Shown here in pieces: positions 1 to 64,000 of a DNA stretch of 64,000 nucleotides. The notes beneath the pieces are model-generated. The model had not been told where the DNA came from. It did no database searches and saw nothing but the letters and a program-made list of their open reading frames with translations. A program made the translations under genes and the position numbers. The stretch lies in the NCBI RefSeq assembly GCF_036884655.1, contig NC_088355.1, forward strand, positions 24,432,501 to 24,496,500, read 5' to 3'. The stretch is from Musa acuminata AAA Group (taxonomy: Eukaryota; Streptophyta; Magnoliopsida; Zingiberales; Musaceae). The first letter of the stretch is position 1; each line of letters starts with the position of its first letter.

Positions 1-219
1 AACAATTACTCTTAGTAGATCGTACACAGACATGAAGAGATGAATTGAATGCAGCATCAGGAAGCAATGATGTTTTGATGTTATGGATTCGTCTGTATGT
101 AATATCTCCACTGTTCTAAATATAAAAGTCATTCTAACTTGCTGACATGAAGAAGTATGGAAAGATCACTTGGGTGACTTTCTTCAATGTGGAGGAAGTA
201 TACTTTCTTATTTCTTCTC

Positions 220-267
<48 letters not shown>

Positions 268-2275
268 GATAACAACATCCAATCCTGTTTCTTTTGATTG
301 GTACAAAATAGAAAAAAGGTGATGTTTACATCCATGTCAATGGTGGCCGAAGCTCCGAGGTCTCAATCAGATGGAGAGTGCAGGAAGATCTTCTGCTAGA
401 CTTGTTGAACACATGATGGGATCAATCAGTACGCAAAGTCTGATTGGGTTTATGGTGTACTCAAACAGCAACTACTTTTTCTCTCTCTTGTGCCTTCCAT
501 ATGTAATGGAGTGAACCGTGGTATCGCCCGCAGCTTCGTAAAGAAAGGTATCAAAACAATGGTGGTAATTTGTCCAAGTCCAAAAGGTAGACCATGGATT
601 AAAAGATTGGACATCTTTAGAGGAGATGAAGTGGTGTCTCTTCCACCCTCTTTTAGAGGCCAAGCTGAGGGTTCATCTGCCTCCATGGCTGGCACACTGT
701 GGTACAGCTATTTGGACGGAGGAGAGCCACCTCTTTTTTCTTCAGTGGTCAAAGGGACTTCTTGTAACCCTCCTTTTTCAGGCTGTTAGAAGCTAATACA
801 ATATGCAGTCCCAGATTTTTTTGTACTTTTACCTTCTTATCAGTCGAAAGTTTCTCCCAAAGCTTAAAAAAGGTTTCAGACATTATTGGATTCCCGTGAA
901 ATCTATTCACCTGGCCATGTTAAATCATAAAAAACTTCTCTTCTGAAAAGATTACACCAGAAAGTACATGTATCATCACAGGCCCAAGAAGAATTTAGGT
1001 CATAAACCACTCCTATAAAACTGGCTTTTTTGCAGAATCTAAGCTGGTTTGCAAGAATAGCATCTCCAATTTGTTTACTCTTATCATGTGGGATTCATGT
1101 AGGGAGGGAGCATCACCATGAAAGTTCTCCATTCGGACTGAGAAACATGAATTTTGTGGTTTCCGACTCCTGTAATCCTTCAAAAAGCTTGGATTGTTCT
1201 CTTGTGGTCTTGAAGTTCACACTTGTGTCAACCTCATCACATGAAAACGTCCACTTCTAGTGGTATCCATATCCAAAGCGGATGAGCACTGACTGTGTGC
1301 GTGCGCGCGCCTGTAATTAGCACTTAGGAAGAAGATATGATGCTTGGGGAGAGATTTGCACTAGGATAGACTATGAAAAATATGTAGAAGAGATGAGTCT
1401 TGCATTTGTATTCGAGTTCATCTCCTTGATTGTGATTGCACGCACGCATTATCTGTGAGGTTTGACTGGGAGATCAACAGAACCTTTCTTTTGCCGAGGT
1501 GACAGTGATGCTTCCATGATTTAGAATTTCCCCTATATTCTTATTTTCTCGGTGATAGATCTACTACGACATAATGTTCTTAATTGCCCCTTTCAATATT
1601 TATGCAATACAATGACCCAAGATTTAGAGTTAATACTTCCAATTCAAAGAACAAAACATACGCATAGGTATTGTTGTTCAGATTTAACTGGATGAGTAAA
1701 GGTCAGGCTCAAGCAGTGATACCAAATCCAAGATAATTTGAACTTCTAAACTCTGGCTCTCACATTCACAAATGAGCAACCAAGGTCGAAGTCGGTTCAA
1801 ATTTAAATGGAGCCAAGTTCTTCTTCATGTTCCTCTCTTGCATGAATAATCCCAAGCACTGGTCATTAATATTCTGCTATTCTTATATATATGCATGCAA
1901 GATTAACTGGCCATTCCACCAGTTTCCACCTCAACATACAATTGGAAGAATATCATAAGAGGTTACTATTTATTTGACGTTGGATGGCAACATTGTGTCT
2001 CAGTATTACAAGAAAATTTGCAACACTGCTGAAAACGAGAAAATTCAAAGAGCATGCCAATTCCATAAATGCTCTTGTTATGACAACCTCAGTAAACATA
2101 TATCGAAAGTCGTTTAAACCTTACCTTCTAGGTGTATAAAGGACAGCACAATCCTTCCAAGCAGTCCAATAAACATTGTGGGTCTTCACCAGATTCATTA
2201 TCTACTCAGTTGTTAATAAATCCACACTTCAGAGGACCTGGCTCTCCAAAATAATGCATTTTTTCAGTGAACTAT
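1..2275. other. intergenic region downstream of the phosphoglycerate mutase gene
   Basis: No gene, RNA or complete mobile element can be supported here apart from the short CT repeat listed separately. Short open frames exist on both strands (for example + 490-789 and + 1030-1260), but they show no recognisable motif, no splice context and no low-complexity-free domain. The stretch just left of 2276 is expected to include the 3' UTR of the minus-strand gene. Confidence 0.5.
227..264. repeat. (CT)n microsatellite
   Basis: A nearly pure dinucleotide run of about 18 CT units, preceded by the related tcgctcgc. It creates a spurious Arg-Glu repeat ORF on the minus strand. Confidence 0.95.
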
Positions 2276-5200
2276 TTATTCATTCTTCAGCTTAAGGAAC
2301 TTCTTTATCACCCCCATCATCTCACTTCCAGGAAACCTTCCCAAACAACCCCTTGCAGCTGCAATCTCACTGAATTGGCACACTGAATCTCCACTGAAAA
2401 CTTTAAGCCTGCTGTTTGCTTCCTCTGGCATTTCTACGTCATCATTTGTTAGATCTTCCCCAGACTTCACTGAAGGAAGTGGGAAAGCCTCGAGTGACAC
2501 TTGCATCAAGTTTGACTCCCCCACAGCACTAACAAAGTCCCTTAACTGGCACAAAGCAAATGGAACAGGTTCGAAGCTATGATCACCATACTCTACTGGT
2601 GTGGAATGATCACCAGTGACACACAAGTAATATTTGTACTTGCCAGATTTTTCTGCCTGCCAGAGGAGTCTAGTCAGCTGACCGATGGCTCGATCGACGG
2701 CTTCCAAAGCCCTAACTTTCAAAATGCTTGCCTTATCATGACCAGCATCATCTATAGCCTGCCACGATAACAAGAATACATGAAATGAATTGTTAATTAT
2801 ATGCACCAAATGCAACTATTGTTCCATTGGTAAAACCATCACTGGACGATGTGGCCAGTACTAGCAGGAGGGATAAATTTGGGTCCCAAGAAGTGGGGGA
2901 ATTTCCCAGTGATTTCAGGCCATCGGTGCTTTCAGGGTGTGTAGGTGTGACTGCATGGATGCATGTTTGTCCTCTGTCTGCTAGGTTTTTAAGTTTTTCC
3001 TTCTTTTTTTATTTGTATAGGTAGGTGGGTGATTGAGAGTGGAGATCGCTCCATCCAGAATTTAGATTTCTCACAAAATTTATTTGTATCACTCCGGCAT
3101 AGCTGTATAACATTTCTCTAGAAGTAGAGATTTGCTATCAAGGGTCAGACTTTTAGGGATGAAAAAAAAATCTCAAGGTAATACTGCATAAATAAGTTAT
3201 GTATATGACTGAACGACATGTTTAACCAGCTAAATCTAGCATGTTGTACAATTTGTTGGTCGACTTTTTCTTCGAAGCATTAAAATGAGACTTGACATCA
3301 TACCCCTTTTAAAACATAGCCATTTTTAGTACTGAAGAGTTGCATCTAAGCAAAAGCATAACTTTTAATCTATATATTGCCACATACTCTCAGAATATGA
3401 GCAATGCACAAAAACATATTATGTCTTGTTGATAGACAAGTGGATCATCAACATAGTGTTTCAATGATAAAGCATTGTTCGTATCCTACTCCAAGTGGAA
3501 GGCAAACCATATACCTTGACATGAAGAAATCCAAAATCATATCCTTGGGATAGGCCCGGCTTATGTTCATCCTCTCCTGGCACAAAAATGCATGGGGATG
3601 GCTGTAGTGGAGCAGAAAGTGCCTTTGCTATTGCTGTAGCCTTGGAAGTTAGAAGTGTTCGATAATCTCCAGTAGCTCCTGGTGCTTCAAGAATGTCAAC
3701 TCCCAATGATAAACCCAATCCTGCTATAATCTTGGTGGGAGCTACCATGCACGGTGATAGTCCATGCTGCTTCTCGAATTGAGGAACCTGGTAGACACTA
3801 ATATATGAGATTTTTGGTACAAATATTCAAAAGGCAATTACTTAATTTTTGAAAATGCAAGCTTAAATGCCAAGTGGGATCATTCAATTAGCTTAGGCCA
3901 AAATCTAAGTATCACCCTAGAAAAAATTGATGAGAAGAATTTTTCTTTTTCATTATAGAATAAGTAACATCAAATGGTCCTGCTTTGAAAGTAAAGTATT
4001 ATGAAAGTTGTATAGTATCAGTTGATTGATAGACGAATATTAAATATATCCAGTCCTTAATCATTAGTTTCCCAATGTCCAGGTTGGGCTTGGTACCAAA
4101 ATAAAGCAGTGATTTAAAAAGCGCTAGACGCCAAAAGGCGCTAAGGTCCAAAAATGCCCAAGGCACTAGGCGCTCGCTCAGGCGTTTGCCCGAGCAAAGC
4201 GAGACACTAAAATATAAAAATATATAATATAATTAATAATAATTAACAGTATTGAAAAATAATAATTTTAAATAAACCTAATAATATTAACAGTATACAG
4301 TATACTGTTAACAGTATACAGAAGGAGAAGAAGAAAGAGTGTAAGAGGGTGCTGACTGAGAAAAGAGGAAGCAGTAGCGGCAGCGACAGCGGGAGTGTAA
4401 GGAGGCAGCGGCAGCGGGAGCAGGAGTGTAAGGAGGCAGCGGCAGCGGGAGCAGGAGTGTAAGAAGGCAACAGCAGCGGGAGTGTAAGGAGGCAGCGGCA
4501 GCGGGAGCGGGAATGTAAGGAGGCAGTGGCAACGGGAGTGTAAGGAGGCAGCGTAGTGGGAGTGTAAGGAGGTAGCGACAGCGGGAGTGTAAGGAGGCAG
4601 CGGCAGCGGGAGTGTAAGTGGCGACAACGACAACGACAGCGACAGCGGCAGTGGCGAGCAGCCGTAGCGGGAGCAGGAGCGGGAGCGGGAGCGGCGAGCA
4701 ACGACAGCGACAGCGGTTGCGAGCAGCGGCAGCCGCAGCGGCAACGAGCAGGGTTAGGGTTGGGCAGCGATAGTTGATATCGGTTTTAGTTAGTTCGATT
4801 GAACCAACTAACCACCGGAGACCGAACCAGACCTAAAATCCTGGTTCGGTCGCTTGGTTTAACCCAGGCGCTCGCCCGAAGCGCCCAGCGCCTGGGCTCG
4901 GGCGAGCGCGTAAGCGGCGCCTCTTTGAAGCGCACCGCCTGGAAGTTTAGCGAGGCGCTCGAGCCTCGCCTCGCCTCGCCCGAGTGCCTAGGCGAGCGCC
5001 CGAGCACCTTTTTAAATCACTGAAATAAAGGGTAATTTGGATCAGGGTCTGCCGTACCGAACCGTACCGCCCGATACGGGCGATACATACCGGTCCGACA
5101 GGTTGTCGGTATGCGGACCGCTTGTTACCGGTCCGAGTGCATTGTAGCACTGTAGCAGTGCTACAGTCTCGGCACACCTGGGTGTACCGCTCAGTATACC

Positions 5201-8200
5201 GTACCGTACTGGTACCGAGCCCAGGTCGAAATACCGGTACGATATGGTATTGCGAATTATGATTTGGATACCCTAGCATCCAATTTAGATCTTCCAAGAA
5301 AAAAAATCATTGTTTCCCTAGTAAACTTCACAGAAGTCAACTTGTTTTAGGGTACATCACAACTCTCTGTAACCAAAAAAGAATTAATATTATTAATATC
5401 TAAAAACCAAGGAAGAATGCTAGGTTCTAGATTAACGAATACAGTTATAAGGTCAATTTTCTAATGTGTCACAGGACAAAGGTTTAGATTCTTAAACATT
5501 CTGAATTAATGAAAAAGAATATAAGTTATTGACCAAGTTCATGACATAAATTTTAGCAGTCAATATAGCAAAATACTAAAGTTACTTTCTTTTCTCTTAA
5601 TCGACCTTTGATACTTGGATATAGACAACCAAAAAAACATTCTCTGATGAGTTCATTATGTTTCAAGGCTGAAAAGAAATGGGCACAACATATTCAAGAT
5701 ATTTAGAGAACATCCAGCACCAAATTAATTGGTTGCAGCAAAAAAATCAATCAAGCTAAATAAGGGTAACACAACACTAATAAAAAAAAAGAACTAAAAT
5801 TAAAAGTGGTTTAGATTGACCTCAATTCGAATTCCACAACCTCGCAAAAGTACAATATTTGCAATATTCTTCCCTTCAGCTGCACGTTTTGCATTCAAAG
5901 GGTGGGCAACAAGAATTTTAGACATTTCTATTGACAGTTCATTGACAACAGCTGCAGTGTTTTTTGCTTCCTCTGTATCATCCAAGGCCTCTGCCTTCAG
6001 AAGTAAGCGATTGTCTTTTAATGGGTCAGTTCCAGAAATATTGCCACTTAACTTTGGCCCTTTCACAACAACCCCGCATCTGTGCTCAGTGGCATACCTG
6101 ATAGAATAAGAAATCACTACTAGCATTGTTAGTCCAACAGAAAAATTCATCTCCAAGTTCCCTCTAATAATATCTTTTTATCGTTTAATTACGATTTATC
6201 AGTGAAGAACTGAAATGAAGAAATTAATAAGCTTGCTAAAAGTGATTTTTTACTTACTGGTGCAGAACAGCAATGGATAAAGTTCAAGATATATACTGAA
6301 TTGATAATGCGGCTAACTATAATTCACCTAATAATCTTACCTTAAATAGGGATAATTAAATAAATAATTGGCCAAGTTACTAGAGAACTTATATATAAGT
6401 ATGTTTCACTATAATATTTGGCATAATGCGTATCAACAAAGCTATCTGATGAAATAAATAAACCCAGTTGTTCAGTCAAAATAAGACATGCCAGTGACAC
6501 TCATGGAAAATGAAAAATAAGCCTCAATATCACTATAACAAATGCATTAAATCTTACTATCAAGAGGACCAATGCAGACAAAGTTTCTTCTAAGAGATCC
6601 TGACTAAAGCACTCGGACAACTATGCAGACAAAGTTCCTTCAAAGAGCAGTGTTTAACTAACTAGAGATCCTGACTAAGCAATTGAACAACTATCAAATT
6701 GGTAATTTCCTTGTTTCATAAATCAGAATCGACTGCACCTGACTCTAACATCATATTCTGGAAAAGATGGAAGCTTCATTCTATCCAAAGCAGCACAAAG
6801 AATAGGACCCTCTTCCTCAAAATGCCGATCAGCCCGCCTGCTGGTCACAATTCCACTTTTCTCATCCAAAGTAGCAAAATTTGACTGGAGTTGTTAAAAA
6901 AAGAGTTATAAGGTGAAAGAAAAGTTAACAAACATGATACTAATGTAACATATAGATTGTATGCATATTCTTGCATCCCTCTGCACAAGTATGTAAATAT
7001 GTACATAACATGAATGTGTATATGGCATTCAAGAAATATGAAGGGTTTCACAATAAAGGGGTGCAACGAAATGCCACATCTTAGCACTGATCGTTGTTCT
7101 TGAATGTAAAACTGAAACCTCGATGAGCCTAACACCCTCTTTTTGACCGTAGAATCCAGAGTTTTCAACCTTGGGCCCCATGAGTTTTTGGTTGCTTCCT
7201 AGACACGAACATTGTACATTCCTGATTCCCCCCATTGAACTTGCTCCTCAAGTAATGAAACATTAAGAAAATGTCTTAGCAGAACAGAACAAGGTTCAAT
7301 GGCAGGAAAGGATCCATGAAGCTAGCCCCAAATAGTCAGTATACTATATAGCTGGTTGTTGATAGAACTGAAGCTAAAACAATCTGCCTTGAAGCATCAG
7401 GCTTTCAAACAAGCAACCTTCTGAATTGAATTATTTAAAATAATTAGGTACATCATGTGATGAATATTGCAAGATGTCTGAAGAGCTAGAGTCCTGAGAT
7501 ACAATTTCATGCATACTCCAAGCTAGAGGGACAGATTTTTTTTTGTTTAGTGATGACAATTTAACAACTAACAAGAATACCATTGAGATACATGGCCTAT
7601 CCTGAAAATCGTTCATATATTTGAGTTAAACGGAATAAGAGAAGCACCATACTTCAAGATGAATCATGATATCTGCAAAGGCAGCACAACACCAGAAAAT
7701 AAAATATCATCATAGTGCCATTGGATTAAGCTTATTTAACACGATAATACTTATAAGGGGCAGTACGTACCCTTTAACACACAAACTGGGTTGTGAATAA
7801 ATCTTTACAGATCCTGTTGCATCTTGACCACTCATAAACATGCTTTTATATTTTTACAACCAAACTAGTTCCATTATCAAACCATTCTGAGATTATGGTT
7901 TTAACCAGGTTATGGAGACGATGTTAGGACCAGAATGGTCTTCAGCACTTACCATAAATCTTCAGGGGCACAGAGGGGGGAGGGGAAGATTTAATATTTT
8001 TACATATAAATATTAGATCAAATTATGTAACTATACACAAAAAGTACATGCTTCTTTCACAAGTGCATAAATATGTGCACATATACAACGTGAGGTAATT
8101 ATCACTTTAAATCTTATCATATATCTAATTAGAACATGAGGCATTATATCTGACTGTGCAGAAATGATACTTTGAAACTTGGATGGATTACAAGACATAT

Positions 8201-8515
8201 TATTACCTTGAAAGCAATGTCTCCAGGTGACATGGCCAGTCCAGCACCCATTGACTCAAATGCCCCTCGACCATGGTAATAGATCCTTGGATCATAGCCC
8301 AATATAGAAAGGTGTGCAGTGTCACTCCCACAACCCAAACCTGCTTCAACAGGGTCCATGAGACCATTAACACCAGCTGAAGCTATTGCATCCAAGTTGG
8401 GAATATTCGCCACTTGAAGGGGAGTCTTGTAGTTAAACCGAGGGAGACATACATCTCCTATCCCATCAATCAATATAAATGCCACTCTTCTCTTAGCAGT
8501 CCTGTCCATACTCAT
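2276..8515 (-). CDS. apgM: 2,3-bisphosphoglycerate-independent phosphoglycerate mutase, archaeal (ApgM) type, 5 exons
   Basis: Interconverts 3-phosphoglycerate and 2-phosphoglycerate in glycolysis; probably cytosolic because no transit peptide is seen. Exons on the minus strand: 8515-8207, 6884-6739, 6097-5821, 3787-3515, 2758-2276. All introns are GT-AG. The exon lengths (309, 146, 277, 273, 483) sum to 496 codons with no stop, giving 495 residues, close to the size I know for plant homologues. Alkaline phosphatase-superfamily features are visible: metal-binding D17 in ILIDGIGD, the phospho-accepting Ser in GCGSDTAH (S64), the block RYATEHRCGVVVKGP, AIDDAGHD from residue 336, and GDHSTP (D385/H386). 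The start is the first ATG; a second lies two codons later. Intron 3 (3788-5820) is enlarged by two hAT elements. This is the only intact host gene in the window. The gene name is borrowed from the archaeal family. Confidence 0.93.
4107..5022. mobile_element. non-autonomous hAT-like DNA transposon (hAT-1) in intron 3
   Basis: Perfect 15-bp terminal inverted repeats, cagtgatttaaaaag and its complement, bound a 916-bp element. It is flanked by an exact 8-bp direct repeat aaataaag (4099-4106 and 5023-5030), the target-duplication size of hAT transposons. Subterminal arms of about 100-150 bp are GC-rich and rich in gcgctcgc/gcgagcgc. The interior holds an AGCGGGAGTGTAAGGAGGC-type minisatellite. 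No transposase frame is present, so it would need a transposase in trans. Confidence 0.88.
4370..4740. repeat. purine-rich minisatellite inside hAT-1
   Basis: Imperfect tandem units around gcagcgggagtgtaaggag, each about 18-24 bp, degrade rightward into short agcg/acag units. The overlapping minus-strand frames encoding Leu/Pro/Ser repeats are by-products of the array. Confidence 0.85.
5043..5261. mobile_element. short hAT-like MITE (hAT-2)
   Basis: A 219-bp element rich in ggtacc/ccgtacc words. An exact 8-bp repeat atttggat lies on both sides (5035-5042, 5262-5269). The ends are weakly inverted: cagggtctgccgtacc against the complement of ggtattgcgaattatg, 9 of 16 positions. It lies only 4 bp beyond the right target duplication of hAT-1. 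Non-coding. Confidence 0.7.
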
Positions 8516-8717
8516 ATAAGTTGTTTCCTTGTAGTGTTCTTGTTGTACTTTTGGAGTAAAAGAAATGGTGCTGAGTGTTCAAATCAACTGAAAAAGAACC
8601 CAAGCAAACAAATTCCTGCAATAGAAGAACACAATTGTTTTTCATATTTTTTTATACTTAATTTTTTATACTTAATGTGAGTAAGAGAAAGCATAAGTAT
8701 ATAATAATATGCATCAA

Positions 8718-9824
8718 CAGTGTAGTCGAAAGTGTTAGACGCTAGAAAGCACTAAGGTGCCAAAATACTCGAGGCACTAGGCGCTTGCTTGAGCGAAACG
8801 AGATGCTCTTAAATATTAAAATATAAAAAATATATATCATGATTGATAAATACGATCGCTAAAATAAAAATGGAACATCGAAATTATATTCATTTGAAGT
8901 ACCAAATTACATTGTCCAATTCCAATAATAAAAATGGCAAAACAAAACATGGTTATCAATGATCACAAAACAAGATTGTACTTCCATGTACGATCCTTCT
9001 TTCAGTTTCTTATTGATGATTCATGAAGCACTACTTACAAGAGCCATGATTCAAGATTCTAAAACTGTAGTGACAATCCAAAACACTAGGAAATAGTAAT
9101 GAGCCAATGACAGATTCAGTTGTTTACAAAATTCAAAGACTACACTAAAAAAATTCATAGAAGGAGGAGGATGCAGAGGGGGCTATTGGGGTATGGGGAG
9201 GGAGGTTGCTGTCAATTGGGATGGAAGCAAGGAGCTATCCGAGGAGGAGAAGGGAGGAGGAGGAGAAGGAGGAGAGGGGATTGTCAGGGTATGAGAGCTG
9301 GGTTGCCGTCAGTTGGAGGGGAGCAGGAAGGAGGAGGAAGGGCGGCTGTCGGATTCGAGGAAGGTCGGGGGGTTGCACCGAAGGAGGGATCAGAGAACGA
9401 GGCAATCCGGATTCGGGCGGCACTGTGTGGAGGAGGAGGAGGAGACGACCGCAGCGAAGGAGTAGGGAAAGAGGTGCTGTGGGGTCCGGGGAGGGGGAGG
9501 GTGCAACAGCGAGGGTGAGAGAGGGTTACCGAGGACGAGGTGGAAGGGGCAGACACTGGCGGCCGGAGGAAGAGGGGGGAGGAAGTCGGAGTTCGGGTGG
9601 CGGTGTGGTGGAGGAGGCGGCGGCTGCAGCGGAGAAGGAGGGAAAGGGGTGTTATCGGGGACCGGGGAGGGGGAGGGTGCGACGCCGGTCTAGAAAACTC
9701 TAGGGCTGCGGCGTAAAGGCCGGGGCATTGTGGTGATCGAACCAGATCAATGAACTCCACGCACTGAGGCTCGACCCGAGCCACATGCGGCTCAGGCGGG
9801 CGCCTGGCCCCTAGACGACCACGG
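8718..9824. mobile_element. degenerate hAT-like element related to hAT-1 (hAT-3)
   Basis: The left end parallels hAT-1 almost word for word (agacgctag, gcactaagg, ggcactaggcgct, then an AT-rich ttaaaatataaaaaatatat). The 8-bp word tgcatcaa occurs exactly at 8710-8717 and again at 9825-9832, which fits a target duplication. The right end is GC-rich (ggctcaggcgggcgcc) but its terminal repeat is badly decayed. The interior is a long GGAGG-rich purine tract, again like hAT-1. It sits about 200 bp upstream of the phosphoglycerate mutase start codon. Confidence 0.6.
9160..9690. repeat. GGA/GAGG-rich low-complexity tract
   Basis: More than 500 bp of strongly purine-biased sequence (ggaggagg, gggaggagg, gaagga). 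It forms the interior of hAT-3. Long open frames on both strands here translate to Arg/Gly/Glu or Pro/Ser repeats and are not genes. Confidence 0.8.
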
Positions 9825-9832
9825 TGCATCAA

Positions 9833-11769
9833 TCAGTCCCTCGGACAAAAAAGCCGGGAGTCTTAAGTTATCTTTGTAGAAAACGAGGTGAAGGGCAAAA
9901 TAAGAGATCAAACAAGAAAAAGATCACCAAGCAATTTCATGATTAGAAGTTATATTCGGTAGTTTTTGTGTTAATGAAGGGCTACACAATGAATCGAGAT
10001 ACTATGCACATATCAACCATACACAAATTGACAACTCTGATGAATGAAAAATTTCACAATCCTACAGCTCAAGACGATGTCCTAACCGGTCTTTGTAAAT
10101 CGTTAGCAGTCATCAAACAACAGTACGTGAGAACTTTCCCAAAATCACAAAGAGGTCTTTCCACACAGAAACCACCACATGCTCACTCGGATTCACATAC
10201 ATATAATAAACAAGAAATAAAAATCTCCGTATCCCCTGTTTTCTGTTTCTTTTCGAAGTGGAGATTTCAGAGTTAATAAGCATCAAAGGGAAAACTTAGA
10301 AGCTATTGATCATGAATACAAACGAGAGAAAACACACCTCTGACCTTCTATCCCCATGGATCACTGAGTTAGGAAGTGGATCAACCTTAGAAACCTCGAA
10401 TTCTTTGCGAGTAAGATATCTTCAAGCTTTTGTCTTTCTTCAACGAGAAATTAATCAAATTGGTATGATGGAATCTGCTCTGTCGTCAAATGTCATTTTG
10501 ATTCCTACGCCACCCATATTCGAACACCGACGGCACGATCAAGAGAAAAGAAATTTGGGTGGGAAGGACATCATATGATCCCACGTATCCCTGCATAAAT
10601 CCTAAAGCAAATAAGTGGTCTAGATATGGAATAGATCTTTATTTTCAATTATTAAAGGTTAATTATAGATTATTTCATGTTGTAAGTTATCTTTAGTATT
10701 TAACCTGTCTACTAACACTATTAACCGAAGGATAGGATAACTTCTATTAAAAGTTTTGCTATCCTCTCTTCGACTTCTTCCTTCCCCTCCTACTTTACTA
10801 TCCTCCAGACAACCTACCCAACGGAAGCGTCAATATCCTTCACTATCCTCTAGACAACCTACCCAATGGTGATGTCAGTGGACTACAATCGCCTCTCTCT
10901 ACGGAATTCTGCATTGGCCTCTCTCCGTTGTTATCGCTGTGTCGTCGGCACTGTTAGACTGCGTCTCCTCCCAACCCAATCGTCAAACTCCGATGTCGCG
11001 ACACCTACGAACGTCTTTTTGTCGGAGCTAGAGCATGTCGCACATCATATATCCATTTTCAATATCTCGAGCCTCCCATTCTTGCCCCTCGAGAGAAAGC
11101 GTTCCGCCCATCTCCTAAATTTCGTCTTCGTATTGTCCCCCTTCTCCATGGCTTTGCTTGCTCTCCTCATATGAGTATGCCAAGATGACCAACCCAAAAA
11201 AGAACGATGAATTCCCATCGGCCATCGCTTCTTCACCATCAGCTCAGGACAACAGAGATCATTGTATGCCAAGCTGCACACTCAAAAACCATGCCCCAAG
11301 CATTGTTCTCTGCATAAGCTCATGACAATAGAGATTATCCAAAGCACCTAGAAGGCACTGGGGGAGAGAGAGAGGTTATGATTTAAATTGGTGTTACTAC
11401 TATAAGCATAAAAACTATAATATGCTATACTAAATGTAGAAATAATCTTTTATGTTAGGATTGAAATCAAATATTTAGATCTGATTTAACGAAACATACC
11501 TTTTGATGTCATCCCAAATAGATCTCTGTTTGATCTGGAAAAGCACCATCTTTAGATCTTAAATCACTGTCAATCTGCAAAGAGGAATTAGATCCTTCTC
11601 TCTTCCTATCTTTTCATAGGACTACTTAGATTGATGGTTTAGGGAGAAGAGTTAAGAGAGATACTGTCATCCCTCAACTATAACCTCTTGAGATGTCTTC
11701 TTATTACTTTTCTGTATTCAGTCCCTAGAGGTTCTGTCTATATATAGGCGAGCGCAGAGGATCTAGGAT
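9833..11769. other. intergenic region between hAT-3 and the LTR array
   Basis: No supported gene. Part of the left side may be promoter or 5' UTR of the minus-strand phosphoglycerate mutase, but no transcription start can be fixed. At 11736-11747 there is a TATATATAG-type box that would suit minus-strand transcription. The sequence from about 11400 to 11769 has the look of a decayed LTR fragment, without ends I can define. Confidence 0.4.
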
Positions 11770-12624
11770 TGTTGAATCTCGTATTTTGATGATGAAACTA
11801 CTTGATATATGTTTATGATTTAATCTGCGTTTTGAGTGACGCAAGATGCTTCGATCAGGATGAGACAATTAAAGCAGGAAAATCATATTGTGCCGAAGGA
11901 ACATGTCAGAAGATTGGACGTCGGGCCAGTGGATCGGTCGACGTATCGACAGAAGGCTTCGGGCCGTGGACTCGGGCATCGGGCCAAGAAGAGCGGGTAT
12001 TGTGCCAAGGATATCGGAGTTGCGGAGTCAACTGGCCGATTGGGCAATAGGCTGCACGAGAGGACGATGCGCCGAAGAATCGGACGAAGCGTCGAGGGAC
12101 CAATGACATGTCGGACAACTTGGTTAATTGCTTAGGATTAATTGTCTCGATTGAAGTTTTGTTTTGTTGTGCAGGATTAACTATGATAACGATGAAGACA
12201 TAAAGCGAAACAAAGTGTCGGAGTCAAGCGCGATGGATTTGTTGCGAGTTCGAGAGTTCGACGGTAGTCCGAAGATTCGTTGGGAGTTCGCGGAGCTCGC
12301 CGAGAAAGATCGGAGCTTGCCGAAGAAGCTCGTTGGAACTCGCTAAGAACAAATCGTGAAGTCTAGGAGCTTGCCGGGAGTCCGCAGAATGGTTTCCGAG
12401 AGTTCATCGGAAGACCGCCGGAAGTTTGCCGGAAGCTCGCTAGAAGAAGTCTTGACTTGCGGACTTTGTAATAGCTTAGAAAATGTCTTTAAATTCATAG
12501 TTAGCACGTTAATTAAGGTTAGGTGTTAATCCTATAACCCAAGTAGGGGCCAATTAGGCCCAAGTTCGGACTGGTTTGGACCAAGTTTGGAGCCAAACCA
12601 AGTGAGCTGGAATAGTGAAGAGGT

Positions 12625-13022
12625 GCCACCTCTCCAGCCTGGAGGTGCCACCGCCAGGGTTGGGAGGTGCAACCGCCCCAGCCAGGAGGTGCAACCGCCT
12701 GGGCTGTGGGGTTGGGAGGTGCAACCGCCCCAGCCAGGAGGTGCAACCGCCAGGGCTGCAAGGTTGGGAGGTGCAACCGCCCCAGCCAAGAGGTTGCACC
12801 GCCAGAGCTCAAGTTCCGAGCTCTGCCAGGCGATGCAACCACCGAGCTCAGTTTCGAGCTCTGCCAGGTGATGCATTCACTAAGCTCAGTCTTCGAGCTC
12901 TGCTAGGTGATGCAACCATCGAGCTCAGTCTTCGAGCTCTGGCAGAGAGAAGCAATCGGCAGAGCTCAGTCTTCGAGCTCTGCCAGGCGGTGCCACCTCT
13001 CCAGTCGAGAGGTGCAACCGCC
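12625..13022 (+). promoter_or_regulatory. U3 cluster of GGTGCAACCGCC / GGCGGTGCAACC words in LTR1
   Basis: Repeated 12-bp words in both orientations separated by agctcagtcttcgagctctgccagg-like spacers, just upstream of the TATA box. The position is that of an LTR enhancer. Equivalent clusters: 18315-18662, 23940-24290, 25778-26075 (inverted), 33475-33575 (inverted, short), 52727-53230 and 60020-60522. Function inferred from position only. Confidence 0.6.
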
Positions 13023-13821
13023 TGATCCCAGAATTCTGGGATTTGATCGATTTGATCGTTTTGAGCTCGAATTTTGAATTGGTTTGGGGCCTATAAATAC
13101 CCCACCCATTCAGCACTGAAAAGATACAGACCTATACCGAAATTGTGATCTTTTCTGTGATTCTAAAGAGCTCAAAAGTGTTGTAAAGCCTTTAAGTCTC
13201 CTCCTTCTGTTCTTCAAGTTTTCAATTGTAAAGTGAGGAGAGAAAGGTCTGTAAAGGTTGTCTCCTAAGCCTGCCAAAAGGAGAGAAATTGTAAGAGGGA
13301 AGTTTGGCCTTCGCCCATTGAAGGAAGGCACCTAGTTGACGTCGGCAACCTCATCGGTGGAGGAAGCCAAAAGTGGAGTAGGTCAAGGCTGACCGAACCA
13401 CTCTAAATCTCTGGTTTGCGTTTATTTTCGAGCACTTTATCATTACTACAAACCTCCCTCATCACTACTGCTCTCTGCGCTTTCACGAACAAGATCTAAG
13501 TGCTGTTCTTCCAAATCTGCATTCAGACGTAAACTCGTATTTTCATACATTACAGTTTACGTTTACGTTTGATTCTGCAGAACTGTTTTCCGTGCTTTTA
13601 CGAACGAGCTTCCTTGCAGTTTACGCTTACATTTTAATCCTATTAATAACTGCAATCTGTCCTCTACGATTTTACGAACGAGTTTCAACATTTAGACGTA
13701 AAACTGCATTCAGACGTAAATCGGCTTTCTTCGCTCAATCTTCAGATTTCAGTTCACGTTTACGTCTTAGTTTCAACTGCATACTGCCTTCTGCGAGTAT
13801 ACAAACGAGTTTCAAAGTTTA

Positions 13822-14090
13822 GACGTAAATCTGCGTCTAACTGCGTTTAGACGTAAATCTGCGTTTAGACGTAAAACTGCGTTTAAACGTAAAACTGCGT
13901 TTAGACGTAAAACTACGTTTAGACGTAAATCTGCGTTTAGACGTAAAACTACGTTTAGACGTAAAACTGCGTTTAGACGTAAATTTGCGTTTAGACGTAA
14001 ATCTGCATTTAGACGTAAATCTGAGTTTAGACGCAAAACTGCGCTTAGACGCAATCTGCGCTTAGACGCAAACTGCACTTAGATACAAAC
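13822..14090 (+). repeat. 18-bp tandem array (TTTAGACGTAAATCTGCG type) in LTR1
   Basis: About 15 units of an 18-bp sequence alternating between tttagacgtaaatctgcg and tttagacgtaaaactgcg, ending in gcttagacgcaa variants. It lies downstream of the TATA box, so in the transcribed R/U5 part of the LTR. Confidence 0.92.
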
Positions 14091-14214
14091 TGAGAATTTG
14101 CTTTTGCATCATAATAGTTTTTGAACAAACGCAGCTTTTGGTTTTTAATCGTTATAAGATTTCCGCTGCACTAATTCACCCCCCCCCCCTCTTAGTGCTC
14201 TCGATCCTAACAAT

Positions 14215-14226
14215 TGGTATCAGAGC
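14215..14226 (+). other. primer binding site (initiator tRNA-Met), body 1
   Basis: TGGTATCAGAGC, complementary to the 3' end of plant initiator tRNA-Met, two bases after the LTR. Confidence 0.93.
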
Positions 14227-14262
14227 GGGGTATTTCTCATTTCGGATTTACACCCGAGAGAA

Positions 14263-15261
14263 ATGACTTTTCAAGAGGGCTGTTCGGTCTTTCGTCCACC
14301 GTTCTTTAACGGATTGGACTACACTTATTGGAAAACTCGAATGAGAGTTTTCTTAATTTCTCTAAATCTGGATTTATGGAATATCATTGAAAACGGTTTT
14401 CAACTTCCCTCCAAACCGATGAACGAATGGTCGGTTTTGGAGAAGAAGAATTTTTCTTTAAACGCAAAGGCTATGAATGCCTTATTTTGCGCATTGGACA
14501 AAAATGAGTTCAATCGGATTTCTACGTGTGAAACGGCTTTCGATATTTGGCGCACTCTTGAAATCACGCACGAGGGAACTAGTAGAGTCAAAGACTCGAA
14601 AGTTAATATTCTACTGCTTGATTTCGAGCTTTTTCATATGAAACCAAGCGAAACCGTTGTTGACATGTACACCCGTTTTACGGATGTCATCAATGGTTTA
14701 AAATCACTTGGTAAAAGCTTTTCGGATTTTGAACTCGTTAACAAAGTTTTGCGCTCACTTTCTAAAACTTGGGATTCAAAAGTAACTGCTATTCAAGAAT
14801 CGAAAAACTTGAACCATTTTCCACTTGAAGAACTAATTGGTTCATTGATCACATATGAAATGACGTGCAATGCACGTGAAGAACTTGAGAACCACCTTCC
14901 AAAGAACAGGAAGGATTTGGAACTCTAGACAAATGAATGCCACTTGAGCGATGACTCAAGTGATGAGGACAATGATGAACAAACCAACCTTCCAAAGAAC
15001 AGGAAGGATTTGGGACATAGAACATTTGAAAACCACTCGAGCATAAGCTCAAGTGATGGTGAACTTAAAATGAAACGAAAATTAAAAAGCAAAAAGAATG
15101 GAACTACTTGCTTTAAACGCAAGAAGAAGAACAAAAATTGGGATGAATCGAGCTCCTCCGAAGAAGAGAAAGTCAACAAAAGCAAGGCGGCAAACTACGC
15201 CTTAACAGCCTACAATGATGAGGTAATCGAAATCCCCCTAATTTACTTCGAAATTACATGA
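14263..15261 (+). pseudogene. gag-like frame of body 1, with one in-frame stop and no zinc knuckle
   Basis: 333 codons from ATG 14263 to the terminal stop, interrupted by TAG at 14926-14928 (the sister copy has TGG). The N-terminal ~215 residues are the copia gag core (YTYWKTRMRVFLISLNLDLW, LVNKVLRSL). The C-terminal part is acidic and serine-rich, with the LPKNRKDL module present twice. It ends in a Lys-rich stretch with a single Cys where family B has a CCHC knuckle. Nothing downstream encodes pol. Confidence 0.85.
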
Positions 15262-17253
15262 TGCTTTTCATGATGCACTTTTCTTTTTTGTTTAAATTTT
15301 CTTAAAAATTATATTTTTAATAATTTAATAATGAAAATGCAAAAATATGATCATGCTTGTAATCTTGAAAATGATAATGAAAATTGCATGTCTTATGTTA
15401 ATGCAAGATAGAAATCTAATGATTTTACACCTAGTGAGATTAATCTTATTTATGTGCTTGAGAAGCAAGAATGTATATTTTGATGATTTTCATATTGCTT
15501 TTCAATGACGATACATGGCTTTTGTCTGGAAGGCTTGATATTTTTCATTGTCTTTGTTTATGAAATATAATGTATGGTTTTGACATAAAAATAAAGATTT
15601 GAGCATGCTATTATAAAGTCAATCATAGATTAAAACTAAAGAGGTTTTAGGCATCTATAAGAATCATTCAAAATTATGTTCAATGAAACCTTGCTTAATG
15701 TTGCAATGAAAATATTAAAGTTATACTTGATGATTTCAGATTTGACAAATGCTACACTTTAAATATGAATCATTCTTCAATCAGATTAAATGCTTCAATC
15801 ATTTTCTATCTCTAAGAGTTCTCGATTTTGGGGAAATACAAGTGATAAATTCATTTATGATATCTTGTAAATCACTTGAATTATGAATGAGTTTTTCTTT
15901 TTTATGATGTGTTAAAAGAATCACTTAAAAAGAAAATGTTTTTCCCATTTTATCGAGATTAATGATTTCATGATATTATGTGAATCTCAAAACTGATTTT
16001 GATGAAATAGTAATAACGTTATTCATGTTATAAATCTTAAAAATGATAATATGCTTCATGTGATAATATGAATACATGAAACACTTATGATATTCTGTGT
16101 ATTCATAAAATATTTATCTCATCATCCAATAACTCTTCTTGATATTCCTTATGAGATGAAATGAAATAATGCATGAAATACAAATGAGGAGTTAATGATC
16201 ATGCATAATAGGATGTAATGAATTCTAGATACCATCATTTGAATATCTATGATCATGCTGCCAAAATGATATATCATGAATGCTTGAATATCATGTTTGA
16301 TATGCTCATGATGATGATTGATTTTTCAGTATCATGCATAAATTTTTTGAAATGTAATGTTAATGAATTTGTGCATTGAAACTATAATGATGCACAAATA
16401 AGAATGATTACTTACCTTTGTCATGATTTAGAAATTGATGTAAAGGGTTTTTCCCTTGTTGACAATGACAAAGGGGGAGATAGCTAGTTTGCACAAGTCA
16501 AGAAGATGCAAAAACTTGATTGCCAGCTTGCCTATCGTAAGTTGCAAAGATTGCTAACTTGCTTATTTCAAGAAGCAAAAGTTGTCTTCTTGAACATCAC
16601 CATCTTGAATATCTCAAGAAGCAAGACTTGCAACTTGCACATTACAATAGGAAGCAATAATCATGAGCCTACACAAGAAAGTTATCTTACATTTGCTTTC
16701 AAAGTTTTTTGCTAGCTTGTATATTGTGAAACTTGTACATCGTAAAAATTGCTAGCTCGTAGTCTAAAGAGAAGCGAAAAGCTGCTATCTCAAAAGAAGC
16801 AAATGTGCTATCTTGCCTATCTCAAGAGGCAAAAATGCTAACTTGCGCATCTAGCAAAGTGAGCAAAATTTTCAAGAAGCAAGAGTTGCCTTCTTGAACA
16901 TCTCTAATTTGCTAGCTTGCATGATGTAGAACTTGCTATCTTGAACATTACCAAAAGTGCTATCTTATATGCTATAAAACTTGCATATCTAAAACTTGAT
17001 AGCATGAATGTTCTAAGCATGATGTAACACTTGCTAAATCTTCTAGCTCCAAGATTGCATGATGATAAAACTTGATACTATGATTTTCATGCAATGAGTT
17101 GAACCAATATCACACACACTTGATTGTAGTACTTCTCCTTTTTGTTGATGACAAAGGGGGAGAAGCATGTTGATGACATGACATGTGATGCATAAGTTTA
17201 TGCATAAGTTCATGTTGACGTGTTGCAAGTATTCATGATGAATATTGCAATGA
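15262..17253 (+). other. AT-rich non-coding interior of body 1
   Basis: No coding potential. Short words such as cttgctatcttgaaca and gctagcttgcacat recur irregularly at 16490-17040. PPT-like words aaagggggaga occur at 16470-16480 and 17153-17165, ahead of the real polypurine tract. Multiplied PPT-like motifs in the 3' non-coding region are, to my knowledge, a Sirevirus trait. Confidence 0.75.
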
Positions 17254-17341
17254 CTTGAATTCAGTTTGAATTCAAGGTTCTATCAATATGGCATATTGAT
17301 AGGGGGAGTTTGTTTAAACTCCGGGAGTTAAGTTTAACTCC
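17254..17341 (+). promoter_or_regulatory. cluster of four palindromes before the polypurine tract, body 1
   Basis: Consecutive inverted repeats: 17254-17276 (10-bp arms, 3-nt loop), 17280-17302 (11-bp arms, 1-nt loop), 17305-17322 (7-bp arms) and 17324-17341 (8-bp arms, 2-nt loop). The same cluster is at 22879-22966 and, inverted, at about 34464-34558. Confidence 0.85.
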
Positions 17342-17364
17342 GTCATCAAGTGGTTGTCATCATC

Positions 17365-17378
17365 AAAAAGGGGGAGAT
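17365..17378 (+). other. polypurine tract, body 1
   Basis: aaaaagggggagat lies directly against the TG of LTR2; plus-strand DNA primer site. Confidence 0.92.
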
Positions 17379-19897
17379 TGTTGAATCTCGTATTTTGATG
17401 ATGAAACTACTTGATATATGTTTATGATTTAATCTGCGTTTTGAGTGACGCAGGATGCTTCGATCAGGATGAGACAATTAAAGCAGGAAAATCATGTTGT
17501 GCCGAAGGAACATGTAAGAAGATTGGACGTCGGGTCGGTGGATCGGTCGACGTATCGACAGAAGGCTTCGGGCCGTGGACTCGGGCATCGGGCCAAGAAG
17601 AGAGGGTATTGTGCCAAGGATATCGGAGTTGCGGAGTCAACTGGACGATTGGGCAATAGGCTGCAGGAGAGGACGATGCGCCGAAGAATCGGATAAAGCG
17701 TCGAGGGACCAATGACATGCCGGACAACTTGGTTAATTGCTTAGGATTAATTGTCTCGATCGAAGTTTTGTTTTAATTGTGCAGGATTAACTATGATAAC
17801 GATGAAGACATAAAGCGAAACAAAGTGTCGGAGTAAGCGCGAAGGATTTGTTGCGAGTTCGAGAGTTCGACGGAAGTCCGAAGGTTCGTCGGGAATGCTA
17901 CCGGAACTAGCCGAGAATGAGTTGGGAGCTTGCCGAAGGGTTTTTCGGAAGCTCGCCGGAAGGTTCGTTGGAAGTTCGCGGAGCTCGCCGAGAAAGACCG
18001 GAGCTTGCCGAAGAAGCTCGTTAGAACGCGCTAAGATCAAATCGTGAAGTCTAGGAGCTTGCCGGGAGTCCGCAGAATGGTTTCCGAGAGTTCATCGGAA
18101 GACCGCCGGAAGTTTGCTGGAAGCTCGCCTGAAGAAGTCTTGACTTGCGGACTTTGTAATAGCTTAGAAAATGTCTTTAAATTCATAGTTAGCACGTTAA
18201 TTAGGGTTAGGATTAGGTGTTAATCCTATAACCCAAGTAGGGGCCAATTTGGCCCAAGTTCGGACTGGTTTGGGTCAAGTTTAGAGCCAAACCAAGTGAG
18301 CTGAAATAGTGAAAGAGGTGGCACCGCCAGGCAGGGAGGTAGCACCGCCCAGGCTATGTCTCCCAGCGAGACTAGGAGGTACAACCGCCCCAGCCAAGAG
18401 GTGTAACCGCCCTGAGCTCAGTCTTCGAGCTAGACTGGGCGGTGCAACCTCCCTGATAGAGAGGTGGCACCGCCTGAGCTCAGTCTTCGATCTAGATTGG
18501 GCGGTGCAACCTCCCTGACAGAGAGGTGGCACCGCCTGAGCTCAGTCTTCGAGCAAGACTGGGCGGTGCAACCTTCCTGACAGAGAGGTGGCACCGCCTG
18601 AGCTCGGTCTTCGAGCTTTGCCAGGCGGTGCAACCTCTCCAGTCAAGAGGTGCAACCGCCTGATCCCGAAATTCCGGGATTTGATCGTTTTGAGCTCCAA
18701 ATTTGAATTGGGTTGGGGCCTATAAATACCCCACCCATTCAGCACTGAAGGTATATAGATCCACACCGAATTCTTGATCTTTTCAGTGATTCTAAGAGCT
18801 CAAATTTGTGTAAAGTCCAAAAGTTCTCCTCTTTTATGTTCTTTAAGTCTTGAGCTGTAAAGAGAGGAGAGAAAGGATCTGTAAGGGTTGTCTCCTGAGC
18901 CCGTCAAAAGGAGAGAAACTATAAAAGGGCAGTTGGCCTTCGCCTATTGAAGGAAGGCCCCTAGTTGACGTCGGTGACCTCGCCGGTGGAGGAAGCCAAA
19001 AGTGGAGTAGGTCAAGACTGACCGAACCACTCTAAATCTCTGGTTTACGTTTATTTTGAGCACTTTATCATTACTGCAAACCTCTTACATAGCTACTGCT
19101 CTCTGCGCTTTTACGAACAAGTTTCTAAGTTCTAATCTTTCCGAATCTGGATTCAGACGTCAATAGGTGTTTTCGTACGATCTTTACATTGCAGCTTACA
19201 TTTACGTCTTGAATCTGTTTATAACTGCGAACTATCTTCTGCGCTTTTACGAACGAGTTTCCTTGCAGTTTACATTTACATTTTGTTTCTATTTATAACT
19301 GTAAACTGTCTTCTGCAATTTTACGAACGAGTTTCAACATTTAGACGTAAAACTGCATTTAGACTTAAATCGGTTTTCCTCGCACAATCATCAGATTTCA
19401 GTTTACGTTTACATCTTGATTTCAACTGCATACTGCCTTCTGCGAGTATACAAACGAGTTTCAAAGTTCAGACGTAAATCTGCGTTTAAGAAGTAAATCT
19501 GTGTTTAGACGTAAATCTGCTTTTTGCAGATTACTTTTTGAGCTGTACAATAGTAGCACATTGTCTTTATACTTCTGCTTAAACTGCGCTTAGACGCAAA
19601 CTGTGTTTAGACGCAAACTGCGCTTAGACGCAATCTACGCTTAGACGCAAACTGCGCTTAGACGTAATCTGCGCTTAGACGCAAACTGCGCTTAGACACA
19701 ATCTGAGTTTAGATGCAATCTGCATTTAGACGCAAACTGTGTTTAAACGTAAACTACACTTAATCATAAGTAATCTTAGAATCGGCTTTTGCATCAAAAT
19801 AGTTTTTATCGAACGAACGCAGCTTTCGTTTTTAATCGCTGAAAGATTTCCGCTGCACTAATTCACCCCCCCCCTCTTAGTGCTCTCGATCCTAACA
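17379..19897 (+). repeat. LTR2 of the family A array (shared central LTR)
   Basis: 2,519 bp. TATAAATA at 18721-18728; GGTGCAACCGCC-type cluster 18315-18662; 18-bp array with TTTAGACGCAAACTGCG variants at about 19467-19760. By eye closer to LTR3 than to LTR1. Confidence 0.92.
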
Positions 19898-19899
19898 AT

Positions 19900-19911
19900 T
19901 GGTATCGGAGC
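19900..19911 (+). other. primer binding site, body 2 (one mismatch)
   Basis: TGGTATCGGAGC: one A-to-G change from the consensus initiator tRNA-Met site. Confidence 0.88.
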
Positions 19912-19947
19912 GGGGTATTTCTCATTTCGGATTTACACCCGAGAGAA

Positions 19948-20958
19948 ATGGCTCTTCAAGAGGGCTTTTCGGTCTTTCGTCCACCGTTCTTTAACGGATT
20001 GGACTACACTTATTGGAAAACTCGAATGAGAGTTTTCTTGATTTCTCTAAATCTGGATTTATGGAATATCGTTGAAAACGATTTTCAACTTCCCTCTAAA
20101 CCGATGAACGAATGGTCGGACTTGGAGAAGAAGTATTTTTCTTTAAACGCAAAGGCTATGAATGCCTTATTTTGCGCTTTGGACAAAAATGAGTTCAATC
20201 GGGTTTCTTTGTGAGAAACGACTTTCGATATTTGGCGCACTCTTGAAATCACGCACGAGGGAACTAGTAGAGTCAAAGACTCGAAAGTTAATATTTTACT
20301 GCATGATTTCGAGCTTTTTCATATGAAACCAAGCGAAACCGTTGTTGACATGTACACCCGTTTTACGGATGTCGTCAATGGTTTAAAATCACTTGGTAAA
20401 AGCTTTTCAGATTTTGAACTCGTTAACAAAGTTTTGCGCTCACTTTCTAAAACTTGGGATTCAAAAGTAACTGCTATTCAAAAATCGAAAAACCTAAACA
20501 ACTTACCACTTGAAGAACTAATTGGTTCATTGATGACATATGAAATGGTGCACAATGCACATGATGAACATGTTGAACACAATCACCTTCCAAAGAACAG
20601 GAAGGATTTGGAACTCTGGACAAATGAATGCCACTTGAGCGATGACTCAAGTGATGAGGACAATGATGAACAAACCAACCTTCCAAAGAACAGGAAGGAT
20701 TTGGGACATAGAACATTTGAAGACCACTCGAGCATAAGCTCAAGTGATGGTGAACTTAAACTACAAATGAAACGAAAATTAAAAAGCAAAAAGAATGGAA
20801 CTACTTGCTTTAAACGCAAGAAGAAGAACAAAAATTGGGATGAATCGAGCTCCTCTGAAGATGAGAAAGTCAACAAAAGCGAGGCGACAAACTACGCCTT
20901 ACCAGCCTACGACATTGAGGTAATTAAAATGCCTTTGGTTTATTTTAAAATTACTTGA
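19948..20958 (+). pseudogene. gag-like frame of body 2, with one in-frame stop and no zinc knuckle
   Basis: 337 codons from ATG 19948, broken by TGA at 20212-20214, where body 1 has a Cys codon. The gag core is followed by a duplicated LPKNRKDL acidic module and a basic tail (KRKLKSKKN), as in body 1. The two copies are broken at different positions, so the lesions arose after they separated. The missing zinc knuckle is shared. Confidence 0.85.
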
Positions 20959-22989
20959 TGCTTTCATGATATATTTTCTTTTTTAGTTTAGAATTAATTT
21001 TCTTGAAAATTACATGTTTAAAAATAAAAATACAAAAAATTATGATCATGCTGATAATTTTGAAAATGATAATATTACATGATAAACAATAAAATGATTT
21101 TGATCATGGTTAAGAAGTAATAATGTGTATCATGTTTGATTAACATTGTTGAATGAAATCACGTTTGATTTAAAGTAATGCATAAAGATGTAATATTAAA
21201 TGGTTATTAACAATTTTATGCATGAGATTTTAAGTTATCCATGATCATGAGCTTGTTTGGTCTTCTTGATTTAATTTCAAGATCTATAGCAAAAATCATG
21301 TCTGAATATATGAAAGTGTTAATTTCATTTTCGGATTCACTTAACAATTGGTATCTTAACAATCAGATTCTCTCATACACTTATGAAAAATATTTTTCTA
21401 AAATGGATTTGATGAAATGATTCCTACTTATAAATTCCATCTTGAAATATGAATGATAGTGTTTTTACTTGCAAAGATTTGTTTCACATTCATATCTCCT
21501 ATGATTCATGTGCAGAAAAAGAATTTATAAATCATAATACAATGAGATTTCTTATGCAAAGTGCTTTTGTGATTCTTTGCTAAAGAGAATAATCATAATC
21601 ATGATCTTGATAATTATAACATGAAGCTCTTTATAAATCAAGATCGTTCATTATGCTCCCTACATTTATCAAAAAGGAGTTCTTCAAATGAAATGCAATT
21701 CAATGAAGTGTCATATTGATATCTTGAAACTTGGAATATTTTAAAATGTGATCTTGATAAGAATGTTTCAAGTTGCTCTTTGTACTTTATCTTTTCGAAT
21801 GAATCATGAGCCTTGATATCATATATTTCATAATACAAGATTTCTTTGCCTTATGTCTTGAACTTTCATGCTTATCTTAATTTGGCATATAAAGACTAAG
21901 GCATGCTTAGATGAAAAAGAATCTCTTAATAAAATGCTTTTCCCATCTGATCGAGATTAATGATTTCATGATATTTTGTGAATCTCGAAATTAATTTTAA
22001 TGACTTGATTATGAATTTCAAGTTAATGATTTGATTTGAATAAGTTTTATCTAAATCATAATCTTGATCTTGCAAAATTGAAGTCACAAATAATATCTTG
22101 TGGTATTCATGAATTGATACTCACAATACGAAAGCATTGATATTCATGACTTGAATTGGATTGAAACATTGTATGCTTAAATTAATCATTCTCCTATGTT
22201 TCAAAAATTCCTTAAATGCCTTATGTGATGATTGAAAACTAACTTGCTTTATGATGAATCATAAATCATGACTTGATCTATGATGTAAATGCCTTGAAAT
22301 GATTGAAATATTTAACATTTTTATGCTCTTCCCCCTACTTTCGTCTTGTTTTCAATGATAAAATAGGGAGAAGTTTTGATCATGCATGGTAGGATATAAT
22401 TTGACAAAATTGATACCATCATGATATGAAACATTTATGATGTGCAATTATGCATGCAATACTTGTGCTTTCTAATTATGATATGATGTATTGCATATGA
22501 TGTAAATCATGATTTAAAATGCTATGAGTGCCAAGTTACACATTTTGAGAAGAAATTGTTATATTAAAACATTAATGTAATTATGAATGGTGATATGATA
22601 TCATGCATGTAATACTTCAACTTATGATAATGATGCATGTAATGATAAAATATTCATGATGAAAAATTGTCTTGACATTCATAACTTGATTAGTCATCCC
22701 TTGTCATGATTTTGAAATCGTTGTAAAAGGAAAAAAGAACTACAAAACTGTATTCTCTCTTTCGTTTTGTTGATGACAAAGGGGGAGAAGTAGGTTGATA
22801 ACATGACATGTGATGCATAAGTTTATGCATATGTTCATGTTGACGTGTTGCAAGTATTTATGATGAATATTGCAATGACTTGAATTCAGTTTGAATTCAA
22901 GGTTCTATCAATATGGCATATTGATAGGGGGAGTTTGTTTAAACTCCGGGAGTTAAGTTTAACTCCGTCATCAAGTGGTTGTCATCATC
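20959..22989 (+). other. AT-rich non-coding interior of body 2
   Basis: No gene. The first ~120 bp align with body 1; beyond that the two interiors differ, and this one lacks the short dispersed words seen at 16490-17040. A PPT-like word gacaaagggggagaag is at about 22778-22793. The palindrome cluster lies at 22879-22966 and the polypurine tract at 22990-23003. Confidence 0.75.
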
Positions 22990-23003
22990 AAAAAGGGGGA
23001 GAT

Positions 23004-25540
23004 TGTTGAATCTCGTATTTTGATGATGAAACTACTTGATATATGTTTATGATTTAATCTGCGTTTTGAGTGACGCAGGATGCTTCGATCAGGATGAGAC
23101 AATTAAAGCAGGAAAATCATGTTGTGCCGAAGGAACATGTCAGAAGATTGGACGTCGGGTCGGTGGATCGGTCGACGTATCGATAGAAGGCTTCGGGCCG
23201 TGGACTCGGGCATCGGGCCAAGAAGAGCGGGTATTGTGCCAAGGATATCGGAGTTGGGAGTCAACTGGACGATTGGGCAATAGGCTGCAGGAGAGGACGA
23301 TGCGCCGAAGAATCGGACAAAGCGTCGAGGGACCAATGACATGCCGGACAACTTGGTTAATTGCTTAGGATTAATTGTCTCGATCGAAGTTTTGTTTTAA
23401 TTGTGCAGGATTAACTATGATAACGATGAAGATATAAAGCGAAACAAAGTGTCGGAGTCAAGCGCGAAGGATTTGTTGCAAGTTCGAGAGTTCGACGGAA
23501 GTCCGAAGGTTCGTCGGGAATGCTACCGGAACTAGCCGAGAATGAGTTGAGAGCTTGCCGAAGGGTTTTTCGGAAGCTCGCCGGAAGGTTCGTTGGAAGT
23601 TCGCGGAGCTCGCCGAGAAAGACCGGAGCTTGCCGAAGAAGCTCGTTAGAACGCGCTAAGATCAAATCGTGAAGTCTAGGAGCTTGCCGGGAGTCCGCAG
23701 AATGGTTTCCGAGAGTTCATCGGAAGACCGCCGGAAGTTTACCGGAAGCTCGCCAGAAGAAGTATTGACTTGCGGACTTTGTAATAGCTTAGAAAATGTC
23801 TTTAAATTCATAGTTAGCACATTAATTAGGGTTAGGATTAGGTGTTAATCCTATAACCCAAGTAGGGGCCAATTTGGCCCAAGTTCGGACTGGTTTGGGT
23901 CAAGTTTGGAGCCAAACCAAGTGAGCTGAAATAGTGAAAGAGGTGGCACCGCTAGGCAGGGAGGTAGCACCGCCCAGGCTATGTCTCCCAGCGAGACTGG
24001 GAGGTGCAACCGCCCCAGCCAAGAGGTGCAACCGCCCTGAGCTCAGTCTTCGAGCTAGACTGGGCGGTGCAACCTCCCTGATAGAGAGGTGGCACCGCCT
24101 GAGCTCAGTCTTCGATCTAGACTGGGCGGTGCAACCTCCCTGACAGAGAGGTGGCACCGCCTGAGCTCAGTCTTCAAGCAAGACTGGGCGGTGCAACCTC
24201 CCTGACAGAGAGGTGGCACCGCCTGAGCTCGGTCTTCGAGCTCTGCCAGGCGGTGCAACCTCTACAGTCAAGAGGTGCAACCGCCTGATCCCGAAATTCC
24301 GGGATTTGATCGTTTTGAGCTCCAAATTTGAATTGGGTTGGGGCCTATAAATACCCCACCCAATCAGCACTGAAGGTATATAGATCCACACCGAATTCTT
24401 GATCTTTTCAGTGATTCTAAGAGCTCAAATTTGTGTAAAGTCCAAAAGTTCTCCTCTTTTCTGTTCTTCAAGTCTTGAGCTGTAAAGAGAGGAGAGAAAG
24501 GATCTGTAAGGGTTGTCTCCTGAGCCCGTCAAAAGGAGAGAAACTGTAAAAGGGCAGTTGGCCTTCGCCTATGGAAGGAAGGCCCCTAGTTGACGTCGGT
24601 GACCTCGCCGGTGGAGGAAGCCAAAAGTGGAGTAGGTCAAGACTGACCGAACCACTCTAAATATCTGGTTTGCGTTTATTTTGAGCACTTTATCATTACT
24701 GCAAACCTCCTACATAGCTACTGCTCTCTGCGCTTTTACGAACAAGTTTCTAAGTTCTAATCTTTCTGAATCTGGATTCAGACGTCAATAGGTGTTTTCG
24801 TACGATCTTTACATTGCAGCTTACATTTACGTCTTGAATCTGTTTATAACTGCGAACTATCTTCTGCGCTTTTACGAACGAGTTTCCTTGCAGTTTACAT
24901 TTACATTTTGATTCTATTTATAACTGCAAACTGTCTTCTGCAATTTTACGAACGAGTTTCAACATTTAGACGTAAAACTGCATTTAGACGTAAATCGGCT
25001 TTCCTCGCACAATCATCATATTTCAGTTTACGTTTACATCTTGATTTCAACTGCATACTGCCTTCTGTGAGTATACAAACGAGTTTCAAAGTTCAGACGT
25101 AAATCTGTGTTTAAGACGTAAATCTGCGTTTAGACGTAAATCTGCGTTTAGACGTAAATCTGCGTTTAGACGTAAATCTGCTTTTTGCAGATTACTTTTT
25201 GAGCTATACAATAGCAGCACATTGTCTTTATACTTCTGCTTAAACTGCGCTTAGATGCAAACTGTGTTTAGACGCAAACTGCGCTTAGACGCAATCTGCG
25301 CTTAGACGCAAACTGCGCTTGGACGCAATCTGAGTTTAGACGCAATCTGCATTTAGACGCAAACTACGTTTAGACACTAACTGTGTTTAAACATAAACTG
25401 CACTTAATCATAAGTAATCTTAGAATTGGCTTTTGCATCAAAATAATTTTTATCGAACGAACGCAGCTTTCGTTTTTAATCGCTGAAAGATTTTCGCTGC
25501 ACTAATTCACCCCCCCCTCTTAGTGCTCTCGATCCTAACA
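23004..25540 (+). repeat. LTR3 of the family A array
   Basis: 2,537 bp. TATAAATA at 24346-24353; GGTGCAACCGCC-type cluster 23940-24290; 18-bp array about 25095-25410, with about two more units than LTR2. It ends GATCCTAACA. The next base begins an inverted family B LTR fragment, with no target duplication. Confidence 0.92.
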
Positions 25541-26579
25541 GATCATTGTCTTGACTCTGGCGCAACTCCTGCTGCATGTCTTACTTTCATCGTAGTTAAT
25601 CCTGCACACTTATCTCAACATTTGGATTAGATAACAAATGACAATTGACTTCATCATCAAAATCCGAGATTCAATAGTATTCTGTGCTCTTTCATTGCTG
25701 AATGGGTGGGGTATTTATAGGCCCCAACCCAGTTCAAATTTGGAGCTCAAAACTGTCAATTCCTGAAATTCCGGGATCAGGCGGTTGCACCTCCTGACTG
25801 GAGCGGTTGCACCACTTGGCAAAGCTCGAAGACTGACCCTCTGGGCGGTGCCACCTCCTGTCAGGGGCGGTTACACCTCCTACCAGAGCTCGAAGACTGA
25901 GCTCAGGCGGTGCAACCTCATGACTGAGGCGGTTGCACCGCTCAGCCAGAGCTCGGAGACCGAGCCCAGGCGGTGCCACCTCCTATCAGGGGAGGTTGCA
26001 CCTCCCAGTCTCGCTCGGAGACTGAGTCCAGGCGGTGCAACCTCTGCCTTGGGCGGTTCAACCGCTTGGCAGAAATCAGGGTCCGAATGGGTTGATCCAT
26101 TCGGCCCAATTTGGGTTTTTCAAGGGTCCAATTGTCCCAAGATTAAGTTAATGGGATCACCTCCCATTTCCAACTTAATCATTGTGCTAACTACGATATT
26201 CCCTAAGACATTTACTACAACTTGCTCCGGTGCGTCAATTGCTTCTTCCGGCGAACTTCCGTCGATCATCCGATGAACCATCGGTGATGCTCCTGCGGAC
26301 TTCCGGCAAACTCCTGGACTTGCGACGATCCACTTGGCGAGTTCCGACGAGCTTCTTTGGCAAGCTCATAGACTTCTCGGATTTGTTCCCGCAGAACCTC
26401 CGACGACTGTCCGAACTTCCGTTAAACTCTCGAACTCCCAACGTGATCATTGTCTTGCTCCGGTGCAACTCCTTCTGCATATCTTACTTTCATCGTAGTT
26501 AATCCTGCACACTTATCTCAAGATATAGATTAGATAACAAATGACAATTGACTTCATCATCAAAATCCGAGATTCAACA
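25541..26579 (-). mobile_element. inverted, partly duplicated family B LTR fragment
   Basis: Read on the minus strand from 26579: TGTTGAATCTCGGATTTTG, the U3 with GGTGCAACCGCC-type words (25778-26075), and a TATA box (tatttata 25712-25719). At 25676 the LTR start sequence begins again and stops abruptly at 25541. It is two truncated LTR 5' ends in tandem, without an 18-bp array or an internal region. Confidence 0.8.
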
Positions 26580-27245
26580 CAGACAGGTCCAATGGATTGG
26601 ATTCCCTTGTATCGTCTGGGGACTACGGCGTAGTGGCCTAGTAAGTCCGTAGTCGATGAGTCAAGTGAATTATTACAGAGATAATAATTCACTGAGTTAG
26701 AAGGAGTTCTGACAAGTATGACTCAAGGCCAGCTCGATATTGGGCCTAGAGGGTCACACACATATGGTAGGCATTGCGATGAGTAGAGGTTCGGATATGA
26801 GATATCCGACGGAGCCCTTGTCTTATTGGATGCATATCCAATACCCACTAGGGGAGGACCCATTAGGGTTTGATAGGGGACCTCTATAAATAGGAGAGCT
26901 TTAGAGCCTCATAGGCTAGAGCCTTTGCTTGCTTCTCATATTCTCCTCGCCCTCTCCACCTCAAAGTAGGCCTGGAGTTTTGAGGAGCGTCATCGCAGCT
27001 CTACGGTGTGGATCACCACTAGAGAGGAGGACGCTTGATCTCCTTCACCCTCTCCTAAGGATTTGCAAGGAAACAGGGATATACGATCTCCCTAGGTAAC
27101 ACAATCTAATTTATAAGCAGTTTTAAGTTTCGCGGATTTTACGCACCAATCTTCGCACGACGACGAACATCTCTTTGGGAATCGAGGATTTTTTTTTCTT
27201 ATTCTTCCACTGCGCATGTGATGTCGCCCCCAATATTTTCCAACA
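26580..27245 (+). repeat. truncated 5' LTR of C1
   Basis: Matches the 3' ~665 bp of the C2 LTR. TATAAATA at 26885-26892. Confidence 0.88.
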
Positions 27246-28550
27246 ATGGTATCAGAGCAAAGTTGTTCATGCGAATAATTGGTTTTGAACTGCGTGTGTT
27301 GTGTTTAGGAAGAATTTTGACGTCAAAATCGTTGACGCAAAAATAAGGAAGGGCAGCAACAGTTGCTGCCCTCGATCTACGTGCGTATAGCGCAACCGAA
27401 GGCAAGCAGCACAGGGGCTGCGCCTACAGTAGCCGACCGGTGGCCTGCTTGCAGCAGGCTTGCGTCCAGCACCTGCGGCCGCTGCTCCCGCGGGCGAAAC
27501 CCCCCCACAGGGGCCGGGTGCTGTCCCGCCGGGCGAAACCGCCCGCGGAGGCGGCGGTGCCCGTACGAGCGCCAACCTGCAGGGGCAGCACCGCCTGCGG
27601 GTGTTGCCCAGCTGGCAGAACCACCCGCGGGGGTACCCACTCGCAGCGGTAGCGCCGCTAACGGGCGTGCCGCCTGCAAGCGAGGGCAGCGCCCTCGCCC
27701 CACCGTATAGGCCGCCGCCAGCACGGTGGCGGCGGCGGCAACATCAAAGGGGAGTAGGGCATTAGGGTTTTATGGGAAAAAGATAGTTTTGCCCCTCGGA
27801 ATTCGAGAAATTCCAGTTTCTGTCTGTTTTTGTTTAAATTACGAAAATACCCTTATAAATTCAAAAATTCCATATATGTCCCTGATTTCATAAAATACTA
27901 ATTAATTAAAAGATTTAGTTGATTATTATTTTTTATCATTATCTAGTAGTCCTACATGATGATGATTATTTATACATGTGATGTATGATGTGTGGACGGA
28001 TGATCATGGACCATGTGATGTGTGTACTTGTGATTATTATTATTGAGGTCTGCGAGCCTTCATTATATTTCTCGTTTATTGTCGGGCCTGCATGCCTATG
28101 ATTAAGTTGTAATCACATGAGGAGACGCAACGGGAACGTGGATGCGATAGCGGGACCCACGAGACGGACGATCGCGATGCATGAAGATACATCAAGATGT
28201 CGACGGAACCGACGAGGACGAGATGGACAATCACAGGGCATGGAGATGCACCGTTGCACACATAGATCTTGATGTGAGTGATTAGGCCTACTGGCTCGGG
28301 CCTACTCACATTAGGTTGTGGTCCATGATCATCTAGTGCGATTGCTTATACACATACTAGATATGTATATATATTTGCATGCGATGTAGATATATATTAA
28401 ATGTGTATATGTGTGACATGTCATATTAGGAGACCAAATTATAGAAACATCTCTCTCGATAATATTAAGTCGGTAAACGTGTGACAATTAGATTGACCCA
28501 CGTGGCCTTCCATCGTTATAAGTAAGAACCGATTCCCGGTGTAGGTTTAG

Positions 28551-28842
28551 TTGGTCAAGTCCCTCGAGACTCACCTATATCGTGATTCACTATCTTGCTT
28601 ATGACTTAGAGATGTCATCGGTGACCTGAGGGCATGGTATGCTTGGTCGAGTCTCTCGAGGGTATATCATCAAATCAGACTCATCTTGTAATGAAGGTAT
28701 TGACTTAACCAAGCATCATGGTTGGTCGAGTCCCTCGAGGCATGGTGATTTGAAGGCCGAACAGGACGGGAATCACAAGGAGTTGTGATCGACAAGAGTT
28801 GCCTACCTTTTAGGCTTAGTGCGATTGGTCGAGTCCCTCGAG
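28551..28842 (+). promoter_or_regulatory. four hairpin motifs in the C1 leader (decayed)
   Basis: Motifs of the form ttggtcgagtccctcgag at 28551-28568, 28643-28660, 28722-28739 and 28825-28842. They correspond to the better-preserved set in C2 (41668-41960). Several carry substitutions that weaken pairing. Confidence 0.75.
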
Positions 28843-29038
28843 GTTATACTAAGACGCTGATTGGATCCTGATCCCCACTAGAAGTCTGCTAGAGACTTCC
28901 GTTTCATGTGCTAAGGGTGTCGCGTGACTCGTTAGTAAAATAGTAGGAGCATATTAAGATAGAAGTCCATATCTTGATAGTTTATTTCTTGCAAAATCTG
29001 CATGTTATTTATTTCTACTGCATCTTTATTTTTAGAAA

Positions 29039-30205
29039 ATGTTGCTTTCAAATCCCTTACGTGGCATACTTGATGTAAACCACCTCACTGATCCAAATTA
29101 TATTGATTGGCTCCATAACTTGAGAATTGTTCTCACAGTGGAGAAAATCGTGCATGTCCTTGATACAATGATGCCTACGCCCAAAGAAGGGGCAAGTGAG
29201 GATGAGATCGCTCGCTACGTGAAGTACATTGATGACTCCACTCTTGCTTAGTGCTATATGTAAGGCTCTATGACTCTTGAGTTATAGAGACAACATGAAA
29301 AGATGGATGCCAGATCCATTCTCCTACATGTCCGTAAATTGTTTGAGGAACAGGGAAGGACTCAGCGATATAAGATATCTAAGAGCCTCTTCCGCGCTAG
29401 GATGACTGAGGGGACACCGGTTTAGAACCATGTCCTAAAGATGATTGAGTGGATAGAGAAACTCACAAGTCTAGGAATGGTCCTAGAAGATAATTTGTGT
29501 ATGGACATTGTGCTTCAGTCCCTACCAGATTCCTTTTCACAGTTCATAATGAATTTTAATATGAACAAGCTTGAGGTGACTCTCCTAGAGCTCCTCAATA
29601 TGTTGAGGGAGGCAGAGAGTACTATTAAGAAAGAGAAGCCAGTTCTCTACACTGGTGAGACCAGAAAGAAAAGGAAAGCAGAAAGGTCCCTTAAGAAGGG
29701 AAAGGGCAAGGGCAGACCAGGTAAAGCAAAGGTTGCTAAGAAAGACCCAGCGAAGGACAAAGGCCAGTGCTTCCACTATGGTAAAGATGGGCACTAGAAG
29801 AGGAACTGCAAAGAGTACCTTGCAGAAAAGGGCGAAACAAAAGCTTGATGAAGCTTCAGGTACATTTATGGTCAATCTCAATTTGTCAAACTCTTATGAT
29901 AACACATGGGTATTGGATACCGGTAGTGCTTATCATATATGCAATTCGTTGCATGTTCTGGCAAAGCTTAGGAGACTAGAGAGAGGCGAGATAGACCTCA
30001 AGATGGGAAATGGAGCCAAAGTTGCTGTAGTAGCTGTTGGCGAGGTCGCCCTACATCTGCCCAGTGGAGCTTTTATTGCATTAGATGCAAGTTATTTTGT
30101 TCCTTCTATTATCAAAAACATTATCTCCATTTCATGTTTGACAGTTAGTGGATATAAATTAGTTTTTTAGAACAATGGTTTTTCGATATTATTAGATGAT
30201 AAGAT
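29039..30205 (+). pseudogene. C1 gag and protease remnant
   Basis: The gag core starts with [16 protein letters not shown] and is interrupted by several stops, for example TAG at 29250-29252, a TAA about 12 codons later, and TAG at the codon after GTPV. The zinc knuckle is damaged (CFHYGKDGH then a stop). The protease motif [11 protein letters not shown] is preserved. Most lesions are C-to-T or G-to-A relative to C2, as expected for a methylated, silent copy. Confidence 0.88.
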
Positions 30206-31646
30206 ATTGCACTCCTACTCTATATATTGGTGTAATGCATTTTTTCTGCCTGCTGGACTTCTCCAAGATATTGAACGGTTATTAATGAACTTCTTCTGGA
30301 ATGACACAAATGATAAGGCAATGCATATGGTAAATTGGGATAGCATTTGCAAAACGAAAGATGAAGGGGGGCTGAACTTGAGAAATACTAGAGATTGGAA
30401 TCAAGCATGTCTGGTACAGCAATTGTGGGATCTTTTGCAAAACAAATGTTCCTTATGGTCACATTGGGTTTCTGCTAGGTATCTTTCAAAGGAATCAATC
30501 TGGGAAATTTCAACAAGAACATACCACTCTGCAGCTTGGAAAGGAATTTTAAAGGCAAGGAATTGGCTAATCAAACACATTTCCTATGCAATCTCTTCTA
30601 GAACTAGTACTATTATGTGGTACGATCCTTGGGTGAATGGGAAGAGTATATTTCAATTATATGGTGACATAATACGAAAAGATCTTGGGGCTCCCAAAGA
30701 TTGGAAGGTTTTTGAGTTCATTGCTAACGGTACCTAGTGTCTCCCTAATCCCATTTCTCCCGAAATGTTATCACTTTGGCCGACTATTATAGCTATTCCA
30801 ATCAGGAACAACTCTTCAGATATACTTATTTGGCCTCATGACAATGGCAAATTTAGTGCCACATCCGCATGGAATCAAATTAGGCAAAGAAATAACAAGT
30901 GGGTCCCAAGCAGTTGGACATGGGATCGACCGGGATCACAAAGACATTCCTTATGTACATGGCAGACCCTTCTCAATAAATTACCTACAATAGACAATAT
31001 GAAAAGAAGAGGTATCTATCATGTTAACCGATGCTCCCTTTGTATGCAACAAGAAGAAACTGTTGACCACCTCTATTTTGCTTGTGATTATACAAAATGG
31101 ATATGGAAGGAGATTCTCCAGCGATTTGAACTCAATAGACTACCGCAACCAAACTTGCACCAAGAACTATGCGACCTCATGCAATGTTTCTCAAGAAAGG
31201 GGCCTCTCACACAATTGGCAAAGGTTACTTTCAGATGCGCTATTTGGTGGATGTGGAAGAAGAGATGTAACAGAATATTTGAATGCCAACATACAAACAA
31301 TGCTCAGCTATTGAAAGAGATTATTAGAGACTCAAGATCTTGTATGGAGCAATATCTCAAAACGGTGCACTTTACCCAAAGAGAAAAAGATATTTTTATC
31401 AAATTCAATTTTGCTATTAGCTAAAGATCTTGGGAATGATGCCAAATTATGTACCCACAAGTAGTTTTGATATATCTGGATAAACATTTTCTTTGATGAT
31501 TGTAATTAGGAGTTATAGTCTACAGCATGTGTAGTCATAACTATGAGTTACTTACTTGGCTTTGTCTATGACTTGTATAGATAAAGCTATTTGTAGAAAC
31601 TTTACACATAATCAATTTACTTTTACTTACGAAAAAAAAAAAAAAA
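30206..31646 (+). mobile_element. 5'-truncated L1-type LINE in C1 (LINE1)
   Basis: 1,441 bp ending in a 15-bp poly(A). It is bounded by an 11-bp direct repeat gatgataagat (30195-30205 and 31647-31657) that also restores continuity of the interrupted copia frame, proving a target-primed insertion. Only the C-terminal part of ORF2 and the 3' UTR were copied. Confidence 0.95.
30207..31424 (+). pseudogene. LINE1 ORF2 C-terminal fragment (RT end plus zf-RVT)
   Basis: 406 codons in one frame with a single TAG at 30735-30737. It begins in the region after the RT palm (FFLPAGLLQDIERLLMNFFW). It ends with the zinc-binding RT-associated domain, visible as CSLC...TVDHLYFACDYTKWIW. The RT catalytic box and the endonuclease are absent owing to 5' truncation. 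Confidence 0.9.
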
Positions 31647-31657
31647 GATGATAAGAT

Positions 31658-32916
31658 CATCACGAAAGGAATATTGCATAATGGTTTATTTATGTTAGAC
31701 ACTACTCCACATATCATGAATGTAAAAGTGTCTAAGAGGAAATGAGATGAGGTGAACAGTATACCTATGGCATTGTAGGCTAGGTCACATCTATGAGGGA
31801 ATGTTTCAAAAGTTGCTAAATGATGGATATCTAGATCCATTCGACTATTTGTCATATGCAACTTGCGAGCCTTGCCTTCGTGGAAAACTAACCAACTCTC
31901 CATTTAGTGGAACTGGAGAGAGAACCACTGAGCTATTGGAACTCATACATAGTGATGTATGTGTACCCATGTTAACTCATGCCATTGGTGGTTACTCCTA
32001 CTTCATTACCTTTACTGATGATTTATCAAGGTATGGATATGTGTACTTAATGAAGTACAAGTCCGAGGCTTTTGAGAAATTCAGAGAGTATAAGAATGAG
32101 GTGGAGAACCAGATTGGAAATAGTATAAAAACTCTTCGATCAGATCGAGGAGGTGAGTACTTAAGTACATAGTTTACTCAGTTCCTCAAGGACCATGAGA
32201 TATTATCCCAATGTACACCTCCTTATACACCTCAGCTCAATGGTGTCTCTGGAAGGAGGAATCATACGCTATTAGATATGGTACGGTCCATGATGAGTTT
32301 CGCTAACCTACCCATCTTATTCTAAGGATATGCCCTAGAGACCGTAGCTTTCCTTCTGAACAGAGTTCCAACTAAGTCGGTAGTGTCTACACCATATGAG
32401 ATATGGAAAGGGAAGAAGCCTGATATAAAGGTTGTTAGGATTTGGGGCTGCTCTGCCCATGTTAAAAGACACAACCCCGATAAGTTAGAATCAAGGATAG
32501 AACGATGCAAATTTGTAGGATACCCCAAGGAAACTTGTGGATATTATTTCTATCATCTCGAGGACCAAAAGGTCTTTGTAGCTAAGAGAGCAGTGTTCCT
32601 TGAGAAGAAACACATTCTTGGCGGAGATAGTGGGAGAATGATATAGTTGAGCGAGGTTGGAGAACCAAGCTCAAGCACCACTCTACAGCCCGAGTCTGTT
32701 CAGGTACCTAATACATAAGTTTCAACTTTACATAGGTCTGATAGAGTATCTCATCCTCCTAAGAGATATGTGAGACATTAGAGGAGAGGATGTTGAGGAT
32801 ATTGATCCTCAGACCTACGAGGAGGCTATTATGAGTATAGACTTCGGGAAGTGGCAAGAAGCCATGAATTCTGAGATGGATTCTATGTACTCCAACAAGG
32901 TTTGAAACCTAGTTGA
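31658..32916 (+). pseudogene. C1 integrase remnant
   Basis: Continues the copia polyprotein after the LINE: integrase zinc region (LWHC-like, CEPC), the catalytic core ([38 protein letters not shown]) and the start of the RT-proximal region. Stops and frame breaks are frequent, for example TAG after EYLST and TAA before GYALE. It ends abruptly at an inverted LTR. Confidence 0.88.
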
Positions 32917-34428
32917 TGTTAGGATCGGAGCGGCACTAAGAGGGGGGGGTGAATTAGTGCAGCGGATTAAAACTTTGGTTTCGGAAAAATCTTTCACACG
33001 ATAACGAACAATATCAATGAGAACCGATTTGGAAGCTTGAAAACTTAGAGACGTATGGAAGCGTAATGACTAAGTAAAGAAATTTGCAGTATGTTAATGA
33101 CAAGATTAGGATGCAAACCAGATAACACAGTAGTTTTAAAGTGGTTCGGTCAAAATGACCTACATCCACTTGCGAAGCCTTCTTCGAGGAGGCTCCCAAC
33201 TTCCACTAGCAAATCTCTTGTAGGGGAAGGACTAATACCCCTCTTACAACCTTTTACAAGTGGTTCACACTCTTACAAATTTTTGAATAGAAAGAAGGAG
33301 GTGAACACTCAAGGAAATTGAAGACAAAAACTTGCTAAAGACTTTGCTAAGACTTTTGGCTCACTCTCTTGCTTCTCAAAGGTTGTAATCTCAGCTGAGA
33401 TTTGAGGGGTATTTATAGGCCTCAAGCGGATTCAAATTTGGACTCCAAATTTGAATTCTCGTGGAGTTCCCGATGCTGGCGGTGCCACCGCCTGTCAGTG
33501 GCGGTGCCATCGCCTGCTACTGTCAGACGTTGACAGTGCTGGGCGGTGCCACCGCCCAGCCCAGGCGGTGCTACCGACTACATTGTTTTCAGCCCAACTA
33601 CATTGTTTTCAACCCACTAGTTGGGCTTCAATCTTGGCCCAAACTAGTCCGAACTCAAGCCCAATTGGCCCCTACTTGGGTTATAGGATTAATACCGAAT
33701 CCTAACCCTAATTAACATGCTAACTATGAATTTAAATACATTTTATAAGCTATTACAAAATCCAAAAGTCAAGACTTCTTCCGGCGAGCTTCCGACGAAC
33801 TTTCGGCGGTCTTCCGATAAACTCTCGGAAACCATTCTACGGACTCCCGACAAGCTCTTAAACTTCACGATTTGATCTTGGCGAGTTCCAACGAGCTTCT
33901 TCGGCAAGCTCCGATCTCTCTCGGCGAGTTCCGACAGCGTTCCCGACGAACCTTTGGACTTCCGTCAAACTCTTGAACTCCCAACGAATCCTTCGCGTTT
34001 GACTCCGCACTTTGTTTCGCTTTATGTCTTCATCGTTATCGTAGTTAATCCTGCACACACAATCCAAAACTCTATTCCGATCTAGACAATTGTTACAACG
34101 CGAATCGACATTCCATTGCCCGGCACGTCATTGGTTGGCACTTCGTCCGATTCTTCAGCGCATCATCCTCTCTTGCGGCTTGTTGCCCAATCGGTGGTTG
34201 ACCTCCGCAACCCCGATATCCTTGGCGCAGTTCCGCTCTCCTTGGCCTGATGCCCGACGTCCGAAGCCTTCTGCCGTCCAATATCCTGACGTGATCTCCT
34301 CCAACGCAACGTCAATTCCTCCTGCGTCAACTGTCTAATCCTGATCGAGTAGACCTGCATCACTCAAAATGCAGTTAAACATCTAAACATAATCAATTAG
34401 TTTCATCATCAAAATCTGAGATTCAACA
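32917..34428 (-). repeat. 3' LTR of A'
   Basis: 1,512 bp, TGTTGAATCTC...GATCCTAACA on the minus strand. TATA box complement at 33410-33417. It has only a few GGCGGTGCCACCGCC-type words (33475-33575) and no 18-bp array, so it is about 1 kb shorter than the family A LTRs. Confidence 0.88.
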
Positions 34429-35388
34429 ATCTCCCCCTTTTTGATGATGACAACTAATTGATGACTAATGGAGTTAACCTAAACTCCCCGGAGTTTAACC
34501 AAACTCCCCCTATCAATATGCCATATTGATAGAATCTTGAATTCAAACTGAATTCAAGTCATTGCAATATTCATCATGAATACTTGCAACACATCATCAT
34601 GAACATATGCATAAACTTATGCATATCATGTCATCAACATACTTCTCCCCCTTTGTCATCAACAAAAAGGAGAAGTACCACAATCAAGTGTTTGTTATAT
34701 GGGTTCAACTCATTGCATGAAAAACATAATATCAAGTTTTCTCATCATGCAGTTTTGAAGCTAGAAAACTTTAGCAATTATTACATCATGCTTAGAACAT
34801 TCAAGCTATCAAGTTTTAGATATGCAAGTTTTACAGCATATACAAGATAGCACTTTTGGTAATGTTCAAGATAGCAAGTTCTAGCAATATTATAACATTT
34901 TAGAACATGCAAGCTAGCAGTTTTGAGATGTTCAAGAAAGCAACTCTTGCTTCTTGAAATATGCAAATTTGTCAAGTTTTGCTAGATGTGCAAGTTAGCA
35001 TTTTTGCCTCTTAAGATAGGCAAGATAGCTCATTTGCTCTTTTTGAGATAGCAACTTTTTGCTCTCTTTAGACTACAAGCTAGCAATTTTTACGATATGT
35101 AAGTTTCACAATATACAAGCTAGCAAAAATGCCAAACTAGCAAGAGATAATATTTTATACATGAGGCAAGCAAACAATTTGGCAAATGTTACATTTGCAT
35201 CTTCTCTTTTGAGAAGTGCAATTTTTGCTTTCATCTTGAATTGTGCAAGCTAGTTAGTTTACCTCTTTTCATGATGTCCACGTAGAAATTCTTGCTCCCC
35301 CTTTGTCATTGTCAAAAAGATGGGAAGACCCTTATATTAATTTTCATATTATGACAAAGGTAAGTATCATTCTTATTTGCTTTTGAAT
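32917..35388 (-). mobile_element. inverted, truncated Sirevirus-like element A' (3' LTR plus part of interior)
   Basis: Read on the minus strand: AT-rich interior from about 35388, PPT-like words, a palindrome cluster (about 34464-34558), a polypurine tract (complement at 34429-34443), then a 1,512-bp LTR 34428-32917. The interior matches the 3' non-coding part of body 1. Neither gag nor the 5' LTR is present; at about 35388 it fuses to a LINE. Confidence 0.85.
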
Positions 35389-37019
35389 GCAAATCTTTGA
35401 CCAAGTCATTAGCAAGCAAAATGTTATGATGTATACTTCTCCCTTTGACGAAAGCAGCTTGATTTGGGCTAATGATCTTGTGTATTACCTTTTGCATTCT
35501 ATTTGCCAATACTTTGGAGATGATCTTGTAATTGAAGTTGCATAATGATAAGGGTCGATAGTTCTCTAGTGAATCTGCCCCTGCATTCTTCGAAATTAAA
35601 GAAATAAATGTGCAATTCATCTCTCTAAGAATATGATCTGAAGAGAAAAAATGTTGGCAAGCCTTGATCACATCATTTCCAATAATAGACCAAGCAGTTT
35701 GGTAAAATGCATTGAGGATTGAAATAGCTTCCGAATCAAGTTTTCTAGTCGGCTCCACATGAATGTTATTAGGTTTCCCAGCTTGATTGAGTAAGGACTC
35801 TAAAAATTTCTCTGTGTGTGCTTTAACCTCATGTAAACTTCTCAATAAGATTGTCATCTTTGTCTCTGCATTTGCTGATACGGTTAATCGCCCTTCGAGT
35901 AGCAATTGAAGCATAGAAAAATTTAGTATTGGAATCCCCTAGTGTAAGCCAATGCTGTCGAGACTTCTGCTTTGCAAAACTTTCCTCCTGTTTTAAGGCT
36001 TGCATGAAGTTATTTCTGGCTTCTGTCTCTTTGTAGATAATATTTTCATCATTTGGCTGAAGTTGCAGCTCATGTTGCAATGCCATTAGTTCCTTTCTCC
36101 ACAATTGAACTCTGGTGTTAATATTGCCAAAGGTATTTGTATTCCACTCCTTTAGTGCTGCTTTACAGGCTTTGAGCTTTTGACATAAGATGTAAGGGGG
36201 GGATCCATGCGCATTAAAATTCCAAGCAGATCTAATAACATCAAGAAATTGAGGATGAGTACTCCACATGTTAAAGAATCTAAACGGTTTCTTGCCTCTT
36301 GGTGTCGTTTTTTCTGCATGTATATACATTAAATAATGGTCAGAAAACAAAGGAGCACCATACTCAAGAAGTGAATCTGGGTAAACTGTTAACCATTCAT
36401 GATTAATCAAATACCTATCAAGTCGAGCCATTATTTTTCTGTTAGCAGCACCTTGATTACTCCAGGAGAGCCAATTACCCACAGATTTCATATCAAACAA
36501 TGCTGCAGTGTCAATGTAATCATTAAAACTTTGAAGCTGGCTTTCTAAAAGTTGTCTACCCCCCTCTTTTTCATTTGTGTACCGAACAGTATTAAAGTCT
36601 CCAAGAATAATCCAAGGTACATTGAGACAGCCATTTACAATATTAGTCAGGTCAGACCAAAGAGTATTTCTTTCTTGCATACTGTTCGAAGCATATATGC
36701 CAGTGAAATTGAATTGACAGCCATTCTTTTTATACTCTACCTTAAGATGAATGAATTGATCAGTAGCAGAAATAAACCAAGAATTAATAGAGTTAGGATG
36801 CCATAATACCCATATTCGACCAAAAGTTTCATTTGAGTCATTGGTAAACAGTTCTGCGTCCGGCCATATTAAATTCTTTTGAGCTTGAACGCGCAATTGT
36901 TTAATTTTCGTTTCCACTAGAATAACAATATCACATGCGGTAGACTTGATTATTTTGTTGAGCTCCCGACATTTCTCCGGCTTATTAAGTCCGCGAATAT
37001 TCCAGCATGTTATCTTCAT
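35389..37019 (-). pseudogene. LINE2 ORF2: endonuclease plus truncated reverse transcriptase
   Basis: Starts MKITCWNIRGLNKPEKCREL. The APE-like endonuclease is complete at the motif level: N7, E36 in VETKI, GDFN (D141), and SDH (226-228). The first frame is open for 396 codons to 35829. A frameshift near 35850 moves the continuation to another frame, which holds the RT N-terminal motifs ENYRPLSLCN and NQAAFVKGRSIHHNIL. The FADD-type catalytic box, the thumb and zf-RVT are missing. Confidence 0.88.
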
Positions 37020-37219
37020 TAGTAATAAACAAATGAAAAGGTAGTAAGGTATTCATCCTACGACTTTGGATGGATTGTACCATCCTTTTTCTTATCCTTC
37101 GGTTTTGCATTTTCCTCCCTTACAATATCCTTACCTTTTATGGCTTTATTCCTATATTTATCCACTTCATCTACAACTTGCAGATTTTTAAACTTTAAAG
37201 TACCTTGAATCATGTGATC

Positions 37220-38510
37220 TTAATTGGCAGGGTTTGTTGAAGCTCGATAAGATTGTTGCAGCCCAATATCTTGAATAGTACTTGTTGGAGCAACCTGACT
37301 AGAGAGGTTTGTTGGGGCATGAGTTTGTTGAGACAGAATATCCTTGTTGGCGATGTCTGTTGTGGCCTGAGTTTGTTGAGGAAGAATATCCTTGCTGGCG
37401 ATATTTGCTTGGACCTGAGTTCGTTGAGCTATTGTGGATGGATCCGATGATATTGGAAGAGATGAAGTTCCTGACTTATGTTTCTCCTGTCCACTAGTAC
37501 CATGGGAAACCTCTGTTGTGGAAGGCTCTGACATTATAGGAAGAGATAATGTTTTGGAATTGTCCTTCTGTCCGCAATGCTTTCCTTGCGAGTCAGAATG
37601 CTCAATAGTTTTCGCCACCATCGGTGCTACTGCCATTAGAGAAGAATCACTTTGTTGCTGATGCGCTTGACGTGGTTGATAGACCAAAAGATAAGCAACG
37701 CTAACATCGTTGTGGCTTCCAGGAATATGAGACATGTACCTTCCGAGTGTTCCCGTCAAGATCACGATAGAAAACCTCATTAGGAAGATCTTCATCGGAA
37801 GAAACCAGCACACATGCTCGTGCAAATGCTAATCTCGTCTGAGCTGCTGTTGCTTTGTCGATGAAGAGTGGCTGTCCCAGAGTGTTGCATAACTTTGCAA
37901 TAAAACATCGACTCCAAAGATGTAGAGGCAGTCCTTGAAAGGATACCCATAATGGAATAGACTGTAGGCTATCTAACTCCAAACGGACTTCAGGAGACCA
38001 ACGTCGTAGAATCATTGGATGACCACGGATAGTCCAGAATCCTTCGAGGATTCGTTGCAAATCTTCTTCAGAGTATAGCTTGCAAACAAAGAATCCGTTC
38101 TCCAGCATATGTAGATCAAATGTCGATATTCCCCATCGAGTTTTGATAAATGAGGATAGTGGGAAATAAGATGTTTTGAGACCTACCACATAGCCAACAA
38201 TCGCCATAGACCATGTCTCAATAAGCTCTGCTGAATCAGCAGTCTCGTATACAGCAATCTTCTTATCAGCCTGAACTTCTGGAGTAAAGAATTCCAAGCT
38301 TAGATCTGGACTTCCAACCGGAGCCTTGAAGAGGCTAGTCCAAGGCCGAGGATCGTTGGAAATGAGAGCATGCTGCCATGATCTAGAGCGCGACCTGCTT
38401 CGATGCTGCTTCGTCGAAGGAGTTTCTCTCTGGAAAGGTTGGGGGGTAGCGGTAGGGAGCCTTGCAACCCTCTCGCCACCATTGCCAGCCCTAGGGGCCG
38501 TCGCTGCCAT
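37220..38510 (-). pseudogene. LINE2 ORF1 (DUF4283-like)
   Basis: First frame 38510-37701, 269 codons. A basic N-terminus (RSRSRSRSW) precedes a DUF4283-like core, roughly residues 80-230 (RWGISTFDLHMLENGFFVCKL, LWVSFQGLPLHLW). It stops at what should be the zinc knuckle (QRC then TAG). After a frame change, a Gln/Thr/Ser-rich tail with short repeats (KDILPQQTQ, KDILSQQTH) runs to 37220. ORF1 proteins of plant L1s bind the element RNA; this copy is broken. Confidence 0.82.
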
Positions 38511-38519
38511 GTTTGATCC

Positions 38520-38780
38520 CTCTTCTGGTCGCCGCTACAGAAACGCCGCCATTGGGAAAAGCCACCGCTGCAGTATATTAGATCGCCGCTACAGTACCGT
38601 CGCCCTAGGGAGATCTGGTTTACAGAATCGTTGCCCTTGGGGAGAAGCCGACGCTACAGAGATCTGGTCGCCGCTACAGTGTCGTCGCCCTAGATCTAGT
38701 CGCTGCTACAGTGTCGTCGCCGCCGCTACAGTACCGTCGTCCTTGGGAGATCAGATCGCCTCTATAGTGTCGTCGCCCTT
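38520..38780 (-). repeat. LINE2 leader repeats (ctacagt / actgtag words)
   Basis: Repeated gccgctacagtgtcgtcgcc-like words with gagatctggtcg spacers lie upstream of ORF1. The same repeat type resumes directly after C2 at 47485. Confidence 0.8.
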
Positions 38781-40275
38781 TGCTAGTCATAAGTGCCCAG
38801 CAAGCCAATCACGTGAGTGATGGCACGTGTGACTTGATACAGAATCTTTTTGCTTATTATATTTTGGCGTATATCACTTTATAACTATTGCATAAATGCA
38901 TATATATTGTGATGTCCTTGGATTTGTGCAATGGGAATCGGATCGTGATGAGATCACGATAATGAGATCGATTCACCTTTAAACACATATCCTAAATAAT
39001 CCCGGTCATAGATTACTCGAGAGGGACATCGTGATAACCGGATAGACTGGTGTGCTGTATACCCGTCCATATGATGGATGCAGCTGGTCTCATAGCTGCT
39101 CGTGTAGGGACACTAGGGATACAGTACAGGTGCTCATTGGAGAATGAGTTCACTGATTGATCCGCTTACGGAATGCTGGATGGTTGATGATGCCTTATTG
39201 TCAGACAACGATTCCGTAGTCCTAGTGGTGTATCTGGTTCTTAGACTTGAGACACCAAGGATGTCCTGTATGAGTGCTCCACTCTTTGATACCAGACTTA
39301 TAGGTTTGGCTGTTCCCAGATCTAGTACAGTTGGTCATTGGGAGTGGTAGTCGACCTTACGAGGGCTATTGAGTGTCGATAAAGGATCATCCACTCTCGG
39401 TATCATGAGAGGAATATCCCATGTGTTCTTGCTCAGACAAATCCCTGGCCAGGGTCATTCGGGTTGAGAGAGAAAGAGTTCTCCGGGAGAATCCGATTAG
39501 AGCGAGACTCGAGTAGAAACCGTATGGGTCTGACAGCACCATGCTCGATATACGGTCTCTGGGATATTAGATGGATGAGGGACTATAGGTACATGGTAAC
39601 TGAGGACAGACAGGTCCAATGGATTGGATTCCCCTGTATCGTCTGGGGACTACGGCGTAGTGGCCTAGTACTTCCGTAGTCGATGAGTCGAGTGAATTAT
39701 TACAGAGATAATAATTCACTGAGTTAGAAGGAGTTCTGACAGGTATGACTCACGGCCAGCTCGATATTGGGCCTAGAGGGTCACACACATATGGTAGGCA
39801 TTGCGATGAGTAGAGGTTCGGATATGAGATATCCGACGGAGCCCTTGTCTTATTGGATGCAGATCCAATACCCACTAGGGAAAGGACCCATTAGGGTTTT
39901 GACACGGGATCTCTATAAATAGGAGGGATTCACAGCCTCATAGGCTAGAGTCTTTGCTTGCCCTTCCTATTCTCCTCTCCCTCTCCCCCTCAGAGTAGGC
40001 CTGGAGTTTTGAAGAGCGTCGTCGCAACCCTGCTGTGTGGATCACCGCTAGAGAGGAGGACGCTTGACCTCCTTCACCCTCTCCTAAGGATCTGCAAGGA
40101 AACAGGGATATACGATCTCCCTAGGTAACACAATCTTTATACGCAGTTTTGTGTTTTTTGCGGATTTTACGCACCAATCTTCGCACGACGATGAACATCT
40201 TTTTGGGAATCGGGGATTTTTGTTTTCTTGTTCTTCCGCTGCGCATATGATGTCGCCCCCTATGATTTCCCAACA
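38781..40275 (+). repeat. 5' LTR of C2
   Basis: 1,495 bp. TATAAATA at 39914-39921 (ctctataaataggaggg). Small open frames inside (39144-39350, 39464-39679) recur unchanged in every copy of this LTR and are not considered genes. Confidence 0.95.
39914..39921 (+). promoter_or_regulatory. TATA box of the C2 5' LTR
   Basis: TATAAATA in a GC-flanked context. Repeated at 47123-47130 in the 3' LTR and, as complement, at 49790-49797 in C4. Confidence 0.8.
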
Positions 40276-40276
40276 G

Positions 40277-40288
40277 TGGTATCAGAGC
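40277..40288 (+). other. primer binding site of C2 (initiator tRNA-Met)
   Basis: TGGTATCAGAGC one base after the LTR. Confidence 0.95.
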
Positions 40289-42156
40289 CAGGTTGTTCGT
40301 GCGAATGATTGGTTTTTGAACTGCGTTTGTTGTGTTTAGGAAGAATATTGACGTCAAAATCGTTGACGCAAAAAGCAAGGAAGGGCAGCAACAATTGCTG
40401 CCCTCGATCTGCATGCCTGCAGCCAGCCGCAGCCGCAGCCAGGCAGCACAGCGCCGGCGCATGCGCAAGCGCTGTGCCTGCAGCAGCCGGCCGGCGGTCT
40501 GCTTGCAGCAGGCTTGCGGCCGGCGGGGCTGGCAGCTCGCTCGGTAGAAGCGCCTGCGGCCACTGAGCCCGCGGGCAGAGGCGCCGCGGGGCAGCAGCGC
40601 GGGCTGAGGCACCGCAGGGCAGCGGCGCCTGTGGCCGCTGCTCCCACGGGCAAAAACCCCGCAGGGGTGGCCGCCAGCGAGACAGCACCACCTGCGGGCG
40701 CTGACTCGCGGGCAGAACCGCCCGCGGAGGCGGCGGCGCCCGCGGGAGCGCCCACCTGCAGCGGCAGAGACCCCAGCGGGCGTGCCACCTGCAGGCGAGG
40801 GCAGTGCCCTCGCCCTCGCCGCACAGGCCGCCGCCAGCAGGGTGGCGGCGGCGGCGGCGCAGCAGCAAGGGGGAGAAGGGCATTAGGGTTTTCTGGGTAA
40901 AAAGACAGTTTTGCCCCCTCGGAATTTGAGAAATTCCAATTTCTGTCTTTTGTCCAAATTACGAAAATACCCTTAGGAATTGAGAAATTCCCTATATATC
41001 CCTGATTTCAGAAAATATTAATTAATTAAAAGGTTTAGTTGATTATTATTTTTATTATTATCTAGTAGTCCTACATGATGATGATTATTTATACATGTGA
41101 TATATGATGAGTGGACGGATGATCATGGACCGTGTGATGTGTGTACTTGTGATTATTATTATTGAGGTCTGCGAACCTCCATTATATTTCTCGTTTATTG
41201 TCGGGCCTGCGTGCCTATGATTAAGTTGTAATCACATGAGGAGGCGCAGCGGGAGCGTGGAAGCCATAGCGGGACCCACGAGACGGACGATCGTGATGCA
41301 TGGAGATGCATCAAGATGTCGACGGAACCGACGAGGACGAGATGGACGATCACAAGGCATGGAGATGCACCGTTGCACACATAGATATTGATGTGAGTGA
41401 TTAGGCCTACTGGCTCGGGCCTAATCATATTAGGTTGTGGTCCATGATCATCTGGTGTGATTGCTTATACACATACTAGATATGTATATATATTTGCATG
41501 CGATGTAGATATATATTAAATATGTATATGTGTGACATGTCATATTAGGAGACCAAATCATAGAAACATCTCTCGATAAAATTAAGTCGGTAAACGTGAG
41601 GCAATTAGATTGACCCACGTGGCCTTCCATCGTTATGAGTAGGAACCGAATCCCGGTGTAGGTTGAGTTGGTCGAGTCCCTCGAGACTCACCTATATCGC
41701 GATTCGCTATCTTGCTTACGACATAGAGATGTCACCGGTGACCTGAGGGCATGATATGCTTGGTCGAGTCCCTCGAGGGTATATCATCAAATCAGACTCA
41801 TCTTGTAACGAAGGTGTTGACTTAACCGAGCATCATGGTTGGTCGAGTCCCTCGAGGCCATGGTGATTCGGAGGCCGAACAGGACGGGAATCACAAGGAG
41901 TTGTGATCGGCAAGAGTTGTCTACCTTTTAGGCTTAGTGTGATTGGTCGAGTCCCTCGAGGTTACACTAAGACGCTGATTGGATCCTGATCCCCACTAGA
42001 AGTCTGCCGGAGACTTCCGTTTCACGTGCTGAGGGTGTCGCGTGACTCGTTAGTAAAATAGTGGGAGCATATTAAGATAGAAGTCCATATCTTGATAGTT
42101 TATTTCTTGCAAAATCTGCATGTTATTCATTTTTGCTACATCTTTATTTTCAGAAA
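40289..42156 (+). other. long structured leader of C2
   Basis: About 1.9 kb between primer site and gag. 40380-40870 is very GC-rich (gcggc/gccgc words) and gives long spurious frames on both strands. The right part carries four hairpins (listed separately) and a 12-bp palindrome gtcaccggtgac. A pyrimidine-rich ctttattttcag ends 4 bases before the gag ATG and looks like a splice acceptor. Confidence 0.75.
41658..41968 (+). promoter_or_regulatory. four successive hairpins with a common core in the C2 leader
   Basis: Core ttggtcgagtccctcgag at 41668-41685, 41760-41777, 41839-41856 and 41943-41960. Each core folds as UCGAG-UCC-CUCGA, has the same 2-nt GG bulge, and extends into an outer stem. 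The outer arms differ at each site (taggt(t)gag/ctcaccta, gatatgc/gtatatc, catcatgg/ccatggtg, agtgtga/ttacact) yet pair in all four, with G-U pairs. This suggests selected RNA structure in the genomic RNA leader. Confidence 0.75.
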
Positions 42157-45100
42157 ATGTCGCTTTCAAATCCCTTACGTGGCATACTTGATGTCAACCG
42201 CCTCACTGGTCCAAATTATACGGATTGGCTCCGTAACTTGAGAATTGTTCTCACAGCGGGGAAAATCGTGTACGTCCTTGATACAGTGATGCCTACGCCC
42301 GAAGAAGGGGCAAGCGAGGATGAGATCGCTCGCTACGTGAAGTACATTGATGACTCCACTCTTGCTCAGTGCTATATGTTGGGCTCTATGACTCCAGAGT
42401 TACAGAGACAACATGAAAAGATGGATGCCAGATCCATTCTCCTACATGTCCGTAAATTGTTTGAGGAACAGGGAATGACTCAACGATATGAGATATCCAA
42501 GAGCCTTTTCCGCGCTAGGATGATTGAGGGGACACCGGTTCAGAACCATGTCCTAAAGATGATTGAGTGGATAGAGAAACTCACAGGTCTAGGAATGGTC
42601 CTAGAGGATAACTTGTGTGTGGACATTGTGCTTCAGTCCCTACCAGATTCCTTTTCACAGTTCATAATGAACTTTAATATGAACAAGCTTGAGGTGACTC
42701 TCCCAGAGCTCCTCAATATGTTGAGGGAGGCAGAGAGTACTATTAAGAAAGAGAAGCCAGTTCTCTACACTGGTGAGACCAGAAAGAAAAGGAAAGCAGA
42801 AAGGTCCCTTAAGAAGGGAAAGGGCAAGGGCAAACAAGGTAAAGCAAAGGTTGCTAAGAAAGACCCAACAAAGGACAAAGGCCAGTGCTTCCACTGTGGT
42901 AAAGATGGGCACTGGAAGAGAAACTGCAAAGAGTACCTTGCAGAAAGGGCGAAACAAAAGCTTGATGAAGCTTCAGGTACATTCATGATCAGTCTCCATT
43001 TGTCAGACTCTTATGATAACACATGGGTATTAGATACCGGTAGTGCTTATCATATATGTAATTCGTTGCAGGTTCTGGCAAGGCCTAGGAGACTAGAGAG
43101 AGGCGAGATGGACCTCAAGATGGGTAATGGAGCAAAAGTTGCTGTATTAGCTGTTGGCGAGGTCGCCCTACATCTGCCTAGTGGAGCTTTTATTGCATTA
43201 GATGCATGTTATTTTGTTCCTTCTATTATCAAAAACATTATCTCCATTTCATGTTTAACAGTTAGTGGATATAAATTTGTTTTTGAGAACAATGGTTGTT
43301 CGATATTATTAGATGATAAGATCATCACGAAAGGAACATTGCATAATGGTTTATTTATGTTAGACACCACTCCACATATCATGAATATAAATGTGTCCAA
43401 AAGGAAACGAGATGAGTTGAACAGTGCATACCTGTGGCATTGTAAGCTAGGTCACATCCATGAAAGAAGGATTCAAAAGTTGCTAAATGATGGATATCTA
43501 GATCCATTCGACTATGTGTCATATGCAACTTGTGAGCCTTGCATTCGTGGAAAACTGACCAACTCTCCATTTAGTGGAACTGGAGAGAGAGCCACTGAGT
43601 TGTTGGAACTCATACATAGTGATGTATGTGGACCCATGTCAACTCATGCCATTGGAGGTTACTCCTACTTCATTACATTTACTGATGATTTCTCAAGGTA
43701 TGGATATGTGTACTTAATGAAGTACAAGTCCGAGGCCTTTGAGAAATTCAGAGAGTATAAGAATGAGGTGGAGAACCAGACTGGAAAGAGTATCAAAACT
43801 CTTTGATCAGATCGAGGAGGTGAGTACTTAAGTACAGAGTTTACTCACTTCCTCAAGGACCATGGGATATTATCCCAATGGACACCTCCTTATACACCTC
43901 AGCTCAATGGTGTCTCTGAAAGGAGAAATCGTACATTATTAGATATGGTACGGTCCATGATGAGTTTCGCTGACCTACCCATCTCATTCTGGGGATATGC
44001 CCTAGAAACCGCAGCTTACCTTTTGAACAGAGTTCCAACTAAGTCGGTGGTGTCTACACCATATGAGATATGGAAAGGGAAGAAGCCTGATCTTAAAGTA
44101 GTTAAGATTTGGGGCTGCTCTGCCCATGTTAAAAGACACAACCCCGATAAGTTAGAATCAAGGACAAGGCGATGTAAATTTGTGGGATACCCCAAGGAAA
44201 CTTGTGGGTATTACTTCTATCATCTCGAGGACCAAAAGGTCTTTGTAGCTAAGAGAGCAGTGTTCCTTGAGAAGGAACACATTCTTGACGGAGACAGTGG
44301 GAGAATGATAGAATTGAGCGAGGTTGGAGAACCAAGCTCAAGCACCACTCTACAGCCCGAGTCTGTTCAGGTATCTAATACACAAGTTTCAACTTTACGC
44401 AGGTCTGATAGAGTATCCCATCCTCCTGAGAGATATGTGAGACATATTAGAGCAGAGGATGTAGAGGATATTGATCCTCAGACCTACAAGGAGGCTATTA
44501 TGAGTATAGACTCCGGGAAGTGGAAAGAAGCCATGAATTCTGAGATGGATTCTATGTACTCCAATAAGGTTTGGAACCTAGTTGATGCACCCGAAGGTAT
44601 TGTACCCATCGGTTGCAAGTGGATCTTTAAGAAAAAGATCGGAGTAGATGGAAAGGTAGAGACCTATAAAGCAAGGCTAGTGGCTAAGGGGTATCGTCAA
44701 AGGCAAGGTGTTGACTACGACGAAACTTTCTCACCCGTAGCAATGCTAAAATCCATCAGAATTCTATTGGCTATTGCAGCACACTATGATTATGAGATCT
44801 GGCAGATGGATGTGAAAACCGCATTCCTCAACGGGAACCTGGAGGAGGAGGTGTATATGATGCAACCTGAGGGATTCGTGTCCAAGAACTGCCCAGATAA
44901 GGTGTGTAGGTTGCTTAGATCCATTTATGGACTAAAGCAAGCTTCCCGAAGTTGGAACATAAGATTTGATGAGGCAATCAGATCTTATGACTTCGTTAAG
45001 AACGAAGATGAGCCTTGTGTATACAGAAAGGTAAGTGGGAGCGCTATTAGCTTTTTGGTGTTATATGTGGATGACATCCTCATCATTGGGAATGACATAG

Positions 45101-45975
45101 GAATGCTATCCACAATAAAGGCTTGGTTATCTAGACAATTCTCCATGAAGGACTTAGGAGAAGCATCTTATATCTTGGGGATTAGAATCTATAGAGATAG
45201 ATCCAAAAGGATGCTTGGCTTGTCCTAGTCCAGGTACATAGAAACCATTGTCAAAATGTTTGGCATTGAAAATTAGAAGAAAGGGCGAACATGGATATGA
45301 TACCTTATGCCTCAGCAATAGGGTCTATCATGTATGCCATGCTATGTACTAGGCCTGATATAGCGCATGCTCTGAGTGTCACGAGCAGGTATCAGGCGGA
45401 TCCAGGCTTGGAGCACTGGAAAGCAGTAAAGTGTATCCTTAAGTACTTGAGAAGGACTAAGGATCTTTTACTAGTATATGGAGGTAATAGCCTTAAGGTT
45501 GAAGGCTACACTGACTCAAGTTTTTAGTCTGATGTCGATGATAGCAAGTCGAATTCAGGGTATGTGTACACCTTGAATGGAGGAGCAGTGTGCTGGAAGA
45601 GTTCCAAGCAAGATACCACTGCTGACTCGACCACAGAGGCGGAGTACATTGCTGCATCAGATGCAGCAAAGGAGGGAGTCTGGTTGAAGAAGTTCATCAC
45701 AGATTTGGGAGTCGTGCCGGATAGTGAGGAGCCGATTTCCCTATATTGCGACAACAACGGGGCAATTACTCAAATAAGGGAACCCGGGTCTCATCAGAAG
45801 TGTTCTGAGGAGGTTCCAGCTTATAAGAGAGATCGTAACCCGAGGAGATGTAGTAGTGGAAAGAGTTCCATCCGAAGATAACATTGCAGATCCACTAACA
45901 AAGCCATTGTCTCAGATTATCTTTGAGCGTCACAAGGGTCTGATGGGGATCAGACACATAGGTGATTGGCTTTAG
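42157..45975 (+). pseudogene. C2 gag-pol polyprotein, disrupted
   Basis: ATG 42157 ([20 protein letters not shown]). Order: gag core; CCHC knuckle C244-C257 ([14 protein letters not shown]); protease DTG 293-295; integrase (CEPC, TDDFSRY, RSDRGGEY); RT (YVDDILI); RNase H (TEAEYIA). Breaks: TGA at 43804-43806 in integrase, TAG at 45226-45228 and 45274-45276, a frame-changing deletion near 45280, TAG at 45525-45527, and a small frame-changing deletion near 45800 in RNase H. The frame order (integrase before RT) defines Ty1/copia; the gag type suggests the Tork/Angela group, less surely. Confidence 0.93.
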
Positions 45976-45989
45976 GTCAAGTGGGAGAT
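45976..45989 (+). other. polypurine tract of C2
   Basis: gtcaagtgggagat abuts the TG of the 3' LTR. Confidence 0.85.
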
Positions 45990-47484
45990 TGCTAGTCATA
46001 AGTGCCCAGCAAGCCAATCACGTGAGTGATGGCACGTGTGACTTGATACAGAATATTTTTGCTTATTATATTTTGGCGTATATCACTTTATAACTATTGC
46101 ATAAATGCATATATATTGTGATGTCCTTGGATTTGTGCAATGGGAATCGGATCGTGATGAGATCACGATAATGAGATCGATTCACCTTTAAACACATATC
46201 CTAAATAATCCCGGTCATAGATTACTCGAGAGGGACATCGTGATAACCGGATAGACTGGTGTGCTGTATACCCGTCCATATGATGGATGCAGCTGGTCTC
46301 ATAGCTGCTCGTGTAGGGACACTAGGGATACAGTACAGGTGCTCATTGGAGAATGAGTTCACTGATTGATCCGCTTACGGAATGCTGGATGGTTGATGAT
46401 GCCTTATTGTCAGACAATGATTCCGTAGTCCTAGTGGTGTATCTGGTTCTTAGACTTGAGACACCAAGGATGTCCTGTATGAGTGCTCCACTCTTTGATA
46501 CCAGACTTATAGGTTTGGCTGTTCCCAGATCTAGTACAGCTGGTCATTGGGAGTGGTAGTCGACCTTACGAGGGCTATTGAGTGTCGATAAAGGATCATC
46601 CACTCTCGGTATCATGAGAGGAATATCCCATGTGTTCTTGCTCAGACAAATCCCTGGCCAGGGTCATTCGGGTTGAGAGAGAAAGAGTTCTCCGGGAGAA
46701 TCCGATTAGAGCGAGACTCGAGTAGAAACCGTATGGGTCTGACAGCACCATGCTCGATATACGGTCTCTGGGATATTAGATGGATGAGGGACTATAGGTA
46801 CATGGTAACTGAGGACAGACAGGTCCAATGGATTGGATTCCCCTGTATCGTCTGGGGACTACGGCGTAGTGGCCTAGTACTTCCGTAGTCGATGAGTCGA
46901 GTGAATTATTACAGAGATAATAATTCACTGAGTTAGAAGGAGTTCTGACAGGTATGACTCACGGCCAGCTCGATATTGGGCCTAGAGGGTCACACACATA
47001 TGGTAGGCATTGCGATGAGTAGAGGTTCGGATATGAGATATCCGACGGAGCCCTTGTCTTATTGGATGCAGATCCAATACCCACTAGGGAAAGGACCCAT
47101 TAGGGTTTTGACACGGGATCTCTATAAATAGGAGGGATTCACAGCCTCATAGGCTAGAGTCTTTGCTTGCCCTTCCTATTCTCCTCTCCCTCTCCCCCTC
47201 AGAGTAGGCCTGGAGTTTTGAGGAGCGTCGTCGCAACCCTGCTGTGTGGATCACCGCTAGAGAGGAGGACACTTGACCTCCTTCACCCTCTCCTAAGGAT
47301 CTGCAAGGAAACAGGGATATACGATCTCCCTAGGTAACACAATCTTTATACCCAGTTTTGTGTTTTTTGTGGATTTTACGCACCAATCTTCGCACGACGA
47401 TGAACATCTTTTTGGGAATCGGGGATTTTTGTTTTCTTGTTCTTCCGCTGCGCATATGATGTTGCCCCCTATGATTTCCCAACA
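45990..47484 (+). repeat. 3' LTR of C2
   Basis: 1,495 bp, same length as the 5' LTR; TATAAATA at 47123-47130. Confidence 0.95.
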
Positions 47485-47836
47485 CCCTTCGCCCGTAGGA
47501 GAAAGCCGACGCTGCAGGAGTTAGATCGCCTTAGGGAGATATGGTCGTCGCTACAGTACCGTCGCCCTAGATCTGGTCCGCTGCCGCTACAGTACCGTCG
47601 CCCTTCGCCCGTGGGAGAAAGCCGATGCTGCAGGAGTCGGATCGTCCTAGGGAGATCTGGTCGCCGCTACAGTATCGCCACTGCCGCTACAGTACCATCG
47701 TCCAAGATCTGGTCGTCGCTACAGTATCGCCACTGTTGGCCGCTACAGTATCGCAATATCAAACTGAAAACTCGAATTTGACTTGTTATCATCGCTACAG
47801 TATCGCTGTTGGCCGCCGCCGCTACAGTACCATCGT
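47485..47836 (-). mobile_element. LINE2 leader, distal part separated by C2
   Basis: Begins with the second copy of the C2 target duplication (ccctt) and continues the ctacagt/gtcgtcgccctagatctgg repeats seen at 38520-38780. The right border is scrambled: two short words from the neighbouring copia pol occur here in swapped order (47756-47794 against 47837-47875). Confidence 0.8.
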
Positions 47837-49436
47837 CGAATTTGACTTGTTATCATCGATATCAAACTGAAAACTAGAGTCTGTGTAGCCTTCAATCTTG
47901 AGGCTACTACCTCCATATACTAGTAAAAAATCCTTAATCCTTCTCAAGTACTTAATGATACACTTTACTGCTTTCCAATGCTCCAAGCTTGGATTCACCT
48001 AATACCTACTCATGACACTCAGAGCAAACATTATATCAGGTTTGGTATATATCATGGCATACATGATAGACCCTATTACTGATGCATAGGGTATCCAATC
48101 CATGTTCATCCTTTATTCAGGAGTTTCATCAGTATGAGACATCTCTTGGAATTTTTCATGCCAAACCTTTTGACAATGGTGTCTATGTACTTGGACTGAG
48201 ACAAGCCAAGCATCCTCTTGGATCTATCTCTATAGATATGAATCCCTAAGATATAGGATGCTTCCCCTAAATCCTTCATGAAAAAGTGTCTAGATAACTA
48301 AGCCTTTACTGTGGATATCATTCCTACATCATTCTCAATGATCAGGATGTCATCCACATATAACACCAAAAAGGTGACAACGCTCCCACTTACCTTCTTA
48401 TATACACAAGGCTCATCTTCGTTCTTAACGAAGTCATAAGGTCTGATTGCCTCATCAAATCTTATGTTCCAACTTCGGGAAGCTTGCTATAGTCCATAAA
48501 TGGATCTAAGCAACCTGCACACCTTATCTGGGTAGTTCTTGGACACGAATCCCTCGGGTTATATCATATACACCTTCTTAGGTTCCCATTGAGGAATGTG
48601 GTTTTCACATTCATCTACCAAATCTCATAATCATAGTGTGCTGCAATAGCTAATAAAATTCAGATGGATTTTAGCATTGCTACGGGTGAGAAGGTTTCAT
48701 CATAGTCAACACATTGCCTTTGACGATACCTCTTATCCACTAGTCTTGCTTTATAGGTCTCTATCTTTCCATCTACTCCGATCTTTTTCTTAAAGATTCA
48801 CTTACAACCGATGGGTACAATACCTTCGGATGCATAAACTAGGCTCCAAACCTTGTTGGAGTATATAGAATCCATCTCAGAATTCATGGCTTCTTGCCAC
48901 TTCCCGAAGTCTTTACTCATAATTGCCTCCTCGTAGGTCTGAGGATCAATATCCTTAACATCCTCTCCTCTAATATGTCCCACATATCTCTTAGGAGGAT
49001 GAGATACTCTATCGAACCTACGTAAAGTTGGAACTTGTGTATTAGGTACTTGAATAGACTTCGGCTGTAGAGTGGTGCTTGAACTAGTTTCTCCAACCTC
49101 GCTCAATTCTATTATGCTCCCACTGTCTCCACCAAGAATGTGTTCCTTCTCAAGGAACACTGCTCTCTTGGCTATAAAGACCTTTTAGTCCTCGAGATGA
49201 TAGAAATAATACTCATAAGTTTCCTTAGGATCCCACGAACTTGCACCGCTCTGTCCTCTATTCCAACTTATTGGGGTTGTATCTTTTAACGTGGGGAGGG
49301 CAGCCTCAAATCTTAACAACCTTAAGATCGAGCTTATTCCCTTTTCATATCTCATATAGTATAGACACTACCGACTTAGTTGGAACACTTTTCATAAGGT
49401 AAGCTACGGTCTCTAGGGCATATCCCTAGAATGAGA
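47837..49436 (-). pseudogene. C3: old copia pol fragment (integrase end to RNase H start)
   Basis: On the minus strand from 49436: the integrase C-terminal region (FLEKEHILGGDSG, HPPKRYVGHIRGEDV), RT and the first part of RNase H, in the same family as C2 but with many stops and indels. The longest open piece is 49160-48798. The left end meets the LINE2 leader. The right end is the insertion point of C4 (target word tgaga 49432-49436). Confidence 0.88.
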
Positions 49437-50930
49437 TGTTGGGAAATCATAGGGGGCGACATCATATGCGCAGCGGAAGAACAAGAAAACAAAAATCCTC
49501 GATTCCCAAAAAGATGTTCATCGTCGTGCGAAGATTCGTGCGCAAAATCCGCAAAAACACAAAACTGCGTATAAAGATTGTGTTACCTAGGGAGATCGTA
49601 TATCCCTGTTTCCTTGCAGATCCTTAGGAGAGGGTGAAGGAGGTCAAGCGTCCTCCTCTCTAGCGGTGATCCACACAGCAGGGTTGCGACGACGCTCCTC
49701 AAAACTCCAGGCCTACTCTGAGGGGGAGAGGGAGAGGAGAATAGGAAGGGCAAGCAAAGACTCTTGCCTATGAGGCTGTGAATCCCTCCTATTTATAGAG
49801 ATCCCGTGTCAAAACCCTAATGGGTCCTTTCCCTAGTGGGTATTGGATCTGCATCCAATAAGACAAGGGCTCCGTCGGATATCTCATATCCGAACCTCTA
49901 CTCATCGCAATGCCTACCATATGTGTGTGACCCTCTAGGCCCAATATCGAGCTGGCCGTGAGTCATACCTGTCAGAACTCCTTCTAACTCAGTGAATTAT
50001 TATCTCTGTAATAATTCACTCGACTCATCGACTACGGAAGTACTAGGCCACTACGCCGTAGTCCCCAGACGATACAGGGGAATCCAATCCATTGGACCTG
50101 TCTGTCCTCAGTTACCATGTACCTATAGTCCCTCATCCATCTAATATCCCAGAGACCGTATATCGAGCATGGTGCTGTCAGACCCATACGGTTTCTACTC
50201 GAGTCTCGCTCTAATCGGATTCTCCCGGAGAACTCTTTCTCTCTCAACCCGAATGACCCTGGCCAGGGATTTGTCTGAGCAAGAACACATGGGATATTCC
50301 TCTCATGATACCGAGAGTGGATGATCCTCTATCGACACTCAATAGCCCTCGTAAGGTCGACTACCACTCCCAATGACCAGTTGTACTAGATCTGGGAACA
50401 GCCAAACCTATAAGTCTGGTATCAAAGAGTGGAGCACTCATACAGGACATCCTTGGTGTCTCAAGTCTAAGAACCAGATACACCACTAGGACTACGGAAT
50501 CGTTGTCTGACAATAAGGCATCATCAACCATCCAGCATTCCGTAAGCGGATCAATCAGTGAACTCATTCTCCAATGAGCACCTATACTGTATCCCTAGTG
50601 TCCCTACACGAGCAGCTATGAGACCAGCTGCATCCATCATATGGACGGGTATACAGCACACCAGTCTATCCGGTTATCACGATGTCCCTCTCGAGTAACC
50701 TATGACCGGGATTATTTAGGATATGTGTTTAAAGGTGAATCGGTCTCATTATCGTGATCTCATCACGATGCGATTCCCATTGCACAAATCCAAGGACATC
50801 ACAATATATATGCATTTATGCAATAGTTATAAAGTGATATACGCCAAAATATAATAAGCAAAAAGATTCTATATCAAGTCACACGTGCCATCACTCACGT
50901 GATTGGCTTGCTGGGCACTTATGACTAGCA
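49437..50930 (-). repeat. 3' LTR of C4
   Basis: 1,494 bp in inverted orientation (TGCTAGTC at 50930 to CCCAACA at 49437 on the minus strand). TATA complement at 49790-49797. Very similar to the C2 LTRs. Confidence 0.94.
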
Positions 50931-52198
50931 ATCTCCCACTTGACCTAAAGCCAATCACCTATGTGTCTGATCCCCATCAGACCCCTGTGACGCTCAAAGA
51001 CAAAATGAGACAACGGCTTTGTCAGTGGATCTGCAATGTTATCTTCGGATGGAACTCTTTCCACTGCTACATCTCCTCAGGTTACGATCTCTCTTATAAG
51101 CTGGAACCTCCTCAGAACACTTCTGATAAGACCCGAGTTCCCTTATTTGAGTAATCACCCCATAGTTGTCGCAATATAAGGAAGTCGACTTGTCGCTATC
51201 TGTATCGACTCCCAAATCTGTGATGAACTTCTTCACCCAGACTCCCTCCTTTGCTGCATCCGATGCAGCAATGTACTCCGCCTCTGTGGTCGAGTCAGAA
51301 GTGGTATCTTGCTTGGAACTCTTCCAGCACACTGCTCCTCCATTCAAGGTGTACACATACCCTGAATTTGACTTGCTATCATCGACATCAGACTGAAAAC
51401 TTGAGTCAGTGTAGCCTTCAACCTTAAGGCTATTACCTCCATATACTAGTAAAAGATCCTTAGTCCTTCTCAAGTACTTAAGGATACACTTTACTGCTTT
51501 CCAGTGCTCCAAGCCTGGATCCGCCTGATACCTGCTCGTGACACTCAGAGCATGCGCTATATCAGGCCTAGTACATAGCATGGCATACATGATATACCAT
51601 ATTGCTGAGGTATAAGGTATCATATCCATGTTCGCCCTTTCTTAGAATTTTCAATGTCAAACATTTTGACAATGGTTTCTATGTACCTGGACTGGGACAA
51701 GCCAAGCATCCTCTTGGATCTATCTCTATAGATTCTAATCCCCAAGATATAGGATGCTTCTCCTAAGTCCTTTATGGAGAAGTGTCTAGATAACCAAGTC
51801 TTTACAGTGGATAGCATTCCTACGTCATTCCCAATGATGAGGATGTCATCCATATATAACACCAAAAAGGTGATAGCGCTCCCACTTACCTTTCTGTATG
51901 CACAAGGCTCATCTTCGTTCTTAACGAAGTCATAAGATCTGATTGCCTCATCAAATCTTATGTTCCAACTTCGGGAAGCTTGCTTTAGTCCATAAATGGA
52001 TCTAAGCAACCTACACACCTTATCTGGGCAGTTCTTGGACACGAATCCCTCAGGTTGCATCATATACACCTCCTCCTCCAGGTTCCCGTTGAGGAATGCG
52101 GTTTTCACATCCATCTGCCAGATCTCATAATCATAGTGTGCTGCAATAGCCAATAGAATTCTGATGGATTTTAGCATTGCTACGGGTGAGAAAGTTTC
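50931..52198 (-). pseudogene. C4 RT and RNase H part
   Basis: Continues the C4 polyprotein left of B: RT with YMDDILI (C2 has YVDD), then RNase H with TEAEYIA. It carries the same frame-breaking deletion after IENSKKG and the same short deletion after SYQK that C2 shows. The frame therefore fails at two places, at positions identical to those in C2. The terminal stop is at 50945-50947, followed by the polypurine tract complement. Confidence 0.9.
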
Positions 52199-53297
52199 TG
52201 TTGAATCTCGGATTTTGATGATGAAGTCAATTGTCATTTGTTATCTAATCTATGTGTTGAGATAAGTGTGCAGGATTAACTACGATGAGAGTAAGACAAG
52301 CAGCAGGTGTTGCGCCGGAGTCAAGATCATGATCACGTTGGGAGTTCGAGAGTTCGACGGAAGTTTGGACGGTCGTCGGAGGTTCAGCGAGAACAGATAC
52401 GAGAAGTCCAGAAGCTTGCCAAGCGAAGCTCGTCGGAACTCGCCAGGTGGATCGTCGCAAAGTCTAGGAGTATGCCGGATGTCCGCAGAAGGATCACCGA
52501 GGGTTTATCGGATGATCGACGGAAGTTGGCCGGAAACTCGCCGGAAGAAGCGATTGACGCATCGGAGCAAGCTGCAGAAGTTGTCTTAGAGTTAATCGTA
52601 GTTAGCATGATGATTAAGCATGAAAATGGGAGGTGATCCCATTAGCTTAATCTTGGGGCAATTGGGCCCCTGAAAAGATTCAAATTGGGCCGAATGGAGT
52701 GAACCATTCGGACCCTGATTGCACCAGGAGGTGCAACCGCCCCAGCCAGGAGGTGCAACCGCCTGGGCTGTGAGGTTGGGAGGTGCTACCGCCCCAGCCA
52801 GGAGGTGCAACCGCCAGGGCTGCGAGGCTGGGAGGTGCAACCGCCCCAGCCAAGAGGTGCAACCGCCCAGAGCTCAGTCTTCGAGCTAGACTGGGCGGTG
52901 CAACCTCCTCTGTCAAGAGGTTGCACCGCCAGAGCTCAAGTTCCGAGCTCTGCCAGGCGATGCAACCACTGAGCTCAGTCTTCGAGCTCAGGTAGAGAGG
53001 TGCATCAGCCTGAGCTCAGTCTCGAGCTCTGCCAGGTGATGCAATCACCGAGCTCAGTCTTCGAGCTCTGGCAGAGAGGTGCATCAGCCTGAGCTCAGTT
53101 TCGAGCTCTGGCAGGTGATGCAACCACCGAGCTCAGATTTCGAGCTCTGCTAGGTGATGCAACCACCAAGCTCAGTCTTCGAGCTCTGCCAGGCGGTGCC
53201 ACCTCTCCAGTCAAGAGGTGCAACCGCCTGATCCCAGAATTCTAGGATTTGATCGATTTGATCGTTTTGAGCTCGAATTTTGAATTGGGTTGGGGCC

Positions 53298-53305
53298 TAT
53301 AAATA
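53298..53305 (+). promoter_or_regulatory. TATA box of the element B 5' LTR
   Basis: TATAAATA in ggggcctataaatacccc; the same context occurs in LTR1-3 and at 60591-60598. Confidence 0.82.
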
Positions 53306-54026
53306 CCCCACCCATTCAGCACTGAAAAGACACAGACCTACACCGAAATCTTGATCTTTTCTGTGATTCTAAGAGCTCAAAAGTGTTGTAAAGCCTTTAA
53401 GTCTCCTCCTTCTGTTCTTCAAGTTTTCAGTTGTAAAGTGAGGAGAGAAAGGTCTGTAAAGGTTGTCTCCTAAGCCTGTCAAAAGGAGAGAAGTTGTAAA
53501 AGGGCAGTTTGGCCTTCGCCTATTGAAGGAAGGCCCCTAGTTGACGTCGGCAACCTCGTCGGTGGAGGAAGCCAAAAGTGGAGTAGGTCAAGGCTGACCG
53601 AACATCTCTAAATCTCTGGTTTGCGTTTATTTTCGAGCACTTTATCATTACTGCAAACCTCCTTCATCACTACTGCTCTCTGCGCTTTCACGAACAAGTT
53701 CTAAGTGCTGTTCTTCCGAATCTACATTCAGACGTAAATTTGTATTTCCATACATTACAGTTTACGTTTACGTTTGATTCTGCAGAACTATCTTCCGTGC
53801 TTTTACGAACGAGCTTCTTTGCAGTTTACACTTACATTTTGATCCTATTGATAACTGCAAACTGTCCTCTACAATTTTACGAACGAGTTTCAACATTTAG
53901 ACGTAAAACTGCATTCAGACGTAAATCGGCTTTCCTCGCTCAATCATCAGATCTCAGTTCACGTTTACGTCTTGATTTTAACTGCATACTGCCTTCTGCG
54001 AGTATACAAACAAGTTTCAAAGTTTA

Positions 54027-54300
54027 GACGTAAATCTGCGTCTAGACGTAAAACTGCGTTTAGACGTAAATCTGCGTTTAGACGTAAATCTGAGTTTAAG
54101 ACGTAAATCTGAGTTTAGACGTAAATCTGCGTTTAGATGTAAAACTGCGTTTAGACGTAAATCTGCGTTTAGACGTAAATCTGCGTTTAGACGTAAATCT
54201 GCGTTTAGACGTAAAACTGCGTTTAGACGTAAATCTGAGTTTAGACGTAAACTGCGCTTAGACGCAAAACTGCGCTTAGACGCAATCTGCGCTTAGACGC
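54027..54300 (+). repeat. 18-bp tandem array in the element B 5' LTR
   Basis: Units tttagacgtaaatctgcg with aaactg and gagttt variants. The matching array in the 3' LTR (about 61319-61595) has the same unit order apart from a few substitutions. Confidence 0.92.
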
Positions 54301-54445
54301 AAACTGCACTTAGATACAAACTGAGAATTTGCTTTTGCATCATAATAGTTTTTGAACGAACGCAGCTTTTGGTTTTTAATCGCTGTAAGATTTCCGCTGC
54401 ACTAATTCACCCCCCCCCCCTCTTAGTGCTCTCGATCCTAACAAT

Positions 54446-54457
54446 TGGTATCAGAGC
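54446..54457 (+). other. primer binding site of element B
   Basis: TGGTATCAGAGC two bases after the LTR. Confidence 0.95.
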
Positions 54458-54493
54458 AAGGTTAACTCTCTAAAGGATTAAAACCCAAGAGAG

Positions 54494-56071
54494 ATGGCAT
54501 ACGCCGGAAACCAAGAGGGGCATTCGATTACACGTCCACCCATGTTCAGTGGAACGGACTACACTTACTGGAAGACCCGAATGAGGATCTTTCTTATTTC
54601 TATGGATTTTGAACTGTGGAACCTTGTTGAAAACGGATTTTCAAAGTCTTCTCTTCCAATGATCGATTGGAATGAGTTGGAAAAGAAGGCTTTCGCTCTT
54701 AATGCAAAGGCTATGAATGCCTTATTTTGCGCACTTGATAAAAACGAGTTTAATCGTGTTTCAACTTGCGAAACTGCTTTTGATATTTGGCACACACTTG
54801 AAGTGACCCACGAGGGCACAAGTAGAGTGAAAGAGTCAAAAATCAATCTATTGCTGCATTCTTTTGAACTTTTCCGAATGAAACCGAGTGAAACCATTGG
54901 CGACATGTTTACCCGTTTCACGGATGTCGTCAACGGTCTAAAAGGACTCGGAAAAAGTTTTTCGGATTTTGAACTCGTAAATAAAATACTAAGATCCCTT
55001 CCTAAAAGTTGGGATCCTAAAGTCACTGCCATTCAAGAGGCAAAGGATCTGCGCAACTTCCCTCTTGAAGAACTAATCGGGTCATTAATGACCTACGAAA
55101 TGACTTGCAAAGCTCATGAAGAGCAAGAAGACATCCTTCCAAAGAACAGGAAGGATATGGCACTTAAAACTTCTGAATGCCACTTGAGAGAAAACTCAAG
55201 TGATGAGGATTGTGATGATGACTTGGCACTTTTGACAAGAAAGTTTAAGAAATTCTTCAACAGAAACAAGTTTAAAAACGATGTGAAAATTAAACTTGAA
55301 CCCAAGAAGGACCAAGTGATCTGCTACGAATGTAAAAAGCCGGGACACTACAAGAATGATTGTCCCCAAGTCAAAAGAAGAACATCAAAGAAGAAGGCTC
55401 TTCAAGCAACATGGGATGACGCAAGCGCATCTGAAGAAGAAGAGTCCAACACCGAGCAAGTTGCTCATTATGCCTTTATGGCCATCGAAGAGGAGGTAAC
55501 GAATTTATTAGATGCTGATTTATCTTTCGATGAATTATTAAATGCCTTCCATGATTTATTTGATGAATGCAAAGTTATAAATAGAAAATACAAGTTGCTA
55601 AAAAAGGTACATGATAATCTTACTTGTGAGTTTGATAAGTTAAAAGTCGAACACCATGATAGTTTAAATTCATGTATCAAATGTCATGATTTAGAATCTA
55701 TGCAAAAAGAAAACTTGCTACTTAAGGACACCTTGAAGAAATTCGAGGTTGGTAGCAAGTCATTAAACATGATCCTTACAAACAAGGGTCATACTTCCAA
55801 AAGAAGTGGGATTGGATTTGTGAGGAGTCCTCACCGAAATCCAACTACCTTTGTAAAAGGTCCCATCTTACATGCTAGAAGCAAATGCAACTTTTGTTGC
55901 AAGTTTGGTCACAAGACACATTATTGTCCATTCAGGAAATTGAGTCCAAACAAATTAATTTGGGTTCCTAAAGGAACCATGATAAACTCTATGCAACATG
56001 ATAGAAAATGTAGATCTATTTATGAGGCACCCAAAAGCAAATGGGTTCCTAAAGATCATCCCTTCCTATAA
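54494..56071 (+). CDS. Gag polyprotein of element B, intact, two zinc knuckles
   Basis: 525 codons, uninterrupted. The gag core is residues 20-215 (YTYWKTRMRIFLISMDFELW; LVNKILRSLPKSWD). One acidic LPKNRKDM module follows at about 216-243. The first CCHC knuckle is C277-C280-H285-C290 (CYECKKPGHYKNDC). A Glu-rich stretch and a helical, probably coiled-coil region occupy 345-425. A second CCHC is C465-C468-H473-C478 (CNFCCKFGHKTHYC). The two-finger arrangement ending in WVPK is what precedes protease in Sirevirus gag-pol, but here the frame stops right after. It should form the particle and bind RNA; enzymes must come from another element. Confidence 0.93.
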   Translation: MAYAGNQEGHSITRPPMFSGTDYTYWKTRMRIFLISMDFELWNLVENGFSKSSLPMIDWNELEKKAFALNAKAMNALFCALDKNEFNRVSTCETAFDIWHTLEVTHEGTSRVKESKINLLLHSFELFRMKPSETIGDMFTRFTDVVNGLKGLGKSFSDFELVNKILRSLPKSWDPKVTAIQEAKDLRNFPLEELIGSLMTYEMTCKAHEEQEDILPKNRKDMALKTSECHLRENSSDEDCDDDLALLTRKFKKFFNRNKFKNDVKIKLEPKKDQVICYECKKPGHYKNDCPQVKRRTSKKKALQATWDDASASEEEESNTEQVAHYAFMAIEEEVTNLLDADLSFDELLNAFHDLFDECKVINRKYKLLKKVHDNLTCEFDKLKVEHHDSLNSCIKCHDLESMQKENLLLKDTLKKFEVGSKSLNMILTNKGHTSKRSGIGFVRSPHRNPTTFVKGPILHARSKCNFCCKFGHKTHYCPFRKLSPNKLIWVPKGTMINSMQHDRKCRSIYEAPKSKWVPKDHPFL

Positions 56072-56842
56072 AAATTAAAAGTCTAGGTCGGAGCAAGAAA
56101 TAATATTCTGCTCCTTGACTCTCAATGGTCATAAACCAAGAATCAAAAAAGAACTCGCAACGTTTAAGTAACAAGTGGAAGTTGTGAAATCACAAATACG
56201 ATACAACCTTATTAGAAACATATGATATCCAAATTCACATACCCCCCTGATCTTCAAAACCCGTTCATCTACGAATTAATTCTTGTAGAAACTAAATATG
56301 TCATGATCTTAAAAGGGATACCAAACAAACATACGTATGCACGTTAAAAGATCTATCTTGATCGTACAAAGAGCTTCTTCCTTAAATAAAAACTCATACG
56401 AAATCATGTAACAAACATTAATTGCTCTGAAACTCTCCTCAAGGCAAAGGCTCCCTAATCAAATCATCTTAGGTGCTCACTGGCTGCAGGCGGTGGCACC
56501 TCTCCAGCTGGCGGTGGCACCTCCAACTATCACGGGTTGCCAAACGTTGCACCGCTCCAGCCAGAGGTGCAACCGCCAGCAGCTCTGCCCTTTAAACCCA
56601 CACTAGGGCCGGCTAAGGAACCGACCCCAACTCACCCCCATTTCCTCCTCTACTCTTCCAAGTCTCCTCCATTCCCATTTCACTCCTCTAAGCCTTCCAA
56701 ATACCTCCCATTTCGGAACAAAACATCAAGAATCCCTCCTTCTCTTGAAGATTTCACAAAGGTACTCTCTAAGAAGCTCTTAAATTCTGTTTTGTTCTTC
56801 ATTTACTTTAGCTTATCATCATCCCTCTAAACAGCAGTAGTT
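56072..56842 (+). other. spacer between gag and ORF2 of element B
   Basis: No coding. 56072-56460 is A/T-rich. 56485-56580 contains ggtggcacc/ggtgcaaccgcc words like the LTR U3. After that comes a CT-rich stretch (56620-56750) resembling a plant 5' UTR. A possible 5' UTR intron runs from caaag/gtactctc (about 56760) to an acceptor near 56833. Suggests an internal promoter for ORF2; inference only. Confidence 0.55.
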
Positions 56843-57964
56843 ATGGGATCTAGAAGATCCTCAAGGGACAAGGGAAAGAGGAGATTAGTAGAAGAGTTTG
56901 ATTTCACTCTTTTCGATTCAAAAAACCATGCTGAAAAATTTCTCTCCTTCGAACTAAGAAGCATCAATAAGGGAAAATACGTAGATCTAAACGAACTAAG
57001 AGATGTAGAGACTATCCAATGGTTTGCAAACCTAAATCTACTTCCAATTTTGCAGATCAACGAACCCATTTATCCTAGACTAGTTAGATTGTTTTACAAC
57101 AACATGCAAATAGATGATGAAGAAAGGATGTCAACCTATCTCTTAGGACAACACATCTCAATCACTGATAGATTCATTTGTGATATGATAGGTATTCCCA
57201 TGAAAAGCATAGGACTTTACTTTAAAGGATCATGGGATGAAAAAACCATTGAAACATCCTACGTTGAAGCCTTAGGAACAATCCTTGCCAATCCTAACAT
57301 AGAATCTGTTCCTAAAAGTTGTGAACATCTATTGCCCTTTAACACTAAGATACTTCATCATATCATGACTAGTATAATTCTTCCTAAACAATACCATCAT
57401 GATGAAGTGAGTCAATTGGAATTAGGAATTATGTACCTAATCATGAAAGGACGTGATATTTGTCTTGGCTATCTGATCCAACAAAACATGTTAGAACTAT
57501 CTACGAAAGATATGATGCTCCCATATGGTGGAATAATTACTAGAATAATGAAAGCTTACGACATTCAAATACCACTAGAAGAAGAAGTAATGAAAGCAGA
57601 TAGATTCAGCGTAATAAACAAAAATTTACTTCACCGACTAAGATGTCACTATAGAAACGGTAACTGGGTTAGAATGCCTAGAAGAACTGATCCCCCTCAG
57701 CCTGAACCTGAACCTGAACCAGAGCCGGAAACCCCAGTCTTTAGGAGTACCCAATCTCCTCCGATCTGTCCCTTTGAGGAAACGCATCCGGTTGAGCAAA
57801 CTCACACATCATCCATCGAAGATATCGGGATTCGGATGGACCGATTTGAACAAAGACAAGAACGGCTTGAACTTCGACAAGATCAAATCCTAACCGAGCT
57901 GCAGCAAATCCATCGACAATTTGACTCTTTATTTAGGCACTTTAATCTTCCACCTCATGAATAA
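56843..57964 (+). CDS. ORF2 of element B: 'putative plant transposon protein' type, no pol function
   Basis: 373 codons, uninterrupted. Basic N-terminus (RRSSRDKGKRR, possible nuclear signal). The core at about residues 75-245 (YPRLVRLFYNNM, HISITDRFICDMIGIP, DEVSQLELGIMYLIMKGRDI, LPYGGIITRIM) resembles a plant-specific family I know as 'putative plant transposon protein', whose biochemical role is unknown. Then come a PEPEPEPEPE hinge (287-296) and an amphipathic, probably coiled-coil tail (RMDRFEQRQERLELRQDQIL). No transmembrane segment, so not env-like; no DDE or RT motif seen. It sits where pol should be, between gag and the RNase H relic. Family assignment is from memory of its motifs. 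Confidence 0.8.
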   Translation: MGSRRSSRDKGKRRLVEEFDFTLFDSKNHAEKFLSFELRSINKGKYVDLNELRDVETIQWFANLNLLPILQINEPIYPRLVRLFYNNMQIDDEERMSTYLLGQHISITDRFICDMIGIPMKSIGLYFKGSWDEKTIETSYVEALGTILANPNIESVPKSCEHLLPFNTKILHHIMTSIILPKQYHHDEVSQLELGIMYLIMKGRDICLGYLIQQNMLELSTKDMMLPYGGIITRIMKAYDIQIPLEEEVMKADRFSVINKNLLHRLRCHYRNGNWVRMPRRTDPPQPEPEPEPEPETPVFRSTQSPPICPFEETHPVEQTHTSSIEDIGIRMDRFEQRQERLELRQDQILTELQQIHRQFDSLFRHFNLPPHE

Positions 57965-58319
57965 GCTTGTATGAACATCTGCTATTTTTGATATGACATG
58001 TTGTAAACTCCTTATGTTATTCATGAAGGACTTTGTCTGTATGGTTACCTGATATGCTGTACATATGTTACCCTGATATGGTTATCTTTGTTTGTGTAAG
58101 CATATTTGCAAACATCTCTTGTTGTTTACCTCGGTTTTTGCACTGAAACTAAAGAGGTTTAAAAGCCTATGCCTTGAAAAATATGAAGCAACATACCAAT
58201 GTAAGTTGATAAGTCAGCAGTATGACATTGATATGGTTGCTATTACTAATATGATTGCTATCATGCCATGTATCAAGATATCAAACAAAAATTTGCATCG
58301 TACGAGCTGATATCTTACC

Positions 58320-58470
58320 ATGTGATGCAATGCTACACTTGCTGAAATAAAAATCTTGCTATGCAATATGATACAATGCTACACTTGCTGAAATAAAAAT
58401 CTTGCTATGCAATATGATACAATGCTACACTTGCTGAAATAAATATCTTGCTATGCAATATGATAGAATG
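58320..58470 (+). repeat. 46-bp tandem repeat, about three copies
   Basis: Units beginning acaatgctacacttgctgaa and ending in tgcaatatgat, the last copy decayed. Non-coding interior of element B. Confidence 0.88.
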
Positions 58471-58510
58471 CTGCACTTGAAATAATTGTGTTACTACATC
58501 AAAAGCTTAA

Positions 58511-58708
58511 CACTCAAGAATCAAACACATTGATATTAGACATCACTTTATACGAGATCATGTCTCTAATCATGATGTAACCATAGAGTTTATTGATACC
58601 AAACATCAACTGGCTGATATCTTCACAAAACCCCTATGTGAAGAACAATTCGATTACATAAGAAAAGAATTAGGAATGTTGATTTATCTGAATACTTTAA
58701 CTAGTTAA
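58511..58708 (+). pseudogene. RNase H C-terminal relic of element B
   Basis: 65 codons ending in a natural TAA: RIKHIDIRHHFIRDHV and then the hallmark copia tail QLADIFTKPLCEEQF, IRKELGM. There is no start codon or upstream RNase H, RT or integrase. It is the last remnant of a deleted pol and marks the 3' border of the replaced segment. Confidence 0.92.
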
Positions 58709-59476
58709 AATTATTTTTCGGATGTTATTACTATTACATGCCTTGACAACGCTTGATCAAATAACATGTTGCAAATTATGTGACAAATATTTTTAACCAA
58801 ATGCATGTAAGAAGTTCATTTTTCGGTTTGTATGCTAAAAATGGGATGTTCCTGTACACTCTTATGAAAACTCTTTGAAAAATGACTTTCCTCCGTCAAG
58901 CAAAAACAATAAAGAGATATATGTGTCATGACTTCCTTTATGTACTTGATAATGCTATCATGCTTTTTGTTGATGACAAAGGGGGAGAAACATATGAATT
59001 GATAAACACTATGTCATAGCTGAACTGCCATAATCATGTCTATGTCATAGTTGCAAATACTTGAGTGATGCTATAAACAATGTTATGCCATCCTTGCATC
59101 ACCAAGAGATATGTGAACATGTGCTATAGTTTGCATCATATCTTGATTTGATATTCTATAGAAAATGCAAACTTGCTAGAAAATCTCAAATGTGTGCATC
59201 ATGTAAAAAATCCTTCGTAGCTTTATATTATTACATGATGAATTGTTACAAACACTATCATACAAACTTGATGATGTATGTCATGCTTTGACATCATTCT
59301 TGAAGAGATACATCATGATGGGCATCATGATGAGAGCATTGATAAGTTTAACTGATCTAACTTATCAATACGTCACTTGAATTCTTTGGTCTTGAATTCA
59401 AGGTTGACTTATCTCAACTATGGCATATAGATAGGGGGAGTTAAGGACAACTCCTTTATCAATTGATTGTCATCGT
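58709..59476 (+). other. 3' non-coding region of element B
   Basis: AT-rich. A PPT-like word gatgacaaagggggagaa lies at about 58973-58990. The region before the polypurine tract has only partial versions of the family A palindromes (cttgaattcaag near 59390, atggcatatagatag near 59420). Confidence 0.7.
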
Positions 59477-59491
59477 AAAAAAGGGGGAGAT
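59477..59491 (+). other. polypurine tract of element B
   Basis: aaaaaagggggagat next to the 3' LTR. Confidence 0.93.
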
Positions 59492-61735
59492 TGTTGAATC
59501 TCGGATTTTGATGATGAAGTCAATTGTCATTTGTTATCTAATCTATGTGTTGAGATAAGTGTGCAGGATTAACTACGATGAGAGTAAGACAAGCAGCAGG
59601 TGTTGCGCCGGAGTCAAGATCATGATCACGTTGGGAGTTCGAGAGTTCGACGGAAGTTCGGACGGTCGTCGGAGGTTCAGCGAGAACAGATCCGAGAAGT
59701 CCAGAAGCTTGCCAAGCGAAGCTCGTCGGAACTCGCCAGGTGGATCGTCGCAAAGTCTAGGAGTATGCCGGATGTCCGCAGAAGGATCACCGAGGGTTTA
59801 TCGGATGATCGACGGAAGTTGGCCGGAAACTCGCCGGAAGAAGCGATTGACGCATCGGAGCAAGCTGCAGAAGTTGTCTTAGAGTTAATCGTAGTTAGCA
59901 TGATGATTAAGCATGAAAATGGGAGGTGATCCCATTAGCTTAATCTTGGGGCAATTGGGCCCCTGAAAAGATTCAAATTGGGCCGAATGGAGTGAACCAT
60001 TCGGACCCTGATTGCACCAGGAGGTGCAACCGCCCCAGCCAGGAGGTGCAACCGCCTGGGCTGTGAGGTTGGGAGGTGCTACCGCCCCAGCCAGGAGGTG
60101 CAACCGCCAGGGCTGCGAGGCTGGGAGGTGCAACCGCCCCAGCCAAGAGGTGCAACCGCCCAGAGCTCAGTCTTCGAGCTAGACTGGGCGGTGCAACCTC
60201 CTCTGTCAAGAGGTTGCACCGCCAGAGCTCAAGTTCCGAGCTCTGCCAGGCGATGCAACCACCGAGCTCAGTCTTCGAGCTCAGGCAGAGAGGTGCATCA
60301 GCCTGAGCTCAGTCTCGAGCTCTGCCAGGTGATGCAATCACCGAGCTCAGTCTTCGAGCTCTGGCAGAGAGGTGCATCAGCCTGAGCTCAGTTTCGAGCT
60401 CTGGCAGGTGATGCAACCACCGAGCTCAGATTTCGAGCTCTGCCAGGTGATGCAACCACCAAGCTCAGTCTTCGAGCTTTGCCAGGCGGTGCCACCTCTC
60501 CAGTCAAGAGGTGCAACCGCCTGATCCCAGAATTCTGGGATTTGATCGATTTGATCGTTTTGAGCTCGAATTTTGAATTGGGTTGGGGCCTATAAATACC
60601 CCACCCATTCAGCACTGAAAAGACACAGACCTACACCGAAATCTTGATCTTTTCTGTGATTCTAAGAGCTCAAAAGTGTTGTAAAGCCTTTAAGTCTCCT
60701 CCTTCTGTTCTTCAAGTTTTCAGTTGTAAAGTGAGGAGAGAAAGGTCTGTAAAGGTTGTCTCCTAAGCCTGTCAAAAGGAGAGAAGTTGTAAAAGGGCAG
60801 TTTGGCCTTCGCCTATTGAAGGAAGGCCCCTAGTTGACGTCGGCAACCTCGTCGGTGGAGGAAGCCAAAAGTGGAGTAGGTCAAGGCTGACCGAACCACT
60901 CTAAATCTCTGGTTTGCGTTTATTTTCGAGCACTTTATCATTACTGCAAACCTCCTTCATCACTACTGCTCTCTGCGCTTTCACGAACAAGTTCTAAGTG
61001 CTGTTCTTCCGAATCTGCATTCAGACGTAAATTCGTATTTTCATACATTACAGTTTACGTTTACGTTTGATTCTGCAGAACTATCTTCCGTGCTTTTACG
61101 AACGAGCTTCTTTGCAGTTTACACTTACATTTTGATCCTATTGATAACTGCAAACTGTCCTCTACAATTTTACGAACGAGTTTCAACATTTAGACGTAAA
61201 ACTGCATTCAGACGTAAATCGGCTTTCCTCGCTCAATCATCAGATCTCAGTTCACGTTTACGTCTTGATTTTAACTGCATACTGCCTTCTGCGAGTATAC
61301 AAACAAGTTTCAAAGTTTAGACGTAAATCTGCGTCTAGACGTAAAACTGCGTTTAGACGTAAATCTGCGTTTAGACGTAAATCTGAGTTTAAGACGTAAA
61401 TCTGAGTTTAGACGTAAATCTGCGTTTAGACGTAAAACTGCGTTTAGACGTAAATCTGCGTTTAGACGTAAATCTGCGTTTAGACGTAAATCTGCGTTTA
61501 GACGTAAAACTGTGTTTAGACGTAAATCTGAGTTTAGACGTAAACTGCGCTTAGACGCAAAACTGCGCTTAGACGCAATCTGTGCTTAGACGCAAACTGC
61601 ACTTAGATACAAACTGAGAATTTGCTTTTGCATCATAATAGTTTTTGAACGAACGCAGCTTTTGGTTTTTAATCGCTGTAAGATTTCCGCTGCACTAATT
61701 CACCCCCCCCCCTCTTAGTGCTCTCGATCCTAACA
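59492..61735 (+). repeat. 3' LTR of element B
   Basis: 2,244 bp. TATAAATA 60591-60598; GGTGCAACCGCC-type cluster 60020-60522; 18-bp array 61319-61595. Confidence 0.95.
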
Positions 61736-61740
61736 GTTTC

Positions 61741-64000
61741 GTCGTAGTCAACACCTTGCCTTTGACGATACCCCTTAGCCACTAGCCTTGCTTTATAGGT
61801 CTCTACCTTTCCATCTACTCCGATCTTTTTCTTAAAGATCCACTTGCAACCGATGGGTACAATACCTTCGGGTGCATCAACTAGGTTCCAAACCTTATTG
61901 GAGTACATAGAATCCATCTCAGAATTCATGGCTTCTTTCCACTTCCCGGAGTCTATACTCATAATAGCCTCCTCGTAGGTCTGAGGATCAATATCCTCTA
62001 CATCCTCTGCTCTAATATGTCCCACATATCTCTCAGGAGGATGGGATACTCTATCAGACCTGCGTAAAGTTGAAACTTGTGTATTAGATACCTGAACAGA
62101 CTCGGGCTGTAGAGTGGTGCTTGAGCTTGGTTCTCCAACCTCGCTCAATTCTATCATTCTCCCACTGTCTCCGTCAAGAATGTGTTCCTTCTCAAGGAAC
62201 ACTGCTCTCTTAGCTACAAAGACCTTTTGGTCCTCGAGATGATAGAAGTAATACCCACAAGTTTCCTTGGGGTATCCCACAAATTTACATCGCCCTGTCC
62301 TTGATTCTAACTTATCGGGGTTGTGTCTTTTAACATGGGCAGAGCAGCCCCAAATCTTAACTACTTTAAGATCAGGCTTCTTCCCTTTCCATATCTCATA
62401 TGGTGTAGACACCACCGACTTAGTTGGAACTCTGTTCAGAAGGTAAGCTGCGGTTTCTAGGGCATATCCCCAGAATGAGATGGGTAGGTCAGCGAAACTC
62501 ATCATGGACCGTACCATATCTAATAATGTACGATTTCTCCTTTCAGAGACACCATTGAGCTGAGGTGTATAAGGAGGTGTCCATTGGGATAATATCCCAT
62601 GGTCCTTGAAGAAGTGAGTAAACTCTGTACTTAAGTACTCACCTCCTCGATCTGATCGAAGAGTTTTGATACTCTTTCCAGTCTGGTTCTCCACCTCATT
62701 CTTATACTCTCTGAATTTCTCAAAGGCCTCGGACTTGTACTTCATTAAGTACACATATCCATACCTTGAGAAATCATCAGTAAATGTAATGAAGTAGGAG
62801 TAACCTCCAATGGCATGAGTTGACATGGGTCCACATACATCACTATGTATGAGTTCCAACAACTCAGTGGCTCTCTCTCCAGTTCCACTAAATGGAGAGT
62901 TGGTCAGTTTTCCACGAATGCAAGGCTCACAAGTTGCATATGACACATAGTCGAATGGATCTAGATATCCATCATTTAGCAACTTTTGAATCCTTCTTTC
63001 ATGGATGTGACCTAGCCTACAATGCCACAGGTATGCACTGTTCACCTCATCTCGTTTCCTCTTACACACTTACATTCATGATATGTGGAGTAGTGTCTTG
63101 CATAAACAAACCTTTATGCAATATTCCTCTCGTCAATCTCTCCTCGGCTTTGCTAGAATTTATAATAAATTGTAGATGTAATAAGCAATACTGGTATCCA
63201 ATACCAATGCACTATCACAAAAATCTGCCAATTGGAGATTGATCATGAATGTACCTGAAGCTTCACCAAGCTTCTATTTCGCCCTTTCTACAAGGTACTC
63301 TTTGTAGTTCCTCTTCCATTGCTCATCTTTACCATAGTGGAAGCACTGGCCTTTGTCCTTTGCTGGGTCTTTCTTAGCAACCTTTGCTTTACCTGGTTTG
63401 CCCTTGCCCTTTCCCTTCTTAAGGGACCTTTCTGCTTTCCTTTTCTTTCTGGTCTCACCAGTGTAGAGAACTGGCTTCTCTTTCTTAATAGTACTCTCTG
63501 CCTCCCTCAACATATTGAGGAGCTCTGGGAGAGTCACCTCAAGCTTGTTTATATTAAAGTTCATTATGAACTGTGAAAAGGAATCTGGTAGGGACTGAAG
63601 CACAATGTCCACACACAAGTTATCCTCTAGGACCATTCCTAGACCTGTGAGTTTCTCTATCCACTCAATCATCTTTAGGACATGGTTCTGAACCGGTGTC
63701 CCCTCAGTCATCCTAGCGCGGAAAAGGCTCTTGGATATCTCATATCGTTGAGTCCTTCCCTGTTCCTCAAACAATTTACGGACATGTAGGAGAATGGATC
63801 TGGCATCCATCTTTTCATGTTGTCTCTGTAACTCTGGAGTCATAGAGCCCAACATATAGCACTGAGCAAGAGTGGAGTCATCAATGTACTTCACGTAGCG
63901 AGCGATCTCATCCTCGCTTGCCCCTTCTTCGGGCGTAGGCATCACTGTATCAAGGACGTACACGATTTTCTCCGCTGTGAGAACAATTCTCAAGTTACGG
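61741..64000 (-). pseudogene. C4 gag, protease remnant, integrase and RT start (5' partial)
   Basis: Enters from beyond 64000 within gag. Gag is open to a TAG at 63274-63276. Its zinc knuckle has lost key residues ([14 protein letters not shown]: the second Cys, the His and the last Cys are all changed). Protease is largely deleted (63070-63270; DTG reads DTS). Integrase is open from 63069 ([44 protein letters not shown]) into the RT start, up to the B insertion at 61740. Confidence 0.9.

What the first reader, a model, noticed from the sequence alone, without database searches (positions are those of the whole stretch)
52199..61735. Sirevirus-like element whose pol is replaced by a plant-specific ORF
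Element B is young (near-identical 2.24-kb LTRs, exact gtttc duplication). It has an open gag and an open 373-codon ORF of the 'putative plant transposon protein' type exactly where protease-integrase-RT should be. Both frames are undamaged although every pol in the window is broken, which suggests selection on, or very recent amplification of, a gag+ORF2 unit. ORF2 could help packaging, nuclear entry or parasitism of an autonomous Sirevirus. The combination is new to me.
Basis: partly seen in the sequence, partly recalled or inferred. Interest (0 to 1): 0.88.

Follow-up and report, generated by a model that had tools for sequence, protein, structure and literature searches.

The report
Pol-less retrotransposon with gag and ORF2
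In a banana-like plant genome, a numerous family of mobile elements carries a conserved extra gene where its copying enzymes should be, and is probably copied by near-identical sister elements that kept those enzymes.

Summary
Element B (52199-61735) has 99.3% identical LTRs, a GTTTC duplication, Sirevirus motifs, an open gag, an open 373-codon PF20167 ORF2 and no pol except pol's last 65 codons, downstream of ORF2. It is a family: the gag-ORF2 junction is full length in 40 of 40 scored matches (a capped list).

Three results change the reading. (1) Siblings with matching gag, LTRs and 3' end carry pol instead of ORF2; none of the 21 loci examined has both. (2) ORF2 is not foreign: in a related family it lies behind pol (11 of 12 loci), the position of the Sirevirus envelope-like gene; two Citrus gene models have the same order. 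(3) Another gag+ORF2 family on other contigs (two loci read) has ORF2 88% identical; between the families ORF2 dN/dS is 0.17-0.20, close to gag's.

Best explanation: a semi-autonomous Sirevirus that keeps gag and the lineage's third gene and borrows pol in trans. Trans-mobilisation and ORF2 function are inferred. No membrane span was found, so 'envelope' is positional only. Closest known: wheat Cereba/Quinta. A new variant of a known kind.

The parts
52194..52198 (.). target-site duplication GTTTC, 5' side
   Evidence: sequence printed
52199..54443 (+). 5' LTR
   Evidence: 99.287% identical to 59492-61735 over 2245 columns
52730..53228 (+). repeat boxes of type GGTGCAACCGCC in the 5' LTR (8 matches to an ad hoc pattern), upstream of a TATAAATA at 53298
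   Evidence: compared with the Sirevirus repeated motif of PMC2829016 (passages)
54446..54457 (+). primer-binding site TGGTATCAGAGC (initiator tRNA-Met type; the tRNA assignment is recalled)
   Evidence: sequence printed
54494..56071 (+). gag, 525 aa, open
   Evidence: PF14223 4.4e-33, zf-CCHC 3.1e-05
56072..56439 (+). segment behind gag without detectable relation to pol or to the pol-ORF2 linker of the three-gene family
   Evidence: z -0.2 and -0.3
56440..56842 (+). promoter-like leader of ORF2: repeat boxes at 56513 and 56566, CCTTTAAACCC at 56589
   Evidence: homologous to the pol-ORF2 linker of two three-gene loci tested, z 16.6 and 11.0, 0 of 200 shuffles each; motifs
56843..57964 (+). 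ORF2, 373 aa, open; third gene of the Sirevirus lineage, here in pol's slot
   Evidence: PF20167 2.6e-15; position behind pol in relatives; dN/dS
57035..57562 (+). PF20167 domain, residues 65-240 of ORF2
57815..57940 (+). C-terminal helix of ORF2, residues 325-366, possible coiled coil
   Evidence: AlphaFold2 model of low overall confidence (mean pLDDT 41.8); block means 69-80 for residues 331-370
58320..58479 (+). 46-bp tandem repeat behind ORF2, fewer units in at least one other copy
58511..58708 (+). remnant of the pol C-terminus (RNase H end)
   Evidence: 96-97% DNA identity to pol-type siblings; sequence
58980..58987 (+). upstream polypurine octamer AGGGGGAG; another at 59433-59440
59482..59489 (+). 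terminal polypurine octamer AGGGGGAG, starting 10 bases before the 3' LTR
   Evidence: rule from PMC2829016 (passages)
59492..61735 (+). 3' LTR
61736..61740 (.). target-site duplication GTTTC, 3' side
   Evidence: sequence printed

Best explanation
Element B is one copy of a numerous, semi-autonomous Sirevirus-like (SIRE/Maximus, Ty1/copia) family. It encodes Gag and the lineage's own third gene, which relatives carry behind pol in the envelope-like position. Pol is gone: an ORF2 cassette with a promoter-like leader sits in pol's slot and only the RNase H end of pol is left. Proposed cycle: the LTR transcript makes Gag; ORF2 is made from an internal promoter or a spliced message; the RNA is packaged together with RNA of gag-pol siblings that share LTRs, primer site, polypurine tract and gag; their reverse transcriptase and integrase copy it in trans. 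ORF2 is kept because its product benefits the element that carries it, most likely as a basic, coiled-coil, non-membrane accessory protein acting on Gag particles or on nuclear entry. Shown: architecture, many copies, siblings with near-identical shared parts, block-wise mosaics, constraint on ORF2. Inferred: co-packaging, trans-mobilisation, expression, the function of ORF2.
For: Junction full length in 40 of 40 scored matches; 56 distinct ORF2 copies from two capped lists. Of the 20 fetched loci, 13 have gag and full-length ORF2, one a truncated ORF2 segment, five have pol, one neither; none has both. pol-type siblings share gag (96-98%), the pol end and 3' UTR. LTR halves do not separate the two types: 6 label changes, shuffled mean 6.0. 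LTR-pair divergences overlap. Block-wise gag mosaics and an LTR exchange in L014. Third-gene origin: pol upstream of ORF2 in 11 of 12 loci, junction full length in 40 of 40, five gag-to-ORF2 spacings of 3549-3552 bp, homologous leader, Citrus gene models. Constraint.
Against: No RNA, protein or transposition data. The LTR tree has no well-supported inner branch (0 of 18 starred), so it fails to separate the types rather than proving mixing; L011, an ORF2-type fragment, was counted with the pol group there. Gag within the ORF2-type copies shows no detectable constraint (33 N, 11 S, omega-like 1.17, p 0.74), although between families it does (0.125-0.163). Sister-family loci were top protein matches, which favours conserved copies. 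Genome lists are capped at the best matches, so rare three-gene copies of this family could have been missed.
Confidence: 0.75

Rival explanations
1. Split genome: gag-pol and gag-ORF2 elements are interdependent halves of a former three-gene Sirevirus, each needing the other's product, as in a multipartite virus.
For: Within this family no pol place lies on the same strand within 15 kb of an ORF2 place (0 of 40, capped lists); none of 21 loci has both genes; both types are young and share LTRs and gag; internal lengths are similar, 5048 against about 5430-5480 bases.
Against: Nothing shows that gag-pol siblings need ORF2: the passages read say many Sireviruses, such as most in maize, lack the envelope-like gene (PMC3414828). 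A one-way dependence explains the data as well.
Confidence: 0.15
2. ORF2 is a passenger: the family is an ordinary pol-less gag element, and ORF2 is open only because the copies are recent.
For: Singletons within the family look neutral (20 N, 11 S, 0.79, p 0.56); LTR-pair divergence is low.
Against: dN/dS 0.17-0.20 between two gag+ORF2 families with dS 0.25-0.32, p 1e-17 to 5e-13; saturated pS 0.76-0.81 but pN 0.29 against the three-gene family. Part of this could reflect selection in earlier three-gene ancestors.
Confidence: 0.07
3. Simple internal deletion: element B is a gag-pol-ORF2 element that lost pol in one step.
For: Gag, the ORF2 leader and ORF2 keep their order and the leader is homologous to the pol-ORF2 linker.
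Against: A pol end lies downstream of ORF2 and is 96-97% identical to the siblings' pol end; the sister family has a shorter pol end there. At least one recombination or template switch is needed besides a deletion.
Confidence: 0.03

Closest known systems
RLG_Quinta with its autonomous partner RLG_Cereba in einkorn wheat (PMC11302176; passages seen)
   Same: Encodes GAG plus a domain of unknown function and no RT or INT; proposed to be cross-mobilised by an autonomous relative and to supply GAG.
   Different: Ty3/gypsy centromeric elements with strongly diverged GAG and a DUF of untraced origin; here a Ty1/copia Sirevirus, partner nearly identical outside the swapped segment, extra gene traced to the lineage's own third gene.
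RLG_Sabrina and RLG_WHAM with RLG_Wilma in wheat (PMC9744471; passages seen)
   Same: Pol-less elements, some encoding GAG-protease, some with unrelated coding segments in place of GAG-protease; co-evolve with an autonomous family.
   Different: Sabrina variants replaced GAG-protease itself; minimal sequence similarity to the partner.
Sireviruses with an envelope-like gene (PMC2829016, PMC3414828; passages seen)
   Same: Terminal octamer AGGGGGAG 10 bases before the 3' LTR, multiple octamers, repeat boxes in the LTR and upstream of the third gene, third gene behind pol in relatives.
   Different: Element B lacks pol and its third gene lies between gag and the pol remnant; no membrane span was found in ORF2 by hydropathy.
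PF20167 ORF of the sunflower Athila 14 element (PMC11728184; passages and section 2.5 seen)
   Same: Additional 3' ORF with PF20167 similarity in an LTR retrotransposon; there predicted nuclear.
   Different: Ty3/gypsy Athila element that also has gag and pol.
TR-GAG elements (search listing only; definition recalled)
   Same: LTRs with gag and no pol.
   Different: A second, constrained gene is present here.

Membership tests
Sirevirus (SIRE/Maximus) | Octamer AGGGGGAG 10 bp upstream of the 3' LTR and further copies in the linker | tested here: met
   59482, 59433 and 58980; LTR starts at 59492
Sirevirus (SIRE/Maximus) | Palindromic repeat boxes in the LTR upstream of the TATA box and upstream of the ENV-like gene | tested here: met
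   Eight boxes in each LTR, two upstream of ORF2, by an ad hoc pattern
Sirevirus (SIRE/Maximus) | Those boxes define CpG islands | tested here: not met
   CpG observed/expected 0.46 in the LTR array and 0.43 upstream of ORF2 in element B; 0.96 in the three-gene locus L035. Not every Sirevirus has predicted islands (passages)
Sirevirus (SIRE/Maximus) | Placement by RT phylogeny | not tested
   Element B has no RT; a sibling's pol has RVT_2 and integrase domains but no RT tree was built
Sirevirus envelope-like gene | Located downstream of pol | tested here: not met
   Not so in element B; met in a related family: pol upstream of ORF2 in 11 of 12 loci
Sirevirus envelope-like gene | Transmembrane domain | tested here: not met
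   Highest 19-residue Kyte-Doolittle mean 1.25; hydropathy only, no trained predictor
Sirevirus envelope-like gene | Coiled-coil domain | tested here: inconclusive
   C-terminal helix 325-366 in a low-confidence model; 11 of 16 a/d positions hydrophobic
Semi-autonomous partner of an autonomous family (Quinta/Cereba type) | Intact gag without RT and INT | tested here: met
Semi-autonomous partner of an autonomous family (Quinta/Cereba type) | Shared LTR and priming motifs with an autonomous family in the same genome | tested here: met
Semi-autonomous partner of an autonomous family (Quinta/Cereba type) | Mobilised by the partner's enzymes | not testable with these tools
   needs particle RNA or transposition data
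TR-GAG | gag as the only coding region (recalled) | tested here: not met
   ORF2 is open and constrained

The most novel reading that the evidence does not exclude
A bipartite LTR retrotransposon: the genes of an ancestral gag-pol-ORF2 Sirevirus are divided over two elements of similar length, gag-pol and gag-ORF2, that share LTRs and gag, are packaged together, recombine, and depend on each other, so that selection maintains a split mobile genome.
Probability: 0.2. Interest if true: 0.88.

Novelty: new variant of a known kind. Interest (0 to 1): 0.7.

Why it matters
What the envelope-like third gene of plant Sireviruses does is unsettled; PMC3414828 calls its role highly controversial (passages). 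Here that gene is found apart from pol, beside gag, and evolves between two such families under constraint close to gag's. If the reading is right, its product helps its carrier at a step that needs Gag and RNA but not the element's own enzymes. ORF2-bearing and ORF2-less siblings with matching LTRs and gag in one genome make natural comparisons of packaging, nuclear transport and insertion possible.

Tried and rejected
Pol deletion alone: rejected because a pol end lies downstream of ORF2. Foreign plant ORF: rejected by its place behind pol in relatives. An early guess that the chromosome sets are the A and B genomes of M. acuminata and M. balbisiana was dropped: a gene model of M. acuminata var. 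zebrina (P0011) holds matching gag and ORF2 pieces, and the assembly is unnamed.

Led nowhere: structure prediction of ORF2 (mean pLDDT 41.8), so no fold search was run; scan of viral contigs (167 pattern stretches, none confirmed); Pfam on six pieces of the element (none for five, one hit below its cut-off); the region upstream of the ORF2 cassette in L031; a second tree, on the pol end and 3' UTR, was built but its display failed and I did not repeat it. A search with the gag-ORF2 junction of L043 did not complete, so the pol-less state of that sister family rests on two loci. Prior-art searches. I saw no pol-less Sirevirus with an envelope-like gene in their listings, but the library holds open-licence papers only and I read passages of eight papers, none whole.

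Biases and dropped rows: the three-gene and sister families were found by protein searches that score only the best matches (112 of 10383 and 111 of 10613 candidates), which favours open, conserved copies. Element-B loci were chosen by gag DNA similarity, which makes open gag likely. Stop counts for searches were made by eye. One search used the 12 intact ORF2 copies; one search repeats it with all 13 of full length; L020 (frame change) was left out of both. In one search the window and L020 gag were left out because of their length. In one search the fit with omega fixed at 1 also fixed the kappas, so I do not use its likelihood.
Full report
What is there. The window is G000:C29:24432501-24496500 of an unnamed assembly of 1.53 Gb in 1060 contigs. 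Element B is a complete LTR retrotransposon: LTRs of 2245 and 2244 bp, 99.3% identical, flanked by GTTTC, with a primer site beside the 5' LTR and three AGGGGGAG octamers, the last starting 10 bases before the 3' LTR, which PMC2829016 gives as a Sirevirus hallmark (passages). It encodes gag and ORF2. There is no pol except 65 codons of its C-terminus at 58511-58705, behind ORF2.

It is a family. A 1701-bp query across the gag-ORF2 junction gave 40 scored matches (5351 candidates); 40 of 40 start at query base 1-4 and end at base 1701, 96-100% identical. ORF2 alone gave 40 scored matches (3331 candidates), listed at 99-100%. Together the two lists hold 56 distinct ORF2 copies. Of 20 loci fetched by gag similarity, 13 have gag and full-length ORF2, L011 has gag and the segment before ORF2 but is truncated, L009, L013, L017, L022 and L025 have pol, and L027 has neither; a pol place 10.5 kb downstream of L027's gag suggests a pol-type copy split by an insertion. 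With the window, ORF2 is open in 12 of 14 full-length copies and gag in 20 of 21. Of 40 gag places, 19 have a listed ORF2 and 7 a listed pol at the fixed offset; the rest are not in the capped lists.

The pol-bearing siblings. pol gave 40 scored matches (2823 candidates), listed at 99-100%. In five fetched loci pol is 99.3-100% identical to the L017 copy over the part present; that copy has RVT_2 and integrase domains. Gag and pol share a frame and are separated by one stop; 2 of the 5 have no further stop in pol, 2 have one more, and one is cut short. gag (96-98%), LTR segments (90-99%), pol end (96-97%) and 3' UTR (92-99%) match element B. The sequences part about 30 bases behind the gag stop and rejoin inside the RNase H end. 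A tree of the gag-proximal LTR half needs 6 label changes, shuffled mean 6.0 (331 of 500 shuffles as low), but none of its 18 inner branches is well supported, L012 is a long branch and L011 was labelled with the pol group. LTR-pair divergence is 0.0024-0.0124 in 12 ORF2-type copies including the window and 0.0040-0.0141 in five pol-type; four loci had no second LTR in the stretch. At a recalled rate of 1.3e-8 the window copy would be about 0.26 My old. Gag differences come in blocks: window against L021 has 16 of 30 in one 150-base block. L014 has the common gag (97.7%) and ORF2 (98.6%) but LTRs only 79-82% similar. Template switching in shared particles fits; gene conversion would look alike. 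In capped lists, 0 of 40 pol places lie on the same strand within 15 kb of an ORF2 place; one lies 10 kb away on the other strand.

Where ORF2 comes from. ORF2 of the P0005 family (53% identical) gave 112 scored matches (10383 candidates), 86 without internal stops by my count. In 11 of 12 loci read, pol (77-84% identical per piece) lies upstream of ORF2; in the three inspected further, octamers and an LTR start follow ORF2. A 1900-bp query over that pol-ORF2 junction was full length in 40 of 40 scored matches. From 39 typed gag places of the 72%-identical gag P0012 and those 40 junctions, five pairs lie 3549-3552 bp apart, gag end to ORF2 start, room for one pol. So ORF2 is the third gene of a gag-pol-ORF2 Sirevirus. 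Two Citrus sinensis gene models have the order gag, RVT_2, PF20167, with PF20167 below Pfam's cut-off in both (35.8 and 41.1 of 45 bits). The 400 bases before ORF2 are homologous to the linker of both three-gene loci tested (z 16.6 and 11.0, 0 of 200 shuffles each); the segment behind ORF2 is not clearly so (z 2.3 and 1.3) and 56072-56440 is not. The leader has repeat boxes like those of the LTR and a TATA-like motif. PMC2829016 reports such boxes upstream of ENV and takes them as support for an internal promoter (passages). The CpG enrichment reported with them is not seen in element B (0.43-0.46) but is in L035 (0.96).

Age and selection. A third ORF2 type, P0002 (88% identical), gave 111 scored matches (10613 candidates), 94 without internal stops by my count, none on the nine contigs (C5, 7, 19, 20, 21, 25, 26, 27, 29) that hold 38 of 40 gag places of the window's family. 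Both loci read, L043 and L044, have gag directly upstream and no pol, with a shorter pol end behind ORF2. The different pol ends suggest that the window's family later took its 3' part from the local gag-pol sibling (inference). Between the two families ORF2 has dN/dS 0.17-0.20 (four comparisons, p 8e-18 to 5e-13), and the gag C-terminal part 0.125-0.163 (three comparisons). Within the window's family, shared ORF2 variants are 6 N to 10 S (omega-like 0.26, p 0.01) and singletons 20 N to 11 S (0.79, p 0.56); gag of 12 ORF2-type copies shows 33 N to 11 S (1.17, p 0.74), no sign of constraint, while gag of six pol-type copies shows 20 N to 25 S (0.35, p 0.0005). Against the P0005 family, synonymous differences are saturated (pS 0.76-0.81) while pN is 0.29. 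Within 12 P0005-type loci, chosen as top matches, ORF2 shows 36 N to 51 S (0.26).

How it most likely works. Gag is supplied in cis; reverse transcriptase and integrase come from gag-pol siblings. ORF2 has a basic N-terminus (7 K/R in 16 residues), the PF20167 domain, a proline-rich stretch and a long C-terminal helix. The highest 19-residue hydropathy mean is 1.25, so no membrane span is predicted. The sunflower PF20167 protein was predicted nuclear (PMC11728184 section 2.5). I therefore favour a particle-bound or nuclear accessory protein over an envelope. Co-packaging, expression and function are inferences.

Comparison. The nearest published case I saw is wheat Cereba/Quinta (passages), then Sabrina/WHAM (passages). 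Element B works like Quinta, but it is a copia Sirevirus, its partner is nearly identical outside the swapped segment, and its extra gene has a traceable origin. SIRE/Maximus elements are abundant in Musa (PMC2956553, PMC4059648; passages); those passages mention no gag-ORF2 form.

Noticed in passing
window 11767-25540: Two related elements in LTR-internal-LTR-internal-LTR order (internal parts 14213-17377 and 19898-23002) carry a gag-like frame 75% identical to element B's or less, and neither pol nor ORF2 was found there: a gag-only form of the same LTR group.
   Followed up: partly
L009, L013, L017, L022, L025: In the gag-pol siblings gag and pol are in one frame separated by a single stop codon, so pol may need stop-codon readthrough; the ORF2-type copies compared have a different stop there.
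   Followed up: partly
G000 contigs: ORF2 families are confined to chromosome sets: the window's family to nine contigs with few exceptions, the P0005 and P0002 types almost wholly to other contigs, useful for telling subgenomes apart.
   Followed up: partly
L041, L042 (C15:26473498, C26:29597394); third place C4:26731367 with one TAA: A P0004-type ORF2 is open at two places on different chromosome sets whose 4-kb stretches align end to end at 95%, beside decayed LTR and polypurine sequence; pN/pS 0.45, p 0.027. A possible host-retained copy.
   Followed up: partly
L014: gag and ORF2 of the common type inside LTRs only 79-82% similar to the rest: an LTR exchange.
   Followed up: no
L031: The ORF2 cassette with its leader is joined upstream to sequence that is neither gag nor pol.
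   Followed up: partly
protein P0043: A Sirevirus-type gag is filed under Klebsiella pneumoniae on a 2.4-kb contig, probably plant DNA in that assembly.
   Followed up: no
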